Source: Nocardioides anomalus (GTDB lineage Bacteria; Actinomycetota; Actinomycetes; Propionibacteriales; Nocardioidaceae). Taken from it: 64,000 bases of DNA. Shown here piece after piece: positions 1-64,000 of the stretch. The DNA is taken from positions 4,650,001 through 4,714,000 of the forward strand of contig NZ_CP049257.1 in assembly GCF_011046535.1 (NCBI RefSeq), written 5' to 3'. A program made the position numbers and the translations under genes. Positions within the stretch are counted from its first letter, which is position 1; every line of letters starts with the position of its first letter. The notes beneath the pieces are model-generated. The model did no database searches and was not told the origin of the DNA. It worked only from the letters and a program-made list of their open reading frames with translations.

Positions 1-462
1 GTCGGCATCACCGGCTACCCCGAGTCGCACCCGACCATCAGCGATGACCTCACCATCCAGTCGATGTGGGACAAGCGGAAGTACGCCACCCACGTGGTCA
101 GCAACCTGACCTTCGACCCCGACCTGCTCACCGACTGGGTCGCCCGGATGCGCGGGCGCGGCATCACCCTGCCCCTGCTCCTCGGCATCCCCGGGCCGGT
201 CGACCGCACCAAGCTGCTCGGCATGGCCACCAAGATCGGCGTGGGTGAGTCGACCCGCTTCCTGATGAAGAACAAGGGCACCTTCGCCCGGCTGGCCGCC
301 CCGGGCGGCTACACCGGCGAGCGGTTCCTGGAGAAGGTCGCGCCCGCGCTCTCGGGCCCCGAGATGCTGGTCGAGGGCCTGCACGTGTTCACCTTCAACC
401 AGGTCGCGGCCACCATCGCCTGGCGCGACCAGCTGCTCGACGAGCTCAGCGCCAGGGCCTGA
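1..462 (+). CDS. metF: Methylenetetrahydrofolate reductase, C-terminal part (5' end outside window)
   Basis: The frame enters from the left edge without a start, so only the last 153 residues are present. It reads as the C-terminal part of MetF/MTHFR, the flavin TIM-barrel enzyme that interconverts 5,10-methylene- and 5-methyl-tetrahydrofolate. GITGYPESHP at fragment residues 2-11 matches the conserved GYPEGHP-type loop of the family, and LLLGIPGPV follows as a barrel strand. The usual role is methyl-H4F supply for methionine. Here a corrinoid methyltransferase operon that would generate methyl-H4F starts about 1.7 kb away, so I infer that it may run oxidatively during betaine demethylation. 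It is not in that operon, which lies on the other strand behind two unrelated genes. Most of the flavin and NADH contacts lie outside the window. Confidence 0.85.
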   Translation, partial: VGITGYPESHPTISDDLTIQSMWDKRKYATHVVSNLTFDPDLLTDWVARMRGRGITLPLLLGIPGPVDRTKLLGMATKIGVGESTRFLMKNKGTFARLAAPGGYTGERFLEKVAPALSGPEMLVEGLHVFTFNQVAATIAWRDQLLDELSARA

Positions 463-465
463 GCC

Positions 466-1230
466 TCAGGCCCCCGCGCCCCCGTCGACCTGCAGCACCG
501 CGCCGGTCACGAAGGACGCCCGGTCGCTCAGCAGCCACAGCGCGGCCTCGGCCACCTCTGCCGGCTCGGCCTGGCGGCCCAGCGGCGTCGCGGCGACGAG
601 CCGCTCCTGGAGACCCGGCGTCTGCCGCTGCCAGTCGGCCATCATCTCGGTGCGCGTGTTGCCCGGAGCGATGGCGTTCACCCGGATCCCGTCGGGTCCC
701 CAGCTCACCGCGGCCGACTGGGTGAGGCTGTTCACCGCCCGCTTGAGCGCGCCGTACGCCGGGAGCGCCGGGTTGGCGCGCAGGCTGCCGACGCTGGAGG
801 TGTTGACGATCGCCCCGGGGCGGCCGGCGGCCCGGAAGGCCGCGGCCTGGGCGCGCATCGACAGCCACAGCCCCCTCAGGTTGATCTCGTAGAGCGCGTC
901 GAACCCGGTGACGTCGAGCGCCTCGACCGGGCCCGGCGCCTGCAGCGCGGCCCCGTTGTTGAAGGCCAGGTCGAGCCGACCGAACCGGTCCACGGCGGCC
1001 TGGACCGCCGCGGCGACGCCGCCGGGGTCGGCGAGGTCGCACACGACGTACGCCGCCTCGGCGCCGCCGGCCTGGAGGTCGTCGGTGACCGCCGCGAGCT
1101 CGGCCTCGGTCCGGGCGGCCAGCAGCACGGCGGCGCCCTCACGGGCGAAGAGCCGCGCGGCCGCCGCGCCGATGCCGCGGCCGGCGCCGGAGACGAAGGC
1201 GACCTTGTCCTGGAGCAGTGGTGTGGTCAT
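466..1230 (-). CDS. Short-chain dehydrogenase/reductase (SDR)
   Basis: A 254-residue classical SDR. The NAD(P)-binding glycine motif GAGRGIG lies near residue 15, the NNGA-type stretch FNNGA follows, and the active site shows Ser in NTSSVGS plus the YGALK (YxxxK) catalytic pair. The length is standard for a one-domain cytosolic oxidoreductase. The substrate cannot be told from sequence. I chose the ATG at 1230 because it starts directly at MTTPLLQDKVAFVSGAGRG; the frame extends upstream but that stretch does not resemble protein. It is divergent from the XRE regulator at 1316, with an 85-bp gap holding an imperfect palindrome, so it is the probable target of that regulator. It ends 3 bp from the end of the metF fragment (convergent). 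Confidence 0.88.
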   Translation of the reverse strand: MTTPLLQDKVAFVSGAGRGIGAAAARLFAREGAAVLLAARTEAELAAVTDDLQAGGAEAAYVVCDLADPGGVAAAVQAAVDRFGRLDLAFNNGAALQAPGPVEALDVTGFDALYEINLRGLWLSMRAQAAAFRAAGRPGAIVNTSSVGSLRANPALPAYGALKRAVNSLTQSAAVSWGPDGIRVNAIAPGNTRTEMMADWQRQTPGLQERLVAATPLGRQAEPAEVAEAALWLLSDRASFVTGAVLQVDGGAGA

Positions 1231-1263
1231 GCCTCCACCGTGCGGGGCGTCGCCGGGCCCAGG

Positions 1264-1282
1264 CAGGCACAGCCGGTACCTG
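1264..1282. promoter_or_regulatory. Imperfect palindrome between SDR and XRE regulator genes
   Basis: CAGGCAC-N5-GTACCTG, 6 of 7 arm positions paired, in the divergent intergenic space. It is a candidate binding site for the adjacent XRE regulator controlling itself and the SDR gene. This rests on position and symmetry only. Confidence 0.35.
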
Positions 1283-1315
1283 TCTGCGGCGGGCCGGGCG
1301 GGGCAGACTCGAGAC

Positions 1316-2164
1316 GTGGACCAGGTCGAGCTCGGAGCGTTCCTGCGCAGCCGCCGCGAGCGGCTCACGCCCGCGGCGCTCGGGCTGCCCGACCACGCCC
1401 GGCGGCGTACGCCGGGGCTGCGGCGCGAGGAGGTGGCGCAGCTGGCGCACATCTCCACGGAGTACTACACCCGCCTCGAGCAGGCCCGGGCGCCTCGGCC
1501 CTCGCGCGAGGTGCTGGCCGCGCTGGCCCGCGCCCTCCGGCTCGACGACGCCGAGCGCGACCACCTCCACCACCTGGCGGGCACGCCGCCCGGGCCACCG
1601 AGCGCGCTGCGCCGCGACGTGCGCGACAGCGTCCTGGACCTGCTCGAGCGGCTGCCGGGCGCGGCGGCGGTGGTGACGTCGGCGGCCTTCGACGTGCTGG
1701 CGTGGAACGACCTGGCCGCCGCGCTGATGGAGGACTTCAGCGCGGTGGCGCCGCGCGAGCGCAACCTGGCCCGGCGCGCGTTCCTGCCCGAGCCCGACCG
1801 CCCGGTGCTCTACGGCGTGGACGACCTGGCGGCGTTCCGCGCCCGCGTGGTGCGCCGGCTGCGCGCGGCCACCGGCCGCTACCCCGACGACCCCGGTCTC
1901 CGCGCGCTCGTGGCCGACCTGCGCGCGGGCAGCGCGGAGTTCGAGGCGGCGTGGGCGGCGCGCGAGGTGGCGGACGAGCCGACGCTGACCAAGACCTTCG
2001 CGCACCCGGCCGTCGGACCGGTCACCGTGCGCTGCGACGTGCTCGGCGTGGCCGACCGCGACCAGCAGCTGGTCGTCCACACCGCCGCCCCGGGCTCGCG
2101 CGACGAGGAGCTGCTCCGGCTGCTCGCGGTCGTCGGCACCCAGCGGCTGCTCACACCGGGCTGA
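1316..2164 (+). CDS. XRE-family regulator with MmyB-like ligand-binding domain
   Basis: 282 residues starting at GTG. Residues about 5-75 form an XRE helix-turn-helix, with [23 protein letters not shown] the typical actinobacterial form in which the recognition helix follows 'RREEVAxLAGVS'. The remainder matches the MmyB-like C-terminal domain ([13 protein letters not shown] and the [12 protein letters not shown] region), a PAS-like fold that in MmyB binds fatty-acid-like ligands. Such regulators usually repress a divergently transcribed SDR or oxidoreductase, and exactly that arrangement is seen here. The 3' end overlaps the 3' end of the convergent DUF1638 gene by 14 bp. Confidence 0.88.
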
Positions 2165-2771
2165 GCAGCTCCTCGAGCGCGACCTCGAGCCGGGCGTCGC
2201 CGGTCTCCACGACGGTGAGCGGCAGCCCCATCCGCGCCGCGGCCACCTCGGCCTGCGCGCGCAGCTCGGGCGTCGGGTCCTGGGCCAGCCACACGACCCG
2301 CGTGTAGTGGCGGAAGTAGTCCTCGGCCAGCTCCGGGTAGCGGTCCAGCCCCAGCTCGCGGGCCACCAGCCGGTCGAAGCCCCGGATGAGGAAGTCGGTG
2401 AACAGGTAGGTCCCGGGCTGCTCGTCCAGGAACGCCGCCAGCCGCGACTCCCCGGCGAACAGGTCGTAGCAGTGCAGCCCCGGCAGCCGCCGCAGCCCGA
2501 GGTCGGTGCACACCTCGTCGAGCGCGCCGTAGGTCCCGCAGTCGGCGTAGGCCACCGCCACCTCGTCGTACGTCGAGCGCAGCGCGACGGCGAGCTCGCG
2601 CACCTGGTCGGCGATCAGGTGGGGTGAGTTGTGCAGCAGCGGCGGCAGCGGGTGCACGGCCACCGACCAGCCGCGCCGCTCGACCACGTCGCTGACCGGC
2701 TGGGCGATCGCCCCGCAGGCGATGACGGCCGCGCGGCTTCGAGACGGGCGCAGAACGCCCTCCTCAGCCAC
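2151..2771 (-). CDS. DUF1638 family protein in the corrinoid operon
   Basis: About 206 residues from the GTG at 2771, which overlaps the stop of the upstream ASKHA gene by 8 bp. The start is uncertain, because a GAGGAGG sits just inside this reading frame and could serve a later non-standard start. The protein resembles DUF1638 ([12 protein letters not shown] at the N-terminus, [23 protein letters not shown] with conserved Cys and His). Its function is unknown. My recollection is that DUF1638 genes recur beside MttB-type and corrinoid methyltransferase genes; that is from memory and not checked here. As last gene of the iclR-corrinoid protein-methyltransferase-activator operon it may assist cofactor loading or repair. 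The Cys/His-rich N-terminal half could bind metal or thiol; this is inference. Confidence 0.75.
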
Positions 2772-4722
2772 CGTGGCTGAACGCGAGCTGCTCGACGAAC
2801 CGGTCGTTGAACTCGGGGCGGTCGGAGAGCTCGACATAGGTCACCTCCTCGAGGAGGGTCTGCGCGCCGGCGCGCTCGCGCACCGACAGCAGGGCCATCT
2901 TCGCGCCCTCGCCGGCCACGTTGCCCGCGGCGACGATGCGCAGCACCGGAAGCTGCGGGACCAGGCCGATGCGCACGGCGGAGGCGGCGGACAGGTAGCT
3001 GCCGAACGAGCCGGCCAGCAGGACCTGCTGGATGTCGCGGTGCTCCAGGCCGAGCTCCTCGAGCAGCAGCGTCCAGCCGGTGGAGATGGCGGCCTTGGCG
3101 AACTGCAGCTCACGCACGTCGCGCTGGGAGAGCACGACGCTCTCCTCGGGCGAGGCGTCCACGGTCGGGCGGTGCAGGACGAAGACCCGCTCCTGGCCGA
3201 TCATGGTCAGCCGGTCGGCCAGCGCGGGGGCGAGCTCCTTGGCCACGTCCTCGGGCACGAAGCGGCCCGAGGAGTCCAGCAACCCGACCTTGACAAGCTC
3301 GGCCACCGCGTCGACGAGCCCGGAGCCGCACAGGCCCTTGGGCTCCACGTCGCCGATGACGCCGAGCTCGACCGGCTGCTCGCCGCTGGCGTCGAGCTTG
3401 ATGACCTCGATGGCGCCGTCGGCCGCGCGCATGCCGCAGCGGATGGCGCCGCCCTCGAACGCCGGGCCGGCGGGCGCCGCGGTGGAGACGATCCGGTCGC
3501 CGTCGCTGAGCACGATCTCGCAGTTGGTGCCCACGTCGATGAACAGCCGGGTGCGCTTGTCGCGGTCCATGCCCGAGGCGAGCATGCCGGCCACGATGTC
3601 GCCGCCGACGTAGGCGCCGAGCGCGGGGAAGAACACCGCCCGGGCCCGCGGGTGCAGCCCGAGCTGGAGGTCCTCGGCCAGCACGGTGGGCGGCAGCGGC
3701 GTGGACATGATGAACGGCGCGACGCCGAGCGGCTCGGGGTCGATGCCGAGGACGAGCGCGGTCATGGTGGCGTTGCCGGCGATGCACGCCTCGTAGACGT
3801 GGGCCGGGTCCACCTCGCCCTCGGCGCAGACCTGCGCGGCGAGCTGGGCCAGCGTCTGGCACGCCGCGGTCTGCAGCCGCTCCAGCGCGAGAGGGTCGAG
3901 CATGGTGGCGCTGATCCGGCTGATCACGTCGCCACCGAAGGGCTGCTGCTTGTTGAGCATCGACGCGACCGCGACCGGCGTACCGGTGACCAGGTCGAGC
4001 AGCGTCGCCACCACGGTGGTCGTGCCGAGGTCGAAGGCGATCGCGTAGCGCTGCTCGGTGGTGTCGCCCGGCTCGACGTCGACGAGCTCCTCGTCGACGA
4101 TCACCGCGGTGACCTTGAAGTCGGCCTCGCGCAGCACCTTCGGGAGCCGGCGCAGCACGTGCAGGTCGGCGCGCGGCTCGAGGTCGGTGATCGCGGCCAG
4201 CAGCCGGTCGAGATCGGTGACCTGGTCCTCGAGCGTCGGCTCGGCCAGCTTGACGTACCGCTTCTGGACCGCGGGCCGCAGGATCACCTGGCGGCCGACG
4301 CCGACGGTCGCGGCCTTGGGGCGGGTGGTGAGCGGGGGCACCAGGACCTTGAGGTCGCTGGTCGCCTTGACCAGGCAGGCCAGGCGCCAACCCGCGTCGA
4401 GCTGGTCGGCGCTGAACGTCTTCGCGTCGTGCCGGGTGACCGGCTCGGTGCGGTCGAGCCGCACCTTGCACTTGTGGCAGGTGCCGTGCCCGCCGCAGGT
4501 GGAGTCGATCGCGATGCCGTTCCACGACGCGGAGTCGAAGACGGTGACGCCGGGTGGGACGCGCACCTTCTTCTCGGCCGTGCGGGCCGGGTCGGTGTCC
4601 TCGACCGTGAAGGCCAGCTCGACCCGGCCGGCGCCGTCGTGGGCCACCCGGTCCGTGCCGGGAGGTGTCACGAGCCCCTCCCGGCGCAGCTCCTCCGGGT
4701 CGATGTCGGGCGGTTGGGTCAC
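2764..4722 (-). CDS. [2Fe-2S] ASKHA-domain corrinoid-activating protein (RamA/RACo-like)
   Basis: 652 residues from a GTG start 7 bp after the stop of the upstream methyltransferase gene. The N-terminal [2Fe-2S] ferredoxin domain carries Cys76, Cys82, Cys85 and Cys116 ([10 protein letters not shown] then LACL), spaced as in plant-type ferredoxins. After a linker domain, an actin/Hsp70-like ATPase starts with the phosphate loop AFDLGTTTV (229-237) and continues with [11 protein letters not shown] and GLCGSGLVD. This order matches the reductive activators of corrinoid proteins (RACo of acetogens, and the DUF4445/ASKHA proteins). They use ATP to drive one-electron reduction of inactive Co(II) back to Co(I). 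In this operon the client is presumably the corrinoid protein at 5611. It is distinct from archaeal RamA, which has two C-terminal [4Fe-4S] sites. Confidence 0.9.
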
Positions 4723-4729
4723 GCCGGGC

Positions 4730-5610
4730 TCATGCGGTGGCAGCCGCCTTGGCGCGGTGGGCCGAGATCCAGGCCATGCCCCAGTCGTCGTGGTTCATGA
4801 ACACGTCGGCGGCCTTGACCGCCTCGACGATCTGCGGCGTGCGGGCGTCCATGATCGCGCAGGTGAGGCCCTGGGTCATCGCCATCGGCAGCCAGGCGGC
4901 GCCGAGGGTGTGCCGGTCGGGCATGCCGAAGGACGTGTTGCTCGCACCGCACGTCATGTTGACGCCGAACTCGTCACGGATGCGCCGCATGGTCTCCATG
5001 GTGACCAGCGCGGTCGAGGTGTCTGCGCCGATGGGCATGGCCAGCGGGTCGATGACGATGTCGGCCTTGGCGATGCCGTACTCCTCGGTGGCCACCCGGA
5101 TGATCTTCTCGGTCAGCACGAGGCGCTTGTCGGCCTCCATCGGGATCTCGTCCTCGTCGTTGGGCAGGGCGATGATCGCGGCGTCGTACTTCTTGACCAG
5201 CGGCAGGATCTGGGCCATCCGCTCGTCCTCGGCGGTGATCGAGTTGACCAGCGCGCGGCCCTGGTAGACCGACAGGCCGGCCTCGAGGGCCTCCACGACC
5301 GAGGAGTCGATGCAGATCGGCAGGTCGGTCAGGGTCTGCACCAGCTGGATGGCCTTGGCCAGCAGCTCGGGCTCGTCGGTGAGCGGGACGCCCATGTTGA
5401 CGTCGAGGACGTCGGCGCCGCCCTCGACCTGGGCCTTGACGTCGCGCTCGATGGCCGAGAGGTCGCCGGCGCGCAGCTGCTCCTGGAAGATCTTGCGGCC
5501 GGTCGGGTTGATCCGCTCGCCGATGAGGCAGAAGCGCTGGTCGTGGCCGATCACCACCTCCTTGCCCGGGGAGCGGAGGACGGTGTGGAGAGGCTCTCCC
5601 TCGTAGGCCA

Positions 5611-5611
<1 letters not shown>
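4730..5611 (-). CDS. Pterin-binding methyltransferase, methylcorrinoid:H4F type
   Basis: 293 residues, DHPS-like TIM barrel. The start is FCLIGERINPTGRK (the pterin-binding IGERINPTG of the MeTr/MetH-H4F family), followed by GADVLDVNMGVP, PICIDSS, ALVNSIT and NMTCGASNTSFG, all conserved in methyl-H4F:corrinoid methyltransferases such as AcsE and MtvA/MtgA. It has no dihydropteroate synthase-specific context. In a betaine system the MtgA-type enzyme moves the methyl group from the corrinoid protein to tetrahydrofolate. The start codon ATG overlaps the preceding stop in TGATG, so translation is coupled to the corrinoid protein. The gene sits between the corrinoid protein and its activator, which supports the assignment; the direction of methyl transfer is inferred from the neighbourhood. 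Confidence 0.9.
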
Positions 5612-6275
<664 letters not shown>

Positions 6276-6279
<4 letters not shown>

Positions 6280-7043
6280 GCGGCGCCCTCCTTGTTCATG
6301 GGTGTGGCTGTCCTGCCGTGGAGCAGCTGGTTGAGCTCCAGGGCGTGTCCTCGCAGCAGCCGGCCGAGCTCGCCGAAGCGACCCTCGAGCCGGGCAGTGG
6401 GTCCCGAGACGCCGAGGGCCGCGACCACCTGGTCGCGCTGGCCCCGGACGGGTACGGCGACACCGGAGAGCCCGACCTCGAGCTCGTCGACGGTGGTGGC
6501 CCACCCGCGCTTGCGGGTGCGGGCCAGGTCCTCGCGCAGGGCGTCGCCGACCAGGGTGGCGTCGGTGAGCCGCTCCTGCTCGCGGGGCACGGGGACGACG
6601 TCCCAGGCCAGGAAGACCTTGGCCAGGGAGTTGCAGTGGTCGGGCACGTCGACCTGGGTCCAGTCGCGGGTGCCGAGCAGGAACTGGGAGTCGACCTGGG
6701 CCACCTGCACGACGTGGTCGCCGCGCGCCATGCTCAGGTTGACGGTCTCCAGGGTCTCGGCGCCGATGGCCTCGAGCAGCGGCTGGGCCAGGCGGACCAG
6801 CTCCTCGCCGGGGTCGTGGCGCGCGGCGTACAGCCAGAAGAGGCCGCCGGCCACGTAGCTGCCGTCGTCGGTGCGCTCGAGCATCTCCGAGCGCTCCAGG
6901 GCCGCGAGCATCCGCGAGGTGGTCGACTTGGGGAGGTCGCAGGCCTCCTGGAGGTCGGCGAAGCTCAGCGGCTCGCCGGCCTGGATCACGGTGGAGACCA
7001 GGAGGGCAGCGCGGTCGAGGGCCTGGGTGCCGCTGGCGGCCAT
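6276..7043 (-). CDS. IclR-family regulator of the corrinoid betaine locus
   Basis: 255 residues: an N-terminal winged HTH (about 8-70; LSFADLQEACDLPKSTTSRML) and the C-terminal IclR effector domain (GWATTVDELEVGLSGVAVPV). The ATG at 7043 has a strong AGGAGG. It is the first gene of the minus-strand operon and is divergent from mttB, with a 139-bp gap holding a GTTCCA-N5-TGGAAC palindrome and a second partial copy. That arrangement is typical of an IclR regulator controlling both directions. The effector is likely betaine or a derivative, by context only. A second IclR regulator (14502) guards the choline/betaine transport operon. Confidence 0.9.
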
Positions 7044-7077
7044 CGCTCCTCCTCTGCCCGTCGGGTGCCCGCAGGTG

Positions 7078-7139
7078 TTGACCTCGCGGTGCAGTGTTCC
7101 ACATGATGGAACCCACGTTCCACATCATGAGGCTAGGAT
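7078..7139 (+). promoter_or_regulatory. Divergent promoter/operator region of mttB
   Basis: A TTGACC -35-like box at 7078-7083 pairs with CATGAT (7102-7107, 18-bp spacer) or leaves TAGGAT at 7134-7139 as a second -10. The palindrome GTTCCACATGATGGAAC (7096-7112) overlaps the first -10. A second direct copy, GTTCCACATCATGA, lies at 7117-7130, exactly 21 bp (two helical turns) downstream. This looks like a two-dimer operator for the divergent IclR regulator. Confidence 0.6.
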
Positions 7140-7182
7140 CCGAGCCGATCCGAGGTCAAGCGCCCGTCACAGGAGGACCCCC

Positions 7183-8622
7183 TTGTTCGTCAACAAGATG
7201 CCGCGCTACGAGATCCTCTCCGAGGACGCGATGGCGACCCTCGAGACGGGCTGGCGCCGGCTGATGACCGAGATCGGCGTCGAGTTCATGGACGACCGTG
7301 CGCTCGAGCTGTTCCGCCAGGCCGGGCAGAAGGTCGAGGACCACAAGGTCTTCCTCGACCCCGACTTCGTCCTCGAGCAGGTGGCCAAGGCGCCGAGCGA
7401 GTTCGACCTCCAGGCGCGCAACCCGGCCAACTCCGTGCACATCGGCGGCGACTCGATGGCCTTCGGCGCGGTCTACGGCCCGCCGTTCGTCCGCGAGGGC
7501 GACGTGCGCCGCGACGGCACCATGGAGGACTTCCGCAACTTCGCCAAGCTGGCCCAGAGCTTCTCGGTGCTCGACTCGGCCGGCGGCGTGGTCAACGAGC
7601 CGAACGACACCCCGCTCGACAGCCGCCACCTCGACATGGTCTACGCGCTGCAGACGCTGACCGACAAGCTCTACATGGGCAACGTGGTCTCCGGGACCAA
7701 CGCCGCCGACACCATCAAGATGACCGAGATCCTCTTCGGCTCGCGGGAGGCGATCGAGGAGACCCCGGCGATCATCTCGCTCATCAACTGCAACAGCCCG
7801 CTGCGCTGGGACGACCGGATGCTGGAGTCGCAGTTCGAGTACTCCGCGGCCGCCCAGCCGGTCGTGCTGACGCCGTTCATCCTCATGGGCGCGATGTCGC
7901 CGGTGACCATCCCGGCCGCGCTGGTCCAGCAGATCACCGAGGCGCTCTCGGGCGTCGCGCTGTCGCAGCTGATCCGCCCGGGCGCGCCGGTGGTCTTCGG
8001 CTCGTTCCTGTCCAACATCGACATGCAGTCCGGCTCGCCGACGTTCGGCACGCCGGAGAGCGGCATCGGGCTGCTCTGCACCGGCCAGATCGCGCGCCAC
8101 TTCAACCTGCCGTTCCGCACCGGCGGCGGGCTCACGTCCTCGCAGGTGCCGGACGCCCAGGCCGGCTACGAGGCGCTGATGACGATGATGCCGACGTTCC
8201 TGGCCGGCGCGAACTGGGTGATGCACTCCGCCGGCTGGCTCGAGGGCGGCCTGGTCGCGGGCTTCGAGAAGTTCGTCATCGACGCCCAGATCGTCGAGAT
8301 GCTCCAGGCCGAGTTCACCCCGCTCGAGATCGACGAGGACTCGATGGCCTTCGGCGCCCACGAGGAGGTCGGCCACGGCGGCCACTTCCTCGGCGCGATG
8401 CACACCATGGAGCGGTTCCGGACCTGCTTCTACCGCCCGTTCCTCAACTCCTCGGACAACTACGAGCGGTGGATGCGCAACGGCGCCAAGGACACCGCCA
8501 CGCGCGCCGGCGAGATCTACAAGAAGCGGCTGGAGGACTACGAGCAGCCGCCGCTCGACGAGGCCGTCCGCGCCGAGCTCGAGGACTACGTCAACCGCCG
8601 CCGCACCGAGCTGGGGGACTGA
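7183..8622 (+). CDS. MttB-superfamily methyltransferase without pyrrolysine, glycine betaine:corrinoid type
   Basis: 479 residues, a TIM-barrel trimethylamine-methyltransferase (MttB) family protein. I chose TTG at 7183 because AGGAGG at 7171-7176 lies 6 bp upstream; the internal ATG at 7198 is the alternative. The frame has no amber codon. True trimethylamine MttB enzymes read a UAG as pyrrolysine, whereas the non-Pyl branch includes MtgB, which demethylates glycine betaine to dimethylglycine. Family features visible are the N-terminal SEDAMATLETGWRRLMTEIGVEF, the GAVYGPPFV loop, and FRTGGGLTSSQVPDAQAGYEA near the C-terminal third. Neighbours (corrinoid protein, H4F methyltransferase, activator, betaine import, DMG dehydrogenase) point to betaine as substrate. 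Proline betaine or carnitine cannot be excluded from sequence alone. Confidence 0.9.
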   Translation: MFVNKMPRYEILSEDAMATLETGWRRLMTEIGVEFMDDRALELFRQAGQKVEDHKVFLDPDFVLEQVAKAPSEFDLQARNPANSVHIGGDSMAFGAVYGPPFVREGDVRRDGTMEDFRNFAKLAQSFSVLDSAGGVVNEPNDTPLDSRHLDMVYALQTLTDKLYMGNVVSGTNAADTIKMTEILFGSREAIEETPAIISLINCNSPLRWDDRMLESQFEYSAAAQPVVLTPFILMGAMSPVTIPAALVQQITEALSGVALSQLIRPGAPVVFGSFLSNIDMQSGSPTFGTPESGIGLLCTGQIARHFNLPFRTGGGLTSSQVPDAQAGYEALMTMMPTFLAGANWVMHSAGWLEGGLVAGFEKFVIDAQIVEMLQAEFTPLEIDEDSMAFGAHEEVGHGGHFLGAMHTMERFRTCFYRPFLNSSDNYERWMRNGAKDTATRAGEIYKKRLEDYEQPPLDEAVRAELEDYVNRRRTELGD

Positions 8623-8627
8623 GGGAC

Positions 8628-9503
8628 ATGACGATCGCGAGCACCGCCGAGACCGCCGGCGACTTCGTCCTCACCCTCAGCTGCCCGGACCGGCCGGGCA
8701 TCGTGCACGCGGTGAGCGGCTTCCTGCTCGAGCACGGCGGCAACATCATGGAGTCGCAGCAGTTCGACGACGTGCGCCAGAACCGCTTCTTCATGCGCAT
8801 CGACTTCGAGGTCGACGGGCCGGCCTCCGCCGACACGCTGCGCGAGGAGTTCGCCGCGGTGGCCGCGACGTTCGAGATGGACTACGAGCTGTGGTCCGCG
8901 GCCGCGCCGTACCGCACGCTGATCATGGTCTCCAAGCAGCTGCACTGCCTCAACGACCTGCTGTTCCGCCAGAGCACCGGCGCCCTCAACATCGACGTGC
9001 CGGCCGTGGTCTCCAACCACCCCGACGCCGAGCCGATGGTGAAGTCCTACGGCATCCCCTTCCACCACATCCCGGTCTCGCCGGACACCAAGCAGCAGGC
9101 CGAGGGCGAGCTGATGGAGCTGGTCGACGGCCTCGGCGTCCACCTGGTCGTGCTGGCGCGCTACATGCAGATCCTCTCCGACGGCCTGTGCCGCCAGCTC
9201 GGTGGCCGCGCCATCAACATCCACCACTCGTTCCTGCCGTCGTTCAAGGGCGCGAAGCCCTACCACGCGGCCTTCGACCGCGGCGTCAAGCTGGTCGGCG
9301 CCACCGCCCACTACGTCACCGCCGACCTCGACGAGGGCCCGATCATCGAGCAGGACGTCACCCGCGTCGAGCACACGCACACGCCCGAGCAGCTGGTCGC
9401 GGCCGGGCGGGACGTGGAGGCAGCGGTGCTGTCACGGGCGGTGTCGTGGCACACCCAGAGCCGGGTGCTCCTCAACGGCAACCGGACCGTCGTCTTCCGC
9501 TGA
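8628..9503 (+). CDS. purU: Formyltetrahydrofolate deformylase
   Basis: 291 residues. An N-terminal ACT domain (LTLSCPDRPGIVHAVSGFLLEHGGNI, about 13-90) is followed by the formyltransferase-type hydrolase domain with NIHHSFLPSF...GATAHYV.DLDEGPII, which carries the Asn-His-Asp catalytic set of PurU/PurN enzymes. It hydrolyses 10-formyl-H4F to formate and free H4F. The ATG at 8628 lies 5 bp after the mttB stop, with GAGGGA partly inside that stop, so the two are almost certainly co-transcribed. In a pathway that loads methyl groups onto H4F, PurU provides the exit: it recycles H4F and releases formate. The last 64 bp before the C-terminus are repeated in inverted orientation just downstream. 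Confidence 0.93.
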   Translation: MTIASTAETAGDFVLTLSCPDRPGIVHAVSGFLLEHGGNIMESQQFDDVRQNRFFMRIDFEVDGPASADTLREEFAAVAATFEMDYELWSAAAPYRTLIMVSKQLHCLNDLLFRQSTGALNIDVPAVVSNHPDAEPMVKSYGIPFHHIPVSPDTKQQAEGELMELVDGLGVHLVVLARYMQILSDGLCRQLGGRAINIHHSFLPSFKGAKPYHAAFDRGVKLVGATAHYVTADLDEGPIIEQDVTRVEHTHTPEQLVAAGRDVEAAVLSRAVSWHTQSRVLLNGNRTVVFR

Positions 9504-9581
9504 CGCGGCCCGCGGCTGCACCGCCGCCTCCACGTCCCGCCCGGCGGCGACCAGCTGCTCTGGCGTGTGCGCGTGCTCGAC
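9366..9581. repeat. 64-bp inverted repeat at the purU 3' end
   Basis: The purU coding segment 9366-9429 recurs as its reverse complement at 9518-9581 with 60 of 64 positions identical and no gaps. The 88 bp between them contain the last codons and stop of purU. The inverted copy would encode VEHAHTPEQLVAAGRDVEAAV on the minus strand. It may act as a giant terminator stem, be a foldback duplication, or allow inversion of the purU tail. The rest of the 9504-9678 gap shows no gene. Confidence 0.85.
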
Positions 9582-9678
9582 CCGTGACCGTCGACCGCCT
9601 GCCCAGTGGGGCTGCCCGCCAGTGCGGTCCGGTGCGGGCCGGTCGGCGCGGGAGTCCCATGCGGAAGACTGGACCGCT

Positions 9679-11043
9679 GTGCCGCAGGACCCAGCCGAGG
9701 AGCGCGCCGCGCAGGCGCTCGAGACCGCCGAGATCACGGCGACGCTCGACCTGGCGCTGCGCATCGGCGAGCTGCTGCTCTCGTCCGGCGCGGGCGCCAG
9801 CGACGTGAGCGCGGCGATGCAGAACGTCGCGCGGGCGTGCGGGCTGCGGGGTGGGTTCACGGCGGACGTGACGTTCACCGAGCTGACGGTGGCGCACCAG
9901 CCGGCGCCGGAGCGGCCGGCGATCGTGCAGCTGCGGCAGGTGCGCTACCGCACGGTGGACTACGGCGACCTGACGGGCGTGGACCACCTGCTGCGCGAGC
10001 TGGCCGACGGGCGGCTGGACCGGGCGGGGGCGACGGCGCGGCTCAACGCGATCACGTCGACGGGGCACAGCCGGCCGCGGTGGTCGGTGTCGGCGGCGCT
10101 GGCGGTGATGGGCGGCGGGGTGGCACTCGTGCTCGGCGGTGACGGGGTCGTGGTGCTCGTGGCCGCGCTGGCGGCGGTGCTGGTCGACGTGCTCCAGCAG
10201 CGGATGGGCCGGCGGCGGCTGCCGGCGTTCTACCAGCAGGTCGCCGGCGGGCTGCTGGCCACGCTCATCGCGGTGGCGGTCGCGGCGACACCGGCCGACG
10301 TGTCACCGAGCCTGGTCATCTCCACGAGCATCGTGCTGCTGCTGGCGGGCGTGAACTTCCTCGGCGCCATCCAGGACGCACTCACCGGCTTCCCGGTCAC
10401 GGCCAACGCCCGGATGCTGGAGGCCTTCCTGGCCACGGCGGGGATCGTGGCCGGGGTGAGCGGCGGCCTCCAGGTGGCCGAGCTCGCCGGCGTCGAGCTC
10501 GGGACGGTGACGCCCGGCGCGACCTCGATCGCGGACCTGCCGGCGATGGTCGCCGGCGGCGCGCTGGCGGCGGGGGCCTACGCGTTCTCGGCGTACGCCC
10601 CCGCGCGCTCGATCGGCGCCATCGCCCTGGTCGCGGGCGCCGCCATCGCGGTGTACGCCGTCGCGCTGGAGCGCGGGGTCAGCACGGCGTGGTCGTCGGC
10701 GCTGGCCGCGGTGCTGCTCGGCTTCCTCAGCTACCCGGTCGCCGCGCGGGTGCGCATCCCCTCACTGGTCGTCGTGGCGGCCGGCATCACGCCGTTCCTG
10801 CCGGGCCTGTCGATCTACCGCGGCCTCACGCTCGTCGGCAGCGAGCCGAGCGCCGCGCTGCTGGCCATGGCCACGGCGGCGGGCATCGCGATCTCGCTCA
10901 GCTCCGGCGCGATCCTGGGGGAGTACGCCGCCCAACCCGTACGCCGGGAGGCCCACCGCCTCGAGAACCGGCTGGCCAACCCGCGGCTGGTGGGCCCGCA
11001 CCGCGTGCACCGTCCCCGCGTGCGTCGGCGCCGGCAGGGCTAG
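9679..11043 (+). CDS. ThrE-type threonine/serine exporter
   Basis: 454 residues from GTG. The N-terminal soluble half (ALRIGELLLSSGAGASDVSAAMQNVARACGL, the conserved ThrE domain) is followed by about ten hydrophobic segments from residue 135 onward. These include a GxxQDALTGFPVTANARMLEA segment, as in Corynebacterium ThrE (ThrE_2 at the C-terminus). Such proteins export L-threonine and L-serine by proton-motive force. Next to a C1/glycine catabolic cluster it could vent serine made from glycine plus methylene-H4F; this is inference. No clear ribosome-binding site precedes the chosen GTG, so the start carries some doubt. Confidence 0.85.
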   Translation: MPQDPAEERAAQALETAEITATLDLALRIGELLLSSGAGASDVSAAMQNVARACGLRGGFTADVTFTELTVAHQPAPERPAIVQLRQVRYRTVDYGDLTGVDHLLRELADGRLDRAGATARLNAITSTGHSRPRWSVSAALAVMGGGVALVLGGDGVVVLVAALAAVLVDVLQQRMGRRRLPAFYQQVAGGLLATLIAVAVAATPADVSPSLVISTSIVLLLAGVNFLGAIQDALTGFPVTANARMLEAFLATAGIVAGVSGGLQVAELAGVELGTVTPGATSIADLPAMVAGGALAAGAYAFSAYAPARSIGAIALVAGAAIAVYAVALERGVSTAWSSALAAVLLGFLSYPVAARVRIPSLVVVAAGITPFLPGLSIYRGLTLVGSEPSAALLAMATAAGIAISLSSGAILGEYAAQPVRREAHRLENRLANPRLVGPHRVHRPRVRRRRQG

Positions 11044-11052
11044 CCTCCAGCC

Positions 11053-11562
11053 GTGGCCACCTTCGTCCTCACCGTCCTGGGCGACGACCGGCCCGGGCTG
11101 GTCTCCGCGCTCTCGGCGACGATCACCGCCCACGGCGCGAGCTGGGAGCGCAGTCAGCTCGCGCAGCTCGCCGGCAAGTTCGCCGGCATCGTCGTGGTGC
11201 GCGTGCCCGACGACCGCCACGACGCGCTGGTCGCCGAGCTCGCCGCGCTCGAGGGGCTGCAGGTCGCCACCGAGCGCAGCGAGCGGGTCGTCACCGGCGA
11301 GACGAGCTTCTTCCTCCTCGAGCTGCTCGGCGACGACCGGCCGGGCATCGTCGCCGAGATCTCGTCGGCGCTCGCGGAGGCCGGCGTGAGCATCGAGGAG
11401 CTCACGACCGACGTCCGCGAGGCGCCGCACGCGGGCGGCATGCTGTTCGAGGCGCGCGCGCTGCTCGACGTGCCGGCCGGCGCCACCCAGGACGACGTCC
11501 AGGCCGTCCTCGAGGGCCTCGCCGACGAGCTGATGGTCGAGCTCAGGCTCTCGGAGCAGTAG
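11053..11562 (+). CDS. Double ACT-domain protein (GcvR-like)
   Basis: 169 residues made of two ACT domains (about 3-75 and 85-165), each starting with the same VLGDDRPGLVSALSATI / LLGDDRPGIVAEISSAL motif. This is the architecture of GcvR, the glycine-cleavage-system accessory regulator, and of stand-alone amino-acid sensors. It lacks any enzyme domain. A TAGCCT box at 11041-11046 lies 6 bp before the GTG, so the mRNA is probably leaderless; the box includes the thrE stop codon. A ligand such as glycine or serine is a guess from context. It is convergent with the MMPL gene (20-bp overlap). Confidence 0.85.
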   Translation: MATFVLTVLGDDRPGLVSALSATITAHGASWERSQLAQLAGKFAGIVVVRVPDDRHDALVAELAALEGLQVATERSERVVTGETSFFLLELLGDDRPGIVAEISSALAEAGVSIEELTTDVREAPHAGGMLFEARALLDVPAGATQDDVQAVLEGLADELMVELRLSEQ

Positions 11563-13774
11563 TCGCCAGCTCCGGCGCGGGCGCCGGGTCCAGCCGTGCG
11601 CCGAGCCGCTCGCCCTCGATGTCGAGGTCGGGCACGAGCCGGTCCAGCCACCTCGGGAGCCACCAGATCCGCTCGCCGACGATGGCCATCACCGCGGGCA
11701 CGATCGTCATCCGGACCAGCAGCGCGTCGGCGAGCACGCCGACCGCGAGCGCGAAGCCGATGGTCTTGAGGATGACGTCGTCGGTGAGCGCGAAGCCGGC
11801 GAAGACGCCGATCATGATGACCGCCGCCGCCACGACCACGCGGGCGCTGTGCGCGAAGCCGTCGACGACCGCGCGGCGGGCCGGGGTGCCGTGGACGTAC
11901 GCCTCGCGCATCCGGGTCACCAGGAAGACCTCGTAGTCCATGGCCAGCCCGAACAGGATGCCGGTCAGCAGGATCGGCAGCAGGAACAGCACGGGCGCCG
12001 TGGTGTCGAGGCCCAGCAGCGAGCCGAGCCAGCCCCACTGGAAGACCGCCACGGTCGCGCCCAGCGAGACCCCGACCGAGAGCAGGAAGCCGAGCGCCGC
12101 CTTGAGCGGCACCCACAGCGAGCGGAAGACGACCACCAGCAGGATGAAGGCGAGCCCCACCACGACCGCGAGGTAGAGCGGGAAGACCGAGCTCAGCTCG
12201 TTGGAGATGTCGACGCCGACCGCGGTCTGGCCGGTGACCAGGGCCCGCGCACCGGTGTCGTCGGGCAGGTCGGCGACGGCGGTGCGCAGGTCCGCGACCA
12301 GCTGCTTGGTCGCCTCGTCGGAGGGCCCGGAGCCTGGTACGACGGTGATGGTGGCGTACCCGACCGCGGCCAGCTGCTCCGGCGTCACGGCGCTCGGCAC
12401 CACCGTCGCGATGTCGGAGCCGCTGCGTGCGGCCAGCGCGGAGATGTCGGCCGTGGCGGTGGCCAGGGCCGCGCCCGGGTCGGCCGCGCGGGCCGTGTCG
12501 ACGACCACGAGGAGCGGGCCGTTGGCGCCGGCGCCGAAGTGGTCCGCGATGAGGTCGTAGGCCACGCGGGCGTCGCTGCCGACCGGCTTGCTGGCGTCGT
12601 CGGGCAGGGCCAGCTGCATGGACGCGACCGGCAGCGCGGCGACCGCCGCGAGACCCACCCCGGCGACGAGCGCCTTCCAGCGGTGCCGGCTGACCAGCTC
12701 GGCCCAGCGGCGGCCGTTGGTGCGCTGGGTCTCGTCCTCCGGGTCGCGGTCCGCCGCGGCGGTCAGCCGACCGGAGGTCACCCGGCGCCCGGCGAAGCCG
12801 AGCAGCGCGGGCAGCAGGGTGAGCGCGATGAGCACGGCGAGCGCGACGGTGAACGCGCCGCCGAGGCCCATCTGGGTCAGGAAGCCGACGCCGCACACCG
12901 ACAGCCCGGCCAGCGCGATGATCACCGTCAGCCCGGCGAACACGACGGCCGAGCCCGCCGTACCGACCGCGCGGCCGGCGGCCTCCTCCAGAGGCCGGCC
13001 GAGCCGGACCTCGTGGCGGTAGCGCGACATGATGAAGAGTGCGTAGTCGATGCCGACGGCCAGGCCGAGCATGGTGCCGAGCGCGGGCGTGGTGGAGCCG
13101 AGCTCGACGAAGCCGCTGAGGGTGCTGATGGACAGCGCGCCCACGCCCACGCCGACCAGCGCCGTGAGCAGCGGCATGCCGGCCGCGACGAGGGAGCCGA
13201 AGGTCAGCGCCAGCACCACCAGCGCGACGCCGATGCCGACGAGCTCGGCCAGCGGCGGCTCGAAGTCGCCCGCGAGCGCGTCGCCGCCGATGGCGACGCG
13301 CAGCCCGGCCGCCTCGGCCGCGTCCTTCGCGTCCTCGAGCGCGGTCTTGTCCGCGGCCGGCAGGTCGACCGCGGTCACGGTGTAGCCCACGGTGGCGTAG
13401 CCGACCCGTCCGTCCTGCGACAGCGTCCCGCCCGTGAACGGGTCGGTCACGCTCTGCGCCGCGCCGCCCTGGAGGGAGGCGAGCGCGTCGGTCACCGCGC
13501 CGCGGTACGCCGGGTCGCCGAGCGACGCGCCCTCCGGCGCCTCGAAGACCACCCGGGCCGTCGCGCCGTCCGGCGAGGCGTCCGGCGTGCGCTGCTCGAT
13601 GAGCTCGAACGCCTGCGTCGACTCGATCCCGTCCAGCTCGAAGTCGTCGCTGGTCTGCCCCGCCAGCGTCGCCGAGCCGACCGCCAGGGCGGCCAGCAGC
13701 AGCACCCACGCCGCCGCCACCACCCTCCGGTGCAGGAACGACCACCGGCCGAGCCGGAACAGGTGCCACGCCAT
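11543..13774 (-). CDS. MMPL-family RND transporter
   Basis: 743 residues. Twelve hydrophobic segments are arranged as two RND halves: a first TM helix, a periplasmic loop (about 40-170) and TM2-6, then a second loop (about 370-530) and TM8-12. The MMPL signatures GLAVGIDYALFIMSRYRHE and GLAMDYEVFLVTRMREAY carry the intramembrane Asp/Tyr proton-relay residues in each half. Such proteins export lipids or hydrophobic drugs. The ATG at 13774 has GGAGGG upstream. The TetR gene at 13881 is divergent across a 106-bp gap with two GGAC-N6-GTCC sites, so the pair looks like an efflux pump and its repressor. Confidence 0.92.
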   Translation of the reverse strand: MAWHLFRLGRWSFLHRRVVAAAWVLLLAALAVGSATLAGQTSDDFELDGIESTQAFELIEQRTPDASPDGATARVVFEAPEGASLGDPAYRGAVTDALASLQGGAAQSVTDPFTGGTLSQDGRVGYATVGYTVTAVDLPAADKTALEDAKDAAEAAGLRVAIGGDALAGDFEPPLAELVGIGVALVVLALTFGSLVAAGMPLLTALVGVGVGALSISTLSGFVELGSTTPALGTMLGLAVGIDYALFIMSRYRHEVRLGRPLEEAAGRAVGTAGSAVVFAGLTVIIALAGLSVCGVGFLTQMGLGGAFTVALAVLIALTLLPALLGFAGRRVTSGRLTAAADRDPEDETQRTNGRRWAELVSRHRWKALVAGVGLAAVAALPVASMQLALPDDASKPVGSDARVAYDLIADHFGAGANGPLLVVVDTARAADPGAALATATADISALAARSGSDIATVVPSAVTPEQLAAVGYATITVVPGSGPSDEATKQLVADLRTAVADLPDDTGARALVTGQTAVGVDISNELSSVFPLYLAVVVGLAFILLVVVFRSLWVPLKAALGFLLSVGVSLGATVAVFQWGWLGSLLGLDTTAPVLFLLPILLTGILFGLAMDYEVFLVTRMREAYVHGTPARRAVVDGFAHSARVVVAAAVIMIGVFAGFALTDDVILKTIGFALAVGVLADALLVRMTIVPAVMAIVGERIWWLPRWLDRLVPDLDIEGERLGARLDPAPAPELATTAPRA

Positions 13775-13798
13775 CGCTGTGCCCTCCGTCACACAAAC

Positions 13799-13851
13799 GG
13801 ACTCGAAGGTCCGGTTAGCTGCACGGTACCCACATCCGGACCCGCGAGTCC
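13799..13851. promoter_or_regulatory. Two TetR-type operator sites between MMPL and tetR
   Basis: GGACTCGAAGGTCC (13799-13812) and GGACCCGCGAGTCC (13838-13851) both have the form GGAC-N6-GTCC. They are also nearly perfect inverted repeats of one another (16-bp arms with two mismatches, 21 bp apart). They lie in the divergent promoter gap, as expected for a TetR repressor controlling itself and the pump. Confidence 0.6.
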
Positions 13852-13880
13852 ACTTGCGGCGGAGTGACGTCTGCCGCACG

Positions 13881-14465
13881 ATGTGCGCCATGGCGGGGAG
13901 CGCACCGGCGGACACCGACTGGTCCGAGCGCCGCTCGGACGCGCGCCGCAACCACGAGCGCGTGCTGGCCGCCGCCGTCGAGGTCTTCACCGAGCACGGC
14001 CTGGACGCGACCATCCCCCAGATCGCCGAGCGCGCCGGCGTCGGCAAGGCCACCGTCTACCGCAGCTACCCGACCAAGGCCGACCTGGTCCGGGCGATCG
14101 CCATGGTCCACATCGGCTGGCTGCGCGAGCTGATCGTCCAGGCGGCCGCCGACGCCGAGACCGACGCGTACGCCGCCCTCCAGGCCCTCCTCGAGGCCGT
14201 CACCACCCGCCTGGCCACCGACCGGCTGATGGCCGACGTGCTGAACACCGTCGACGACCTCGAGGAGGACCCCCAGCTCGCCCAGACCGGCGAGCGACTC
14301 CTCGACCTGGCCAAGGAGCAGGGCACCCTGCGCGAGGACGCCACGATGACCGACATCACCGTGCTCGTCGCCGGCTTCGCCCACAGCCTCACCGAGCTCG
14401 AGGTCACCGACCCTGCCGTCTGGCGCCGCTACGCCATGCTCACGCTGGCGGCACTGCGACGCTGA
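13881..14465 (+). CDS. TetR-family repressor, probably of the MMPL pump
   Basis: 194 residues from the ATG at 13881; a second in-frame ATG at 13890 is equally possible and neither has a good ribosome-binding site. The N-terminal HTH is classical TetR (VFTEHGLDATIPQIAERAGVGKATVYRSYPTKADLV, about 35-70). The C-terminal helical ligand domain is diverse, as usual. Divergent placement from the MMPL transporter and the paired palindromes between them support a local repressor role. Ligand unknown. Confidence 0.87.
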   Translation: MCAMAGSAPADTDWSERRSDARRNHERVLAAAVEVFTEHGLDATIPQIAERAGVGKATVYRSYPTKADLVRAIAMVHIGWLRELIVQAAADAETDAYAALQALLEAVTTRLATDRLMADVLNTVDDLEEDPQLAQTGERLLDLAKEQGTLREDATMTDITVLVAGFAHSLTELEVTDPAVWRRYAMLTLAALRR

Positions 14466-14501
14466 ACGTCGGCGGGCGAGCGCTGTTGTAGCGTGCCCGC
14501 C

Positions 14502-15287
14502 ATGCCGGCGACCAGCGACACCGAGGCGGCGCCGGCGTCCGTGCAGAGCGTCGACCGGGCGCTGACGATCCTCGAGCTGCTGGCCCGTGACGGCGAGGCG
14601 GGGGTGACCGAGATCGCGGCCGATCTCGGGGTGCACAAGTCGACGGCGTTCCGGCTGCTGGCCACGCTCGAGGCGCACCGGCTGGTGGAGCAGGACGGCG
14701 AGCGGGGGCGCTACCGGCTGGGGGTCGGCAACCTGCGGCTGGCGGGGGCGACGACGGCGCGGCTGGACCTGGTGACCGAGGCGCGGCCGGTGTGCCGGCA
14801 GCTGGCGGCGGACACGGGCGAGACGGTCAACATCACGGTGCGCAGCGAGACCAGCGCGCTCTACCTCGACCAGGTGGCGGGGGGCAGCGCGGTGCAGAGC
14901 CACAACTGGGTGGGCCAGCACATCCCGCTGCACGCGACCAGCAACGGCAAGGTGCTGCTGAGCGAGCTGAGCGACGCCGAGCTCAAGGAGGCGGTGCGCG
15001 CGCTGCCGCGGGTCACCGACGCCACGGTGACGAGCCGGGCCAAGCTCAAGGCGGACCTCCAGGAGGTCCGCGAGCTCGGGTACGCCGTCGTGGTGGACGA
15101 GCTCGAGGTCGGGCTGACGGCGGCGGCGGCGCCGATCCGCAGCGCGCACGGCGACGTGATCGCCTCGATCAGCGTCAGCGGGCCGACGTACCGCCTCGAC
15201 GACGCCAAGGTCGAGCGGGTCGTGCCGCAGCTGGTCGCGGCGGCGGAGGAGATCTCGCACCGGCTGGGCTGGGGCGAGCGGACATGA
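14502..15287 (+). CDS. IclR-family regulator of the choline/betaine operon
   Basis: 261 residues: winged HTH (about 12-75; VTEIAADLGVHKSTAFRLLATLE) and IclR effector domain (LGYAVVVDELEVGLTAAAAPI). A TAGCGT -10 box (14489-14494) ends 7 bp before the ATG, so a leaderless transcript is likely; a GTG at 14493 is the alternative start. The gene lies directly upstream of, and on the same strand as, the betaine-aldehyde dehydrogenase operon. Tandem GTTGCG-N5-CGCAAC palindromes lie in the 149-bp gap between them, and a third copy precedes the dimethylglycine gene at 25757. It is the best candidate for binding these sites. Confidence 0.9.
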   Translation: MPATSDTEAAPASVQSVDRALTILELLARDGEAGVTEIAADLGVHKSTAFRLLATLEAHRLVEQDGERGRYRLGVGNLRLAGATTARLDLVTEARPVCRQLAADTGETVNITVRSETSALYLDQVAGGSAVQSHNWVGQHIPLHATSNGKVLLSELSDAELKEAVRALPRVTDATVTSRAKLKADLQEVRELGYAVVVDELEVGLTAAAAPIRSAHGDVIASISVSGPTYRLDDAKVERVVPQLVAAAEEISHRLGWGERT

Positions 15288-15341
15288 CCCGCTGGGGCCA
15301 TGGACACATGACACGGGTTGGTCAAGACGGCGGGCCACCCC

Positions 15342-15419
15342 TTGACGTGGGCCGGAACACGGGGCATGTTCCGCACAAGACCCGTTGCGGGATCCGCAAT
15401 TGGTTGCGTCGTCCGCAAC
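15342..15419 (+). promoter_or_regulatory. Promoter and tandem operators of the betaine-aldehyde dehydrogenase operon
   Basis: TTGACG at 15342-15347 with CATGTT 17 bp downstream is a possible promoter. Overlapping it is GGAACA-N7-TGTTCC (15354-15372). Two 17-bp palindromes follow, GTTGCGGGATCCGCAAT (15384-15400) and GTTGCGTCGTCCGCAAC (15403-15419), offset by 19 bp. The second type recurs at 25717, and GTTCC elements recur at 7096 and 25698. This indicates common control of the three promoters by the two IclR proteins. Confidence 0.6.
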
Positions 15420-15436
15420 ACTGAGAGGGACACCGG

Positions 15437-16906
15437 GTGCCTGACCTCTACGTCGACGGAGCGTGGGTCAGCGCGCTCGCAGGCGGCCGCCGGACCATCG
15501 CGTGCCCGGCGGACGCGACGGTCGTGGCCGAGGTCGACGAGGCCGGCCCGGAGGACACCGAGCGCGCCATCGGGGCGGCGCACCGCGCGTTCCACGACGG
15601 ACCGTGGCCGCAGACCAGCGCGCGCGAGCGCGGCGACCTGCTGCTGCGCGTGGCCGACCTGCTCCAGCGCGACACCGAGGCGGTGGCCGCGGCCGAGTCC
15701 GGCGACACCGGCAAGCGCCTGGTCGAGAGCCGGTACGACGTGGCCGACGTGGTCAGCGTCTTCCGCCACTACGGCCGGATCGCGGCCGAGGACTCCGGCC
15801 GGGTGGTCGACACCGGCAACCCCGACGTGCTCAGCCGGATCGTGCACGAGCCGATCGGCGTCTGCGGGCTCATCGCGCCGTGGAACTACCCGCTGCTGCA
15901 GGCCAGCTGGAAGGTCGCCCCGTGCCTGGCCGCCGGCAACACCTTCGTGCTCAAGCCGAGCGAGCTGACGCCCAGCACGAGCATCCACCTGATGCGGATC
16001 CTCGAGGAGGCCGGCCTGCCCGCGGGCGTCGGCAACCTCGTCCTCGGCGCCGGCCCGCAGGCGGCCGCGCTGCTGAGCAGCGACCCGCGCGTGGATCTGG
16101 TCAGCTTCACCGGCGGCCTGGTCACCGGCCGGGTGGTGATGGCCGAGGCCGCGAAGACGGTCAAGAAGGTCGCCCTCGAGCTCGGCGGCAAGAACCCCAA
16201 CATCGTCTTCGCCGACGCCGACCTCGAGGTGGCGCTGGACTACGCGCTCACCGCGGTCTTCCTGCACTCCGGCCAGGTCTGTTCGGCCGGCGCCCGCCTG
16301 CTGGTCGAGGAGAGCGTGCACGACCGGTTCGTCGACGCGCTGGTCGACCGCGCCAAGGCCATCCGCCTCGGCGGACCTCATGACGACAAGGCCGAGACCG
16401 GCCCGCTCATCAGCGCCCAGCACCGCGACAAGGTGGCGGCGTACGTCGCCCGCGGGCTCGAGGAGGGCGCCACGCTGCGCTGCGGTGGCCAGGCGCCCGA
16501 CGAAGAGGCCCTGCAGAGCGGCTACTACTTCCTGCCCACCATCCTCGACGGCGTCCGCAGCGAGATGAGCGTGGCCCAGGACGAGTCCTTCGGCCCGGTG
16601 CTCACCGTCGAGACGTTCAGCGGCGAGGACGAGGCGGTCGCGATCGCCAACGACAGCATCTACGGCCTGGCCGGCGCGGTGTGGACCCAGGACGCCGGCA
16701 AGGCCCAGCGCGTCGCGGGCCGGCTGCGCATGGGCACGGTCTGGATCAACGACTACCACCCCTACGTGCCGCAGGCCGAGTGGGGCGGCTACAAGCAGTC
16801 CGGCGTGGGCCGCGAGCTCGGCCGGGCCGGGCTGGAGGAGTACCGCGAGACCAAGCACGTCTGGCACAACATCCGGCCGGCCGAGCAGCGCTGGTTCCAG
16901 GGATAG
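15437..16906 (+). CDS. betB: Betaine-aldehyde dehydrogenase
   Basis: 489 residues, NAD-dependent aldehyde dehydrogenase. It carries [29 protein letters not shown] (cofactor binding), [16 protein letters not shown] (general-base Glu) and [14 protein letters not shown] (catalytic Cys); it ends with [14 protein letters not shown]. The FTGG form, where most ALDHs have FTGS, is a small deviation. Together with the GMC gene 13 bp downstream it completes oxidation of choline to glycine betaine. GTG at 15437 is preceded by GAGAGGGA. It is first of a six-gene run (aldehyde dehydrogenase, GMC, ABC ATPase, permease, binding protein, BCCT). Confidence 0.9.
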
Positions 16907-16919
16907 GGGACGCACCGAC

Positions 16920-18626
16920 ATGGCGAGGGACCGGTACGACGTCGTGATCGTCGGGGGCGGCTCCGCCGGCTGCGCCCTGGCCAACCGCCTCTCGGCCGAC
17001 CCGGGCACCAGCGTGCTGGTCCTCGAGGCCGGGCACTCCGACTGGCGCATCGACCCGTTCATCCACATGCCGGCCGCGCTGCCGTTCCCGATCGGCAGCC
17101 GGCTCTACGACTGGCGCTACGAGACCGACCCCGAGCCGCACATGAACGGCCGCAAGGTCTTCCACGCCCGCGGCAAGGTGCTCGGCGGCTCCTCGAGCAT
17201 CAACGGGATGATCTTCCAGCGCGGCAACCCGATGGACTACGAGCGCTGGGCGGCCGAGCCGGGGATGAAGGAGTGGGACTACGCCCACTGCCTGCCCTAC
17301 TTCAAGCGCATGGAGACCTGCCTGGCCGGCGCCGACGACTGGCGAGGCGGCGACGGCCCGCTGGTCCTCGAGCGCGGCCCGGCACAGAACCCGCTCTTCC
17401 ACGCCTTCTTCGACGCCGTCCAGGAGGCGGGCTACCACCTCACCGACGACGTCAACGGCTACCGCCAGGAGGGGTTCGCGCGCTTCGACCGCAACCTGCA
17501 CCGAGGCCGGAGGCTCTCGGCCGCCCGCGCGTACCTCCACCCGGTCCGGCACCGCAAGAACCTCGACGTCGAGACCCTGGCCATGGCCACGAAGGTCCGC
17601 TTCCAGGGCAAGCGCGCGGTCGGCGTCGACTACGTCCGCGGCGGCCGGCTCAAGCGCAGCGTGCAGGCCGGCGAGGTCATCCTCAGCGGCGGCGCGATCA
17701 ACAGCCCGCAGCTGCTCCAGCTCTCCGGCGTCGGCGACGAGACCCTGCTGCGCAACCTCGGCATCGACGTCGTCCACCACTCGCCCGGCGTGGGCGAGAA
17801 CCTCCAGGACCACCTCGAGGTCTACGTCCAGTACGCGTCCAAGCAGCCCGTCTCGATCTCCGAGGGCCTGAAGTGGAGCAAGCGGCCCGGCATCGCGTGG
17901 AACTGGCTGGTCCACCGCAAGGGCCTCGGCGCCACCAACCACTTCGAGGGCGGCGGGTTCGCGCGCTCCAACGACGACGTGCGCTGGCCCAACCTGATGT
18001 TCCACTTCCTCCCGGTCGCCATCCGCTACGACGGCACCGCGCCGACCGAGGGCCACGGCTACCAGGTGCACATCGGCCCGATGTACGCCGACACCCGCGG
18101 CTGGGTGCGCATCAAGAGCACCGACCCGAAGGTGCACCCGTCGATGCAGTTCAACTACCTGTCCACCGAGACCGACCGGCGCGAGTGGGTCGAGGCGATC
18201 CGCGTGGCCCGTGACATCCTCAACCAGCCCGCCTTCGCGCCGTACAACGACGGCGAGCTCTCGCCCGGCCTGCAGGTCGACACCGACGAGCAGATCCTTG
18301 ACTGGGTCCGCGCCGACGCCGAGACCGCACTGCACCCGTCCTGCACCGCCGCGATGGGCGTGGAGGAGATGTCGGTGGTCGACCCGGCCACGATGCGCGT
18401 GCACGGCGTGGAGGGGCTGCGCGTCGTCGACGCCTCGGTCTTCCCGTTCGTGACCAACGGCAACATCTACGCCCCGACGATGATGGTCGCCGAGAAGGCC
18501 GCCGACCTGATCGCCGGCAACACGCCGCTGCCGCCCGCCGACGTGCCGTGGTACCGCCACGGCGACGGCAGCCCCCTCTACCCTCCCGGAGACCCGCGCA
18601 ACGAGCAGACCGAGGAGTCCTCATGA
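16920..18626 (+). CDS. betA: GMC-family choline dehydrogenase
   Basis: 568 residues. The N-terminal FAD motif is [20 protein letters not shown]. The GMC signatures are [27 protein letters not shown] and [16 protein letters not shown], and the C-terminal block HPSCTAAMG...[28 protein letters not shown] carries the active-site His-Asn pair. This matches BetA-type choline dehydrogenases in length and motifs; other GMC alcohol dehydrogenases look similar. The placement between betaine-aldehyde dehydrogenase and betaine transport genes makes choline the likely substrate. Its stop overlaps the ABC ATPase start by 4 bp (ATGA). Confidence 0.88.
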
Positions 18627-19699
18627 CCGCGACCGAGACCGAGGCGAGCAGCACCACGACGACCGGAGGGGACGCGGCGCTGTCGGTGCGCCACCTCTGG
18701 AAGATCTTCGGCAAGGGCGCCGAGTCGATCATCGGCACGCCCGACGCGGACCTCTCGCGCGCGGAGCTCAAGGAGAAGACCGGCTGCGTGGTCGGCGTCA
18801 AGGACGTCGGCTTCGACGTCGCCCCCGGCGAGGTCTTCGTCGTGATGGGGCTCTCGGGCTCCGGCAAGTCCACGCTGATCCGCACCCTCACCCGGCTCAT
18901 CGAGCCGACGGCCGGCGAGGTCGTCATCGACGGCCACGACATCGTCAAGGCCAGCGAGAGCGAGCTGCGCGACCTGCGCCGCAAGCACACCTCAATGGTC
19001 TTCCAGCACTTCGGGCTGCTCCCGCACCGCCAGGTCCTCGACAACGTCGCCTACGGCCTCGAGGTGCGCGGCGTCGGCAAGAAGGAGCGCCGGGCGCGCG
19101 CCGGGGAGATCGTCGACCTGGTGGGCCTCACCGGCTACGAGCGCTCTTACCCGGACCAGCTCTCCGGCGGCATGCAGCAGCGCGTGGGGCTGGCCCGGGC
19201 GCTGGCCAACGACCCGTCGCTGCTGCTCTTCGACGAGCCGTTCTCCGCGCTCGACCCGCTCATCCGCCGCGACATGCAGAACGAGGTCATCCGGCTGCAC
19301 CACGAGCTCGGCAAGACCATGGTCTTCATCACCCACGACCTGCAGGAGGCGCTCAAGCTCGGCGACCGCATCCTGATCCTGCGCGACGGCGAGATCGTCC
19401 AGGTCGGTACGCCGCCCGAGGTGGTCGGGGCGCCGGCCGACGACTACGTCCGCGACTTCGTCTCCGACGTGCCCCGCTCGCACGTGCTGACCCTGAAGTG
19501 GGTGATGCGCGACCCGCGGCCCGACGACGACCTCACCGGCTCCACGATGCCCTCGGACACCATCGTGCGGAAGGCGGCCCAGGCGGTGCTGGCCTCCGAC
19601 AAGCCGGTGCGCGTCGTCGAGGACGGCCAGGTCGTGGGCGTCGTCGACGACGAGGAGATCCTGCGCGTGGTCGTCGCCGAAGAGGAAGCGAAGGCGTGA
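18623..19699 (+). CDS. proV: Glycine betaine/proline ABC transporter ATPase
   Basis: 358 residues. A ProV/OpuAA-type N-terminal extension contains LWKIFGKGA. Then come Walker [10 protein letters not shown], the Q-loop [12 protein letters not shown] (typical of osmoprotectant importers), signature [15 protein letters not shown], Walker [21 protein letters not shown] and the switch His in [13 protein letters not shown]. The C-terminal stretch after 270 is a short CBS-like tail ([20 protein letters not shown]). Energises betaine/choline import. It overlaps the preceding and following genes by 4 bp each. Confidence 0.93.
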
Positions 19700-21747
19700 C
19701 CGCCACCGCGGCCCCGCCCCGCGTCGAGCCCGGCGCGCAGCCGCCGGTCGCGCCCCGCGAGGCCACCCCCCGCGCGGTCTGGGCCGCGCTGGTCGTGGTG
19801 GCCTGGGTCGTGGTGTGGGCGGTGACCAAGGGCACCGACACGCTGGCCCGGCCGATCCGTGAGCGCACCGACCTGATGGACCGGCTGTCCGGCTTCCGCG
19901 ACGACGTCATCGCCAGCCGCGACACCAACCCGATCATCAAGTTCACCTACGCGCTCGGCGACAAGTTCGTCAGCGCGGTCGACTGGCTCCAGCGGATGGT
20001 CTCCGAGCCGAACTTCCCGCGCCCGGTCCCCGAGCTCGGCTGGCTGGGCGTCACCGCGGTCGCGGTGTGGATCGCGCTGGCCGTGGCCGGGTGGCGGATC
20101 GCCGTCCTGGTGGCGGCGTCCTTCGTCTCCTTCGGCCTGCTCGGCTTCTGGTCCGACGCCATGGACCTGCTCATCGTCACCTTCGTCTCGGTCGCCATCG
20201 TCGTGGTCATCGGCATGCCGCTGGCCGTCTGGATCGCGACGAGCAGGCGCGCCGACCGGGTGGTCACGGTCTTCCTCGACCTCGCGCAGACGATGCCGAC
20301 CTTCGTCTACCTGCTGCCGATCGTGCTGTTCTTCGGCATCGGCGCCTCGGGCGCGGTGGTCTGCACCCTCATCTACGCCCTGCCGCCGCTGATCCGCATC
20401 GCCGGGCACGGCATCCGCTCGGTCTCGCCGACCACCATCGAGGCCACCGACTCCGCGGGCCAGACGTTCCTCCAGCGCCTGTTCAAGGTGCAGCTGCCGA
20501 TGGCCCGCTCGACCATCGTGGTCGGGCTCAACCAGAGCATCATGGCCGCGCTCTCGATGGCCACGCTCGCCTCCTACGTCGACGGCCCGGGGCTCGGCAA
20601 GCCCGTGCTCAACGCGCTGACCCGGGTCGACATCGGCGGCGCGTTCGTGCCCGGCATGCTCATCGTGGTGATGGCGATCATGCTCGACCGCACCGTCACC
20701 GCGGCCAGCCAGCGGCGCGACGTGGCCGCCCACGGCGAGGGCTGGAGCACCCGGACCCGCCGCATCGTCCTCGCCGTGACCGGCGTCGCGGTCCTGGTCT
20801 GCATCTACGAGTCCCGCCAGGCCCTGTGGGCCGCCCAGTTCCCGGAGAACCAGTCGGGCCGCTGGGTGGCCGACCGCGTCAACAGCCTCACCGGGTGGGT
20901 CGTGGACACCATCGGCGGGTTCACCGAGGGCGTGAAGAACCTCGTCTCCAGTGTGCTCATCGACCCGCTGCAGAGCCTGCTGGCCGAGTCGCCCTGGTGG
21001 CTCGCGGCCGTGGCGATCCTGGCCCTGGCGTGGGTCTTCGGCCGCAGCCGGGCCATCGTGCCGACCGTCGTCTGCCTGGTCGGCATCCGCCTGCTCGACT
21101 TCTGGCACGACGCGATGGTCACGCTCACCATGACGCTGGTCGGCACCGCGCTGGTCATGGTCCTCGCGGTCGTCTTCGGCGTCTGGATGGCGCGCAGTCG
21201 CCGCGTCGACCTGCTCATCCGCCCGCTGCTGGACGCCGGGCAGACCATCCCGCCGTTCGTCTACCTCATCCCGGTCCTCGCGCTGTTCGGGCCGACCCGC
21301 TTCACCGCCATCGTGGCCGGCATCGTCTACGCCGCACCCGCTGCGATCAAGCTGCTGGCCGACGGGGTCAAGAACGTGTCGCCGACCACCGTCGAGGCCT
21401 CGCGCTCCACCGGTGCCACGACGTGGCAGGAGATCACCAAGGTCCAGCTGCCGATGGCCCGCGGCGCGATCGTGCTCGCGGCCAACCAGGGGCTGCTCTA
21501 CGTCCTGGCCATGGTCGTCATCGGCGGCCTGGTCGGCGCCGGCGCGCTCGGGTACGACGTCGTGCTCGGCTTCTCCCGCTCCGAGGAGTGGGGCCGCGGC
21601 GCCGCGGCCGGCGTGACCATCGTGCTGCTCGGCGTGATGATCGACCGGATCACGCGGGCCGCCGCCGACTACCAGCCACAGACGGCCGCCACCCGGCCCG
21701 GCCGGCTGGCCGCCCGCAACCGCGCCGGCGCCGCCACCGTCGGCTGA
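19696..21747 (+). CDS. proW: Fused tandem ProW-type permease of the betaine ABC transporter
   Basis: 683 residues, about twice the length of ordinary ProW (about 300-350). It contains two binding-protein-dependent permease domains in one chain. Each has the EAA-type loop: [36 protein letters not shown] in the first half and [36 protein letters not shown] in the second. The two halves are clearly repeats, so one polypeptide would replace the usual permease homodimer. The start is the GTG at 19696, overlapping proV. It forms the channel for ProV and the lipoprotein ProX. Confidence 0.92.
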
Positions 21748-21826
21748 CACCGACGCCCTCCCCGCACTCCCGCCCCAGCACGGATCCGCACCACGCGCAG
21801 CAGCGCAAACCAACCGGAGGTCAGGA

Positions 21827-22813
21827 ATGAGAATGAACCGCAAACGGGGCGCCGGCCTCCTCGGCGCGGCCGCCGTGGCGGCCATGGTGCTCGCCGGGTG
21901 TGGCGACAGCTCCATCGACAAGGAGACCAAGGCCAACGAGGACCAGCAGGCCTCCTCGGGCGACTGCGGCGAGGTCAACATGGCCGTCAACCCGTGGGTC
22001 GGCTACGAGGCCGACGCCTACGTCTACGGCGCGGTGGCCGAGCAGGAGTTCGGCTGCAAGATGAACTACAAGGAGCTCAAGGAGGACGTCTCCTGGCAGG
22101 GCTTCGGCACCGGAGAGGTCGACACGGTCATCGAGGACTGGGGCCACCCGGACCTGGAGAAGAAGTTCTTCGCCGACCAGGGCGACGGCAGTGCCTCCAA
22201 CGTCGGCTCGCTCGGCGCCGAGGGGATCATCGGCTGGTACGTCCCGCCGTGGCTCGCCAAGGAGCACCCGGACATCCTCGACTACAACAACCTGAACAAG
22301 TACGCCAAGGACTTCGCCACTTCCGAGACCGGCAGCAAGGGCCAGTTCCTCGGGGCGGACCCGTCCTACGTGCAGTTCGACGAGGCGATCATCAGCAACC
22401 TCGGGCTGGACTTCCAGGTGGTCTTCTCCGGCTCCGAGGCCGCCAGCATCACGGCGTTCCAGAAGGCCGAGAAGGACCACACCTTCCTCATCGGCTACTT
22501 CTACGAGCCGCAGTGGCTCTTCGCCGACATCGACCTGCAGCGCGTCGCCCTGCCGCCGTACACCGACGGCTGCCAGGACGACCCGGCCAAGGTCGCCTGC
22601 GACTACCCGACCACCGACCTGCAGAAGGTCGCGGCCACGAAGTGGCTCGACGAGGGCGGCCCGGCGCAGGACCTGTTCAAGAAGTTCAGCTGGACCAACG
22701 ACGACCAGAACGTCGTGGCGAAGTACATCTCCGAGGACAAGATGTCGCCGGAGGACGCCGCCGCCAAGTGGGTCGCCGACAACCAGGACAAGGTGGACGC
22801 CTGGCTCAGCTGA
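21827..22813 (+). CDS. proX: Glycine betaine-binding lipoprotein
   Basis: 328 residues. A signal peptide ends in a lipobox LAGC (Cys about 25), so the protein is membrane-anchored outside the cell. The rest is an OpuAC/ProX-type betaine-binding domain (MAVNPWVGYEADAYVYGAVAEQEFGC, VDTVIEDWGHPDLE, IIGWYVPPWL), with the Trp/Tyr residues that build the aromatic cage for quaternary ammonium ligands in this family. GGAGGT at 21816-21821 is 5 bp before the ATG. It follows proW by 79 bp. A long intercistronic hairpin separates it from the BCCT gene. Confidence 0.92.
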   Translation: MRMNRKRGAGLLGAAAVAAMVLAGCGDSSIDKETKANEDQQASSGDCGEVNMAVNPWVGYEADAYVYGAVAEQEFGCKMNYKELKEDVSWQGFGTGEVDTVIEDWGHPDLEKKFFADQGDGSASNVGSLGAEGIIGWYVPPWLAKEHPDILDYNNLNKYAKDFATSETGSKGQFLGADPSYVQFDEAIISNLGLDFQVVFSGSEAASITAFQKAEKDHTFLIGYFYEPQWLFADIDLQRVALPPYTDGCQDDPAKVACDYPTTDLQKVAATKWLDEGGPAQDLFKKFSWTNDDQNVVAKYISEDKMSPEDAAAKWVADNQDKVDAWLS

Positions 22814-22820
22814 GGCACCC

Positions 22821-22857
22821 GGCCGGGCCCGACGAGCACCGCTCGACGGGCCCGGCC
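22821..22857 (+). terminator. Hairpin between proX and BCCT gene (attenuator or mRNA-stability element)
   Basis: An 11-bp GC stem (22821-22831 with 22847-22857), an A/A mismatch, then a further 5-bp stem CGAGC/GCTCG closing on ACC. No T-run follows. It may lower read-through into the BCCT gene or protect the 3' end of the proX message; high-level binding-protein mRNA is often stabilised in this way. Confidence 0.55.
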
Positions 22858-22880
22858 ACCCATCTCGGAGGGAACAGCAC

Positions 22881-24491
22881 ATGACCGACACGCAGGACCG
22901 GCCCGTCGCGGCCGGACAGCACCCCGAGCGGCACCTCCCGGTCGACTGGACCGTCTTCGGGGTCGCCGCCGCCCTGGCCCTGGCGGTCGTCGCCGCCGGC
23001 GCCGTCTGGCCCGAGGACTTCGCCGCGAAGTCCACCTCCGCACTGAACTGGGTGACCGGCCACTTCGGCTGGCTGTTCGTCCTGACCAGCGCCGGGTTCG
23101 TGGTCTTCTCGGCCTACCTGGCGCTCACCCGCTACGGCAACATCAAGCTCGGCCCGGACGACTCCGAGCCGGAGTTCTCGACGTTCTCCTGGGTCTCGAT
23201 GATGTTCGCGACCGGCATGGGCATCGGGCTGATGTTCTGGGGCGTCGCGGAGCCGCTGACGCACTTCAACACCCCGCCCCTCGGCGAGGGCGAGGGCGGC
23301 ACGCCCGAGGCCGCGGAGAGCGCGATGCAGTACGCCTTCTTCCACTGGGGCTTCCACCCGTGGGCGATGTACGCCGTGATCGGGCTCGCGATCGGCTACT
23401 TCGCCTACCGCCGCGGGACCGGCAACCTGATCTCGGCGACCTTCCGCCCGCTCCTGGGCGACCGGCACGGACCGGCCAAGGCCATCGACGTGATCGCGAT
23501 CTTCGCGACCCTGTTCGGCTCGGCCACCTCGCTGGGCCTCGGGGCGCTGCAGATCACCGGCGGCATCGACGACGTCTTCGACCGCGGCGGAGGCAGCAAG
23601 ACGCTGGCCGTGGCGGTGATCGCCGTGCTGACGGCCTGCTTCGTCCTCTCGGCCGTCTCCGGCGTGGACCGGGGCATCAAGTTCTTGTCCAACGCCAACG
23701 CGGTGGCCGCGGCGCTGCTGGTCTTCTTCCTGTTCGTGGTCGGTCCGACGGTGTTCATCATGGGGACCTTCACCACCACGGTCGGCGACTACCTCACCCA
23801 CCTGCCGGCGATGTCGTTCAACACCGGCGTCTACGACTCCGAGGCCAGCTCCTGGCTCGGCAGCTGGACGATCTTCTACTGGGCCTGGTGGATCAGCTGG
23901 ACGCCGTTCGTCGGGATGTTCATCGCGCGCATCTCCAAGGGCCGCACCATCCGGCAGTTCGTCGTCTACGTCATCGTGGTGCCGAGCCTGGTGTCCTTCG
24001 TGTGGTTCGCGATCCTGGGCGGCTCGGCCATCGACCTGCAGCTCAACCAGGGCTGGGACCCGCCCACGACCTCGAGCGGCGGCATCGCGCTGGAGTCGTC
24101 GTTCTTCGACCTGCTGCGCGAGTTCCCGTGGGGTGGGCTGACCGTGGCCCTGGCGGTGTTCCTGGTGGCGATCTTCTTCGTCACCGGCGCGGACGCGGCC
24201 TCGATCGTCATGGGCCAGCTGAGCCAGAACGGCACCGAGGAGCCGCACCGCTGGCTCATCGTGTTCTGGGGTGTGGCCACCGGCGCGGTGGCCGCGGTGC
24301 TGCTGTGGGCCGGTGGTCTCGCGGCCCTGCAGACCCTGGTCATCCTGGTCGCGGCGCCGTTCATGCTCGTGCTGATCGGCATGTGCGTCTCGCTGCTCAA
24401 GGCGCTGCGCGAGGAGACCTTCGAGTCGACGCTGCCCTCGCGGGTGCGGCGCGCGGTCGAGCACGCCCAGCGCTACCCCGACGGCCCGTAG
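22881..24491 (+). CDS. BCCT-family betaine/choline/carnitine transporter
   Basis: 536 residues, about 12 TM helices. It shows the BCCT glycine-rich TM3 segment MMFATGMGIGLMFWGVAEP and the Trp-rich signature YWAWWISWTPFVGMFIARISKGRTIRQF (TM8 region). The GMGIG form is that of Na+-coupled betaine carriers such as BetP/OpuD, whereas carnitine exchangers differ. It has only a short C-terminal tail, unlike the long osmosensing tail of BetP, which suggests nutritional uptake. The ATG follows CGGAGGG. An 18-bp-stem terminator follows the stop. Confidence 0.92.
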   Translation: MTDTQDRPVAAGQHPERHLPVDWTVFGVAAALALAVVAAGAVWPEDFAAKSTSALNWVTGHFGWLFVLTSAGFVVFSAYLALTRYGNIKLGPDDSEPEFSTFSWVSMMFATGMGIGLMFWGVAEPLTHFNTPPLGEGEGGTPEAAESAMQYAFFHWGFHPWAMYAVIGLAIGYFAYRRGTGNLISATFRPLLGDRHGPAKAIDVIAIFATLFGSATSLGLGALQITGGIDDVFDRGGGSKTLAVAVIAVLTACFVLSAVSGVDRGIKFLSNANAVAAALLVFFLFVVGPTVFIMGTFTTTVGDYLTHLPAMSFNTGVYDSEASSWLGSWTIFYWAWWISWTPFVGMFIARISKGRTIRQFVVYVIVVPSLVSFVWFAILGGSAIDLQLNQGWDPPTTSSGGIALESSFFDLLREFPWGGLTVALAVFLVAIFFVTGADAASIVMGQLSQNGTEEPHRWLIVFWGVATGAVAAVLLWAGGLAALQTLVILVAAPFMLVLIGMCVSLLKALREETFESTLPSRVRRAVEHAQRYPDGP

Positions 24492-24497
24492 GTCGAT

Positions 24498-24537
24498 CCG
24501 GGCAGTGCTGGTGAGACTCCTCACCAGTGCTGCCCGG
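24498..24537 (+). terminator. Strong terminator hairpin after BCCT gene
   Basis: Arms 24498-24515 and 24520-24537 pair over 18 bp (two internal G-U wobbles in RNA) around an ACTC loop. It starts 6 bp after the BCCT stop and ends the betaine transport operon. The following OYE gene starts 35 bp downstream, so it probably has its own promoter. Confidence 0.75.
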
Positions 24538-24571
24538 AACACGCCTGGGGCCCTGGAGCGCTGTACCGGTC

Positions 24572-25642
24572 ATGGCTGATCTCTTCGACTCCCTGACCGT
24601 CGGCGCGTGGACGTTGCCGAACCGGCTCGTGATGGCACCGCTGACCCGCAACCGTGCCGAGGGCACCGTGCCCGGCGACCTCGCCGTGGAGTACTACTCC
24701 CAGCGCGCCTCGGCCGGCCTCATCATCACCGAGGGCAGCCAGCCCACCGCCGAGGGCCAGGGCTACCTGGACACCCCGGGCTTCCACACCGAGGAGCAGC
24801 TGGCCGGGTGGCGCCGGGTCGCCGACGGCGTGCACGCGAACGGCGGCCGGATCGTCGCGCAGCTGATGCACGTCGGTCGCATCTCGCACCCCGACAACAC
24901 CGGCGGCGAGGAGATCATCGCCCCGAGCCCGGTGGCGGCCCCGGACGAGATGTTCACCGCGGACGGCATGAAGCCCTACCCCACCCCGCGCGCGATCACC
25001 GTCGAGGAGATCCCCTCGGTCGTCGAGGGCTACGTGCAGGCCGCCCGCAACGCGGTGGAGGCCGGCCTCGACGGCGTCGAGGTGCACGGCGCGAACGGCT
25101 ACCTCATCCACCAGTTCCTGGCGCCGGGCTCCAACCACCGCACCGACGAGTACGGCGGCTCGCCGGAGAACCGGGTCCGGTTCGCACTCGAGGTCACCCG
25201 GGCGGTGGCCGACGCGATCGGCGCCGACCGGGTCGGCATCCGCATCTCGCCCGCGCACAACATCCAGGGCGCCACCGAGGAGGACCCGGCCGACGTCGCC
25301 GCGACGTACCGGCTGCTGGTCGAGGGCCTCGCGCCCCTCGGGCTGGCCTACCTGAGCGTCCTCGCCGACCCGAAGCAGGAGCTGGTCCAGGACCTGCGCC
25401 GCTCCTTCGGCGGCGTGGTCATCGCCAACGACGGCTTCGGCGAGATCACCACCCGCGAGTCCGCGCAGGAGATCCTCGACAAGGACCTCGCCGACGCGGT
25501 CGCCGTGGGCCGGCTCTTCCTGGCCAACCCCGACCTGCCCGCTCGGTGGCAGAGCGGCGCCGAGCTCAACGAGCCGGACCCCGACACGTTCTACGGTGGG
25601 GGCGCCCAGGGCTACACCGACTACCCGTTCCTCGACGACTGA
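24572..25642 (+). CDS. Old-yellow-enzyme family NADH:flavin oxidoreductase
   Basis: 356 residues, a single FMN TIM-barrel. NRLVMAPLTRNRA starts the barrel, followed by AQLMHVGRISHP and VEVHGANGYLIHQFLAPGSNHRTDEYGGS, with the substrate-binding His/Asn pair in HGAN and the catalytic Tyr after it. The end IANDGFGEI.....AVGRLFLANPDLPAR binds the FMN phosphate. Such enzymes reduce activated alkenes. It lacks the [4Fe-4S] and C-terminal domains of trimethylamine dehydrogenase, so it should not demethylate amines itself. Its position between the betaine transport and DMG genes is suggestive, but its role there is unknown. Confidence 0.88.
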   Translation: MADLFDSLTVGAWTLPNRLVMAPLTRNRAEGTVPGDLAVEYYSQRASAGLIITEGSQPTAEGQGYLDTPGFHTEEQLAGWRRVADGVHANGGRIVAQLMHVGRISHPDNTGGEEIIAPSPVAAPDEMFTADGMKPYPTPRAITVEEIPSVVEGYVQAARNAVEAGLDGVEVHGANGYLIHQFLAPGSNHRTDEYGGSPENRVRFALEVTRAVADAIGADRVGIRISPAHNIQGATEEDPADVAATYRLLVEGLAPLGLAYLSVLADPKQELVQDLRRSFGGVVIANDGFGEITTRESAQEILDKDLADAVAVGRLFLANPDLPARWQSGAELNEPDPDTFYGGGAQGYTDYPFLDD

Positions 25643-25661
25643 TCCGAGGCCGCGCCGGAGG

Positions 25662-25733
25662 TTGACCACTGCCGCGGGGCGGGTCCACACTTCTCGTGTT
25701 CCACATCGCGCACGCGATTGCGTCATGCGCAAC
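25662..25733 (+). promoter_or_regulatory. Promoter/operator of the dimethylglycine operon
   Basis: TTGACC (25662-25667) with CACACT 18 bp on is a possible promoter. GTTCCACATCGCG (25698-25710) resembles the mttB operator half. ATTGCGTCATGCGCAAC (25717-25733) is the same 17-bp palindrome type as the pair at 15384-15419, and it is offset 19 bp from the GTTCC element. Confidence 0.6.
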
Positions 25734-25756
25734 ACGTGCATCATCGAGGAGTACAC

Positions 25757-28261
25757 GTGGCAGAGGTCCCCACCCAGGCCAAGTGCGTCGTCATCGGCGC
25801 GGGCATCGTCGGCAACAGCCTGGTCCACCACCTGGCCGAGCTCGGCTGGACCGACATCGTCCAGATCGACAAGGGCCCGCTGCCCAACCCGGGTGGCTCG
25901 ACCGGCCACGCCTCGAACTTCATCTTCCTGACCGACCACTCGCGTGAGATCACCGACCTCACGCTGGACTCGGTGGCGCAGTACCGCGAGATGGGCGTGC
26001 TCATCGAGCCCGGCGGCTTCGAGGTCGCCCGCACCGAGGAGCGGATGGAGGAGCTGCGCCGCCGCATGTCCTCGGCCAAGGCCTGGGGCATCGAGGCCGA
26101 GCTGGTCTCCCCGGAGTTCGTGCAGGAGAAGGTCCCGTTCCTCGACAAGGACCAGATCATCGGCGCCTTCTGGCAGCCCGGCGTCGGCGTCGTCGACTCC
26201 CTGCGCGCCGGCACGATCATGCGCGAGCGGGCCCTGGAGAAGGGCGTGCTCACCGTCGTCCCGAACGTCGAGGTGACCGACCTCGAGGTCACCGACGGCA
26301 CGATCACCGCGGTCGTGACCGACGGCGGCACGATCCAGGCCGAGACCGTGGTCATCGCGTGCGGCGTCTGGAGCCCCAAGATCGCCGACATGGCCGGCGT
26401 GAGCCTCCCGCTCACCCCCGCCGTGCACCAGATGATCTCGGTCGGCCCGTGCCCGCAGCTGGCCGAGACCGAGGGTGAGATCACCTTCCCGATCGTGCGC
26501 GACATGGACACCTTCTGCTACGAGCGCCAGCACGGCGCCGACATGGAGGTCGGCTCCTACGCCCACCGGGCGATCCTGATGGAGCCCGAGGACATCCCCT
26601 CGATCGAGCAGTCCAAGCTCAGCCCGACCGAGCTGCCCTTCACCTCCGACGACTTCGACACCCAGCTCGAGCAGGCCTACGAGCTGATGCCCGAGCTGCT
26701 CGGCGCCGAGGGCGCGGAGATGCGCTACGCCATCAACGGCCTGCTCTCCCTGACCGCCGACGGGCTGCCGATCCTGGGTGAGTCCGACGTGAAGGGCCTC
26801 TGGACCGCGGCGGCGGTGTGGATCAAGGAGGGCCCGGGCGTCGGCCGTGCCGTCGCGGAGTGGATGACCCACGGCTTCAGCGAGATCGACATCAGCCACA
26901 GCGACATCGCCCGCTTCCACGAGCACCAGAAGCCGCGCGAGCACACCAAGCTGCGCACCACCGAGTCGTTCATCAAGACCTACGGCATCGTGCACCCGGC
27001 CGAGCAGTACGAGTCCGACCGCAACCAGCGCCTCTCGCCCATGCACGAGAGCCAGCAGAAGCTCGGCGCGTTCTTCTTCGAGACCGCCGGCTGGGAGCGC
27101 CCGCACTGGTACGAGTCCAACGCCGACCTCGTCGAGCAGTACGGCGACGCGACTATGCCGCGCGAGCACGAGTGGGACTCGCGCTGGTGGAGCCCGATCA
27201 TCAACGCCGAGCACCTGCGCATGCGCGAGGCCGCCGGCGTCGTCGACCTCACGGCGTTCCAGATCTTCGACATCGAGGGTCCGGGCGCGCTCGACAGCGT
27301 CCAGCGCACCTGCGTCGCCCAGTGCGACGTGGCGGTGGGCAAGGTCATCTACACCCCGGTGCTCGACGCCAACGGCGGCTTCCGCTCCGACCTCACCGTG
27401 ATGCGGCTCGGTGACGACCACTTCCGCGTGGTCACCGGCGGCGCGCACGGCCCGGCCGACCGCAAGTGGTTCCGCGACCACCTCACCGGCGAGGCCACGC
27501 TCACCGACGTCACCGACTCGGTCTCGACCATCGGCCTGTGGGGCCCGCAGGCCCGCGAGGTGCTCGCCTCGCTGACCAGCGACGACGTCTCCGACGCCGG
27601 GTTCGCGATGCTCACCTGTCGCGAGATCACGGTGAACGGCGCCCAGGTCCTGGCGTCGCGCATCTCCTACGTCGGCGAGCTCGGCTGGGAGCTGTACGTC
27701 GACTTCGCCGACGCCGCCGCCCTCTGGGACGCGCTGCTCGAGACCGGCGACTCGCACGGCACCCGCCCGGTCGGCATCGGCGTCTACGGCACCACCGGCC
27801 GCATCGAGAAGGGCTACCGCGCCTACGGCTACGAGCTGGACGGCGAGCGCACCATCGTCGAGGCCGGCATGCAGCGACCCAAGGTCAAGGCGGCCGACTT
27901 CACCGGCAAGGCGAAGTACCTCGCCCAGCGCGACGAGGCCCCGAAGGCCGTCCTCTGCACGCTGACCGTCGAGGACCACACCTCCGCGTCGGGGACGAAG
28001 CGCTACATGCTCGGCGGCGAGCCGATCCTGACCCGCGACGGCGGCACCCTGACCGACGGCCACGGCCACCACCCGTACGTCACCACCGCCGGCTCCGCGC
28101 CGTCGCTGGGCAAGCACGTGCTGCTGGCCTACCTCCCGCCGGAGGCGGCCACGGTCGGCAACGAGCTGGCCGTGTCGTACATGGAGGAGCTCTACCCCGT
28201 CGTCGTGGGCTCGGTCGACGCCACCGCGCTGTTCGACCCCAGCAACGAGCGGATGCGCTGA
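25757..28261 (+). CDS. Dimethylglycine oxidase/dehydrogenase (FAD domain plus H4F-binding GcvT domain)
   Basis: 834 residues from GTG, with GAGGAG 5 bp upstream; the length equals actinobacterial dimethylglycine oxidase. Residues 8-400 are a DAO-type FAD domain (VVIGAGIVGNSLVHHLAELG). STGHAS puts His51 near the position of the histidyl-FAD link in the DMG/sarcosine dehydrogenase family. After a bridging segment (about 410-470), residues 470-834 are a GcvT-like tetrahydrofolate domain (GVVDLTAFQIFDIEGPGALD, SYVGELGWELYV, RIEKGYRAYGYELDGE). It oxidises N,N-dimethylglycine (perhaps sarcosine) and captures the carbon as 5,10-methylene-H4F. The ETF genes start 1 bp downstream, so electrons may go to ETF instead of O2. 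Confidence 0.92.
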   Translation: MAEVPTQAKCVVIGAGIVGNSLVHHLAELGWTDIVQIDKGPLPNPGGSTGHASNFIFLTDHSREITDLTLDSVAQYREMGVLIEPGGFEVARTEERMEELRRRMSSAKAWGIEAELVSPEFVQEKVPFLDKDQIIGAFWQPGVGVVDSLRAGTIMRERALEKGVLTVVPNVEVTDLEVTDGTITAVVTDGGTIQAETVVIACGVWSPKIADMAGVSLPLTPAVHQMISVGPCPQLAETEGEITFPIVRDMDTFCYERQHGADMEVGSYAHRAILMEPEDIPSIEQSKLSPTELPFTSDDFDTQLEQAYELMPELLGAEGAEMRYAINGLLSLTADGLPILGESDVKGLWTAAAVWIKEGPGVGRAVAEWMTHGFSEIDISHSDIARFHEHQKPREHTKLRTTESFIKTYGIVHPAEQYESDRNQRLSPMHESQQKLGAFFFETAGWERPHWYESNADLVEQYGDATMPREHEWDSRWWSPIINAEHLRMREAAGVVDLTAFQIFDIEGPGALDSVQRTCVAQCDVAVGKVIYTPVLDANGGFRSDLTVMRLGDDHFRVVTGGAHGPADRKWFRDHLTGEATLTDVTDSVSTIGLWGPQAREVLASLTSDDVSDAGFAMLTCREITVNGAQVLASRISYVGELGWELYVDFADAAALWDALLETGDSHGTRPVGIGVYGTTGRIEKGYRAYGYELDGERTIVEAGMQRPKVKAADFTGKAKYLAQRDEAPKAVLCTLTVEDHTSASGTKRYMLGGEPILTRDGGTLTDGHGHHPYVTTAGSAPSLGKHVLLAYLPPEAATVGNELAVSYMEELYPVVVGSVDATALFDPSNERMR

Positions 28262-28262
28262 C

Positions 28263-29039
28263 GTGGCGGCCAACGTCCTGGTCTGCATCAAGCGGGTCCC
28301 GGACTCCTCCAGCGAGGTCGTGCTGACCGACGACGGCCAGGCCGTCGACGGCCGGTTCGCCGGCTTCACGACCAGCCCGCACGAGGAGTGCGCCGTCGAG
28401 CTCGCGGTGCAGGTCACCGCGGCCGGCGGCGGCCAGGCCTCCGTGCTGACCCTCGGCGACGCCGAGGCCGTCGAGCAGCTGCGCAACGCGCTGGCCGTCG
28501 GCGCGACCGCGGCCACGCTGGTCCAGGCGGAGCCGTCGACGTTCGGCCCGGCCGACGTGGCCCGCGAGATCGCCGCGGTGGTCCGGGCCCACGAGGCCGA
28601 GGGCACCAGCCACGACCTGATCCTGCTGGGCAACGACGCCGCGGACAGCGGCGACTTCCAGGTCGGCATCCGGCTCTCCTACGAGCTGGGCCGTCCGGTC
28701 GTGAACGGCGCCCGCACCCTCTCGGTCGAGGACGACCACGTCGTCGCCCGCGGCGAGGGCCCCGAGGGCACCGAGACCTACCGGGTGCCGCTGCCGGCCA
28801 TCGTCACGGTGCGCGAGGGCGGCGTGGAGCCGCGCTACCCGAGCGTGCCGGGCCGGATGAAGGCCAAGAAGGTCGCCGTGGAGGAGCGGACCCCGTCCGC
28901 GGAGCCGAGCGGCGCCAAGCGGGTCCGGATGACGCTGCCGCCGCCGGTGCCGTCGAACGTGCAGATCCTCGGCGAGGGCGCGGCCGCCGCGCCCGCGGTC
29001 GTGGACATCCTGGAGGAGCTGGGGGTGCTGGCCCGATGA
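28263..29039 (+). CDS. etfB: Electron transfer flavoprotein beta subunit
   Basis: 258 residues from GTG, 1 bp after the DMG enzyme stop. The fold marks are NVLVCIKRVPDSS at the start, NPHEE-like SPHEECAVELAV, the AMP-binding region LLGNDAADSGDFQVGIRLSYELGRP, and the PALVTV-type strand LPAIVTVREGG...PRYPSVPGRMKAKKK-like end (KAKKVAVEE). It forms a heterodimer with EtfA and accepts electrons from flavin dehydrogenases. The tight linkage argues for dedication to the DMG dehydrogenase. The stop overlaps etfA by 4 bp. Confidence 0.93.
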   Translation: MAANVLVCIKRVPDSSSEVVLTDDGQAVDGRFAGFTTSPHEECAVELAVQVTAAGGGQASVLTLGDAEAVEQLRNALAVGATAATLVQAEPSTFGPADVAREIAAVVRAHEAEGTSHDLILLGNDAADSGDFQVGIRLSYELGRPVVNGARTLSVEDDHVVARGEGPEGTETYRVPLPAIVTVREGGVEPRYPSVPGRMKAKKVAVEERTPSAEPSGAKRVRMTLPPPVPSNVQILGEGAAAAPAVVDILEELGVLAR

Positions 29040-30016
29040 TCTTGACGGTCGTGGAGAAGGAGCTCGACGGCTCGGCCGCCGAGACCTCCCTGGAGGGCCT
29101 CACCTTCGCCCGCAAGCTGTCCGCCGAGGGCGGCGGCGTGCCGGTCGACGCGGTGGTCTTCGGCGAGGTCGGCGACGACCTGCGCAAGGACCTGGCGGCG
29201 TACGGCGTGCGCACGGTGTACCAGGTCGGCGGCGAGGCCGTCGCGGCGTACTCCGGCGCGGGCTGGGCCTCGGCCATCCTCACCGTGCGGCAGGCCGCGA
29301 AGTCGGTCGTCGTGATGGCGCCCGGGTCGGACCGCGGCATGGAGCTGATGGCCCACGTCGCGGCCCGCGCGGGCGTGGCCATGGCCGCCAACGTGCTGTC
29401 CTTCGACGGGCTGTCGCCGTTCCAGGTCACCCGCCAGGTGGTCGGCGGTGCCGCGCTCGAGGAGATGGTCCTCGACCAGCGGCCCGCGGTCTTCACCGTG
29501 GCGGGCCACGCCGTCGAGGCGGCGCCGGCCGAGAGCCCGGGCGCGGCCGACGTCGTCGAGCACACGCCTGAGGTCGCAGCCGAGGACCTGGTCGCGCGCG
29601 TGCAGTCGGTGGAGAAGCTCGAGGCCGAGGAGGGCAGCGGGCTCAAGTCGGCCCGCGTCGTCGTCGGCGCCGGTCGCGGCGCCGGCGGCCCGGACGGCTT
29701 CGGCGACCTCGAGGAGCTCACCTCCCTGCTCGGCGCGGCGCTCGGCGTCTCCCGCGTGGTCACCGCCGCCGGCTGGCGCCCGCACCACGAGCAGGTCGGC
29801 CAGACGGGCACCCGGATCAGCCCCGACCTCTACATCCCGTGCGGCATCAGCGGCGCCATCCAGCACTGGGCCGGCTGCTCGTCGGCCAAGACGATCCTCG
29901 CGATCAACACCGACGCGGAGTCGCCGATGGTGACGCGGGCGACGTACGCCGTGATCGGGGACCTGCACGAGGTCGTGCCGGCCATCAACGAGGAGATCAA
30001 GCGCCGGCGCGGCTGA
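29036..30016 (+). CDS. etfA: Electron transfer flavoprotein alpha subunit
   Basis: 326 residues. The C-terminal FAD-binding signature is GQTGTRISPDLYIPCGISGAIQHWAG...TILAINTD, in which the usual GQTGKxVxPxLY and SGAIQHLAGM are slightly altered (Thr-Arg for Lys, Trp for Leu). The N-terminal half is the usual Rossmann-like domain. The beta-alpha order and ATGA overlap show co-translation with etfB. No ETF:quinone oxidoreductase gene lies in this window, so the final electron acceptor must be encoded elsewhere. Confidence 0.93.
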   Translation: MILTVVEKELDGSAAETSLEGLTFARKLSAEGGGVPVDAVVFGEVGDDLRKDLAAYGVRTVYQVGGEAVAAYSGAGWASAILTVRQAAKSVVVMAPGSDRGMELMAHVAARAGVAMAANVLSFDGLSPFQVTRQVVGGAALEEMVLDQRPAVFTVAGHAVEAAPAESPGAADVVEHTPEVAAEDLVARVQSVEKLEAEEGSGLKSARVVVGAGRGAGGPDGFGDLEELTSLLGAALGVSRVVTAAGWRPHHEQVGQTGTRISPDLYIPCGISGAIQHWAGCSSAKTILAINTDAESPMVTRATYAVIGDLHEVVPAINEEIKRRRG

Positions 30017-30071
30017 ACGGGTACCCCGACTCCTGACTGCCGCCTACCCTGGTGGCACGAGGGGAGGGCTT

Positions 30072-31316
30072 GTGGCGAAGCGCGCGCTGCTGACGACCGT
30101 GGCGGTCGCGGCTCTCGTGCTGCCCGCGGCCTGCTCCTCGGACCCCGGCTCCTCCGCCGGGCCGACCGCCTCGACGACCGGGGCCGCCGCCCCGGGCAGC
30201 AGTGCGGACCCCGCCGTCGCCGAGGACCACGCCGTCCCGGCCCCCGGGCCACGCGGTCCGGGTCTGCTCGCGCCGGCCGACATCCTCGTCGTGCTGCCCG
30301 ACAGCGCGGACGCCGACCTGCTCGAGCAGGTCGAGGGCGTCCGCGGCGTCACCAGCGTGACCACCCTGGCCCTGTCCGAGGCCGTGATCGAGAACCAGGC
30401 CGTCCGCATCGCCGCCCTGGACCCGGCCGACTACCGCAGCTTCGTGCCGGGCTCGGACAGCCCGGACTACCAGAACGCCTGGGCCCGCGTCGCCGGCGGC
30501 GAGCTCGCCCTCAAGCCGCGGCTCAAGGACAAGTTCCCGCCCGACGCCCAGGGCTACCTGCGCCTGGGCGGCGCCGACGACGCGCCCGCGGTGCACATCG
30601 GGGCCTACGTCGACCAGCAGCCCCTCGTCGACGCGGTGGTCAACCAGACCTGGGTCAAGACGCTCGGGATGAAGCCCGACAACGCCATGCTCATCCGCAC
30701 CGGCGGCGCCGCGCCCCAGGCGGTCATCGAGCGGCTCACCCCGCTGCTCGGCGCCGACGCCGCGATCACGCCGGTGGACAAGGCCTCGCGCATCGGCCTC
30801 GACCCCGGCGCCCAGCAGGTCGCCGTGGTCACCGGCACGGTCGCCGACGCGGTCGGCGTCTTCAGGTACACCGTGCTCGCCGGCGGCCGGATCGCCCCCG
30901 ACCAGGGCTGGGTGGCCGACCACATCACCACCGAGACCGTCCCGATCCTGGGCCAGGTCACCTGCAACCGGCTGATCTTCCCGCAGCTCAAGGCCGCCCT
31001 CCAGGAGGTCATCGACCGCGGGCTGGCGGACAAGATCCACCCGGGTGAGTACGCCGGCTGCTACTACCCGCGCTTCATCGCCGGGACCAACACCCTGTCC
31101 AACCACGCGTTCGGCCTGGCCCTGGACATGAACGTGCCCGGCAACCAGCGCGGCACCGTCGGCGAGATGGACCGCGGCGTGGTCGACACATTCAAGAAGT
31201 GGGGCTTCGCCTGGGGCGGCGACTGGAACTTCACCGACCCCATGCACTTCGAGATGGCCGAGCTGGTCACCCCCGGTGGCGGCGGCTCGCCCGACGTCAA
31301 CGCGCGCGAGGACTGA
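30072..31316 (+). CDS. Lipoprotein with M15-type D-Ala-D-Ala carboxypeptidase domain
   Basis: 414 residues from GTG (GGGAGGGC upstream). The signal peptide ends in the lipobox LPAAC, followed by a Ser/Ala/Pro-rich linker to about 60. The middle part (60-270) has no family I recognise. The C-terminal 120 residues match VanY/M15 peptidases: SNHAFGLALDMN gives a zinc His and Asp, and WGGDWNFTDPMHFEM supplies the catalytic Asp and second zinc His. It probably trims peptidoglycan peptides at the outer face of the membrane. It is convergent with the next gene (20-bp overlap). Confidence 0.87.
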   Translation: MAKRALLTTVAVAALVLPAACSSDPGSSAGPTASTTGAAAPGSSADPAVAEDHAVPAPGPRGPGLLAPADILVVLPDSADADLLEQVEGVRGVTSVTTLALSEAVIENQAVRIAALDPADYRSFVPGSDSPDYQNAWARVAGGELALKPRLKDKFPPDAQGYLRLGGADDAPAVHIGAYVDQQPLVDAVVNQTWVKTLGMKPDNAMLIRTGGAAPQAVIERLTPLLGADAAITPVDKASRIGLDPGAQQVAVVTGTVADAVGVFRYTVLAGGRIAPDQGWVADHITTETVPILGQVTCNRLIFPQLKAALQEVIDRGLADKIHPGEYAGCYYPRFIAGTNTLSNHAFGLALDMNVPGNQRGTVGEMDRGVVDTFKKWGFAWGGDWNFTDPMHFEMAELVTPGGGGSPDVNARED

Positions 31317-31749
31317 GCAGCGCCTCCACCGCGTCGGCCAGGTCCGCGACCCGCGCGCGCCCGTCCAGCTCGCGGCTCGCGCCCCGGCGCAGGAGCGGCT
31401 CCACGCTCTCGACGTACGCCGCGATCTCGGCCTGCTCCTCGCCGCGCTTCCCGTAGGGGTTGGTCGTCCGGGACCGGACCCGCTCCAGCAGCACCTCCAG
31501 GGGCGCGCTGAGCAGGACCACGTGGTCGAACCGGTCGTAGAACGCGCCCTGGTTGTCCACGGTCCCGCTCACCACCAGGTCGCCCGGCTCGGCCAGCAGC
31601 GCGGCCATCCGCGGCTCGTCCCAGCGCCCGTCGCTGCGCACCCAGCCGCCGTGGTCGGTGTCCAGCGTGCGGTGCCCGCGCCGGGCCAGCTCGTCGAGCA
31701 GCGTGGTCTTCCCGGCCCCGGACATCCCGGTCACCAGCACCCGCGTCAC
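31297..31749 (-). CDS. Small P-loop kinase-like ATPase
   Basis: 150 residues. Walker A GMSGAGKTT is at 8-16, followed by LDTDHGGW, typical of shikimate-kinase/adenylate-kinase-like small nucleotide kinases (AAA_18/AAA_33). A lid-like Arg pair is seen in LERVRSRTTNPYGK. Substrate unknown. Minus-strand TAGGTT (31756-31761) ends 6 bp before the GTG start, so it is likely leaderless. Confidence 0.8.
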   Translation of the reverse strand: MTRVLVTGMSGAGKTTLLDELARRGHRTLDTDHGGWVRSDGRWDEPRMAALLAEPGDLVVSGTVDNQGAFYDRFDHVVLLSAPLEVLLERVRSRTTNPYGKRGEEQAEIAAYVESVEPLLRRGASRELDGRARVADLADAVEALLSPRAR

Positions 31750-31758
31750 GCCGCCAAC

Positions 31759-32607
31759 CTAGGGTGCGTGGAGGCGCCGCGCGATCTCGACGGCGGCCAG
31801 GGCCATGGTGGTCCGGGCCCGGTCGAGGTCGGCGGTCAGGAAGTAGTGGTCGGCGCCCGGCGTCTCGTCGTGCACGACGTCGGTGCCGGCGGCCCGCAGC
31901 CGCTCGACGTAGCGCAGGCCGTCGGCGCGCAACGCGTCCCGCTCAGCGGTGAGCACCACCGCGGGCGGCAGCCGGGAGAGGTCCGGGGCCAGGACCGGGG
32001 AGGCGTACGCCGCCGCCCGGGTCGTAGGGTCGGGGAAGTAGACGCGGCGGACCAGCCCGCGCAGGGACGGCGAGACCATCCCCGGGACGTCCGGGTCGAC
32101 CGGCGAGGCCAGGTCGAGGGCGGGGACGCCGAGCACCTGCAGCACCGGCTCGAAGCTGCCCCGGTCGCGGGCCTGCAGGCACGCGGCCGCGGCCAGGCCA
32201 CCGCCGGAGGAGAAGCCCCCGACGGCCACGGGCGCGCCGTGGCCGGCCACCCACGCGGCCGCGTCGTGCACCTCGTGCTGGGCGACCGGGTAGGTGACGT
32301 ACGGCGCCGCCCGGAAGTCGACGTTGACCACGCTCACCCCGGCCCGCGCCGCGACGTAGCGGCACCAGAAGTCGTCCATCCCCGGGTGGCGCATCAGCCA
32401 GGCCCCGCCGTGGCTGTGGACGTACGTCGGGCTGCCGAGCTCGCCGTACACGCGGACCGGGACGGTGCCGTAGCGGGTGGTGGCCCGGACCCGGCGCGGG
32501 CGCGGCAGGTCGCGGCCGGCGAAGCGCAGGTCCGCGCCGTACCTCACGGTGAAGCGGGCCGAGGCGTGCATGAGCGCCGCGGCAGCCAGGTCCGAGGCGC
32601 GCCTCAT
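31759..32607 (-). CDS. HSL-type alpha/beta hydrolase
   Basis: 282 residues. The oxyanion-hole motif is HSHGGAW, the nucleophile elbow is GGFSSGGG (GxSxG), and the acid and base are in LTAERDALRADG and GADHYF. This is the hormone-sensitive-lipase/carboxylesterase layout. Substrate is unknown, likely a short acyl ester. The chosen ATG at 32607 fits the start of homologous domains; the frame continues upstream but overlaps the promoter of the divergent gene. It is divergent from the quinone oxidoreductase at 32672. Confidence 0.87.
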   Translation of the reverse strand: MRRASDLAAAALMHASARFTVRYGADLRFAGRDLPRPRRVRATTRYGTVPVRVYGELGSPTYVHSHGGAWLMRHPGMDDFWCRYVAARAGVSVVNVDFRAAPYVTYPVAQHEVHDAAAWVAGHGAPVAVGGFSSGGGLAAAACLQARDRGSFEPVLQVLGVPALDLASPVDPDVPGMVSPSLRGLVRRVYFPDPTTRAAAYASPVLAPDLSRLPPAVVLTAERDALRADGLRYVERLRAAGTDVVHDETPGADHYFLTADLDRARTTMALAAVEIARRLHAP

Positions 32608-32671
32608 GCCGGTGCTTCGGCGCCGGGGGACCGGTCGGATGGCTGGGGCGCGGGCCAGTAGCCTCCGGGAC

Positions 32672-33634
32672 ATGCGTGCGGTCCAGGTCGTCGAGCTCAC
32701 CGGTCCCGAGCACCTGCAGGTGCGCGACGTCGCGGAGCCGCAGCCCGGCCCGGACGACGTGCTGGTCGAGGTGCACGCCGTCGGGACGTCGTTCCCGGAC
32801 CTGCTGCTGAGCCGCGGCGAGTACCAGATGAAGCCCGAGCCGCCGTTCACGCTCGGCGTGGACTTCGCCGGGGTCGTCGTCTCCGGGCCGGGGTTCGAGC
32901 CCGGGCAGCGGGTGTGTGGCGTCGGCGGCTGGGGCAACGCCGCCGAGCTGACCGCGTGCCACCGCGACTCGGTCTTCGCCCTGCCGGACGTGCTGTCCTT
33001 CGACGAGGGCGCGGCGCTGCCGATGAACTACCTCACCGCCCAGTTCGCGCTGGCCGACCGCGGGAGCCTGCGCGCGGGCGAGACCGTGCTCGTCCACGGC
33101 GCGGCCGGCGGGGTCGGCACGGCGACCATCCAGGTGGCCAAGGGGTACGGCGCGCGCAGCATCGCCGTGGTCAGCAGCGAGGCCAAGGGCGAGGTCGCGC
33201 GCGCGGCCGGCGCCGACGAGGTCGTCCTGCTCGAGGGCTTCAAGGACGCCGTCGCCGGCCTGACCGACGGCCGCGGTGTGGACGTGGTGGTCGACGTGGT
33301 CGGGGGCGACGTCTTCACCGACTCGCTGCGTTCGCTGGCGCCGCAGGGCCGGCTGCTCGTCGTCGGCTTCGCGGCCGGTCAGGGCATCCCCGAGGTCAAG
33401 GTCAACCGCCTGCTGCTGAACAACATCGACGTGCGCGGCGTGGGCTGGGGCGCCTACGCGATGGTCCGCCCCGGCTTCATGCACCAGCAGTGGGCCGAGC
33501 TGGTCCCGATGATCGAGTCCGGCGTCGTCAAGCCGCCCGTCGGCACGACGTACGCCATGGAGGAGTTCGGCCAGGCCCTGATCGACATGGACCAGCGCAA
33601 GACCCTCGGCAAGTCGGTCGTGCACCTGCGGTGA
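32672..33634 (+). CDS. Zinc-free MDR family NADPH:quinone oxidoreductase
   Basis: 320 residues. The GroES-like N-domain (VEVHAVGTSFPDLLLSRGEY) is followed by the NADPH Rossmann motif VLVHGAAGGVGTATIQVAKGYG, then DVVVDVVGGDVFTDSLRSLAPQGRLLVVGFAAG. The zinc-ligand cysteines are absent, as in quinone oxidoreductases. TAGCCT (32659-32664) ends 7 bp before the ATG. The stop overlaps the following gene by 4 bp (GTGA). Confidence 0.88.
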   Translation: MRAVQVVELTGPEHLQVRDVAEPQPGPDDVLVEVHAVGTSFPDLLLSRGEYQMKPEPPFTLGVDFAGVVVSGPGFEPGQRVCGVGGWGNAAELTACHRDSVFALPDVLSFDEGAALPMNYLTAQFALADRGSLRAGETVLVHGAAGGVGTATIQVAKGYGARSIAVVSSEAKGEVARAAGADEVVLLEGFKDAVAGLTDGRGVDVVVDVVGGDVFTDSLRSLAPQGRLLVVGFAAGQGIPEVKVNRLLLNNIDVRGVGWGAYAMVRPGFMHQQWAELVPMIESGVVKPPVGTTYAMEEFGQALIDMDQRKTLGKSVVHLR

Positions 33635-34302
33635 CCTTCCTGGAGGCGCACCGCCAGCGCGGCCACCGGGTCCGCTTCGACTGGGGGCCGACCGGGGCCG
33701 CCGCGGTCGCTGCCGACGTGGCCGTGGTCGTCGACGTGCTGTCCTTCACCACCACGGTGACCATCGCCGCCGAGCGGGGGATCGCGGTCCGGCCGTCCCC
33801 GTGGCGCCCGGCCGAGGACGCCGGTCACCGGGGCCGCGGGCTGGCGCCGAGCGCCATGGCCGAGCGCGCGCACGTCGAGGAGCTGGTCGTCCCCTCGCCC
33901 AACGGCTCGGCCCTCGCCTTCGGGCTGGCCGAGACCGGCGCCCGCGTCGTGGCCGGGTGCCTGCGCAACCGCACCGCCGTCGCCGCCTGGCTCGACGCGT
34001 CGGCCACCGTGGCCGTCGTCGCTGCGGGTGAGCGCTGGCCGGACGGCTCGCTGCGGCCGTGCGCCGAGGACCTCTGGGGCGCCGGCGCCGTGCTGGCCCT
34101 GCTGCCCGAGGCCGACCTGTCGCCCGAGGCCCGGGTGGCCGCCGCGGCGTTCCGCGCCGCGCCGCTCCCGTCGGGGCTGCACGAGGTCGCCGGCGCGCTG
34201 GAGCTGCACGCGATCGGCTACGGCGCCGACGTCACGCTCGCGGCCGAGCTGGACGCCGCGTCCGTGGTGCCCGAGCTCAGGGGCGGGGTGTTCCGGACCT
34301 GA
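33631..34302 (+). CDS. ComB-like 2-phosphosulfolactate phosphatase family protein
   Basis: 223 residues. DVLSFTTTVTIAAERG near residue 30 and SPNGSALAF near residue 90 match the ComB family (Mg-dependent acid phosphatase; in methanogens it makes sulfolactate for coenzyme M). Most actinobacterial members have no known substrate. It is coupled to the quinone oxidoreductase gene by a 4-bp overlap. The name is family-level only; there is no sulfolactate pathway gene nearby. Confidence 0.78.
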   Translation: MTFLEAHRQRGHRVRFDWGPTGAAAVAADVAVVVDVLSFTTTVTIAAERGIAVRPSPWRPAEDAGHRGRGLAPSAMAERAHVEELVVPSPNGSALAFGLAETGARVVAGCLRNRTAVAAWLDASATVAVVAAGERWPDGSLRPCAEDLWGAGAVLALLPEADLSPEARVAAAAFRAAPLPSGLHEVAGALELHAIGYGADVTLAAELDAASVVPELRGGVFRT

Positions 34303-34711
34303 CCGGCAGCCACAGCTCGACCTGGTCTCGCCGGCGGTAGAACTCCACCAGCGGGCGACTGGGGTCGACGTCGCCCGCCGCCGCCAGCTCGTCGAAGCCC
34401 GGGCCGATGTGCGCGTAGACCTCGGGCGGCCCGCCGCTGAGGCGGCCGCGCCGGAACCGTCCGCCGGGCAGGGCGCCGACCCCGAGGCCGAGCGCGGCGG
34501 GGTCGTCGTCGGGTCGCACCGGGGTGCAGGTGGTGTACGTCGCGGCGGCCTCGTCCGCGACGGCGTACATCCGGCGTCCGCGCAGCCCGACCAGCTCCTC
34601 GAACCACGGCCAGAGCCGCTGGATCTCGCCCAGCTCGTCGGCGCACGTGGCCTGCATGACCCGGACCGGCTCGCGGTCCACGACGTCGACCGGCCGGGCG
34701 AAGAGCGTCAC
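34277..34711 (-). CDS. GyrI-like/effector-binding domain protein
   Basis: 144 residues. GGRFRRGRLSGGPPEVYAHIGPG and RPLVEFYRRRDQVELWLPV match the second half of GyrI-like small-molecule-binding domains (the SOUL/Rob effector fold), found stand-alone or fused to regulators. Its GTG start overlaps the stop of the MarR/OhrR gene by 4 bp, so the two are co-translated. It could buffer or sense the organic ligand of that regulator; this is inference. It is convergent with the ComB-like gene (26-bp overlap). Confidence 0.7.
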   Translation of the reverse strand: MTLFARPVDVVDREPVRVMQATCADELGEIQRLWPWFEELVGLRGRRMYAVADEAAATYTTCTPVRPDDDPAALGLGVGALPGGRFRRGRLSGGPPEVYAHIGPGFDELAAAGDVDPSRPLVEFYRRRDQVELWLPVRSGTPRP

Positions 34712-35151
34712 GACACCGGGTCCAGCTGGTCGAGGTGGTCGGCCAGCCGGTGCAAGGAGGACTGGAGCCGGATCAGCTGGGTCTCGGTGAGCCCGAGCTG
34801 CTCACCCAGGTGGCACTGGGCGTCGTGCAGGACCGGGCGCAGGGCCTCGCCGGCCTCGGTGAGCGAGACCGTGACCGCCCGCCGGTCGGCCGCGTCGCGC
34901 TCGAGGGCGACCAGGCCACGGTCGGCCATCCGCCGCAGCAGCGGCGTGAGCGTGCCGTGGTCGAGGCGGGTGGCGCGGCCGATCTCGCCGATCGACGTGG
35001 GCCCGAGCCGCGTGAGCGCGACCAGGACGAGGTACTGGGGGTAGGTCAGGCCGTGCGGCTCCAGGACCGGCCGGTAGAGGCCGGTGACCGTGCGCGACAG
35101 CGAGTACAGGTCGAAGCACAGCAGGTCGTCGAGCACGCGCTCGTCGGTCAT
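34708..35151 (-). CDS. ohrR: OhrR-type MarR-family peroxide sensor
   Basis: 147 residues. LLCFDLYSLSR places the single N-terminal redox Cys at position 12, where OhrR has its reactive cysteine. PHGLTYPQYLVLVAL and the wHTH DHGTLTPLLRRMADRGLVALERDAADRRAV complete the OhrR pattern. OhrR represses ohr/osmC until organic hydroperoxide oxidises the cysteine. AGGAGG precedes the ATG. It is divergent from the OsmC gene, with two palindromes between them. Confidence 0.88.
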   Translation of the reverse strand: MTDERVLDDLLCFDLYSLSRTVTGLYRPVLEPHGLTYPQYLVLVALTRLGPTSIGEIGRATRLDHGTLTPLLRRMADRGLVALERDAADRRAVTVSLTEAGEALRPVLHDAQCHLGEQLGLTETQLIRLQSSLHRLADHLDQLDPVS

Positions 35152-35187
35152 CGGTCCTCCTGTGGCTCGGGTCTCACCACGTCGCTC

Positions 35188-35229
35188 TTGACCTAAGATA
35201 CCTTGTGCGCAAGTATCTTGTGCACAAGA
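35188..35229. promoter_or_regulatory. OhrR operator region
   Basis: A -35-like TTGACC (35188-35193) is followed by a 25-bp imperfect palindrome (35195-35219) with AAGATA/TATCTT outer arms and CTTG/CAAG inner arms. Overlapping it is a 14-bp perfect palindrome TCTTGTGCACAAGA (35216-35229). The TACTTG/CAAGTA-type core resembles known OhrR boxes. Confidence 0.7.
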
Positions 35230-35251
35230 CAAACTCACGAAGGAGACGCTG

Positions 35252-35695
35252 ATGCCCACTCGCACCGCACGCACCGCCTGGAACGGCACCCTCGAGCAGG
35301 GCTCGGGCCAGGTCGAGCTCACCACCAGCAAGGTCGGCACCTACGACGTGTCCTTCCCCAAGCGCGCAGCCGACGACGCCGGCGGCACCACCAGCCCCGA
35401 GGAGCTCATCGCCGCGGCGCACACCTCCTGCTACGCCATGCAGTTCAGCGCCGAGATCGCCCAGCGCGGCGGCACCCCCGAGGCTCTCGACGTGCAGGCC
35501 GACGTCTCGCTCGGCCCGGACAGCGCCAACGGCGGCTTCAGGCTCACCGGCATCAAGCTCACCGTCCGCGGTGAGGTCGACGGTCTCGACGAGGCCGGCT
35601 TCAAGGAGGCCGCCGAGGCGGCCAAGGCCAACTGCCCGATCAGCAAGGCCCTCACCGGCGTCGACATCACCCTCGACGCCGCGCTCGAGAGCTGA
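35252..35695 (+). CDS. osmC: OsmC-family peroxiredoxin
   Basis: 147 residues. The two reactive cysteines lie in AAHTSCYAMQFS and AKANCPISKAL, the OsmC/Ohr pair that reduces organic hydroperoxides. The N-terminal RTAWNGTLEQGSGQVELTTSKVGTYDVSFPKRA is the OsmC branch form, not Ohr. AAGGAGA precedes the ATG. It is divergent from ohrR and presumably repressed by it. Confidence 0.9.
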   Translation: MPTRTARTAWNGTLEQGSGQVELTTSKVGTYDVSFPKRAADDAGGTTSPEELIAAAHTSCYAMQFSAEIAQRGGTPEALDVQADVSLGPDSANGGFRLTGIKLTVRGEVDGLDEAGFKEAAEAAKANCPISKALTGVDITLDAALES

Positions 35696-35989
35696 TCAGC
35701 CGACCGGCGTGAGCGGGTGGATCGCCACCTCGCCGGTGAGCACGCCGCCCAGGGTCTCGAAGGCCCGGGCGACGTGCGGCGTCGCGACGTGCGCGTCGAG
35801 GTCCTCCTGGCTGCGCCAGGACTCGATGGTCACGTAGACGCCGGGCTGGGCGGCCGACTCGTAGACCTCGTAGCCGAGGCAGCCCTCCTCCTCGAGGGTC
35901 GCCGCGAGGAGGTCGGCGAGCCCGGCTCGGACGGCCTCGGCCGCCGCAGGGTCGGTCGGGATCGTGGCCACCACGCGGAGGTCGCTCAT
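35696..35989 (-). CDS. Antibiotic-biosynthesis-monooxygenase (ABM) domain protein
   Basis: 97 residues, dimeric alpha/beta barrel fold. It carries VVATIPTDPAAAEAVRAGLADLL, EEEGCLGYEVYES and FVTIESWRSQEDLDAHVATPHV-type strands, the pattern of YgiN/LsrG quinol monooxygenases. The substrate is unknown. Minus-strand TAGGTT (35996-36001) ends 6 bp before the ATG. Its stop directly abuts the osmC stop. Confidence 0.83.
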   Translation of the reverse strand: MSDLRVVATIPTDPAAAEAVRAGLADLLAATLEEEGCLGYEVYESAAQPGVYVTIESWRSQEDLDAHVATPHVARAFETLGGVLTGEVAIHPLTPVG

Positions 35990-36035
35990 GAGCCGAACCT
36001 AGCCCGTGTGTCCAGACCAACTAGTGTCGTGTGGC

Positions 36036-38015
36036 GTGAGCATCCTGGACGACGCCCGCGAGGGCATGGACCCCGACGTACGGCCGCAGGACGACCTGTT
36101 CGGGCACGTCAACGGCCGGTGGCTGGTCGAGACCGACATCCCGAGCGACCGGTCGAGCTGGGGTCCGTTCGTGCAGCTGGCCGACGTGGCCGAGGAGCAG
36201 GTCCACCGGATCATCGAGGACCTCGCGGCGAAGGCGGCGGCGGCCACCGAGGGCGACCTCGACCCGAACGCGCAGAAGATCGGCGACCTGTTCGCCTCCT
36301 TCATGGACACCGAGCGCATCGAGCGGCTGGGCACGCGCCCGATCAAGCCGCTGCTGGACGCCGTGGCCGCGCTGCGCGACACCCGCGACGTGGCGGCGTT
36401 CCTGGGTGAGTTCGAGCGCATCGGCGGGCACGGGCTGTTCGGCTCCTACGTCAACACCGACGACCGCGACTCCGACCGCTACCTGTTCCACCTGGTGCAG
36501 GGCGGGCTGGGGCTGCCGGACGAGTCCTACTACCGCGACGAGAAGTTCGCGTCGGTCCGCGAGGCCTACGTCGGCTACCTCACCACGATCCTGCGCCTGG
36601 TCCAGGACCAGGTCGAGGGCAACGACCCCGAGGCCGGCGCGCAGACCGTGCTGCGCATCGACACCCGGCTGGCCGAGGGTCACTGGGAGCGGTCGCTGAC
36701 CCGCGACGTGCAGAAGACCTACAACCTCACGACCGTCGCCGAGCTGCGCGAGCTGTGCCCGGGCTTCGACTGGGACGTCTACGCGACCAACCTCAGCGCA
36801 TCGGCGCGCGAGGCCGAGGACCTGCTGTTCGAGAGCTGCGTGCGCCAGCCGTCGTACTTCGAGCACCTCTCGACCGTGCTCGGCGAGGTCGCCATCGAGG
36901 ACTGGCGGACCTGGCTGCTCACCCGGGTGCTGCGCAGCGCGGCGCCGTACCTCACCGACGACTTCGTCGAGGCCAACTTCGACTTCTACGGCCGCACCCT
37001 GAACGGCACCCCCGAGCTGCGTGCGCGCTGGAAGCGCGGCGTCGGCCTGGTCGAGGGGGCCCTGGGCGAGGCCGTCGGCGAGGAGTACGTCGCGCGCCAC
37101 TTCCCGCCGAGCTCCAAGCAGCAGATGGACGAGCTGGTCGCCCACCTGCTGGCGGCGTACCGCTCCTCGATCAGCCGGCTCGACTGGATGACCGAGGAGA
37201 CCAAGCAGCGGGCCTACGAGAAGCTCGACACCTTCCGGCCCAAGATCGGCTACCCGGAGAAGTTCCGCGACTACTCCGCGCTCCAGGTCCGCCCCGACGA
37301 CCTGCTCGGCAACGTCGCTGCGTCCGCGGCCTTCGAGACCGACCGGCAGCTGGCCAAGATCGGCTCGCCGGTGGACCGCGACGAGTGGTTCATGCTCCCG
37401 CAGACCGTGAACGCCTACTACAACCCCGGCACCAACGAGATCTGCTTCCCGGCCGGCATCCTGCAGAAGCCGTTCTTCTCGCCCGACGCCCACCCGGCCG
37501 AGAACTACGGCGGCATCGGCGCGGTCATCGGCCACGAGATCGGCCACGGCTTCGACGACCAGGGCGCGCAGTACGACGGCCGCGGCAACCTCAACGACTG
37601 GTGGACGCCGGAGGACAAGGCGGCCTTCGAGGTGAAGTCGCAGGCGCTCATCGCGCAGTACGACGCGTTCTCCCCGCGCGACCTGCCCGAGGAGCACGTC
37701 AACGGCTCGCTCACCGTCGGCGAGAACATCGGCGACCTCGGCGGGCTCACCATCGGCCACCAGGCCTTCCTCATCGCGAACGGCGGCGAGGCCAGCGCCG
37801 AGGACCGGCAGAGGCTGTTCATGAACTGGGCCTACTGCTGGCGCACCAAGCGCCGCCTCGAGCAGGCCCAGCAGTACCTCACCATCGACCCGCACAGCCC
37901 GCCGGAGTTCCGCGCCAACATCGTGCGCAACCTCGACGAGTTCCACGAGGTCTTCGGCACCCGCGAGGGCGACGGTCTGTGGCTCGACCCGGAGCAGCGC
38001 GTCCGGATCTGGTGA
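36036..38015 (+). CDS. M13-family metalloendopeptidase (neprilysin/PepO-like)
   Basis: 659 residues, full length. N-terminal DDLFGHVNGRWL; the catalytic domain has NAYYNPGTNEICFPAGILQ, the zinc motif GHEIGHGFDDQGAQYDGRGNL (HExxH) and the third ligand in ENIGDLGG, followed by the usual end RAxxxxxxxxEF. No signal peptide or TM helix, so it is a cytosolic oligopeptidase like bacterial PepO. The GTG at 36036 follows TAGTGT by 8 bp; a GTG at 36006 is a longer alternative. Confidence 0.92.
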   Translation: MSILDDAREGMDPDVRPQDDLFGHVNGRWLVETDIPSDRSSWGPFVQLADVAEEQVHRIIEDLAAKAAAATEGDLDPNAQKIGDLFASFMDTERIERLGTRPIKPLLDAVAALRDTRDVAAFLGEFERIGGHGLFGSYVNTDDRDSDRYLFHLVQGGLGLPDESYYRDEKFASVREAYVGYLTTILRLVQDQVEGNDPEAGAQTVLRIDTRLAEGHWERSLTRDVQKTYNLTTVAELRELCPGFDWDVYATNLSASAREAEDLLFESCVRQPSYFEHLSTVLGEVAIEDWRTWLLTRVLRSAAPYLTDDFVEANFDFYGRTLNGTPELRARWKRGVGLVEGALGEAVGEEYVARHFPPSSKQQMDELVAHLLAAYRSSISRLDWMTEETKQRAYEKLDTFRPKIGYPEKFRDYSALQVRPDDLLGNVAASAAFETDRQLAKIGSPVDRDEWFMLPQTVNAYYNPGTNEICFPAGILQKPFFSPDAHPAENYGGIGAVIGHEIGHGFDDQGAQYDGRGNLNDWWTPEDKAAFEVKSQALIAQYDAFSPRDLPEEHVNGSLTVGENIGDLGGLTIGHQAFLIANGGEASAEDRQRLFMNWAYCWRTKRRLEQAQQYLTIDPHSPPEFRANIVRNLDEFHEVFGTREGDGLWLDPEQRVRIW

Positions 38016-38018
38016 GCC

Positions 38019-38570
38019 TCAGGCGGTGACGCAGATCAACGACATGGTGATCAGGTCGTTGCCGGCCGAGGTGTTGACCGACTGCGCGAACCACGTCGTC
38101 GACGACGTGCCGCCCACCGGCCACAGCTTCACGGCCGTCGGGTTGTTGGCCCAGTACGCCCCCGCCCCGACCGCCTTCTTGCCGGCCGGGCAGGTGGCGG
38201 ACGTGCTGGCGGTCTGACCGCTCGCCACCACCGCGCTCAACCCCTCGACGATGACGTAGCCCGACACCCCGGCCGGTCCGGGCGGGCCGGTCTGGCCCGT
38301 CGGCCCGGTCTGGCCAGGCTGACCGGCCGGTCCAGCGGCGCCGGCGGGTCCGGTGGCGCCCGCGGGCCCGGCCGGTCCGGGCACCCGGGCGTCCGGCGCC
38401 AGGTCGGCCAGGGCGAGGGAGGAGTCCTTGACGTCCTTGCCGGTGAGCGAGCCGTCCTTGATCTGCTTGCCCGTGATCAGCGAGCCGGCGACCGCCCCGC
38501 CGGTGGCGGAGACGACGACCGCAGCGGCCAGCACCAGGGCGGCGGCGGGTGCGGAGAGGGAGCGTGGCAT
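38019..38570 (-). CDS. Exported protein with collagen-like Gly-X-Y stretch
   Basis: 183 residues. A signal peptide (1-29) is followed by the actinobacterial repeat unit SLITGKQIKDGSLTGKDVKDSSL. Then comes a collagen-like run at 65-101 of about 12 Gly-X-Y triplets rich in GPA and GQT. The C-terminal domain (about 104-183) has two cysteines (TCPAGKKAVGAGA and SLICVTA) and may be a small beta-domain that trimerises the collagen stalk. Likely a surface or secreted structural protein. TAGGTT (minus) ends 6 bp before the ATG. It is convergent with the M13 gene (3-bp gap). Confidence 0.82.
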   Translation of the reverse strand: MPRSLSAPAAALVLAAAVVVSATGGAVAGSLITGKQIKDGSLTGKDVKDSSLALADLAPDARVPGPAGPAGATGPAGAAGPAGQPGQTGPTGQTGPPGPAGVSGYVIVEGLSAVVASGQTASTSATCPAGKKAVGAGAYWANNPTAVKLWPVGGTSSTTWFAQSVNTSAGNDLITMSLICVTA

Positions 38571-38652
38571 GCGCGGAACCTAGGTCCGGGACCGGCTCCG
38601 GCGCATGCGTGGAACGTCTACATCCGCACGGTGCCGGACCTACGCTCGCCGG

Positions 38653-40236
38653 GTGACGACGACACGCGAGGCGGCCCTCCACGGGTTGCTCGACGCCGCG
38701 GTGGCCGGCCGGGTGTCGTCGTGGTCGCCTCCCCCAGGGGACGCGGAGTGGGCCCGCGGGCTCGAGCTGTGGGCGTCCGTGCTGACCCAGCGGTGGCGCG
38801 CGCCGCTGCCCCCACCGCCGGCGGGGGACCCAGAGGCCGGCTGGCTGCAGTACGCCGCGGCGCTGTGGTCCGCGTCGGGGGACCCCGGCCGGGACTCCGG
38901 CGCGCTCCTGGCCCGCCTGGGCGAGTCTGCGCTGCCCGATCCGGGCACGCCGCTCGGCCGGTTCGCGGGCTACCTCCTCGTCGAGGCGACGATGGCGCAC
39001 GCCCGCCTCGACCTCGCCGCGTCGATCGCCGACCGGCTCGGCCCGCGGGTCTGGGCGAGCGTCGGTCACCCGTTCGGGGCGGCGGTGGCCGTCTGCCGCG
39101 CGCGGCTGCTGGCCTTCCGCGGCGACATCGCCGCGGCCGGAGCCGTGGTGGCCGGCATCCCGCCGCCCACCGAGCCCCTGCTCGCCGCGCTGGTCGCCGC
39201 CACCTCCGCTCTGGTCCGGGGCAACGACGCGGACGCCACCGAGGTCCGGCGGCTCGTGGCCACGGTCGATGCCATCGGTGCGCCCGAGGGGCACCTCGCC
39301 GTCGGCGCGCACCTGCTGGCGGCGTACGGCGAGGTCGCGCTGCAGGACACCAGCGCCGCGGCCCGCCGGGTGCTGCTCGCGGGCGGGGACGAGCAGCTGT
39401 CGCGGCTGAACGTCGTGGACCGGGCGCTGGCGCTCGAGGCGCTCGTCAGCTTCGCGGTCGCGCACGGCGACCTGGATGCTGCCGAGACCTGGGCCGACCA
39501 GATCGCGCCGCTGCTCGCCTCCCCGATCGCCGACTCCACCGCCGCGCGGGCGCTGAGCCGGGTCGCCCTCCTCGCCGGGCGGGCGGACGAGGCGGTGGCC
39601 TGGGGCGAGCGCGCGCTCGCGCGCGCCGGGGAGGTGGACCGGGTCATCGAGCACGCCGAGGCGGAGATCGTGCTCAACCGGGCCCGCCTCGAGCACCCCG
39701 GCCACTCGTCGGCCGACGCGGTCCGCGCGCTGCGCGCCATGGTCGCCGCCGCCGAGGAGCGGGGCCACGGGATGGCCCGGCGGGCCGCGGCCCGCGAGCT
39801 GCGGGCGGCGGGCTTGCGGCTGCCTCCGCTGGCCGGCAGCGGCTGGGCCGGGCTGTCCGAGCGCGAGGCCGACGTGGCCCGCCTGGTGGCCGCAGGACTG
39901 AGCAACCACGCCGTCGCGCAGGCGCTGCACGTCAGCGACCACACGGTGCGGGCGCACCTGTCGCGGGTGCTCGCCGCCTTCGGGGTGGCCACCCGCTCGG
40001 CCCTGCCCGCCGCGGTCCGCGCCGGGCCTCCCGGACCAGCCCGGCTGGCCCGCGACCGCCTCACCTCCCGGCAGCGGGACGTCGCCGCTCTGGTCGCGGA
40101 CGGGTTGCGCAACGCCGAGATCGCCGCGCGGCTCGCCCTCAGCGAGCGGACCGTCGAGCGCCACGTGAGCGACGTGCTGGGGCGGGCCGGACTCCCCAAC
40201 CGGGTCGCGCTGGCCCGCGCGTGGCTGGCGGGCTGA
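38653..40236 (+). CDS. LuxR-type regulator with two C-terminal HTH domains
   Basis: 527 residues from GTG, with TACGCT (38641-38646) 6 bp upstream. Residues 1-390 are helical, Ala/Leu-rich and TPR-like, with no ATPase motifs. Two GerE/LuxR HTH domains follow in tandem: about 400-455 (LSEREADVARLVAAGLSNHAVAQALHVS then DHTVRAHLSRVLAAFGV) and about 470-525 (LTSRQRDVAALVADGLRNAEIAARLALS then ERTVERHVSDVLGRAGL). Most LuxR proteins have one. Targets unknown; no linked operon. Convergent with the haemoglobin gene (2-bp gap). Confidence 0.87.
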   Translation: MTTTREAALHGLLDAAVAGRVSSWSPPPGDAEWARGLELWASVLTQRWRAPLPPPPAGDPEAGWLQYAAALWSASGDPGRDSGALLARLGESALPDPGTPLGRFAGYLLVEATMAHARLDLAASIADRLGPRVWASVGHPFGAAVAVCRARLLAFRGDIAAAGAVVAGIPPPTEPLLAALVAATSALVRGNDADATEVRRLVATVDAIGAPEGHLAVGAHLLAAYGEVALQDTSAAARRVLLAGGDEQLSRLNVVDRALALEALVSFAVAHGDLDAAETWADQIAPLLASPIADSTAARALSRVALLAGRADEAVAWGERALARAGEVDRVIEHAEAEIVLNRARLEHPGHSSADAVRALRAMVAAAEERGHGMARRAAARELRAAGLRLPPLAGSGWAGLSEREADVARLVAAGLSNHAVAQALHVSDHTVRAHLSRVLAAFGVATRSALPAAVRAGPPGPARLARDRLTSRQRDVAALVADGLRNAEIAARLALSERTVERHVSDVLGRAGLPNRVALARAWLAG

Positions 40237-40238
40237 CC

Positions 40239-40718
40239 TCAGCCCTCGTAGGGCGGGGCCACGCCCCAGCCCCAGCGCGGGACGGGCGCGTCGCCCACCA
40301 CGTCGGCCGCGTCCGGCTGGGAGTTGTGCATGGCCAGGCGGGTGCCCCACTCGACGTACCCCACGACCGCGGCGCGGAACTCCGGGTCCGCGGGCAGCCC
40401 GGCGTCGTCGAGGGCCAGGCTCATGGTGGAGGCGAAGCGGTGCCGCTGCGCCGCGGTGATGCCCAGCCCGCGGTGGTGGGCCAGCATGTGCGCGTAGCCG
40501 CCGTGCTCGGCGGTGTAGGTCGCCGGCCCGCCCAGCACCTCGCACCACCAGTCGGTGACGTGGGCGCGGTGCTCCTCGCTCACGCCGCCGGGGAAGAACG
40601 GTCCCAGCTCCGCGTCCTGCTCGACGCGGTCGTAGAAGGCGTCGAGGAACCGGCGGATCGGCGTACGGCCGCCGGCCCAGTCGTACAGCGTCGGCACTCC
40701 TGGCTCGTCCACGCCCAT
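40239..40718 (-). CDS. glbO: Group II truncated haemoglobin (trHbO)
   Basis: 159 residues. LYDWAGGRTPIRRFLDAFYDRVEQD begins the 2/2 globin fold. The proximal His lies in YAHMLAHHRGLGIT, and VEWGTRLAMHNSQP contains the G8 Trp that marks group II (trHbO) proteins. Expected roles are O2 handling or NO/peroxide detoxification. Actinobacteria carry one such gene. Its promoter faces the RHH-like gene at 40769 across 50 bp. Confidence 0.9.
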   Translation of the reverse strand: MGVDEPGVPTLYDWAGGRTPIRRFLDAFYDRVEQDAELGPFFPGGVSEEHRAHVTDWWCEVLGGPATYTAEHGGYAHMLAHHRGLGITAAQRHRFASTMSLALDDAGLPADPEFRAAVVGYVEWGTRLAMHNSQPDAADVVGDAPVPRWGWGVAPPYEG

Positions 40719-40762
40719 GACGCCACCCTCTCTTGTCCCACTCGGTGCTGCGGTGTAAGCAT

Positions 40763-40776
40763 GTAATCATGATTAC
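40763..40776. promoter_or_regulatory. Perfect 14-bp palindrome over a start codon
   Basis: GTAATCATGATTAC reads the same on both strands and contains the ATG of the next gene. It is AT-rich in a GC-rich setting. Because the downstream product looks like a ribbon-helix-helix protein, this may be its own operator, blocking transcription or initiation. It may also affect the divergent trHbO promoter. Confidence 0.55.
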
Positions 40777-41287
40777 GAACGAGGCGCGAGAGCGCGTGGC
40801 CGGCTGGTTCGCCGGCCGGCTCCCCGCGGAGTGGCAGGCGGCCCCCGCGGACATCACGATCGACCGCGAGGAGATCACCGTCCGGCTCACCGTCCCCGAC
40901 GTCGAGCTCGACGGCTCCTCCGAGGCCGCCCGCGCCGAGGCGCGCGCCGGTCGGGCCAAGCAGTTCCGCGAGCAGACCCGCGAGCAGCGGGTGGAGATCG
41001 CCCGCGAGGCCGAGCACCGCTACGAGGCCAAGGTGTCCTGGGGCGTCAGCGTCGGCGACCACAGCGAGCTGTGGACGCACGTCGCGGCGCCGGTGATGAC
41101 CCGGCTGCGCCAGCCCCAGCGGCTGGTCCTGGACACGCTGGTCGACGCCGGCGTGGCCCGGTCGCGCTCGGACGCGCTGGCCTGGTGCGTACGCCTGGTC
41201 GGCCAGCACGAGGAGGACTGGCTGGGCGAGCTGCGCACGGCGATGCAGTCGGTCGCCGACGTGCGGGAGAAGGGGCCGGCCGCCTAG
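40769..41287 (+). CDS. Uncharacterised protein with ribbon-helix-helix-like C-terminus
   Basis: 172 residues. The N-terminal two thirds are charged and helical (AEARAGRAKQFREQTREQRVEIAREAEHRYEAKVSWGVSVG). The C-terminal LVDAGVARSRSDALAWCVRLVGQHEEDWLGELRTAMQSVADVR resembles the RSRSDALAxAVR pattern of CopG/Arc-like ribbon-helix-helix proteins. I do not recognise the whole family. The ATG at 40769 lies inside a perfect palindrome. The Glu/Arg-rich section could form a coiled coil. No toxin gene is adjacent, so a toxin-antitoxin role is unsupported. Confidence 0.7.
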   Translation: MITNEARERVAGWFAGRLPAEWQAAPADITIDREEITVRLTVPDVELDGSSEAARAEARAGRAKQFREQTREQRVEIAREAEHRYEAKVSWGVSVGDHSELWTHVAAPVMTRLRQPQRLVLDTLVDAGVARSRSDALAWCVRLVGQHEEDWLGELRTAMQSVADVREKGPAA

Positions 41288-41685
41288 CAGGCGCCGATCC
41301 GGGTCAGCGACTGGTCGCCGCCCATGCCCTCGCCGGTGGGCTCGCCCATGCCGACGACCAGGTCGTCGCCGCGCCGGACCACCAGCGACCTGACCTTGGA
41401 GACCTCGCCGGCGGCGGCCTTGACGTCGACCGAGGCGCCCTCGGCGCCCGTGCTCATGCCGGCCAGGTGCGCGTGGTCGCTGGTGCGGTCGTCGAGGCGG
41501 ATCTTGACCCGGTAGCCGCCGGGGACGGGGGTCTTGCACAGCTGGGTCTTGGCCTTGTGCACCGACAGCACGGTGGTCCAGTCGGCGGCGTGCGCCGGTG
41601 CGGCCGCCGCGACGCAGGCGGCGGTGAGGGCGGCGAGGGTGCTGACGGCGGCGGCGGCGAGGCGGCGGGACGACGAGGTGAGCAT
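41284..41685 (-). CDS. Small secreted protein of unknown function
   Basis: 133 residues. A signal peptide of about 33 residues ends APAHAA. The mature part has two cysteines (QLCKTPVPGGY and the C-terminal IGAC) that could form one disulfide. The sequence VKIRLDDRTSDHAHLAGMSTGAEG is unfamiliar. The size and export recall small secreted inhibitors, but the family signatures of SSI are absent. Convergent with the preceding gene by 4 bp. Confidence 0.65.
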   Translation of the reverse strand: MLTSSSRRLAAAAVSTLAALTAACVAAAAPAHAADWTTVLSVHKAKTQLCKTPVPGGYRVKIRLDDRTSDHAHLAGMSTGAEGASVDVKAAAGEVSKVRSLVVRRGDDLVVGMGEPTGEGMGGDQSLTRIGAC

Positions 41686-41715
41686 GACCGCGGTCCTTCC
41701 CGCGGAGACCTGGGC

Positions 41716-42174
41716 CTAACCTCCGCGGGTGGTCCGCAGCTGCGGGCGCCGGCCGAGCTCGGGGCGCAGCGCGTCGAGCAGCGGCTCGAGGCTCTGCACC
41801 TGGCTGCGGGTCACCTTGATCCCGCGCGGCCGGCCGTCCGCGCCGGAGCCGACGAGCAGCACCGACTCCACGGCGCCGCTGCGGGTCGTGCGGACCTCGG
41901 TGAGGTCGGCGAACCGGAGCTCGCGGACCACGCGCTCGCCGTAGCGCACCTGGACGGCGTCCGGGCCGACGTACACGTGCTGGCGGGCGAACAGCACCGC
42001 GCCCCAGAGAGGTACGCCGCACAGCAGCACGCTGCCCAGCGCGCCGGCCACGACCTCCCGCGCCGGCGCGCCCGCGGCCGCGTGGCGCACCGTCCAGACC
42101 AGGACCGGTGAGAAGAGCAGGGCGACCAGGGCGCTGGCGACGACCAGGATCCGGCGCGGGGGCAGCTCGACCAC
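41716..42174 (-). CDS. Membrane protein with PH-like domain
   Basis: About 152 residues from the GTG at 42174; the start is uncertain because the frame stays open into the divergent recQ gene. Two hydrophobic helices (ILVVASALVALLFSPVLVWTV and VLLCGVPLWGAVLFA) are followed by VYVGPDAVQVRYGERVVRELRFADLTEVRTT, a bacterial PH-like (bPH) beta-domain on the cytosolic side. Function unknown. Confidence 0.65.
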   Translation of the reverse strand: MVELPPRRILVVASALVALLFSPVLVWTVRHAAAGAPAREVVAGALGSVLLCGVPLWGAVLFARQHVYVGPDAVQVRYGERVVRELRFADLTEVRTTRSGAVESVLLVGSGADGRPRGIKVTRSQVQSLEPLLDALRPELGRRPQLRTTRGG

Positions 42175-42241
42175 CCGGCCAGCCAACCACGCCTGTGGAG
42201 AGCCCGGCCGTGCCGTCGGTCGCCGCTGGTAGACAGGGCGC

Positions 42242-44347
42242 ATGACCACCGCAGCCCAGGACGACGTCCAGAGCGACGTCCGCCAGGAGGCCGAGCGGCA
42301 CCTGCGCGCGCTCGTGGGCCGCGACGACGCCACCCTGCGCGAGGACCAGTGGCGCGCGATCGAGGCGCTCGCCGTGCAGCGCGCCCGGGCGCTGGTCGTG
42401 CAGCGGACCGGGTGGGGCAAGTCGGCGGTCTACTTCGTGGCCACGCTGCTGCTGCGCGCCCAGGGCGCCGGGCCGACGGTGATCGTGAGCCCGCTGCTGG
42501 CCCTGATGCGCAACCAGATCGCGGCGGCCGAGCGCGCCGGCATCCGCGCGGTGACCATCAACTCGACCAACATGCAGGACTGGGAGCCGATCCACGACCA
42601 GATCCGCGCCGGCGAGGTCGACGTGCTGCTGGTGAGCCCCGAGCGGCTCAACAACCCGGGCTTCCGCGACGAGGTGCTGCCGCGGCTGGCCGCGACCTGC
42701 GGCCTGCTGGTGGTCGACGAGGCGCACTGCATCTCCGACTGGGGTCACGACTTCCGGCCCGACTACCGCCGGATCCGCACCCTGCTCGGCGAGCTGCCCG
42801 CCGGCATCCCGGTGCTCGCCACCACGGCCACCGCCAACGCGCGGGTGACCAAGGACGTGGCCGAGCAGCTCGGCACCGACGTCCTCGTCCTGCGCGGCTC
42901 GCTGGACCGCGAGTCGCTGCGACTCGGCGTGGTCCGGCTGCGCACGCCCGAGCAGCGGCTGGCCTGGCTGGCCGACCACCTGGCCGAGCAGCCCGGCGTC
43001 GGCATCATCTACTGCCTCACGGTTGCGGCCACCCAGGAGATCGCGGACTACCTGCGCTCGCGCGGGCACGACGTCGCGGCGTACTCCGGCCAGACCGAGG
43101 CCACCGAGCGCCACGCCCTCGAGCAGGACCTCGCCGCCGGCCGGGTCAAGGCGCTGGTGGCCACCAGCGCGCTCGGCATGGGCTTCGACGCCACCCTCGG
43201 CTTCGTGGTCAACATGGGCGCCCCGCAGTCGCCGGTGGCCTACTACCAGCAGGTCGGCCGCGCGGGCCGCGGGACGGACGAGGCGACCGTGGTGCTGCTG
43301 CCCGCGATCGAGGACCGCGACATCTGGGCCTACTTCGCCTCGCTGGCCTTCCCGCCCGAGGCGCAGGTCCGCCAGACCCTCGAGGTGCTGGCCGCGGAGG
43401 GCGCACCGCTCAGCACGGCGGCCCTGGAGAGCCGGGTCGAGCTCACCCGCAACCGGCTCGAGACCATGCTCAAGGTCCTCGACGTCGACGGAGCGGTGCG
43501 CCGGGTCCGCGGCGGCTGGGAGTCGACCGGCCAGCCGTGGAGCTACGACGCCGAGCGCTACCAGCGCGTGCGCGAGGCCCGCGAGCGCGAGCAGGCTGCG
43601 ATGCTGGCCTACCTCGACACCACCGAGTGCCGGATGCGCTACCTGCGCGAGCAGCTGGACGACCCCGACGCCGCCGACTGCGGGCGCTGCGACAACTGCG
43701 GCGGCCTCACCCTGGCGACCACCGTGTCCGCCGCCGCCATCGAGGAGGCCGAGACCCGGCTGGCCCGGCCCGGCGTGCCCGTCGAGCCGCGCAAGATGTG
43801 GCCCACCGCCCTGGCCGCCCTGGGCATCGACCTCAAGGGCCGCATCGCCGCCGACGAGGCCGCCGGTGAGGGCCGCGCGATCGCCCGCCTCACCGACCTC
43901 GGCCACGGTCAGTCGCTGCGCGCGCTGTTCCGGCCCGAGACGCCCGACGGCCCCGTGCCGGTCCCGCTCGTCCAGGCCGTGCTGCGCGTCCTCGACGACT
44001 GGCGCCCCGAGGTCGACGCCATCGTGGTGGTCGAGTCCGCCACCCGGCCCACCCTCACCGAGGACCTGGCCGCCGGCCTGTCCCGCCGTCTCGGGGTGCC
44101 GGTCGTCGGCCACTGGGCCATCGTCGACCCCGACGTCGCCCCCAGCCAGGGTGCGGTCAACTCCGCCCAGCGGGTGGCCGCCGCCGGTCGCCGCGCCTCG
44201 CTGCACGCCGAGGTGCCCGCAGGGGCCCGGGTGCTGCTCGTGGACGACCTGGTGGTCACCGGCTGGACGCTCACGCTGGCCGCCCGGGCCATCCGGCGCG
44301 CGGGCGCCGCCGACGTGCTCCCGCTCACGCTCGCCGTCCAGAGCTGA
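42242..44347 (+). CDS. recQ: RecQ-type DNA helicase fused to a phosphoribosyltransferase domain
   Basis: 701 residues. The helicase has Walker A RTGWGKS (55-61), DEAH at 159-162 followed by CISDWGHDFRPDY (the RecQ aromatic-rich loop), TTATAN, and motif VI QVGRAGRG. A zinc-binding stretch TTECRMRYLREQLDDPDAADCGRCDNC follows. In place of the HRDC domain, the C-terminal 180 residues end in VLLVDDLVVTG (664-674), the PRPP-binding loop of type I phosphoribosyltransferases. Helicase plus PRTase chains are known in actinobacteria, but the PRTase role is unclear. It is divergent from the PH-domain gene. Confidence 0.9.
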   Translation: MTTAAQDDVQSDVRQEAERHLRALVGRDDATLREDQWRAIEALAVQRARALVVQRTGWGKSAVYFVATLLLRAQGAGPTVIVSPLLALMRNQIAAAERAGIRAVTINSTNMQDWEPIHDQIRAGEVDVLLVSPERLNNPGFRDEVLPRLAATCGLLVVDEAHCISDWGHDFRPDYRRIRTLLGELPAGIPVLATTATANARVTKDVAEQLGTDVLVLRGSLDRESLRLGVVRLRTPEQRLAWLADHLAEQPGVGIIYCLTVAATQEIADYLRSRGHDVAAYSGQTEATERHALEQDLAAGRVKALVATSALGMGFDATLGFVVNMGAPQSPVAYYQQVGRAGRGTDEATVVLLPAIEDRDIWAYFASLAFPPEAQVRQTLEVLAAEGAPLSTAALESRVELTRNRLETMLKVLDVDGAVRRVRGGWESTGQPWSYDAERYQRVREAREREQAAMLAYLDTTECRMRYLREQLDDPDAADCGRCDNCGGLTLATTVSAAAIEEAETRLARPGVPVEPRKMWPTALAALGIDLKGRIAADEAAGEGRAIARLTDLGHGQSLRALFRPETPDGPVPVPLVQAVLRVLDDWRPEVDAIVVVESATRPTLTEDLAAGLSRRLGVPVVGHWAIVDPDVAPSQGAVNSAQRVAAAGRRASLHAEVPAGARVLLVDDLVVTGWTLTLAARAIRRAGAADVLPLTLAVQS

Positions 44348-44417
44348 CGCCCGCCCGACGGACCGACCGGGGGCCAGCGTGCGCGCCCACCCGGCCACCC
44401 GAGGTCGCGTCGGCGGC

Positions 44418-44449
44418 GGGCGGCCCCCGGGGTTGCCGGGGTACCGCCC
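44418..44449 (+). terminator. GC-rich hairpin between recQ and the next gene
   Basis: GGGCGG (44418-44423) pairs with CCGCCC (44444-44449), with an inner CCCC/GGGG extension. It lies 70 bp after the recQ stop and just 4 bp before the next GTG, so it could be a terminator or hinder translation initiation downstream. No T-run. Confidence 0.35.
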
Positions 44450-44453
44450 CCTC

Positions 44454-45302
44454 GTGACGACGGTGGCGGTCCTGGGGACCGGGAAGATGGGCGCCGGGAT
44501 GGCCCGGCAGCTGGTGCAGCACGGCTTCGACGTGCGGGTGTGGAACCGCTCGCGCGACAAGGCCGAGCCGCTGGCCGAGGACGGCGCGACGGTGGCGGAC
44601 AGCGCGACCGAGGCGGTCAGGGGCGCGGAGGTGGTGCTGCCGATGCTGTTCGACGCCGACTCGGTGCTGGCGGTCCTGGACGAGGCGGCCGACGGCTTCG
44701 GCCAGGGCGTGCTGCTGGTGCAGAGCACGACGGTCGGGCTGGAGCAGCCGCGGGTGGCCGACGCGGCGCGGAGCCGCGGGCTGCGGGTCCTGGACGCGCC
44801 CGTGCTCGGCACCCGCAAGCCGGCCGAGGAGGGCAAGCTCACGGTGCTGGCCTCGGGCGACCCCGCGGACCGCGACGAGGCGCAGCCGGTGCTGGACGCG
44901 ATCGGCGCGAAGACGGTCTGGGTCGGTGACGAGGTGGGGATGGCCAGCCGGCTCAAGCTGGCCTGCAACGCCTGGGTCGCCTCGATCACGGCGGCCACCG
45001 CGCAGTCGGTGGCGCTGGCCGAGGGCCTCGGCCTGGACCCGCGGCTGTTCCTGCACGCCATCGAGGGCTCGCCCACGGACGCGGCGTACGCGCAGCTCAA
45101 GGGCGACGCGATGATCAGCGGCGAGATGCCGGTGGCTTTCGACGTCGACGGCATCAGCAAGGACCTCGGGCTGATCCGGCAGGCCGCCGACGAGGGCGGC
45201 GTGAGCGCCGAGCTCCTCGAGGCGCTGCAGGGCCTCTTCAGGCGGGCCAGCGAGCAGGGCCACGGCGGGGCCGACATGGCCGCGGTGCGGAAGGCTTTCT
45301 AG
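44454..45302 (+). CDS. Beta-hydroxyacid dehydrogenase family oxidoreductase
   Basis: 282 residues from GTG. The N-terminal VAVLGTGKMGAGMARQLVQHGFDVRVWNRS is the NAD(P) Rossmann motif, DAPVLGTRKPAEEGKL is the substrate loop, and RLKLACNAW carries the catalytic Lys. This is the 3-hydroxyisobutyrate dehydrogenase/GLYR family. The substrate is unknown. The stop codon lies within a KstR-like palindrome that precedes the following gene. Confidence 0.87.
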   Translation: MTTVAVLGTGKMGAGMARQLVQHGFDVRVWNRSRDKAEPLAEDGATVADSATEAVRGAEVVLPMLFDADSVLAVLDEAADGFGQGVLLVQSTTVGLEQPRVADAARSRGLRVLDAPVLGTRKPAEEGKLTVLASGDPADRDEAQPVLDAIGAKTVWVGDEVGMASRLKLACNAWVASITAATAQSVALAEGLGLDPRLFLHAIEGSPTDAAYAQLKGDAMISGEMPVAFDVDGISKDLGLIRQAADEGGVSAELLEALQGLFRRASEQGHGGADMAAVRKAF

Positions 45303-45313
45303 AACACGTTCTA
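45300..45313. promoter_or_regulatory. KstR-like operator (TnnAACnnGTTnnA)
   Basis: TAGAACACGTTCTA fits the published KstR consensus TNNAACNNGTTNNA of mycobacterial and rhodococcal cholesterol regulons at every fixed position, and its flanks extend the palindrome to CTAGAAC-AC-GTTCTAG. It overlaps the stop of the preceding gene and lies 23 bp before the DapB-like gene, directly upstream of its TAGGGT -10 box. Confidence 0.6.
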
Positions 45314-45336
45314 GTGAGCCGCTAGGGTGCCGGAGC

Positions 45337-46410
45337 ATGACGCTCCGGGTCGTGCAGTGGACCACCGGCAACATCGGCCGCCGCTCGCTGCACGCCGTCC
45401 TCAGCCGCGACGACCTGGAGCTGGTCGGCGTCTACGCCCACGGCGCGGACAAGGTCGGGCGCGACGCGGCCGAGCTGTGCGGCTGGCCCGAGCCGACCGG
45501 CGTCCTCGCGACGAACGACGTCGCGGAGCTGCTGAGGGCGGAGCCGGACGCCTGCTGCTACAACCCGCTGTGGCCGGACGTCGACGAGCTGGTCACCCTG
45601 CTCGAGGCGGGCGTCAACGTGTGCACCAGCGCCGCGTGGATCACCGGAGGCAAGCAGACCGAGCGCGACCGGCGGCGGATCCAGGAGGCCTGCGAGCGGG
45701 GCCGGAGCACGATCTTCGGCTCGGGCGCCCACCCCGGCATGACCAACCTGGTCGGGATGGTCCTGACCGGGGCCTGCGAGCGGGTCGACTCGATGGTCAT
45801 CACCGAGTCGGTGGACTGCTCGACGTACGAGTCGGCCGAGACCCAGCGTGCGATGGGCTTCGGCCGGGACCCGGACACCGCAGGGCTCGCGGAGAGCGTC
45901 CGGAGGGAGTCCGAGGTCTTCGCCGAGTCGGCCGTGCTCTTGGCGCAGGCGATCGGCGCGGTGGTGGACCGGGTCACCTTCGACGTCGAGTTCACCGCGG
46001 CGACGGGCGACAGCGACCTCGGCTTCATGACCATCCCGGCGGGCACGGTCGGTGGGGTCATGGGCCACCACCGCGCCTGGGCGGGCGAGCAGAACGTCGT
46101 GAGCGTCGGCTTCAACTGGATCATGGGCGCGCACACGGTCCCGCCCAAGCCGCTGCAGCACGGCCACGTCATCCAGGTCTTCGGCCTGCCCAACATGCGC
46201 ACGGTGCTGCACTGCCTGCCGCCGGCGGACTGGGACGAGCCCGGCTTCATGGGCCTCGGGATGGTCTACACGGCGATGCCGGTGACCAACGCGGTGCCGT
46301 ACGTCGTGGCCGCGCCGCCCGGGATCGTCACCCTGGCGGACCTGCCGCCGATCACGGGTCGGGTCGCCAGGCCGGTCAGCGGCAGGCTCAGGCCGACGCC
46401 AGCGCCCTGA
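45337..46410 (+). CDS. DapB-like NAD(P)-dependent dehydrogenase
   Basis: 357 residues. The N-terminal VVQWTTGNIGRRSLHAVL is the nucleotide motif of the dihydrodipicolinate-reductase-like family, and FGSGAHPGMTNLVGMVLTGACERVDSMVITESVDCSTYES is characteristic of the actinobacterial branch (related to 2,4-diaminopentanoate dehydrogenase). It is much longer than true DapB and lacks its substrate motif, so a lysine role is unlikely. TAGGGT (45323-45328) ends 8 bp before the ATG. The KstR-like box upstream hints at steroid/lipid-related control. It is convergent with the glutathione peroxidase (23-bp overlap). Confidence 0.82.
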   Translation: MTLRVVQWTTGNIGRRSLHAVLSRDDLELVGVYAHGADKVGRDAAELCGWPEPTGVLATNDVAELLRAEPDACCYNPLWPDVDELVTLLEAGVNVCTSAAWITGGKQTERDRRRIQEACERGRSTIFGSGAHPGMTNLVGMVLTGACERVDSMVITESVDCSTYESAETQRAMGFGRDPDTAGLAESVRRESEVFAESAVLLAQAIGAVVDRVTFDVEFTAATGDSDLGFMTIPAGTVGGVMGHHRAWAGEQNVVSVGFNWIMGAHTVPPKPLQHGHVIQVFGLPNMRTVLHCLPPADWDEPGFMGLGMVYTAMPVTNAVPYVVAAPPGIVTLADLPPITGRVARPVSGRLRPTPAP

Positions 46411-46879
46411 CCGCCTCGAGGATCCGCTCGTCCTCGGGCTCGACGGTGGGGCTGAAGCGCGCCACGATGCTGCCGTCGGCGGCGAGGAGGAACTTCTCGA
46501 AGTTCCACGCCACGTCGCCGGCCTCGCCCTTCTCGTCTGGGGTCCGGGTCAGCGCGGCGTAGACGGGGTGCCGGTCCTCGCCGTTGACCTCGATCTTCTC
46601 GGTCATCGGGAAGGTCACGCCGTACGTCGAGGAGCAGAACTCCTGGATCTCCTCGGCGCTCCCTGGCTCCTGACCCAGGAACTGGTTGCACGGGAAGCCG
46701 ACGACGGTGAACGCCTCGTCGCCGTACGCCTCCTGGAGCCGCTCGAGCCCGGCGTACTGCGGGGTGAGCCCGCACCGGCTGGCCACGTTGACCAGCAGCG
46801 CCGGGCGGCCGGCGGTGATGTCGCCGAGCGTGGTCGCGGTGCCGTCGAGCCGGGCGATCTTCTCCTCCAGGATGCTCAC
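46388..46879 (-). CDS. Glutathione-peroxidase family thiol peroxidase
   Basis: 163 residues. The peroxidatic Cys lies in NVASRCGLTPQY (Cys, not selenocysteine), with GFPCNQFLGQEPGS and WNFEKFLLAADG completing the Cys-Gln-Trp-Asn site. Cys-type enzymes usually use thioredoxin. TAGGAT (minus, 46887-46892) ends 7 bp before the GTG start. GPx proteins act on lipid and H2O2 peroxides. Confidence 0.9.
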   Translation of the reverse strand: MSILEEKIARLDGTATTLGDITAGRPALLVNVASRCGLTPQYAGLERLQEAYGDEAFTVVGFPCNQFLGQEPGSAEEIQEFCSSTYGVTFPMTEKIEVNGEDRHPVYAALTRTPDEKGEAGDVAWNFEKFLLAADGSIVARFSPTVEPEDERILEAVRALASA

Positions 46880-46932
46880 GGCTCCGATCCTAGGACGCCC
46901 GCGTTGTCGGGCCGGACGGCTAGTTTCGGGGG

Positions 46933-49647
46933 GTGAGCTTCGTCCCCCTCGGCACCGCGGCGTTCCGGCCCGCGAGCCCGCCGCGGGAGGGCGTGGTGGA
47001 GTTCCGCGACGAGCGCCGCACGGTCACACTGCCCATCCGCGCGGCGCTGCCGGTGCTGACCAAGGCCCACCACCGCGACGACCTGCACCCGAGCATCGGG
47101 CTGCTCTCCGGAGCGGCGCTGCTGGGGCTCAAGCTGGTGGCCGCCGGCCGGATCGAGCCGTCCGGCACCGACCCCAGCTGGCGGATGGCTCCGCTGGACC
47201 GCGCCGACGAGGACCGCGTCCTGCAGCTGGCCAGCGCCCGGACCCACGGCGACCTCGGACCCGATGAGGCGGAGCGGCTGGTCCGCGACCTGCTCGACGC
47301 GGTGGCCGACGCGGTGCCGCGCGCCGCGCCCACCGTGGCCCAGCAGCAGCGGCCGCGCCCGGACTTCGAGCGGACCCTGCGCGATCGGCTGAAGCGCTAC
47401 ACCGAGCCGCGCCCGGAGCGCCCGCAGCTGGTCCGGGTCTCGCTGCGCGTCGAGGCCGACGAGGAGGAGCTGGTCGCGGGCGCGGTGCGTCTGGTGCTGC
47501 AGGTCCACGACGAGCAGAACCCGCTCCACCTCTGCGACGCGGCACTGCTGTGGACCGGAGCGGAGGAGGAGCACGGCTTCGGCGACCGGGCCCGCACCCA
47601 CGCCACGATCGCGCTACGCGGCGCGGCCGAGGCCTGGCCGGTGCTCGACCGGATGCTCGAGCTGCGGGTGCCCGACCAGATCACCCTCGACGGCGACGAG
47701 ATCGAGAGCCTGCTCGAGACCGGCGTCGGTGCCTTGGCCGGGCGCGGCGTGGACGTGCTCTGGCCGCGCAGCCTCGGGCGCGACCTCACGGCGACCACGG
47801 TGCTGGACCGCGCCCGTCCGATGTCGGAGCGCGAGGCCCAGCTGCGCACCGGTGTCTTCGGCGAGGGCGAGCTGTTCAGCTTCCGCTGGCAGCTGGCCCT
47901 GCACGGCGACCCGCTGACCGAGGAGGAGATGGAGCAGCTGGCCACCACGGCGGCCCCGCTGCTGCGGCTGCGCGGCAACTGGACCGTCATCGACCCCTCG
48001 ATCGCGCGCAAGGCCCGCAAACGGGTGGTCCGCACGGCCACCGCCGCCGAGGCCATCGCCGCCGCGCTGACCGGCACCGTCCAGCTCGGCACCGCGGAGC
48101 AGCCGGTCGAGGAGCAGGTCCAGCTCGGCGCCAGCCTGCTCCAGGTCCGCGAGCGGCTGCTCGGTGCGGCGACCCGTGAGCCGGTCCCGGTCCCCGCGGC
48201 GCTGCGGGCCGAGCTGCGCGACTACCAGCGCCAGGGGCTCACGTGGCTGGCCGAGCTGACCTCCCACGGCCTGGGCGCGTGCCTGGCCGACGACATGGGC
48301 CTGGGCAAGACGGTGACGCTCATCGCGCTCCACCTGCACCGCGTCGAGGAGGGGCACACCGGTCCCGTGCTCGTCGTCTGCCCGGCCAGCCTGCTGGGCA
48401 ACTGGGAGCAGGAGCTGGCGCGGTTCGCCCCGGGCGTGGCCGTGCGCCGCTACCACGGCGAGCGGCGCACGCTCGAGGGGCTGACCGAGGGGTTCGTGCT
48501 CACGACGTACGGCACCATGCGGGTCAGCCACGAGGCGCTGGCCGAGGTGCCCTGGGACCTGGTGGTCGCCGACGAGGCGCAGCACCTGAAGAACGCGCGC
48601 TCCTCGACCGCGCGCAATCTGCGCAAGATCCCCAGCGCGGTGCGGGTCGCGCTCACCGGCACGCCGATGGAGAACAACCTCACCGAGCTCTGGTCCGTGC
48701 TCGACTGGGTGATCCCCGGCCTCCTCGGCAGCCGCCAGGCCTTCCGCCGCGCGTGGGCGAGCCCGATCGAGGCGGGCGTGCACGAGGCCAAGACCCGGCA
48801 GTTCGCCGAGCTCATCGGCCCGTTCCTGCTGCGCCGCCGCAAGTCCGATCCCGGGATCGCGCCCGAGCTGCCGGCCAAGACCGAGACCGACCACCCGCTG
48901 CACCTGACCCGCGAGCAGGTCGTGCTCTACGAGTCGTTCGTGCGCGACACCATGGCTCGCATCGAGCGCGCGCACGCCGACGACCAGGTCACCCGCCGCA
49001 GCCTGGTCCTGATGCTGCTGACCGGGCTCAAGCAGATCTGCAACCACCCGGCCCACTTCCTCAAGGAGTCCGGCGCGGTGCGCCTCTCCGGCCGCTCGCA
49101 GAAGCTCGACCTGGTCGACGAGCTGCTCGGCACCGTGCTGGCCGAGGACGGCGCCGCCCTGGTCTTCACCCAGTACGTCGCCATGGCGCGGCTCCTCGAG
49201 GCCCACCTGACCCGAGCCGGCGTGCCCCACCAGTTCCTGCACGGCGGCACGCCGGTGCGCGAGCGCGAGGCGATGGTCGCGCGGTTCCAGGCGGGGGAGG
49301 CGCCCGTCTTCCTGCTCTCGCTCAAGGCCGGGGGCACCGGCCTCAACCTGACCCGCGCCGACCACGTCCTGCACTTCGACCGGTGGTGGAACCCCGCCGT
49401 CGAGGAGCAGGCCACCGACCGGGCCTACCGGATCGGGCAGACCAAGCCGGTGCAGGTGCACCGGCTCATCACCCAGGGCACCGTCGAGGAGCGCATCGCC
49501 GAGCTGCTGGCCCGCAAGCGCTCGCTGGCCGACGCCGTCCTGGGCCGCGGAGAGGCGGCGCTGACCGAGCTCGGCGACGACGAGCTGCGCGACCTGGTGA
49601 CGCTGCGCCGCGAGGACGCGCGCCGCGAGGGCCGGGACCGGTCGTGA
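46933..49647 (+). CDS. SNF2/Swi2-family DNA translocase
   Basis: 904 residues from GTG, with TAGTTT (46921-46926) 6 bp upstream. A long N-terminal region (1-430) includes the bacterial SNF2-associated domain. The motor follows: DDMGLGKT about 453-460, VCPASLLGNWEQEL, DEAQ about 546, LTGTPMENNLTELWSVLD, then helicase-C HGGTPVREREAMVARFQ and DRWWNPAVEEQATDRAYRIGQ. ATP-driven dsDNA translocase of the HepA/RapA type. The stop overlaps the SWIM gene by 4 bp. Confidence 0.92.
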   Translation: MSFVPLGTAAFRPASPPREGVVEFRDERRTVTLPIRAALPVLTKAHHRDDLHPSIGLLSGAALLGLKLVAAGRIEPSGTDPSWRMAPLDRADEDRVLQLASARTHGDLGPDEAERLVRDLLDAVADAVPRAAPTVAQQQRPRPDFERTLRDRLKRYTEPRPERPQLVRVSLRVEADEEELVAGAVRLVLQVHDEQNPLHLCDAALLWTGAEEEHGFGDRARTHATIALRGAAEAWPVLDRMLELRVPDQITLDGDEIESLLETGVGALAGRGVDVLWPRSLGRDLTATTVLDRARPMSEREAQLRTGVFGEGELFSFRWQLALHGDPLTEEEMEQLATTAAPLLRLRGNWTVIDPSIARKARKRVVRTATAAEAIAAALTGTVQLGTAEQPVEEQVQLGASLLQVRERLLGAATREPVPVPAALRAELRDYQRQGLTWLAELTSHGLGACLADDMGLGKTVTLIALHLHRVEEGHTGPVLVVCPASLLGNWEQELARFAPGVAVRRYHGERRTLEGLTEGFVLTTYGTMRVSHEALAEVPWDLVVADEAQHLKNARSSTARNLRKIPSAVRVALTGTPMENNLTELWSVLDWVIPGLLGSRQAFRRAWASPIEAGVHEAKTRQFAELIGPFLLRRRKSDPGIAPELPAKTETDHPLHLTREQVVLYESFVRDTMARIERAHADDQVTRRSLVLMLLTGLKQICNHPAHFLKESGAVRLSGRSQKLDLVDELLGTVLAEDGAALVFTQYVAMARLLEAHLTRAGVPHQFLHGGTPVREREAMVARFQAGEAPVFLLSLKAGGTGLNLTRADHVLHFDRWWNPAVEEQATDRAYRIGQTKPVQVHRLITQGTVEERIAELLARKRSLADAVLGRGEAALTELGDDELRDLVTLRREDARREGRDRS

Positions 49648-50309
49648 CCACCGTCGTCCACCCCCGCGCTCCCGAGCGCCGCGGCGCGGCCCGGTCGACC
49701 CGCTGGTGGTCCAAGGCCTGGGTGCGTGCGGTCGAGGAGTCGTCGTACTCCTCGGGCGACCTGACCGCCGCCCGCACCATCTCCCGGTCGGGGCGGATCG
49801 GCCAGATCAGCGTGCGCCCGGGCGCGTTCGTGGCCGCGGTCGAGGACCAGCACGGGCTCTGGGCCGTCCAGGGCACGGTCCCGGTCCTCGACGCCGACGC
49901 CCGCGAGGCGCTGGTGGAGACGGTCGCCGCCGAGGCCGGGCGGGTCGCGGCGCTGCTGGCCGGCGACCTTCCGCACACCCTGGTCGAGCACGCCGAGGAG
50001 GCCGGCGTCGAGCTGCTGCCCTACGGCGGCGAGCTGGCCTCGACCTGCAGCTGCGAGAGCTGGACCGACCCCTGCCCGCACGCGCTGGCCGTGATGTACC
50101 AGTTGGCCTGGCTCATCGACGACGACCCGTTCGTGCTGCTGCACCTGCGCGGCCTGGGCCGCGACGACCTGCTGGCCGAGCTGCACGGCCGCTCCGTGCC
50201 CGCGGTGCGCGAGGAGGAGGCCGACCCGGACGTGGACACCGCGGTCGACGCCGCCCTGCGGGCCGCGGCGCTGCTGCGCGAGGCCGAGGGGCCGGGTCAG
50301 TACTCGTAG
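49644..50309 (+). CDS. SWIM zinc-finger protein, partner of SNF2 helicase
   Basis: 221 residues. The SWIM motif is STCSCESWTDPCPHALAVMYQLAW (CxC...CxH). N-terminal FARGRxY-like segments are replaced by WWSKAWVRAVEESSYSSGDLTAARTISRSGRIGQISVRPGAFVAAVE, typical of the actinobacterial SWIM proteins encoded after SNF2 genes. GTGA overlap with the helicase gene shows co-translation. It likely provides DNA or protein binding for the translocase. Convergent with the next gene (13-bp overlap). Confidence 0.87.
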   Translation: MTTVVHPRAPERRGAARSTRWWSKAWVRAVEESSYSSGDLTAARTISRSGRIGQISVRPGAFVAAVEDQHGLWAVQGTVPVLDADAREALVETVAAEAGRVAALLAGDLPHTLVEHAEEAGVELLPYGGELASTCSCESWTDPCPHALAVMYQLAWLIDDDPFVLLHLRGLGRDDLLAELHGRSVPAVREEEADPDVDTAVDAALRAAALLREAEGPGQYS

Positions 50310-51037
50310 TTGCGGCACAGCCGCAGCGTGAGCAGGCTCCACGTGGCCGTGTCCACCGCTCCGCGCTCGGTGACCTGGCCCGGGGCGTCGTCCTGGTACT
50401 CCGCCACGCGTGCCGAGGTGGGGTCGTCGAAGATCCCGGTGATCTGGTCACCCGGGAACGCCCCGCGCTGCGGGTGGAGCTGCGCGTCGTCGGAGAACAT
50501 CGCCTGCAGCGCCCGCACCCAGACCTTGCTCTCGGTGGTGACCGCCATGCCGAGCTCCAGCGCCGGCGCCTCGGACGACGGGATCTCGCACGGGCACTTG
50601 ACCAGCTGCTCGTTGCCGGAGCTGAGCACGGTGACGAAGCTGTTGACCTCGGTGCCGGACATCCGCACCTCGCAGGGGTCCTGCTTGCTGTCGTAGGGCC
50701 CTCGGTAGACGGCGTACTTGGGCGGGTCCTTGCCCTCGGGACCCATCACCGTCGGGCACGAGCTGTCGGTGCGCAGGTAGCGCAGGCCCTTGCTGCTGCT
50801 GGCGTTGGCCACCGCGTTGCTCAGCGGCGCGGCGGTGTCGCCGTAGCCCACGATGAGCAGCGCCTGGCCGGTGCAGTCGGCCTGGTCGACCTGGGGGATG
50901 CGCAGGTGCAGCGGGTCGTTGAACGACGACGCGGCCGGCTCGTCGCCGCCCCCGTCGTCGACCACCAGCGCGGTGGTCACACCGCCGCCGATCCCGAGGA
51001 CCGCGGCCAGCAGCGGGGCGACGACGCGGCTACGCAC
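50297..51037 (-). CDS. Membrane-anchored protein with peptidoglycan-binding-like C-terminus
   Basis: 246 residues from GTG. One N-terminal hydrophobic helix (VVAPLLAAVLGIGGGVTTALVV) anchors an extracytoplasmic domain with six to seven cysteines (for example CTGQ, SSCPTV, DPCEV, KCPCEI), possibly disulfide-linked. The C-terminal ALQAMFSDD...GDQITGIFDDPTSARVAEYQ...GAVDTATWSLL follows the PG_binding_1 pattern. Its start overlaps the TetR stop by 8 bp, so it is co-expressed with that regulator. Function unknown. Confidence 0.72.
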   Translation of the reverse strand: MRSRVVAPLLAAVLGIGGGVTTALVVDDGGGDEPAASSFNDPLHLRIPQVDQADCTGQALLIVGYGDTAAPLSNAVANASSSKGLRYLRTDSSCPTVMGPEGKDPPKYAVYRGPYDSKQDPCEVRMSGTEVNSFVTVLSSGNEQLVKCPCEIPSSEAPALELGMAVTTESKVWVRALQAMFSDDAQLHPQRGAFPGDQITGIFDDPTSARVAEYQDDAPGQVTERGAVDTATWSLLTLRLCRNYEY

Positions 51038-51590
51038 CGCGCGGCCCGGTGCCGAGGGCGGCGTCCGCCATCCCCGTGAGCAGCTCGCGCATCCGGGCGT
51101 CGGGCAGCAGCGCGCTGTGCGGCGTGGAGTTGATGAGCCCGAAGGCCGCGTGCGCCATGGCCCGCGCGCTGTCCAGCGGCAGCCCGTCGTGCACCTCGCG
51201 CAGGCGGTCGGCCCAGAGGTCGACGTACGCGCGCTGGAGCTTGCGGACGAGCTCGCGCGCGTCGTCCGGCAGCGACTCCCAGTCGCGGTCCTGGACCACG
51301 ATCAGCGGGCGGTCGCGCAGGGCGAAGTCGACGTGCCAGTCGACCAGCGCGTGCAGCGCGGTCACCGCGTCGGGCGCGGCGTCCGAGCGCTCGCGGCCGA
51401 CCTCGAGCAGCCGCTCGCTGATGTCGACCAGCATCTCGGCCAGCACCGCGTCCTTGGACGCGAAGTGCTTGTAGAGCGCCGGCCCGGAGATGCCGCAGGC
51501 CGCGCCGATGTCGGCCACGCTCACGCCGTGGAACCCGCGCGCGGCGAACAGCTCGGCCGCGGTCGCGAGGATCTCGTCGCGGCGGGCCAT
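51030..51590 (-). CDS. TetR-family repressor of the carboxylase operon
   Basis: 186 residues. A classical HTH ARRDEILATAAELFAARGFHGVSVADIGAACGISGPALYKHFASKDAVLAEM (2-50) and a ligand domain like those of acyl-CoA-responsive repressors. Minus-strand TAACCT (51597-51602) ends 6 bp before the ATG and is one arm of GGTTA-N8-TAACC, which recurs at the carboxylase promoter (52482). I infer autorepression and control of the leucine-type operon, with an acyl-CoA such as a leucine intermediate as ligand. Confidence 0.87.
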   Translation of the reverse strand: MARRDEILATAAELFAARGFHGVSVADIGAACGISGPALYKHFASKDAVLAEMLVDISERLLEVGRERSDAAPDAVTALHALVDWHVDFALRDRPLIVVQDRDWESLPDDARELVRKLQRAYVDLWADRLREVHDGLPLDSARAMAHAAFGLINSTPHSALLPDARMRELLTGMADAALGTGPRGA

Positions 51591-51597
51591 GCCCCGA

Positions 51598-51615
51598 GGT
51601 TAGCGGCGACTAACC
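51598..51615. promoter_or_regulatory. TetR operator at the tetR promoter
   Basis: GGTTAGCGGCGACTAACC: 5-bp arms GGTTA/TAACC around 8 bp. The left arm doubles as the minus-strand -10 box of the leaderless tetR gene, so binding should block its own promoter. Confidence 0.7.
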
Positions 51616-51633
51616 CGGTGGCCGACCGGGCGC

Positions 51634-52017
51634 CTAGGCCTGCGCGCCGCCGGCGTCGGCCTCGGCGGCCGCGATCTGGGCCCGCACGTCGTCCATGTCC
51701 AGGCCCTTGACCGCGGTGATGAGCTCCTCCAACGCGGGCGCGGGGAGCGCGCCGGACTGCCGGAAGACCAGGATCCCGTCGCGGAAGGCCATCAGCGTCG
51801 GGATGGCCGTGACCTGCGCGGCCTGGGAGATCGACTGCTCGGCCTCGGTGTCGATGGAGGCGAACACGACGTCCTCGTGGCGCTCGGAGGCGGCCTCGTA
51901 GACCGGCGCGAACTGGCGGCACGGCCCACACCACGACGCCCAGAAGTCGACCAGCACGATGTCCTCGCTGGTGACGGTCTGCTCGAAGGTCTCGGCGGTC
52001 AGCGGTACGGCGCTCAT
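51634..52017 (-). CDS. Thioredoxin
   Basis: 127 residues. The active site WCGPC is at residues 29-33, with [15 protein letters not shown] upstream/downstream in the classic form and cis-Pro in AIPTLMAF. The C-terminal extension (about 108-127) is Ala/Asp-rich. A general cytosolic disulfide reductase, one of several expected in an actinobacterium; it may serve the Cys-type GPx. No tight operon partner. Confidence 0.9.
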
Positions 52018-52054
52018 GTGGGGTCAACGCGGGACCGCCGCCCGGTGTTCCGGC

Positions 52055-52444
52055 TCAGCCCTCGTGGGCGCCGTACGGCTTGAGGACGCAGAGCTCGTTG
52101 CCCTCGACGTCGGCCAGCACCACCCAGCTGGCGCCCTCGTCCTGGCCCACGTCGGCGCGGGTGGCGCCCAGCGCCTCGAGCCGGGCCACCTCCCTCGCCT
52201 GGTCGCCGGACGGTCGCAGGTCCAGGTGCAGCCGCCGCTTGCCCGGCGTCGGGTCGGGCACCCGGATGAACAGCAGGTCCGGCGCGACGCCGTCCTCGGG
52301 GCTGCCCGCGGGCGGCTCGAGGACGACCTCGCCGCCGTCGGCCGACACGTGCGTGCGCCGCCAGCCGAGCGCGGCGGCCCAGAAGGTCGCGACGGCTTCG
52401 GGGTCGGCGCAGTCCACGACCACGCACTGCCAGCGCAGGCTCAC
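52055..52444 (-). CDS. VOC-superfamily (glyoxalase-like) protein
   Basis: 129 residues from GTG. Paired beta-alpha-beta modules ([26 protein letters not shown] and [25 protein letters not shown]...[15 protein letters not shown]) match the glyoxalase-like VOC family common in actinobacteria. Two of the usual metal ligands (His in LHLDL, Glu in GNELCVL) are present. Function unknown. It lies divergent from the carboxylase operon across 63 bp holding the TetR operator. Confidence 0.82.
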
Positions 52445-52481
52445 GTCCCGACCCTCACACGACCCGGGCGATGGCGCACGA

Positions 52482-52499
52482 GGTTAATGATCGCTAACC
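52482..52499. promoter_or_regulatory. TetR operator at the carboxylase operon promoter
   Basis: GGTTAATGATCGCTAACC has the same GGTTA-N8-TAACC layout as 51598-51615. Its right arm forms the -10 box TAACCT (52495-52500), which ends 7 bp before the GTG start of the carboxylase beta gene, implying a leaderless, TetR-blocked transcript. Confidence 0.7.
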
Positions 52500-52507
52500 T
52501 GACCTGC

Positions 52508-54028
52508 GTGGCAGAGGAGATGCGTGAGCTGGTCGCCGACCTGCGTGAGCGCCTGGCCGTCGTCCGGCGCGGCGGCAGCGACGCGGCCCGCGAGAAGCAC
52601 ACCGCCCGCGGCAAGCTGCTGGTCCGCGACCGGGTCGACCGGCTGCTCGACCCGGGCAGCCCGTTCCTGGAGCTGAGCCCGCTGGCCGCGACCGGGATGT
52701 ACGACGACGCGGTGCCCAGCGCCGGCATCGTCACCGGCATCGGGCGGGTCAGCGGCCGCGAGACGGTGGTCGTGGCCAACGACGCCACCGTCAAGGGCGG
52801 CACCTACTACCCGATGACCGTCAAGAAGCACCTGCGCGCGCAGACCGTGGCCGCGGAGAACCGGCTGCCGTGCGTCTACCTCGTCGACTCGGGCGGTGCG
52901 TTCCTGCCGATGCAGGACGACGTGTTCCCCGACAAGGAGCACTTCGGCCGGATCTTCTTCAACCAGGCCAACCTGAGCGCCCAAGGTGTCCCGCAGGTCG
53001 CCAGCGTCATGGGCTCGTGCACCGCCGGCGGCGCCTACGTCCCGGCCATGTCCGACGAGACGGTCATCGTGCGCAACCAGGGCACGATCTTCCTGGGCGG
53101 CCCGCCCCTGGTGAAGGCGGCGACCGGCGAGGTCGTGACGGCCGAGGAGCTCGGCGGCGGGGACGTGCACGCCCGCACCTCCGGGGTGGTCGACCACCTG
53201 GCCGAGGACGACGCCCACGCGCTCGACATCGTGCGCAGCATCGTCGACACCCTGCCCCGCGGCGAGCGGCACCTCGCCGTGCACGAGGTCGAGGAGCCGC
53301 AGGAGGACCCGCTCGGCCTCTACGACGTCGTCCCGACCGACACCCGCACGCCGTACGACGTGCGCGAGGTGATCCGCCGGGTCGTCGACGGCAGCCGGTT
53401 CCACGAGTTCAAGCGGCTGTACGCCGAGACGCTGGTCTGCGGGTTCGCGCGGATCTGGGGCCACGAGGTCGGGATCGCGGCCAACAATGGGATCCTGTTC
53501 AGCGAGTCGGCCCTCAAGGGCGCGCACTTCATCGAGCTGTGCAACCAGCGGCGCATCCCGCTGGTCTTCCTGCAGAACATCTCCGGCTTCATGGTCGGCA
53601 GGGAGTACGAGAACAAGGGCATCGCCCGCGACGGGGCCAAGCTCGTCACCGCGGTGGCCTGCTCGGTGGTCCCGAAGTTCACGGTGGTCATCGGCGGCTC
53701 GTTCGGGGCCGGCAACTACGGCATGTGCGGGCGGGCCTACGACCCGCGGTTCCTGTGGATGTGGCCCAACGCCCGCATCTCGGTGATGGGCGGCGAGCAG
53801 GCCGCCTCGGTGCTCGCCACCGTGGCCAACCGGCCCGACGACGAGGAGTTCAAGGCGCCCATCCGCGCGCAGTACGAGACCCAGGGCTCGCCGTACTACT
53901 CCACCGCCCGGCTGTGGGACGACGGCGTCATCGACCCCGTCGACACCCGCCGCGTCCTCGGCATGGGCCTCGCCGCGGCGTCCCACGCCCCGATCCCGGC
54001 GTCGTCCTACGGCGTCTTCCGGATGTGA
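52508..54028 (+). CDS. Methylcrotonyl-CoA carboxylase beta-type subunit (carboxyltransferase)
   Basis: 506 residues from GTG. The carboxyltransferase domains show [34 protein letters not shown] (oxyanion GG at the N-domain), [16 protein letters not shown], and in the C-domain [27 protein letters not shown] and [20 protein letters not shown], all typical of the MCC/geranyl-CoA branch and not the propionyl-CoA branch. With the HMG-CoA lyase downstream it fits leucine/isovalerate degradation. It is leaderless; the promoter is overlapped by a TetR operator. Confidence 0.92.
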
Positions 54029-55749
54029 TGGCCATGCTCGAGCACGTCTTCATCGCCAACCGCGGCGAGATCGCCGCCCGGGTCGCGCGCACCTGCGCGC
54101 GGCTCGGCGTCCGCGCCACGGCGAGCAGCGGCGACTACCTCGACGTCGAGGCGCAGGTCGCCCAGGCGCGAGGGGCCGGGGCCGACTCGGTCCACCCGGG
54201 CTACGGCTTCCTCTCGGAGAACCCGACCTTCGCGCGGGCCGTGGCCGCGGCCGGCCTGGCCTGGATCGGGCCGCCGCCTGAGGCGATGGAGGCGATGGCC
54301 CGCAAGGACCACGCCCGCGAGATCGCGGTCGCGGCGGGCGTGCCGGTGGTGCCCCGCGGCGAGGACGCCGCCTACCCCGTGCTGGTCAAGGCCGCGGCCG
54401 GCGGCGGCGGCAAGGGCATGCGGGTGGTCCGCAGCGCCGCCGAGCTGGAGGAGGCGACGGCGGCCGCCCGGCGCGAGGCGCTGTCAGCCTTCGGCGACGA
54501 CACCATGCTCATCGAGAAGTACGTCGAGCGCGGGCGGCACGTCGAGGTCCAGGTCATCGGCGACACCCACGGCACCGTGCGGCACCTGTTCGAGCGCGAC
54601 TGCTCGACCCAGCGCCGCCACCAGAAGGTCCTGGAGGAGGCGCCCGCGCCGACGCTGACCGACGCCCAGCGCACCCGCGTGCTGGCCGCCGCGGTCGCGC
54701 TGGCCGCGCACGTCGGCTACGTCAACGCCGGCACCGTGGAGTTCCTGCTGGACGACGACACGGGCGAGGTCTACTTCCTGGAGATGAACACCCGCCTCCA
54801 GGTCGAGCACCCGGTGACCGAGCTCATCACCGGCCTGGACCTGGTCGAGCTCCAGCTCCGGGTCGCCTCGGGCGAGCCGCTCGACCTGCCGGAGCTCACG
54901 CCGCGGGGCCACGCCATCGAGGCGCGGGTCTACGCCGAGGACTCCTTCCACGGCTTCCTCCCGCAGGCCGGCACGGCCTCGACCGTGCGCTGGCCGGACG
55001 GGGTGCGCGTCGACCAGGCGCTCGAGTCCGGCCAGACCGTCTCCACGGCGTACGACCCGATGCTGGGCAAGGTCATCGCCCACGGCGCGACCCGCGAGGA
55101 GGCGCGCCTGCGGCTCGTGCAGGCCCTCGACGACACCGCGATCCTCGGGCTGACCACCAACGCGGGGTTCCTGCGGGTGCTGGTGGCCAGCGACGAGTTC
55201 CGCGACGCCACCATCGACACCGCCTGGCTGGACCGCCACGACGTGCCCGAGCCCGACCCGGCACCGGCCCGCGAGCTGGCCGCCTGGGCGGTGTTCCGGC
55301 GCGACCGGACGGCGGACGGCCCGTTCGCCAGCGACGGCTTCCGGCTCGGGTCCGACCCGGCGCCGGTCGTGGTCGAGCTGGACGAGCCGGTCACCCTCGG
55401 GGCCGAGCCGACGACCCGCCCGGTGGCCGCGGTCCGGCACGACCGGGTCGAGGTCGTCCACCACGGCCAGCGGTTCCTCTTCGCCCGGCCCGATGTGATG
55501 GGCGACCACGGCGTGGCGGTGGCCGACGGCGCGCTCACCGCCCCGATGCCGGGCACCGTGCTCGACGTCCGCGTGGCCGAGGGCGACGCGGTCGAGGAGG
55601 GCCAGGTCCTCGGCGTGCTCGAGGCGATGAAGATGGAGCTGAGCCTCAAGGCGCCGTTCGCCGGCACCGTCACGTCCGTGGGCGCGGCGGCCGGGGAACA
55701 GGTGAAGCTGGGCGCCGCGTTGTTCGTGGTGGAGGAGAACGATGGCTGA
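54028..55749 (+). CDS. Acyl-CoA carboxylase alpha subunit (biotin carboxylase + BCCP) with internal deletion
   Basis: 573 residues. IANRGEIA (9-16), KAAAGGGGKGMRVV, ERDCSTQRRHQKVLEEAPAP and FLEMNTRLQVEHPVTE mark the ATP-grasp biotin carboxylase, and VLEAMKMELSL near the end carries the biotinyl Lys. IANRGEIA to HPGYGFLSEN spans 47 residues here against 72 in E. coli AccC, so about 25 residues of the N-terminal Rossmann domain (after GVRAT, near 30-35) are missing in frame. The ATP and bicarbonate residues are kept. The start ATG overlaps the beta-subunit stop (TGATG). Functionality is uncertain. It may be a real deletion or an assembly fault. Confidence 0.9.
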   Translation: MAMLEHVFIANRGEIAARVARTCARLGVRATASSGDYLDVEAQVAQARGAGADSVHPGYGFLSENPTFARAVAAAGLAWIGPPPEAMEAMARKDHAREIAVAAGVPVVPRGEDAAYPVLVKAAAGGGGKGMRVVRSAAELEEATAAARREALSAFGDDTMLIEKYVERGRHVEVQVIGDTHGTVRHLFERDCSTQRRHQKVLEEAPAPTLTDAQRTRVLAAAVALAAHVGYVNAGTVEFLLDDDTGEVYFLEMNTRLQVEHPVTELITGLDLVELQLRVASGEPLDLPELTPRGHAIEARVYAEDSFHGFLPQAGTASTVRWPDGVRVDQALESGQTVSTAYDPMLGKVIAHGATREEARLRLVQALDDTAILGLTTNAGFLRVLVASDEFRDATIDTAWLDRHDVPEPDPAPARELAAWAVFRRDRTADGPFASDGFRLGSDPAPVVVELDEPVTLGAEPTTRPVAAVRHDRVEVVHHGQRFLFARPDVMGDHGVAVADGALTAPMPGTVLDVRVAEGDAVEEGQVLGVLEAMKMELSLKAPFAGTVTSVGAAAGEQVKLGAALFVVEENDG

Positions 55750-56650
55750 GCTGCCGACGAAGGTCACGATCTACGAGGTGGGCCCGCGCGACGGCCTGCA
55801 GAACGAGAAGTCGATGGTGCCCGTCGACGTCAAGGAGCAGTTCGTGCGCCGCCTGCTCGCGACCGGGCTCCCGGTCGTCGAGGCCACGTCGTTCGTGCAC
55901 CCGAAGTGGGTCCCGCAGCTGGCTGACGCCGAGGAGCTGATGACGCGCCTGGGCGAGGACGGGAAGGGCCTGCCGGTGCTGGTGCCCAACGAGCGCGGCC
56001 TGGACCGGGCGCTCGAGCTGGGGCTGCGGCACGTGGCGATCTTCGGCTCGGCCACCGAGACCTTCGCCCAGCGCAACCTCAACCGCAGCGTGGACGAGCA
56101 GTTCGCGATGTTCGAGCCGACCGTGAAGCGGGCGCGTGACGCCGGGCTCGACGTCCGCGCGTACGTCTCGATGTGCTTCGGCGACCCCTGGGAGGGCCGG
56201 GTGCCGGTCGAGCAGGTCGTGTCGGTCGGCCAGCGGCTCTTCGACCTGGGCGCGAGCCAGCTGAGCCTGGGCGACACCATCGGCGTCGGCACGGCGGGTC
56301 AGGTGACGGCGTTGATCGAGGCGTTCCTGGCCGCGGGGATGGCCAAGGACGACCTGGCCATGCACTTCCACGACACCTACGGCCAGGCGCTGGCCAACAC
56401 CTACTCCGCGCTGCAGTCCGGCATCACGACCTTCGACGCGAGCGCGGGTGGGCTGGGCGGGTGTCCCTACGCCAAGAGCGCGACGGGCAACCTGGCCACC
56501 GAGGACCTGGTCTGGATGCTCACCGGCCTGGGCATCGAGCACGGCGTCGACCTCGACGCGCTGGTCGCGACCAGCGCCTGGATGGCGGGCGAGCTCGGTC
56601 GCCCGTCGCCGTCCGCGGTGGTCCGGGCGCTGTCACAATCGCAGGCATGA
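55742..56650 (+). CDS. mvaB: Hydroxymethylglutaryl-CoA lyase
   Basis: 302 residues, a DRE-TIM barrel. YEVGPRDGLQNEKSMVPV at the start (catalytic Arg-Asp), VEATSFVHPKWVPQLADA, MCFGDPWEGRV, and the signature GGLGGCPYAKSATGNLATEDLVWML with the catalytic Cys. It cleaves HMG-CoA into acetoacetate and acetyl-CoA, the last step of leucine degradation. Overlaps the alpha-subunit gene by 8 bp and the next gene by 4 bp. Confidence 0.93.
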   Translation: MAELPTKVTIYEVGPRDGLQNEKSMVPVDVKEQFVRRLLATGLPVVEATSFVHPKWVPQLADAEELMTRLGEDGKGLPVLVPNERGLDRALELGLRHVAIFGSATETFAQRNLNRSVDEQFAMFEPTVKRARDAGLDVRAYVSMCFGDPWEGRVPVEQVVSVGQRLFDLGASQLSLGDTIGVGTAGQVTALIEAFLAAGMAKDDLAMHFHDTYGQALANTYSALQSGITTFDASAGGLGGCPYAKSATGNLATEDLVWMLTGLGIEHGVDLDALVATSAWMAGELGRPSPSAVVRALSQSQA

Positions 56651-57738
56651 GCCCGCGGCGCGTCTACCTCCACGTGGGCGCGCCCAAGACCGGGACGACG
56701 TACCTCCAGGACCGGCTCGCGCTGAACGCCGACGCGCTGCGGCGCCACGGCTACACCTACCCGACCGGTCCGCACGAGGACATGTTCCTGGCCGCGCTCG
56801 ACGTGGTCGACCGGCCGTGGGGCGGCATGCGGCCGCTGGCGCAGGGGGAGTGGGACGCCCTCGTGCGGCGCACCCGCAAGGTGCGCGGCACGGCGGTGCT
56901 GAGCCACGAGATCCTCGCCGGCGCCCGGCCCAGCGGGGTGCGCCGGGTGCTCGACAGCCTCGACGGCACCGAGGTGCACGTCGTCTACACCGCGCGGGAC
57001 GTGGCGCGACAGGTCGCCGCGGAGTGGCAGGAGCAGGTCAAGCACCAGCGCAAGCTGAGCTTCCGCACCTTCCTCGAGCAGATCCGCGAGACCGACCAGC
57101 GCAAGGCGACCCGGTGGTTCTGGCGGGTCCAGGGCCTCGGCGGCGTGCTGGACCGGTGGGGCCGGGGGCTGGCTCCGGAGCGGTTCCACCTGGTCACCGT
57201 GCCGCGACCGGGCGGTCCGGCCGGCGAGCTGTGGCGCCGCTTCTGCGCCGCGACCGGCATGGACCCGGCCTGGGCGCCGGTCGAGGGCGCCCGCAAGAAC
57301 CCCTCCATCGGCACCGCCGAGACCACCCTGCTGCGGCGGGTCAACGCCCGGCTCAAGGCGGCGGGACTGCCCTCGGACCAGTACCGCAGCCTGGTCCGCC
57401 ACGCCGTCGTCCACCAGACCTGGGCCAACCGTCCGGACATGCAGCCGGTCACCCTCCCGCCCGAGGCCTTCGACTGGGCCGAGGAGATCGCCCAGCTCTG
57501 GATCGAGCGCGCCCTCGAGGCCGGCGTGGACGTGGTCGGCGACCTCGAGGAGCTCCGGCCGGTGCGCCCCGCGCCGGACGCCGTCTGGCAGGACCCGGAC
57601 CGGCCGAGCAACCGCGACGTCAGCTCGGCCGCCCTCGACGCCATCGTCGCGCTGACCCTCGAGGCGGCGCGTCGCCCCGACCCGGCCGACCCGCTCGTCT
57701 CCCGGTCCGCGCGGCTCTCGCGGCTGCTGCGCCGATGA
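56647..57738 (+). CDS. Sulfotransferase-like protein 1
   Basis: 363 residues. The N-terminal VYLHVGAPKTGTTYLQDRL is the PAPS-binding 5'-PSB loop of the sulfotransferase superfamily; a 3'-PB-like region is seen around ARDVARQVAAEWQEQVKH. It is a paralogue of the gene at 58874 (shared FLAALDV-WGG, LSHEILA, AEWQEQVKH/AEWQENVKH, NPSxGxxETTLLRR). Acceptor unknown; cell-envelope glycolipid is a possibility. Coupled by ATGA overlaps to HMG-CoA lyase before and an unknown gene after. Confidence 0.82.
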   Translation: MSPRRVYLHVGAPKTGTTYLQDRLALNADALRRHGYTYPTGPHEDMFLAALDVVDRPWGGMRPLAQGEWDALVRRTRKVRGTAVLSHEILAGARPSGVRRVLDSLDGTEVHVVYTARDVARQVAAEWQEQVKHQRKLSFRTFLEQIRETDQRKATRWFWRVQGLGGVLDRWGRGLAPERFHLVTVPRPGGPAGELWRRFCAATGMDPAWAPVEGARKNPSIGTAETTLLRRVNARLKAAGLPSDQYRSLVRHAVVHQTWANRPDMQPVTLPPEAFDWAEEIAQLWIERALEAGVDVVGDLEELRPVRPAPDAVWQDPDRPSNRDVSSAALDAIVALTLEAARRPDPADPLVSRSARLSRLLRR

Positions 57739-58877
57739 GCACCTCGCTCGACACCGGCCGCGCCCGCGCCTGGGCGTGGGTGGCCCACCTGCGCGCCGGG
57801 GGTACGACGCCGTGGGCGGCCTGGGAGACCACCGACCCGGCCGAGGAGAGCCGCTTCCTGCCCGGCGCCCAGCAGCTCGAGCTGCTGCGCCGGCTCAACG
57901 CGGCCGGCCGGCCGTCGGCCACGCTGGTCGAGCGGGTGCTGACCGCCTCCGCGCCCGGCCGCGGCCGTCCCGACCTGGAGCTGGTCGGGGTCGACGAGGA
58001 GCGCCGCTTCGGCCCGCCGCCCGTCGACCCGGCGACGCTGCCCGACGAGGAGCTGCTGCGGGTGGCCACCGGGCTGCTGGCCGAGGACGTGCTGGCCGCC
58101 GACGCCCCTGCGGCCGAGCCGCGCCCGCCCCGGCGGCTGCGGGTGCGCTACCAGCTGGCCGGCGACCCGTGGCTGGCCGCGGCCCACACCCGCGCGCTGA
58201 CCGCCGACGGCCGGCCGCCCGGAGGCCAGGGCCGGGCCGTCCACGTCCTGGGTTGCGACGTGGCCACGATGCTGGCCCACACCTGGGGCGCGGGCGCCTT
58301 CGGCCCGGCCGCCCCGAGCTGGCCGGACTTCCTGGCCCGGGTCCGCGCCCGACGCCGGCTGCCGGAGCGCCTCGACCTGCCCGGCGCGGTCGCGCGCTTC
58401 GAGGCGCGGCCGCACACCGGGCGGGTCGGCGTCGTCCTCGACCCGGCCGCCCTGCCCCGGCTGGTCGGCGTGCGCCGGCTGGCCCCCGCGCCCGAGGTCG
58501 CGGTCCACGCCACCGAGCTGGCCCGCCAGGTCGGGACCGCGCTGAGCCTGCACGTCGTCCCGGCGGAGCAGGCCCGGTTGCTCACCGAGCGCCTGCTGCC
58601 CAGGCTCGCTCGCGAGGAGGGCCCCCGTCCCGTCGTACCTCCCGAGCACCGCGACTGGGTCGAGGACGCCGGCTTCGCCCTGCGCCAGCGGCTGCTGCGC
58701 GCTCGATACCCTGTGGTGGGAGACGCGGACGCGGTGCTGGCCCAGTGGTCGGGATACCCGGGTACCCGGGTATCCCCACGGGGTTGGGCCGTTGCAACAC
58801 CCCAACGCCGTGAGGAAAGGCCCAACACTTCGGTGCTCGACCTCGCGATCGACCTGCTGCTGGAGGAGGACCGATGA
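57735..58877 (+). CDS. Uncharacterised protein between two sulfotransferase-like genes
   Basis: 380 residues, ATGA-coupled on both sides. I do not recognise its family. It has an Arg/Ala/Pro-rich, probably globular composition, with no signal peptide or TM helix. VRYQLAGDPWLAAAHTRAL and GRAVHVLGCDVATMLAHTWGAGAFG suggest a compact domain of about residues 130-330. Residues about 337-365 are encoded by an unusual palindrome-rich stretch (58745-58830) that looks like an inserted element translated through. The sandwich of sulfotransferase-unknown-sulfotransferase suggests a partner in the same envelope modification; this is inference. Confidence 0.65.
   Translation: MSTSLDTGRARAWAWVAHLRAGGTTPWAAWETTDPAEESRFLPGAQQLELLRRLNAAGRPSATLVERVLTASAPGRGRPDLELVGVDEERRFGPPPVDPATLPDEELLRVATGLLAEDVLAADAPAAEPRPPRRLRVRYQLAGDPWLAAAHTRALTADGRPPGGQGRAVHVLGCDVATMLAHTWGAGAFGPAAPSWPDFLARVRARRRLPERLDLPGAVARFEARPHTGRVGVVLDPAALPRLVGVRRLAPAPEVAVHATELARQVGTALSLHVVPAEQARLLTERLLPRLAREEGPRPVVPPEHRDWVEDAGFALRQRLLRARYPVVGDADAVLAQWSGYPGTRVSPRGWAVATPQRREERPNTSVLDLAIDLLLEEDR
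58751..58826. repeat. Nested palindromes inside a coding region
   Basis: 58751-58776 is a perfect 26-bp palindrome. It is followed by the inverted pair GTTGGGCC (58783-58790) and GGCCCAAC (58819-58826) enclosing the 8-bp palindrome GTTGCAAC (58791-58798). The whole stretch is translated in frame near the 3' end of the unknown gene. It resembles a REP-like or small palindromic insertion. Confidence 0.75.
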
Positions 58878-60088
58878 GCACCAAGGTCCTCCTGCACGTC
58901 GGTACGCCGAAGACCGGCACGTCGTACCTCCAGGACGTGCTGTTCCGGAACCGTCCCGTGCTCGAGGAGGCCGGGATCCTCTACCCCGCCGACCGGCACG
59001 ACCACCACTTCCTGGCCGCGCTCGACCTCATGCAGCTGCCGTGGGGCGGTCTGCAGACCGAGGCGATCGGCGCGTGGGACGAGCTGGCCGCGCGGGTCCG
59101 CGCCCACGAGGGCACCGCGATCCTGAGCCACGAGATCCTGGCCACCGCCTCACGCAGCCAGATCGGGCGCGCGCTGGCCTCGCTCGGCCACGGCGAGGGC
59201 ACCGAGGTGCACCTGGTGCTGAGCGTGCGCGACCTGGTCCGCCAGATCCCGGCCGAGTGGCAGGAGAACGTCAAGCACCGCGCCCAGCTGCGCTACGCGG
59301 CGTTCCTGGACCAGATCACCGACCCCGAGCGCGCCTCGCGCATCGGCTCGTGGTTCTGGGGCGTGCAGGAGGTGCCCGAGATCCTGGACCGCTGGGGTCA
59401 GGACCTCGACCCGGCCCACGTCCACGTGGTCACCGTGCCGCCGCCGGGGGGTGCGCCCGAGCTGCTCTGGAAGCGGTTCAGCCAGGCCTTCGGCCTCGAC
59501 GGCATCGACCTGGACCTCCAGGGCGAGCGCCAGAACCCGTCGCTCGGCGCGCCCGAGACCACGCTGCTGCGCCGGATCAACCGCCGGGCGAACGCCGAGC
59601 TCCCGCCCGCGGACTACCGGCCGCTGGTCCGCGAGCTGCTCGCCCACCAGACCCTCTCGCGGCGCACGCAGTCGCCGCGGCTGGCCCTGCCCCCGGACCT
59701 GCACGCTTGGGCCACCGGGCTGTCGACGGCGTGGACCGAGGAGGTCGAGCGGCGCGGGTACGACGTGATCGGCGACCTGGGCGACCTGGTCGGCCCGCCG
59801 CCGGCGGAGGAGTGGTCCGACCCCGACCGACCGCGCGAGCGCCAGGTGGCGTCGGCAGCTGTGGACGCGATCACCGCGCTGCTCCTCGACAATGCGCGTT
59901 TGCGCCACGAGGAGGAGCGGCTGCACCACGAGCTGGCCGACGTGCGCGGCGCGCTCGAGCGGGCCGAGAACACGCTGTCCTACCGCATGAAGCGCACGCT
60001 CTACCTGCGCCTGGAGGCCAGCGCCGTGGGGCGCGGGCTGCTCGGGGTCTACCGGCGGGCGCGGGGCAGGAGCTCGCGGTCGGCGTAG
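58874..60088 (+). CDS. Sulfotransferase-like protein 2 with C-terminal coiled coil
   Basis: 404 residues. LLHVGTPKTGTSYLQDVL is the PAPS loop; the body parallels the gene at 56647. An extra C-terminal region (about 345-385) with LLLDNARLRHEEERLHHELADVRGALERAENTLSYRMKR is a predicted coiled coil, then a basic tail, absent from paralogue 1. This may mediate dimerisation or membrane association. Convergent with the EcsC gene over 40 bp. Confidence 0.82.
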   Translation: MSTKVLLHVGTPKTGTSYLQDVLFRNRPVLEEAGILYPADRHDHHFLAALDLMQLPWGGLQTEAIGAWDELAARVRAHEGTAILSHEILATASRSQIGRALASLGHGEGTEVHLVLSVRDLVRQIPAEWQENVKHRAQLRYAAFLDQITDPERASRIGSWFWGVQEVPEILDRWGQDLDPAHVHVVTVPPPGGAPELLWKRFSQAFGLDGIDLDLQGERQNPSLGAPETTLLRRINRRANAELPPADYRPLVRELLAHQTLSRRTQSPRLALPPDLHAWATGLSTAWTEEVERRGYDVIGDLGDLVGPPPAEEWSDPDRPRERQVASAAVDAITALLLDNARLRHEEERLHHELADVRGALERAENTLSYRMKRTLYLRLEASAVGRGLLGVYRRARGRSSRSA

Positions 60089-60741
60089 CGGCCGACCTTC
60101 CACGTCGCGTAGGCGTCGGCGCCCAGCCCGATGAAGCCGCCCGCGATCGGCACCCGGCGCCCGACCGTGATGGCCAGCCGCTTGCCGACGACCTTGTTGA
60201 CCAGCTCGGCCGCGACCTCGGCGGAGACGACCGCGTCGAGGTCGGCGTCGTGCACCGGCGCGGTGGCCAGGGCCATCGGGGGCGCGGGGAGCTTGCGCTT
60301 CTTGACCAGCTCGTTGACGTGGTCCTCACCGACCAGGCAGGTGAGGATCGCGTTGCGCACCCGCGGGTCGTCGAGGTCGTAGCCGCGCAGGTGTGCGATG
60401 CCGGCGATCATCCGGCACTGGATGAGCGCCACGCCGGTGATGTTGGTCGGGATGGTCAGCGCCGCCGTCACCAGGCCGCCGATGTTGGTGACGAAGCCCT
60501 GGGCCGCCGCGTAACGGACGTGGTTCTCGATGACCTCGTGGACGGCCTTCTCGACGTCGCCCTTCTGCTCCTTGAGCTGGGCGTCCGCCGCCTTGCTGGC
60601 CGCGGGCAGCGGGCCCACGCCGACGATCGCGCGGTGCAGCGCCTCACGGACGAACGACGAGGTCAGCCCGGGGGCCACCTGGGTGAGCTTGGGCGCGAGC
60701 TGCTTGCCCACCGCGCCCGCCGCCTTGCTCGTCACGCCCAT
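60049..60741 (-). CDS. EcsC-family protein
   Basis: 230 residues. HVRYAAAQGFVTNIGGLVTAALTIPTNITGVALIQCRMIAGIAHLRGYDL and the C-terminal GRRVPIAGGFIGLGADAYATWKVGRYADREL are the EcsC-family marks; the two amphipathic/hydrophobic segments could associate with membrane. In Bacillus, EcsC accompanies the EcsAB transporter; here it is alone. TAGGAT (minus, 60748-60753) ends 6 bp before the ATG, giving a likely leaderless message. Confidence 0.83.
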   Translation of the reverse strand: MGVTSKAAGAVGKQLAPKLTQVAPGLTSSFVREALHRAIVGVGPLPAASKAADAQLKEQKGDVEKAVHEVIENHVRYAAAQGFVTNIGGLVTAALTIPTNITGVALIQCRMIAGIAHLRGYDLDDPRVRNAILTCLVGEDHVNELVKKRKLPAPPMALATAPVHDADLDAVVSAEVAAELVNKVVGKRLAITVGRRVPIAGGFIGLGADAYATWKVGRYADRELLPRARR

Positions 60742-60758
60742 GGTGTGATCCTACGTAG

Positions 60759-61445
60759 GTGCCGGTCGAGCCTCCGCCCACGCCGTGGGTGTTCCCGGAC
60801 CCGGTGGACGCGCCCGACGACCTGGTCGGTGTGGGCGCCGACCTGGCGCCGGGCACCCTGCTCGCGGCGTACCGCAGCGGGATCTTCCCGATGCCCGAGG
60901 ACGGCGTGCGGCCGCCGATCCACTGGTTCTGCCCGGTGCAGCGCGGGATCCTGCCGCTCGACGGGCTGCGGGTCTCGCGCTCGCTGCGCCGGTCGGTGCG
61001 CGACTTCGAGGTGCGTGTGGACACCGCGTTCGAGGAGGTCGTGGCCGCCTGCGGCGACCCGACGCGGGAGGCGGGGTGGATCACCGGCGACATCGCGGCG
61101 GCGTACGCCGAGCTGCACCGCCTCGGCTGGGCGCACTCGGTCGAGGCGTGGCGCGACGGCGCGCTGGTCGGCGGGCTGTACGGCGTCGGGATCGGCGGGC
61201 TGTTCGCGGGCGAGTCGATGTTCCACCACGTCCGCGACGCCTCCAAGGTCGCCCTCGTCGGCCTGGTCGAGGTGCTGACCGGCGACGGGGTGCCGGGACG
61301 GCTGCTCGACGTGCAGTGGGTGACGCCGCACCTGGCCACGCTCGGCGCCGTCGAGGTCCCGCGGCCGGCGTACCTGAGGCGACTGGACCAGGCCCTCGAG
61401 CTGCCGGCCCCTGCCTGGGGTGGGGGCCCGGTCGTGCGAGGGTGA
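60759..61445 (+). CDS. aat: Leucyl/phenylalanyl-tRNA--protein transferase
   Basis: 228 residues from GTG. VGVGADLAPGTLLAAYRSGIFPMPEDG, HWFCPVQRGILPLD, WITGDIAAAYAELHRLGWAHSVEAW and GGLYGVGIGGLFAGESMFHH are the Aat signatures. It adds Leu or Phe from tRNA to N-terminal Lys/Arg proteins for the N-end rule (ClpS/ClpAP in other bacteria). It is divergent from the EcsC gene over only 17 bp, so the two promoters overlap. Confidence 0.92.
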   Translation: MPVEPPPTPWVFPDPVDAPDDLVGVGADLAPGTLLAAYRSGIFPMPEDGVRPPIHWFCPVQRGILPLDGLRVSRSLRRSVRDFEVRVDTAFEEVVAACGDPTREAGWITGDIAAAYAELHRLGWAHSVEAWRDGALVGGLYGVGIGGLFAGESMFHHVRDASKVALVGLVEVLTGDGVPGRLLDVQWVTPHLATLGAVEVPRPAYLRRLDQALELPAPAWGGGPVVRG

Positions 61446-61480
61446 GCGGTGACGGATCCAACCAACTGTGGGGAGACCAC

Positions 61481-61900
61481 GTGAAGCTCGGACTGCTGGC
61501 CGCCAGCCTCGTCCTCGTCGCCGGCGGCGCCGTGGGGTGCGGCAGCGACGACGGGGACGGCGCGAGTGACAAGACCGCGTCGAAGAAGGACTTCTGCGAC
61601 GCCTTCCAGGGGTTCTACGACGACCTGACCAGCGTCACCGGTGACGAGAAGGACCTCGGCAAGATCCTCAAGGACGCCGCGAAGAAGATCAAGGACGTCG
61701 GGGTGCCCTCCGACATCCCCGACGACGCCAAGGAGGGGCTGGACGACACGCTGGACCAGATCGACGACCTCCCCGACGACGCGACCGCCGACGACATCCA
61801 GAACCTCGACCAGGAGCTCGACGACGACGCGGAGAAGAACTCCAAGGCGTTCTCGGACTACCTCGACAAGACCTGCCCGGACCTCGGCGCCGGTTCCTGA
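61481..61900 (+). CDS. Small acidic lipoprotein, first of a tandem pair
   Basis: 139 residues from GTG. Signal peptide with a lipobox-like AVGC (Cys about 20), then an Asp/Lys-rich, mostly helical domain with two further cysteines (DFCDAFQGFY and KTCPDLGA) probably disulfide-linked. Paralogous to the next gene: KDAAKKIKDVGVPSDIP vs KDAAGAVADVGVPDDIP and the same CPDLGA end. Function unknown. Confidence 0.75.
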   Translation: MKLGLLAASLVLVAGGAVGCGSDDGDGASDKTASKKDFCDAFQGFYDDLTSVTGDEKDLGKILKDAAKKIKDVGVPSDIPDDAKEGLDDTLDQIDDLPDDATADDIQNLDQELDDDAEKNSKAFSDYLDKTCPDLGAGS

Positions 61901-61958
61901 CCCAGGACCCGACCTGGCCCCGCACCCGCGTGCCCTCGGCAGGGCCGCCACCCGCCTC

Positions 61959-62360
61959 GTGCTGGTGGCGGCCCTGCTGTCGGGCAGCACCCTGGTCGCC
62001 GGCTGCACCGGCGACGACGGCGACGACAGCGCGAGCGGCGACTCCTCGGTCCGCTCGTTCTGCACCGCGCTGGAGACCTTCCGCGCCGACGTCGACGCCG
62101 CCGACTCCGCCGACCTCCCGGCGTACATCCGCGCGCTGAAGGACGCCGCCGGCGCGGTGGCCGACGTCGGCGTGCCCGACGACATCCCCGTCGCGGCCGA
62201 GCAGGGCTTCGAGCTCACCGTGAGCCGCATCGAGGACCTGGCCGACGACGCCACCCAGGACGACGTCGCGCGCCTCGGCGACGTCAGCGACGAGGACCAG
62301 CGACGCCTCGACGCGCTCGAGGACTACATCGAGAAGGCCTGCCCCGACCTCGGGGCCTGA
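61959..62360 (+). CDS. Small lipoprotein, second of the tandem pair, start unclear
   Basis: About 133 residues if the GTG at 61959 is used. The conserved signal peptide (RAATRLVLVAALLSGSTLVAGC) begins upstream of any ATG/GTG in this frame, so the basic N-region lacks a normal start codon. The gene may use a non-standard start, be mis-started here, or be a partly degraded duplicate. The lipobox is VAGC. The mature part has the same two-cysteine helical layout as its neighbour (SFCTALETF ... KACPDLGA). Confidence 0.65.
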   Translation: MLVAALLSGSTLVAGCTGDDGDDSASGDSSVRSFCTALETFRADVDAADSADLPAYIRALKDAAGAVADVGVPDDIPVAAEQGFELTVSRIEDLADDATQDDVARLGDVSDEDQRRLDALEDYIEKACPDLGA

Positions 62361-62363
62361 GCC

Positions 62364-62699
62364 TCACACCACCTGCGGCGGCTGCCCCGTCTCGCTGACC
62401 ATCGGTCGGCCCGCGGCCTCCCACTCGAGCATCCCGCCGTCCAGGTTGACCACGTCGCGGCCCTGCTGGGCCAGCCACGCGACCGCCTGCGCCGAGCGGC
62501 CGCCGACCTTGCAGACCACCAGGGTCTGGCCCTCCGGCACCTCGTCGAGCCGCTGGGTGAGCTGCCCGAGCGGGATGTGCAGCGCGCCCTCCACGTGGCC
62601 GTGCGCCCACTCCACGGGCTCGCGCACGTCGAGGACGCTGACGCCCTCCGGCAGCGGGTCGGGAACGCCGGAGATGGAGACGGTGGGGATGCCGGGCAC
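62364..62699 (-). CDS. Rhodanese-domain protein
   Basis: 111 residues, single rhodanese domain. The active-site loop is VCKVGGRSAQA with the catalytic Cys, and SVLDVREPVEWAHGHVEGALHIP precedes it as usual. It may act as sulfurtransferase or persulfide carrier. TAGGTT (minus, 62706-62711) ends 6 bp before the GTG start. Confidence 0.88.
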   Translation of the reverse strand: MPGIPTVSISGVPDPLPEGVSVLDVREPVEWAHGHVEGALHIPLGQLTQRLDEVPEGQTLVVCKVGGRSAQAVAWLAQQGRDVVNLDGGMLEWEAAGRPMVSETGQPPQVV

Positions 62700-62860
62700 G
62701 GCTCCAACCTAGCCGCCGCCGCCTCGAGCGCGGACGTCGCGGCCGGTCGCTGAGGGGCGCGTCGCAGCGCTCCGGCAGCGGGAATCGATCCACGCCGCTG
62801 CGTCGTCTTCGACCGCGCCTCCACGCGGTGCGTCGAGCGTCAACCGGTTGTCAAAATGTT

Positions 62861-62906
62861 ACCTCCTGTGGCAAACCACGAATCGCGTGGTTTGCCACAA
62901 GGAGGT
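62861..62906 (+). promoter_or_regulatory. RNA hairpin sequestering the RBS of a small peptide gene
   Basis: Arm 62861-62880 pairs with 62886-62906 over 20 bp with a single bulged A and a 5-nt loop (AATCG). The 3' arm ends in AAGGAGGT (62899-62906), the ribosome-binding site of the gene at 62914, and the 5' arm carries the complementary ACCTCC. In mRNA the site would be fully occluded, so translation needs opening of the stem (temperature, ligand, antisense or processing). A DNA operator is the alternative reading. Confidence 0.75.
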
Positions 62907-62913
62907 ATCCGCA

Positions 62914-63033
62914 GTGAAGAAGTTCGTCGCAGCCGTCGTCCTGGCCGTCTCGGCCGTCGTGTCGGTGTCCGTCGCCCAGGTCGCACCGGGCTCGGACCTG
63001 CTGGCCGGTCCGGACGACCACTGGTGCTGCTGA
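62914..63033 (+). CDS. 39-residue exported peptide ending in Trp-Cys-Cys
   Basis: GTG start 7 bp after AAGGAGGT. KK at the N-terminus, then a 19-residue hydrophobic core (FVAAVVLAVSAVVSVSVAQ) like a Sec signal, then the short tail VAPGSDLLAGPDDHWCC. Processing would release a peptide of about 10-17 residues with two C-terminal cysteines. It has its own RBS-masking hairpin and a terminator downstream, so it is a real small gene. Possible roles are signalling peptide or peptide natural product precursor; no maturation enzyme is adjacent. A TPR-protein gene converges on it. Confidence 0.7.
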   Translation: MKKFVAAVVLAVSAVVSVSVAQVAPGSDLLAGPDDHWCC

Positions 63034-63046
63034 CCGCGTGAGGGCG

Positions 63047-63086
63047 GGCGGGGTCGGGCCGGAGCGCAGTCCGGCCCGGCCCCGCC
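63047..63086. terminator. Bidirectional terminator between peptide and TPR genes
   Basis: 17-bp stem (63047-63063 with 63070-63086, one G-U wobble) around GCGCAG. It lies between two convergent genes and could end both transcripts. Confidence 0.7.
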
Positions 63087-63097
63087 TCGGGCAGGTC

Positions 63098-64000
63098 TCA
63101 GTGCTGCTGGAGTCGCCGCAGCCCGGCCGCCGAGACCGCACCGCTGGCCACGGCGGCGTTGCGGTAGGCGTCGTGCGCCTCGTCGCGCAGTCCGAGCTCG
63201 TCGAGCAGCGCCGCCAGCTCGAACCAGGAGTCCGCCGCGCCGCGGTCGGAACCGACCCCGGTGAGGACGGCGACGGCCTGACGGTAGTGCGCGGCGGCCT
63301 GCTCGGGCTGGCCGAGCGCGAAGGACGCCTCACCCATGACGGTCAGCGCGCCGGCGTCGAGCAGGGGAGCGGTGCTGCCGACGTCGCGGTGCACGCCCTC
63401 GGCCTGCGCGAGCGCCTCGGTCGGCTCACCGGTGAGCAGCCGGGCCCTGGCCAGCGCGACGGCGTTGCGGCCCTTGTCGACCGGGCTGGCGCTGGACCAC
63501 GCGAGCTCCTCCGCGGCGGCGGTGAGGTTCTCGATCGCGCCGTCGGCGTCGGGCGGGTCCACGCGCAGCTGGAAGATGCCGAGCTGACTGCGCAGGCGGG
63601 CGACGTTCCGGTTGCCCTCGGCGGAGTCGAGCAGTCGCAGCGCCTTCTCGGCCAGGGGCAGCGCCGCCTCGGTGGCGCCGCGCCGCGACTCCATGATGCT
63701 GGCGTTCCAGTACGCCGAGGCGCGGGCCGCGTCGCTGCCGACGTCCTCGGCCTGCTTGACCGCCCGCCGGGCGAGCCGGACCGCGTGCCCGACGTCGCCG
63801 AGCACGAAGTGGGCCGCGGCCACGGTCACCGCGAGCTGCACCGCGTCGTCGGTGCCCTCCAGGCCGAGGTCGCGCAGCGAGGTCAGGCAGCGCTCGCCGG
63901 TGCTGATGGCGCGGGACAGGTCACCGCTCTCGCGGTAGCAGCGGCTCAGGGCGATCGCGATCCTGGTCGCGTCCGGGACCGAGCGGCTCGCCTCGAGGAG
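63098..64000 (-). CDS. TPR-repeat protein, C-terminal part (5' end outside window)
   Basis: The frame is open to the right edge, leaving about 300 C-terminal residues. It is a run of tetratricopeptide-like repeats (for example AHFVLGDVGHAVRLARRAVKQAEDVGSD, SFALGQPEQAAAHYRQAVAVLTGVGSD, LLDELGLRDEAHDAYRNAAV). Actinobacterial proteins of this kind often start with an XRE HTH or a LuxR/SARP domain, which would lie beyond the window. It converges on the small peptide gene across a shared terminator. Peptide sensing by TPR domains is known in RRNPP regulators of Firmicutes; whether this one does so is speculation. Confidence 0.72.
   Translation of the reverse strand, partial: LLEASRSVPDATRIAIALSRCYRESGDLSRAISTGERCLTSLRDLGLEGTDDAVQLAVTVAAAHFVLGDVGHAVRLARRAVKQAEDVGSDAARASAYWNASIMESRRGATEAALPLAEKALRLLDSAEGNRNVARLRSQLGIFQLRVDPPDADGAIENLTAAAEELAWSSASPVDKGRNAVALARARLLTGEPTEALAQAEGVHRDVGSTAPLLDAGALTVMGEASFALGQPEQAAAHYRQAVAVLTGVGSDRGAADSWFELAALLDELGLRDEAHDAYRNAAVASGAVSAAGLRRLQQH

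Follow-up and report, generated by a model that had tools for sequence, protein, structure and literature searches.

A likely corrinoid-dependent glycine betaine demethylation module in Nocardioides anomalus, an actinobacterium of an aerobic genus

Introduction

The locus described here raises the question of whether a soil-type actinobacterium of an aerobic genus, Nocardioides anomalus, has a corrinoid (B12)-dependent module for the demethylation of glycine betaine, a common osmolyte, Co(I) being O2-sensitive. The stretch analysed, called the window below, comprises 64,000 nucleotides of contig NZ_CP049257.1 (positions 4,650,001 to 4,714,000). Judged from its sequence, such a module is likely present. 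We infer the substrate, the direction of methyl flow, the roles of the RACo-like and DUF1638 proteins, the binding of IclR and the inducer from the genes, their order, conservation and co-occurrence, the pocket residues and an operator-like motif. The initial annotation held that MtgB/MtgA-type betaine demethylation is described mainly from anaerobes, a view that is now out of date. The surprise of an aerobic occurrence is weakened because a PNAS 2025 paper (PMC12478193) reports MtgBCD in aerobic marine bacteria: aerobic Ruegeria pomeroyi uses it to demethylate betaine, and the system is also mapped in Sinorhizobium meliloti.

Gene content of the locus

The MttB gene diverges from a leftward set encoding the IclR, MtgC-like, MtgA-like, RACo-like and DUF1638 proteins. 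The features are as follows (window coordinates, strand, description).

1..462, +, 3' part of a MetF-like gene (PF02219, 41 bits vs cut-off 24); the whole gene, 286 aa, is at L002:17602-18462, its first base 399 bases before window base 1
within 908-2164, XRE-like gene
2151..2837, -, DUF1638 protein (PF07796, 81.8 bits vs 27)
2764..4722, -, RACo/RamA-like [2Fe-2S]-ASKHA protein (three RACo domains, PF14574, PF17651 and PF17650, and Fer2, PF00111, above cut-off)
4730..5611, -, MtgA/MtgD-like methyl-corrinoid:tetrahydrofolate methyltransferase (NF005719, 310.7 bits vs 259; PF00809)
5611..6279, -, MtgC-like corrinoid protein, 222 aa (B12-binding domains PF02310 and PF02607 above cut-off)
6276..7043, -, IclR-family regulator heading the leftward set (PF01614 and PF09339 above cut-off)
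7097..7111, strandless, putative IclR operator TTCCA-N5-TGGAA in the divergent promoter
7183..8622, +, MttB-superfamily methyltransferase, 479 aa (PF06253, 617 bits vs cut-off 25)
8628..9503, +, PurU, formyltetrahydrofolate deformylase, C1 exit to formate (TIGR00655, 351 bits vs 286)
14493-15287, +, second IclR regulator
15437-16906, +, betaine-aldehyde dehydrogenase (TIGR01804, 603 bits, under its 668.6 cut-off)
16920-18626, +, choline dehydrogenase, BetA (TIGR01810, 831.8 bits vs 732)
18620..24491, +, ProV/ProW/ProX-type betaine/choline ABC transporter and BCCT transporter
25718..28261, +, dimethylglycine oxidase/dehydrogenase-type flavoprotein with folate-binding GcvT domain (Pfam DAO, FAO_M and GCV_T above cut-off)
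28263..30016, +, ETF beta and alpha subunits (PF01012 and PF00766 above cut-off; alpha start approximate)

The mtgC gene shares 4 bases with iclR and 1 base with mtgA. Among the transporter genes, matches to TIGR01186 (368 bits vs 327) and TIGR00842 (520 vs 408) passed their cut-offs, and those of the permease (343 vs 363) and ProX (46 vs 379) fell under them.

The MttB-family methyltransferase

The MttB homologue without an in-frame UAG that had been reported at 7183 was confirmed. Its strong PF06253 match is nearly full length (profile positions 24-500 of 500), the reading frame is open without an in-frame amber/pyrrolysine codon, starting from TTG with AGGAGG upstream, and the pyrrolysine column holds Leu, as it does in 74 of 80 relatives, the other 6 having Met. 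It is the sole PF06253 gene found in the genome. The protein is 39.6% identical to MtgB of Desulfitobacterium hafniense (DhMtgB; PDB 2qne, 9yce) and 25.6% to the Pyl-MttB of Methanosarcina barkeri (7xcl), a member of the same superfamily with pyrrolysine in place of the Leu and with none of the four betaine contacts of DhMtgB. These contacts, Y94, N199, R309 and H345, were predicted by docking (PMC6855144), and all four are kept in the Nocardioides MttB and in 80 of 80 relatives. DhMtgB, likewise of the MttB superfamily and without pyrrolysine, differs in its anaerobic source, in its separate clade and in the aromatic F353, which is Gly here. On these sequence grounds, MttB is proposed to be a glycine betaine:corrinoid methyltransferase.

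Phylogenetically, MttB forms a clade of its own, apart from both D. hafniense and S. meliloti MtgB, in a tree that left out MtpB, MtcB, MtyB, MthB, Acetobacterium woodii MtgB, SPO2108 and SPO2134. Within that sampling it fell into no clade of known different substrate and nested with no characterised enzyme, its nearest neighbours outside its own clade being paralogues without an assigned substrate. Grouping with S. meliloti MtgB was rejected: the AU test excluded union with the S. meliloti/Azoarcus/Paracoccus proteins (p 0.000236), while a wider union was not rejected (p 0.053). A search over 5.8 billion proteins, limited to 8000 candidates, gave close relatives alone among the matches listed, and no distant reference came from it. 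This isolated position leaves room for a module that demethylates choline, or a carboxylated quaternary amine other than glycine betaine (proline betaine, carnitine, gamma-butyrobetaine), betaine being used otherwise. Carboxylate contacts cannot discriminate between betaines, and substrate is reported to differ between paralogues as close as MtcB and MtyB, at 53% identity (PMC8604678).

Conservation and co-occurrence

Neighbouring genes were counted where the sequence reached 8 kb or more from MttB, which gave 60 named relatives for the upstream side and 66 for the downstream side, where the flanks extended to no more than 10 kb. The divergon with IclR lies where the initial annotation had placed it. 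The genes for MtgC, MtgA, RACo and DUF1638 lie on the strand opposite MttB in 60 of 60 upstream flanks and IclR is found in 59 of 60, so the grouping is not due to chance; MetF is on the + strand in 57 of 60. The downstream flanks contain the second IclR regulator in 59 of 66, betaine-aldehyde dehydrogenase and choline dehydrogenase in 49 each, and PurU in 46 (+ strand 12, - strand 34). Choline, betaine-aldehyde or dimethylglycine dehydrogenase genes occur in 62 of 66, with none of the three in 4, and the close dimethylglycine enzyme itself falls within 14 of these flanks of up to 10 kb. Across 147 genomes of the order, MttB, DUF1638 and the dimethylglycine enzyme (73-100% identity) have identical distributions, each occurring in 14. 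The best PDB match of this flavoprotein is N,N-dimethylglycine oxidase (1pj5, 500 bits), and ETF is its probable electron acceptor.

Another substrate for MttB is rendered unlikely by this setting: the flanking genes make glycine betaine and consume dimethylglycine, the close dimethylglycine enzyme follows MttB across genomes, and the genome holds one MttB only. The initial proposal of a full MtgB-type pathway beside choline and dimethylglycine oxidation is partly supported: gene content, synteny, the pattern of occurrence across genomes and the pocket residues favour it, and the position of MttB apart from D. hafniense and S. meliloti MtgB speaks against it.

The sequence TTCCA-N5-TGGAA has its sole exact window match in the divergent promoter. 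It is exact in 44 of 75 relatives as well. Of the remaining 31, 23 carry it with at most 2 mismatches, compared with 3.5% in shuffled copies of those 31.

Partner proteins

The corrinoid protein with a DxHxxG motif was found as announced: the MtgC-like protein carries DVHDIG in addition to its B12-binding domains, and is 45-49% identical to MtgC of S. meliloti, Paracoccus and Azoarcus. Its NCBIfam MtgC score is under the cut-off (197 vs 370), which might suggest another kind of corrinoid protein; this reading was dropped, as S. meliloti MtgC also scores under it (212). The pterin methyltransferase and the [2Fe-2S] ASKHA activator likewise stood: the former shares 52% identity with its counterpart in Azoarcus and 48% with that in S. 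meliloti, and the latter shows a CX5CX2C...C motif beside its RACo and Fer2 domains. It is proposed, from its sequence, to be the reductive activator of the corrinoid protein. CbiC is also present in the genome.

Two genes had been left unnamed by the initial annotation, that of DUF1638, inside the range it covered, and the MetF-like gene ending at 462. Translated from the ATG at 2837, DUF1638 has 228 aa, a start that is uncertain because the database entry is 206 aa long; an MSSSPT start is common to several rows of its alignment. Residues C11, H39, C70, H92 and C93 (numbering from window:2154-2747) are invariant in the 43-row alignment, and a profile search gave no credible PDB relative (best E 0.096). 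RamA-like and DUF1638 partners accompany MtgBCD in PMC12478193, and in P. inhibens a genetic link ties both proteins to the split methionine synthase. We propose DUF1638 as a partner in corrinoid reactivation. The genome has two PF02219 genes, of which the MetF-like gene is the second, its product having 7xg9 as best PDB match (102.5 bits) and no PF12225 domain of its own in a Pfam search; it is proposed to oxidise methyl-THF to methylene-THF.

Proposed pathway and competing enzymes

Glycine betaine would be imported, or supplied from choline by the downstream dehydrogenases. Through MttB, one N-methyl group of betaine would be passed to the Co(I) of the MtgC-like protein, and the dimethylglycine so formed would go to the flavoprotein/ETF set. 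The MtgA-like protein would pass the methyl group from Co(III) to tetrahydrofolate, and the MetF-like protein would convert methyl-THF to methylene-THF, with carbon leaving through formyl-THF and PurU as formate. Co(II) arising from oxidised Co(I) would be reduced back by RACo at the expense of ATP, probably with the aid of DUF1638. The IclR protein may govern the divergent promoter through TTCCA-N5-TGGAA.

The O2 sensitivity of Co(I) could favour a cluster that runs in reverse, or that merely salvages methyl groups at low O2 and is minor in aerobic growth. We consider this extremely improbable, as the RACo and DUF1638 genes adjoin the core, the dimethylglycine flavoprotein and ETF genes follow downstream, and the counterparts of the module in aerobic R. 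pomeroyi are reported to be betaine-induced (PMC12478193).

Other enzymes might act on betaine instead. With a model for GbcB alone, nothing passed the NCBIfam cut-off in this genome, where the best match reached 164 bits vs 500, or in the 147 genomes of the order. The two best matches presumably resemble ketosteroid and phenylacetate oxygenase reductases, and on this GbcB search GbcAB was rejected as the betaine enzyme. A BHMT/MtgE-like homocysteine methyltransferase, 41% identical to S. meliloti bmt, is encoded at C1:795333. It could demethylate glycine betaine, leaving the corrinoid module to methionine synthesis like the roseobacter split synthase, and a double role of MtgC and MtgD is indeed reported for R. 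pomeroyi (PMC12478193). However, the protein is under its cut-off (265 vs 338), in the PDB it matches 1q7m and methionine synthases better than BHMT, and by coordinates its gene lies nearly 4 Mb from the module. The genome also encodes a full-length MetH with the activation domain PF02965. According to the same paper, MetH is missing from 108 of 156 marine genomes, its absence being the usual state, though no strict rule, with dual-function MtgBCDE (betaine demethylation plus methionine synthesis). Nocardioides keeps MetH, unlike most MtgBCD genomes of that study, as does S. meliloti. A BHMT-type route is therefore very unlikely, and betaine demethylation by the corrinoid module is preferred.

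Comparison with known systems and two actinobacterial core types

R. pomeroyi MtgBCD and the S. meliloti mtg locus (L110, strain Ak57) resemble the Nocardioides module in their MttB, MtgC, MtgA/D, RACo-like activator, DUF1638 and MetF-type genes and in belonging to aerobes; the S. meliloti locus also holds a formyl-transferase gene. Nocardioides differs in its IclR divergon, in the choline and dimethylglycine genes that share its region and in a MetF itself without PF12225. The plasmid cluster of Azoarcus sp. KH32C (L098, L111), known here from annotated genes, is also alike: it holds, in about 50 kb, betA, betB, MttB, FolD, PurU, a corrinoid protein, DUF1638, MetF, a pterin methyltransferase, an ASKHA protein, an FAD oxidoreductase, ETF and a betaine transporter. 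Its core proteins are 33-52% identical to those of Nocardioides, and its MetF comes with a separate PF12225 protein.

The Nocardioides core proteins lie on a branch of their own, separate from those of S. meliloti, in trees that leave the root position free. A second, Azoarcus-like core type occurs in other Actinomycetota, in nine stretches with similar pathway surroundings; there MtgC is 72-80% identical to that of Azoarcus and 45-50% to that of Nocardioides. Eight of the nine carry a MetF like that of Nocardioides, and in six there is a dimethylglycine enzyme (55-62%) or a choline dehydrogenase (71-72%) resembling the Nocardioides ones. An MttB swapped onto an otherwise conserved actinobacterial module is contradicted both by the core-protein trees and by this second core.

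Tentatively, and with less than even confidence, Actinomycetota may have recruited two distinct corrinoid cores into a single betaine pathway. One, the Nocardioides type, would be an independent lineage alongside the Desulfitobacterium- and Proteobacteria-type cores, reaching glycine betaine on its own line, and the other would be Azoarcus/Sinorhizobium-like. Each would go together with a short MetF and a dimethylglycine or choline dehydrogenase of the same kind, and DUF1638, with its five conserved Cys/His residues, would be an obligate corrinoid-handling partner.

Implications

Such pathways are already known in anaerobes and marine proteobacteria, and by its sequences the actinobacterial branch is separate. 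A likely gene set for glycine betaine use is hereby named in an order where GbcB passed its cut-off in 0 of 147 genomes. Nocardioides and Phycicoccus type strains are among the relatives, Nocardioides agariphilus and Phycicoccus jejuensis being examples of cultured carriers, and corrinoid demethylation in aerobes would thus be extended to a group with cultured carriers.

Gene organization of the corrinoid module

The N. anomalus genome (presumably that of an aerobe, judging from the genus) is a single contig of 5.12 Mb, with the window at 4650001–4714000, and the profile search found only one PF06253 protein in it. Its gene and iclR diverge from an intergenic region of 139 bases, as follows (window positions):

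7183–8622, forward strand: mttB (PF06253), TTG start, 479 aa
7043–6276, reverse strand: iclR, first gene leftward of the divergent region
6279–5611, reverse strand: mtgC, corrinoid protein, leftward set
5611–4730, reverse strand: mtgA, corrinoid:folate methyltransferase, leftward set
4722–2764, reverse strand: RACo, [2Fe-2S] activator, leftward set
to 2151, reverse strand: DUF1638, last of the leftward set, start uncertain
ending at 462, divergent from the leftward set: metF (PF02219)

From iclR to DUF1638, neighbouring genes overlap or lie apart by a few bases; a candidate DUF1638 start, ATG at 2837, would give a 74-base overlap with RACo (database entry, 206 aa). purU begins 5 bases past mttB, and a second PF02219 gene lies at genome position 1377647. 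Between metF and DUF1638 (466–2164) lie an SDR gene (466–1230, reverse) and an XRE-like regulator (forward, read by eye). An Old-yellow-enzyme family oxidoreductase (24527–25642) is located between the BCCT transporter and dimethylglycine genes, with a homologue (49%) near the Azoarcus betaine cluster.

Conservation and candidate operator

The corrinoid module is real and conserved. Among the best 80 of 456 MttB relatives, all with actinobacterial names, the closest named one was Nocardioides agariphilus (93% MttB identity). Flanking genes were counted at set identity thresholds in the 60 relatives with at least 8 kb upstream and the 66 with at least 8 kb downstream. MtgC, MtgA, RACo and DUF1638 were encoded opposite to MttB in 60/60, accompanied by IclR in 59 and MetF in 57 (absent from L062, L075 and L082), while betaine-aldehyde, choline or dimethylglycine dehydrogenase genes occurred in 62 of 66 downstream flanks (absent from L021, L029, L061 and L079) and PurU in 46, 34 of these on the opposite strand. 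Moreover, MttB, DUF1638 and the dimethylglycine enzyme (73–100% identity) shared an identical set of 14 of the order's 147 genomes, which by shared descent represent fewer than 14 independent events; four further genomes had enzyme homologues at 38–39%.

The window contains an exact copy of a candidate IclR operator, TTCCA-N5-TGGAA, and so do 44 of the 75 relatives whose IclR-MttB region could be extracted. As all 1.42 Mb of those 75 loci held only 45 exact matches, at least 44 of the 45 fall within this promoter. Of the other 31 relatives, 23 had it within two mismatches (3.5% in base-shuffled copies), leaving 8 of 76 with neither form. Neither the rest of the window nor the preceding 18 kb contained a further exact site; metF and the genes of the downstream pathway therefore lack one here.

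Substrate

By homology, the neighbouring gene products make glycine betaine and consume dimethylglycine. GbcB, of the alternative Rieske betaine monooxygenase, was below the profile cut-off in N. anomalus and exceeded it in 0/147 genomes of the order, one other genome reaching 1e-90. Docking predicted four betaine contacts in D. hafniense MtgB (Y94, N199, R309, H345; PMC6855144), and N. anomalus MttB retains them all. Gly takes the place of aromatic F353, a substitution shared with the proteins of S. meliloti, Azoarcus and Paracoccus. The four contacts also occur in 26, and the complete nine-column signature YNRLHWEGG in 19, of another 29 proteins drawn from other actinobacterial families; the contacts cannot discriminate glycine betaine from other carboxylated betaines. 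In L140–L142, position 94 is Ala, and these three proteins cluster with alphaproteobacterial MttB paralogues of uncharacterised substrate. They and the proteins of plasmid loci L099, L100, L102 and L107 are MttB paralogues in which Ala, Ser or Asn takes the place of Tyr94 and the pyrrolysine column is gapped, and they may act on other substrates; no match to N. anomalus MtgC was found in their fetched stretches (4.5 kb each for L140–L142).

Lineage of the core proteins

The sampled Nocardioides-type MttB proteins form a single clade (100/100), whose sister in the sampled set is a paralogue group of uncharacterised substrate (97/92 and 98/94 in two trees; only 81 in a wider quick tree). The AU test rejected a grouping of this clade with its counterparts from S. 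meliloti, Azoarcus and Paracoccus (p 0.000236), and a wider union was borderline (p 0.053). In each of the MttB, MtgC, MtgA and RACo trees, a 100/100 branch separates the Nocardioides-type rows from the second actinobacterial type and proteobacteria together. This branch should be read with caution, since all trees except that of MttB are without an outside root and a single all-Actinomycetota clade was not rejected for MtgC (p 0.54, bootstrap not converged) or MtgA (p 0.37), was part of the best tree for RACo (94/91, unstarred), and was only weakly rejected for MttB (p 0.029).

A second core type in Actinomycetota

Of the 396 Actinomycetota genomes searched, 51 (N. anomalus among them) encode PF06253. 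Of 12 stretches inspected, nine had an Azoarcus-like core, two (L152, L153) the Nocardioides-type core, and L154 had MttB genes without a core. Eight of the nine Azoarcus-like stretches (all but L151) carried a MetF 37–48% identical to that of N. anomalus. A dimethylglycine enzyme (55–62%) was present in four and a choline dehydrogenase (71–72%) in a further two; neither was matched in L150 and L151. Stretch L155 had a dimethylglycine enzyme homologue at 37% only, and DUF1638 was not seen in it. L152 combines the Nocardioides-type core with an Azoarcus-like MetF.

Outside the phylum, about 50 kb of the betaproteobacterial plasmid pAZKH (Azoarcus sp. KH32C; L111, L098) carry annotated choline, betaine and dimethylglycine-type genes, a corrinoid core, PurU, FolD, ETF, ETF-QO and transporters. 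A plasmid of the haloarchaeon Halomicrococcus gelatinilyticus (L105:2216-9425) encodes an MttB homologue with the four contacts. Close by are a dimethylglycine-type enzyme sharing 54% identity with that of N. anomalus, accompanied by ETF genes, and a protein that fuses a Mur-ligase-like to a pterin-binding part; N. anomalus MtgC had no match within this stretch. Proteins annotated as 'virulence factor' inside proteobacterial corrinoid clusters (L112:10592-12874, L111:15582-15917, L110:17925-18227) lie near DUF1638 and MetF or RACo-like sequence, and the label looks misleading there.

Cofactor, C1 branch and functional assignment

CbiC, the only corrin-ring synthesis gene looked for, is present in the genome. 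A complete MetH, activation domain included, is encoded, so the module is not required for methionine synthesis. The closest PDB match of the MetF-like protein is 7xg9, which we take to be the Sphingobium SYK-6 enzyme. According to PMC13001107, methyl-THF oxidation is the preferred reaction of the SYK-6 MTHFR subfamily.

PMC12478193 reports aerobic MtgBCD, links RamA and DUF1638 to it and attributes to Actinomycetota 5% of the mtgC reads from the ocean. In P. inhibens, genetic evidence has a RamA-like protein and DUF1638 serving a split methionine synthase, and the available part of that paper proposes no specific role for DUF1638 (PMC5764234). Our control search found DUF1638 in the anaerobe Methanosarcina acetivorans; hence it is not aerobe-specific. 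No account of this module in Nocardioides or other actinobacteria emerged from the literature searched, which covered few subscription papers.

The initial annotation had proposed a full MtgB-type pathway. N. anomalus MttB falls outside any group with a supported MtgB, and its membership in MtgB proper is therefore left provisional. Most probably, the corrinoid module serves to demethylate glycine betaine and, as read from its genes, would work like MtgBCD.
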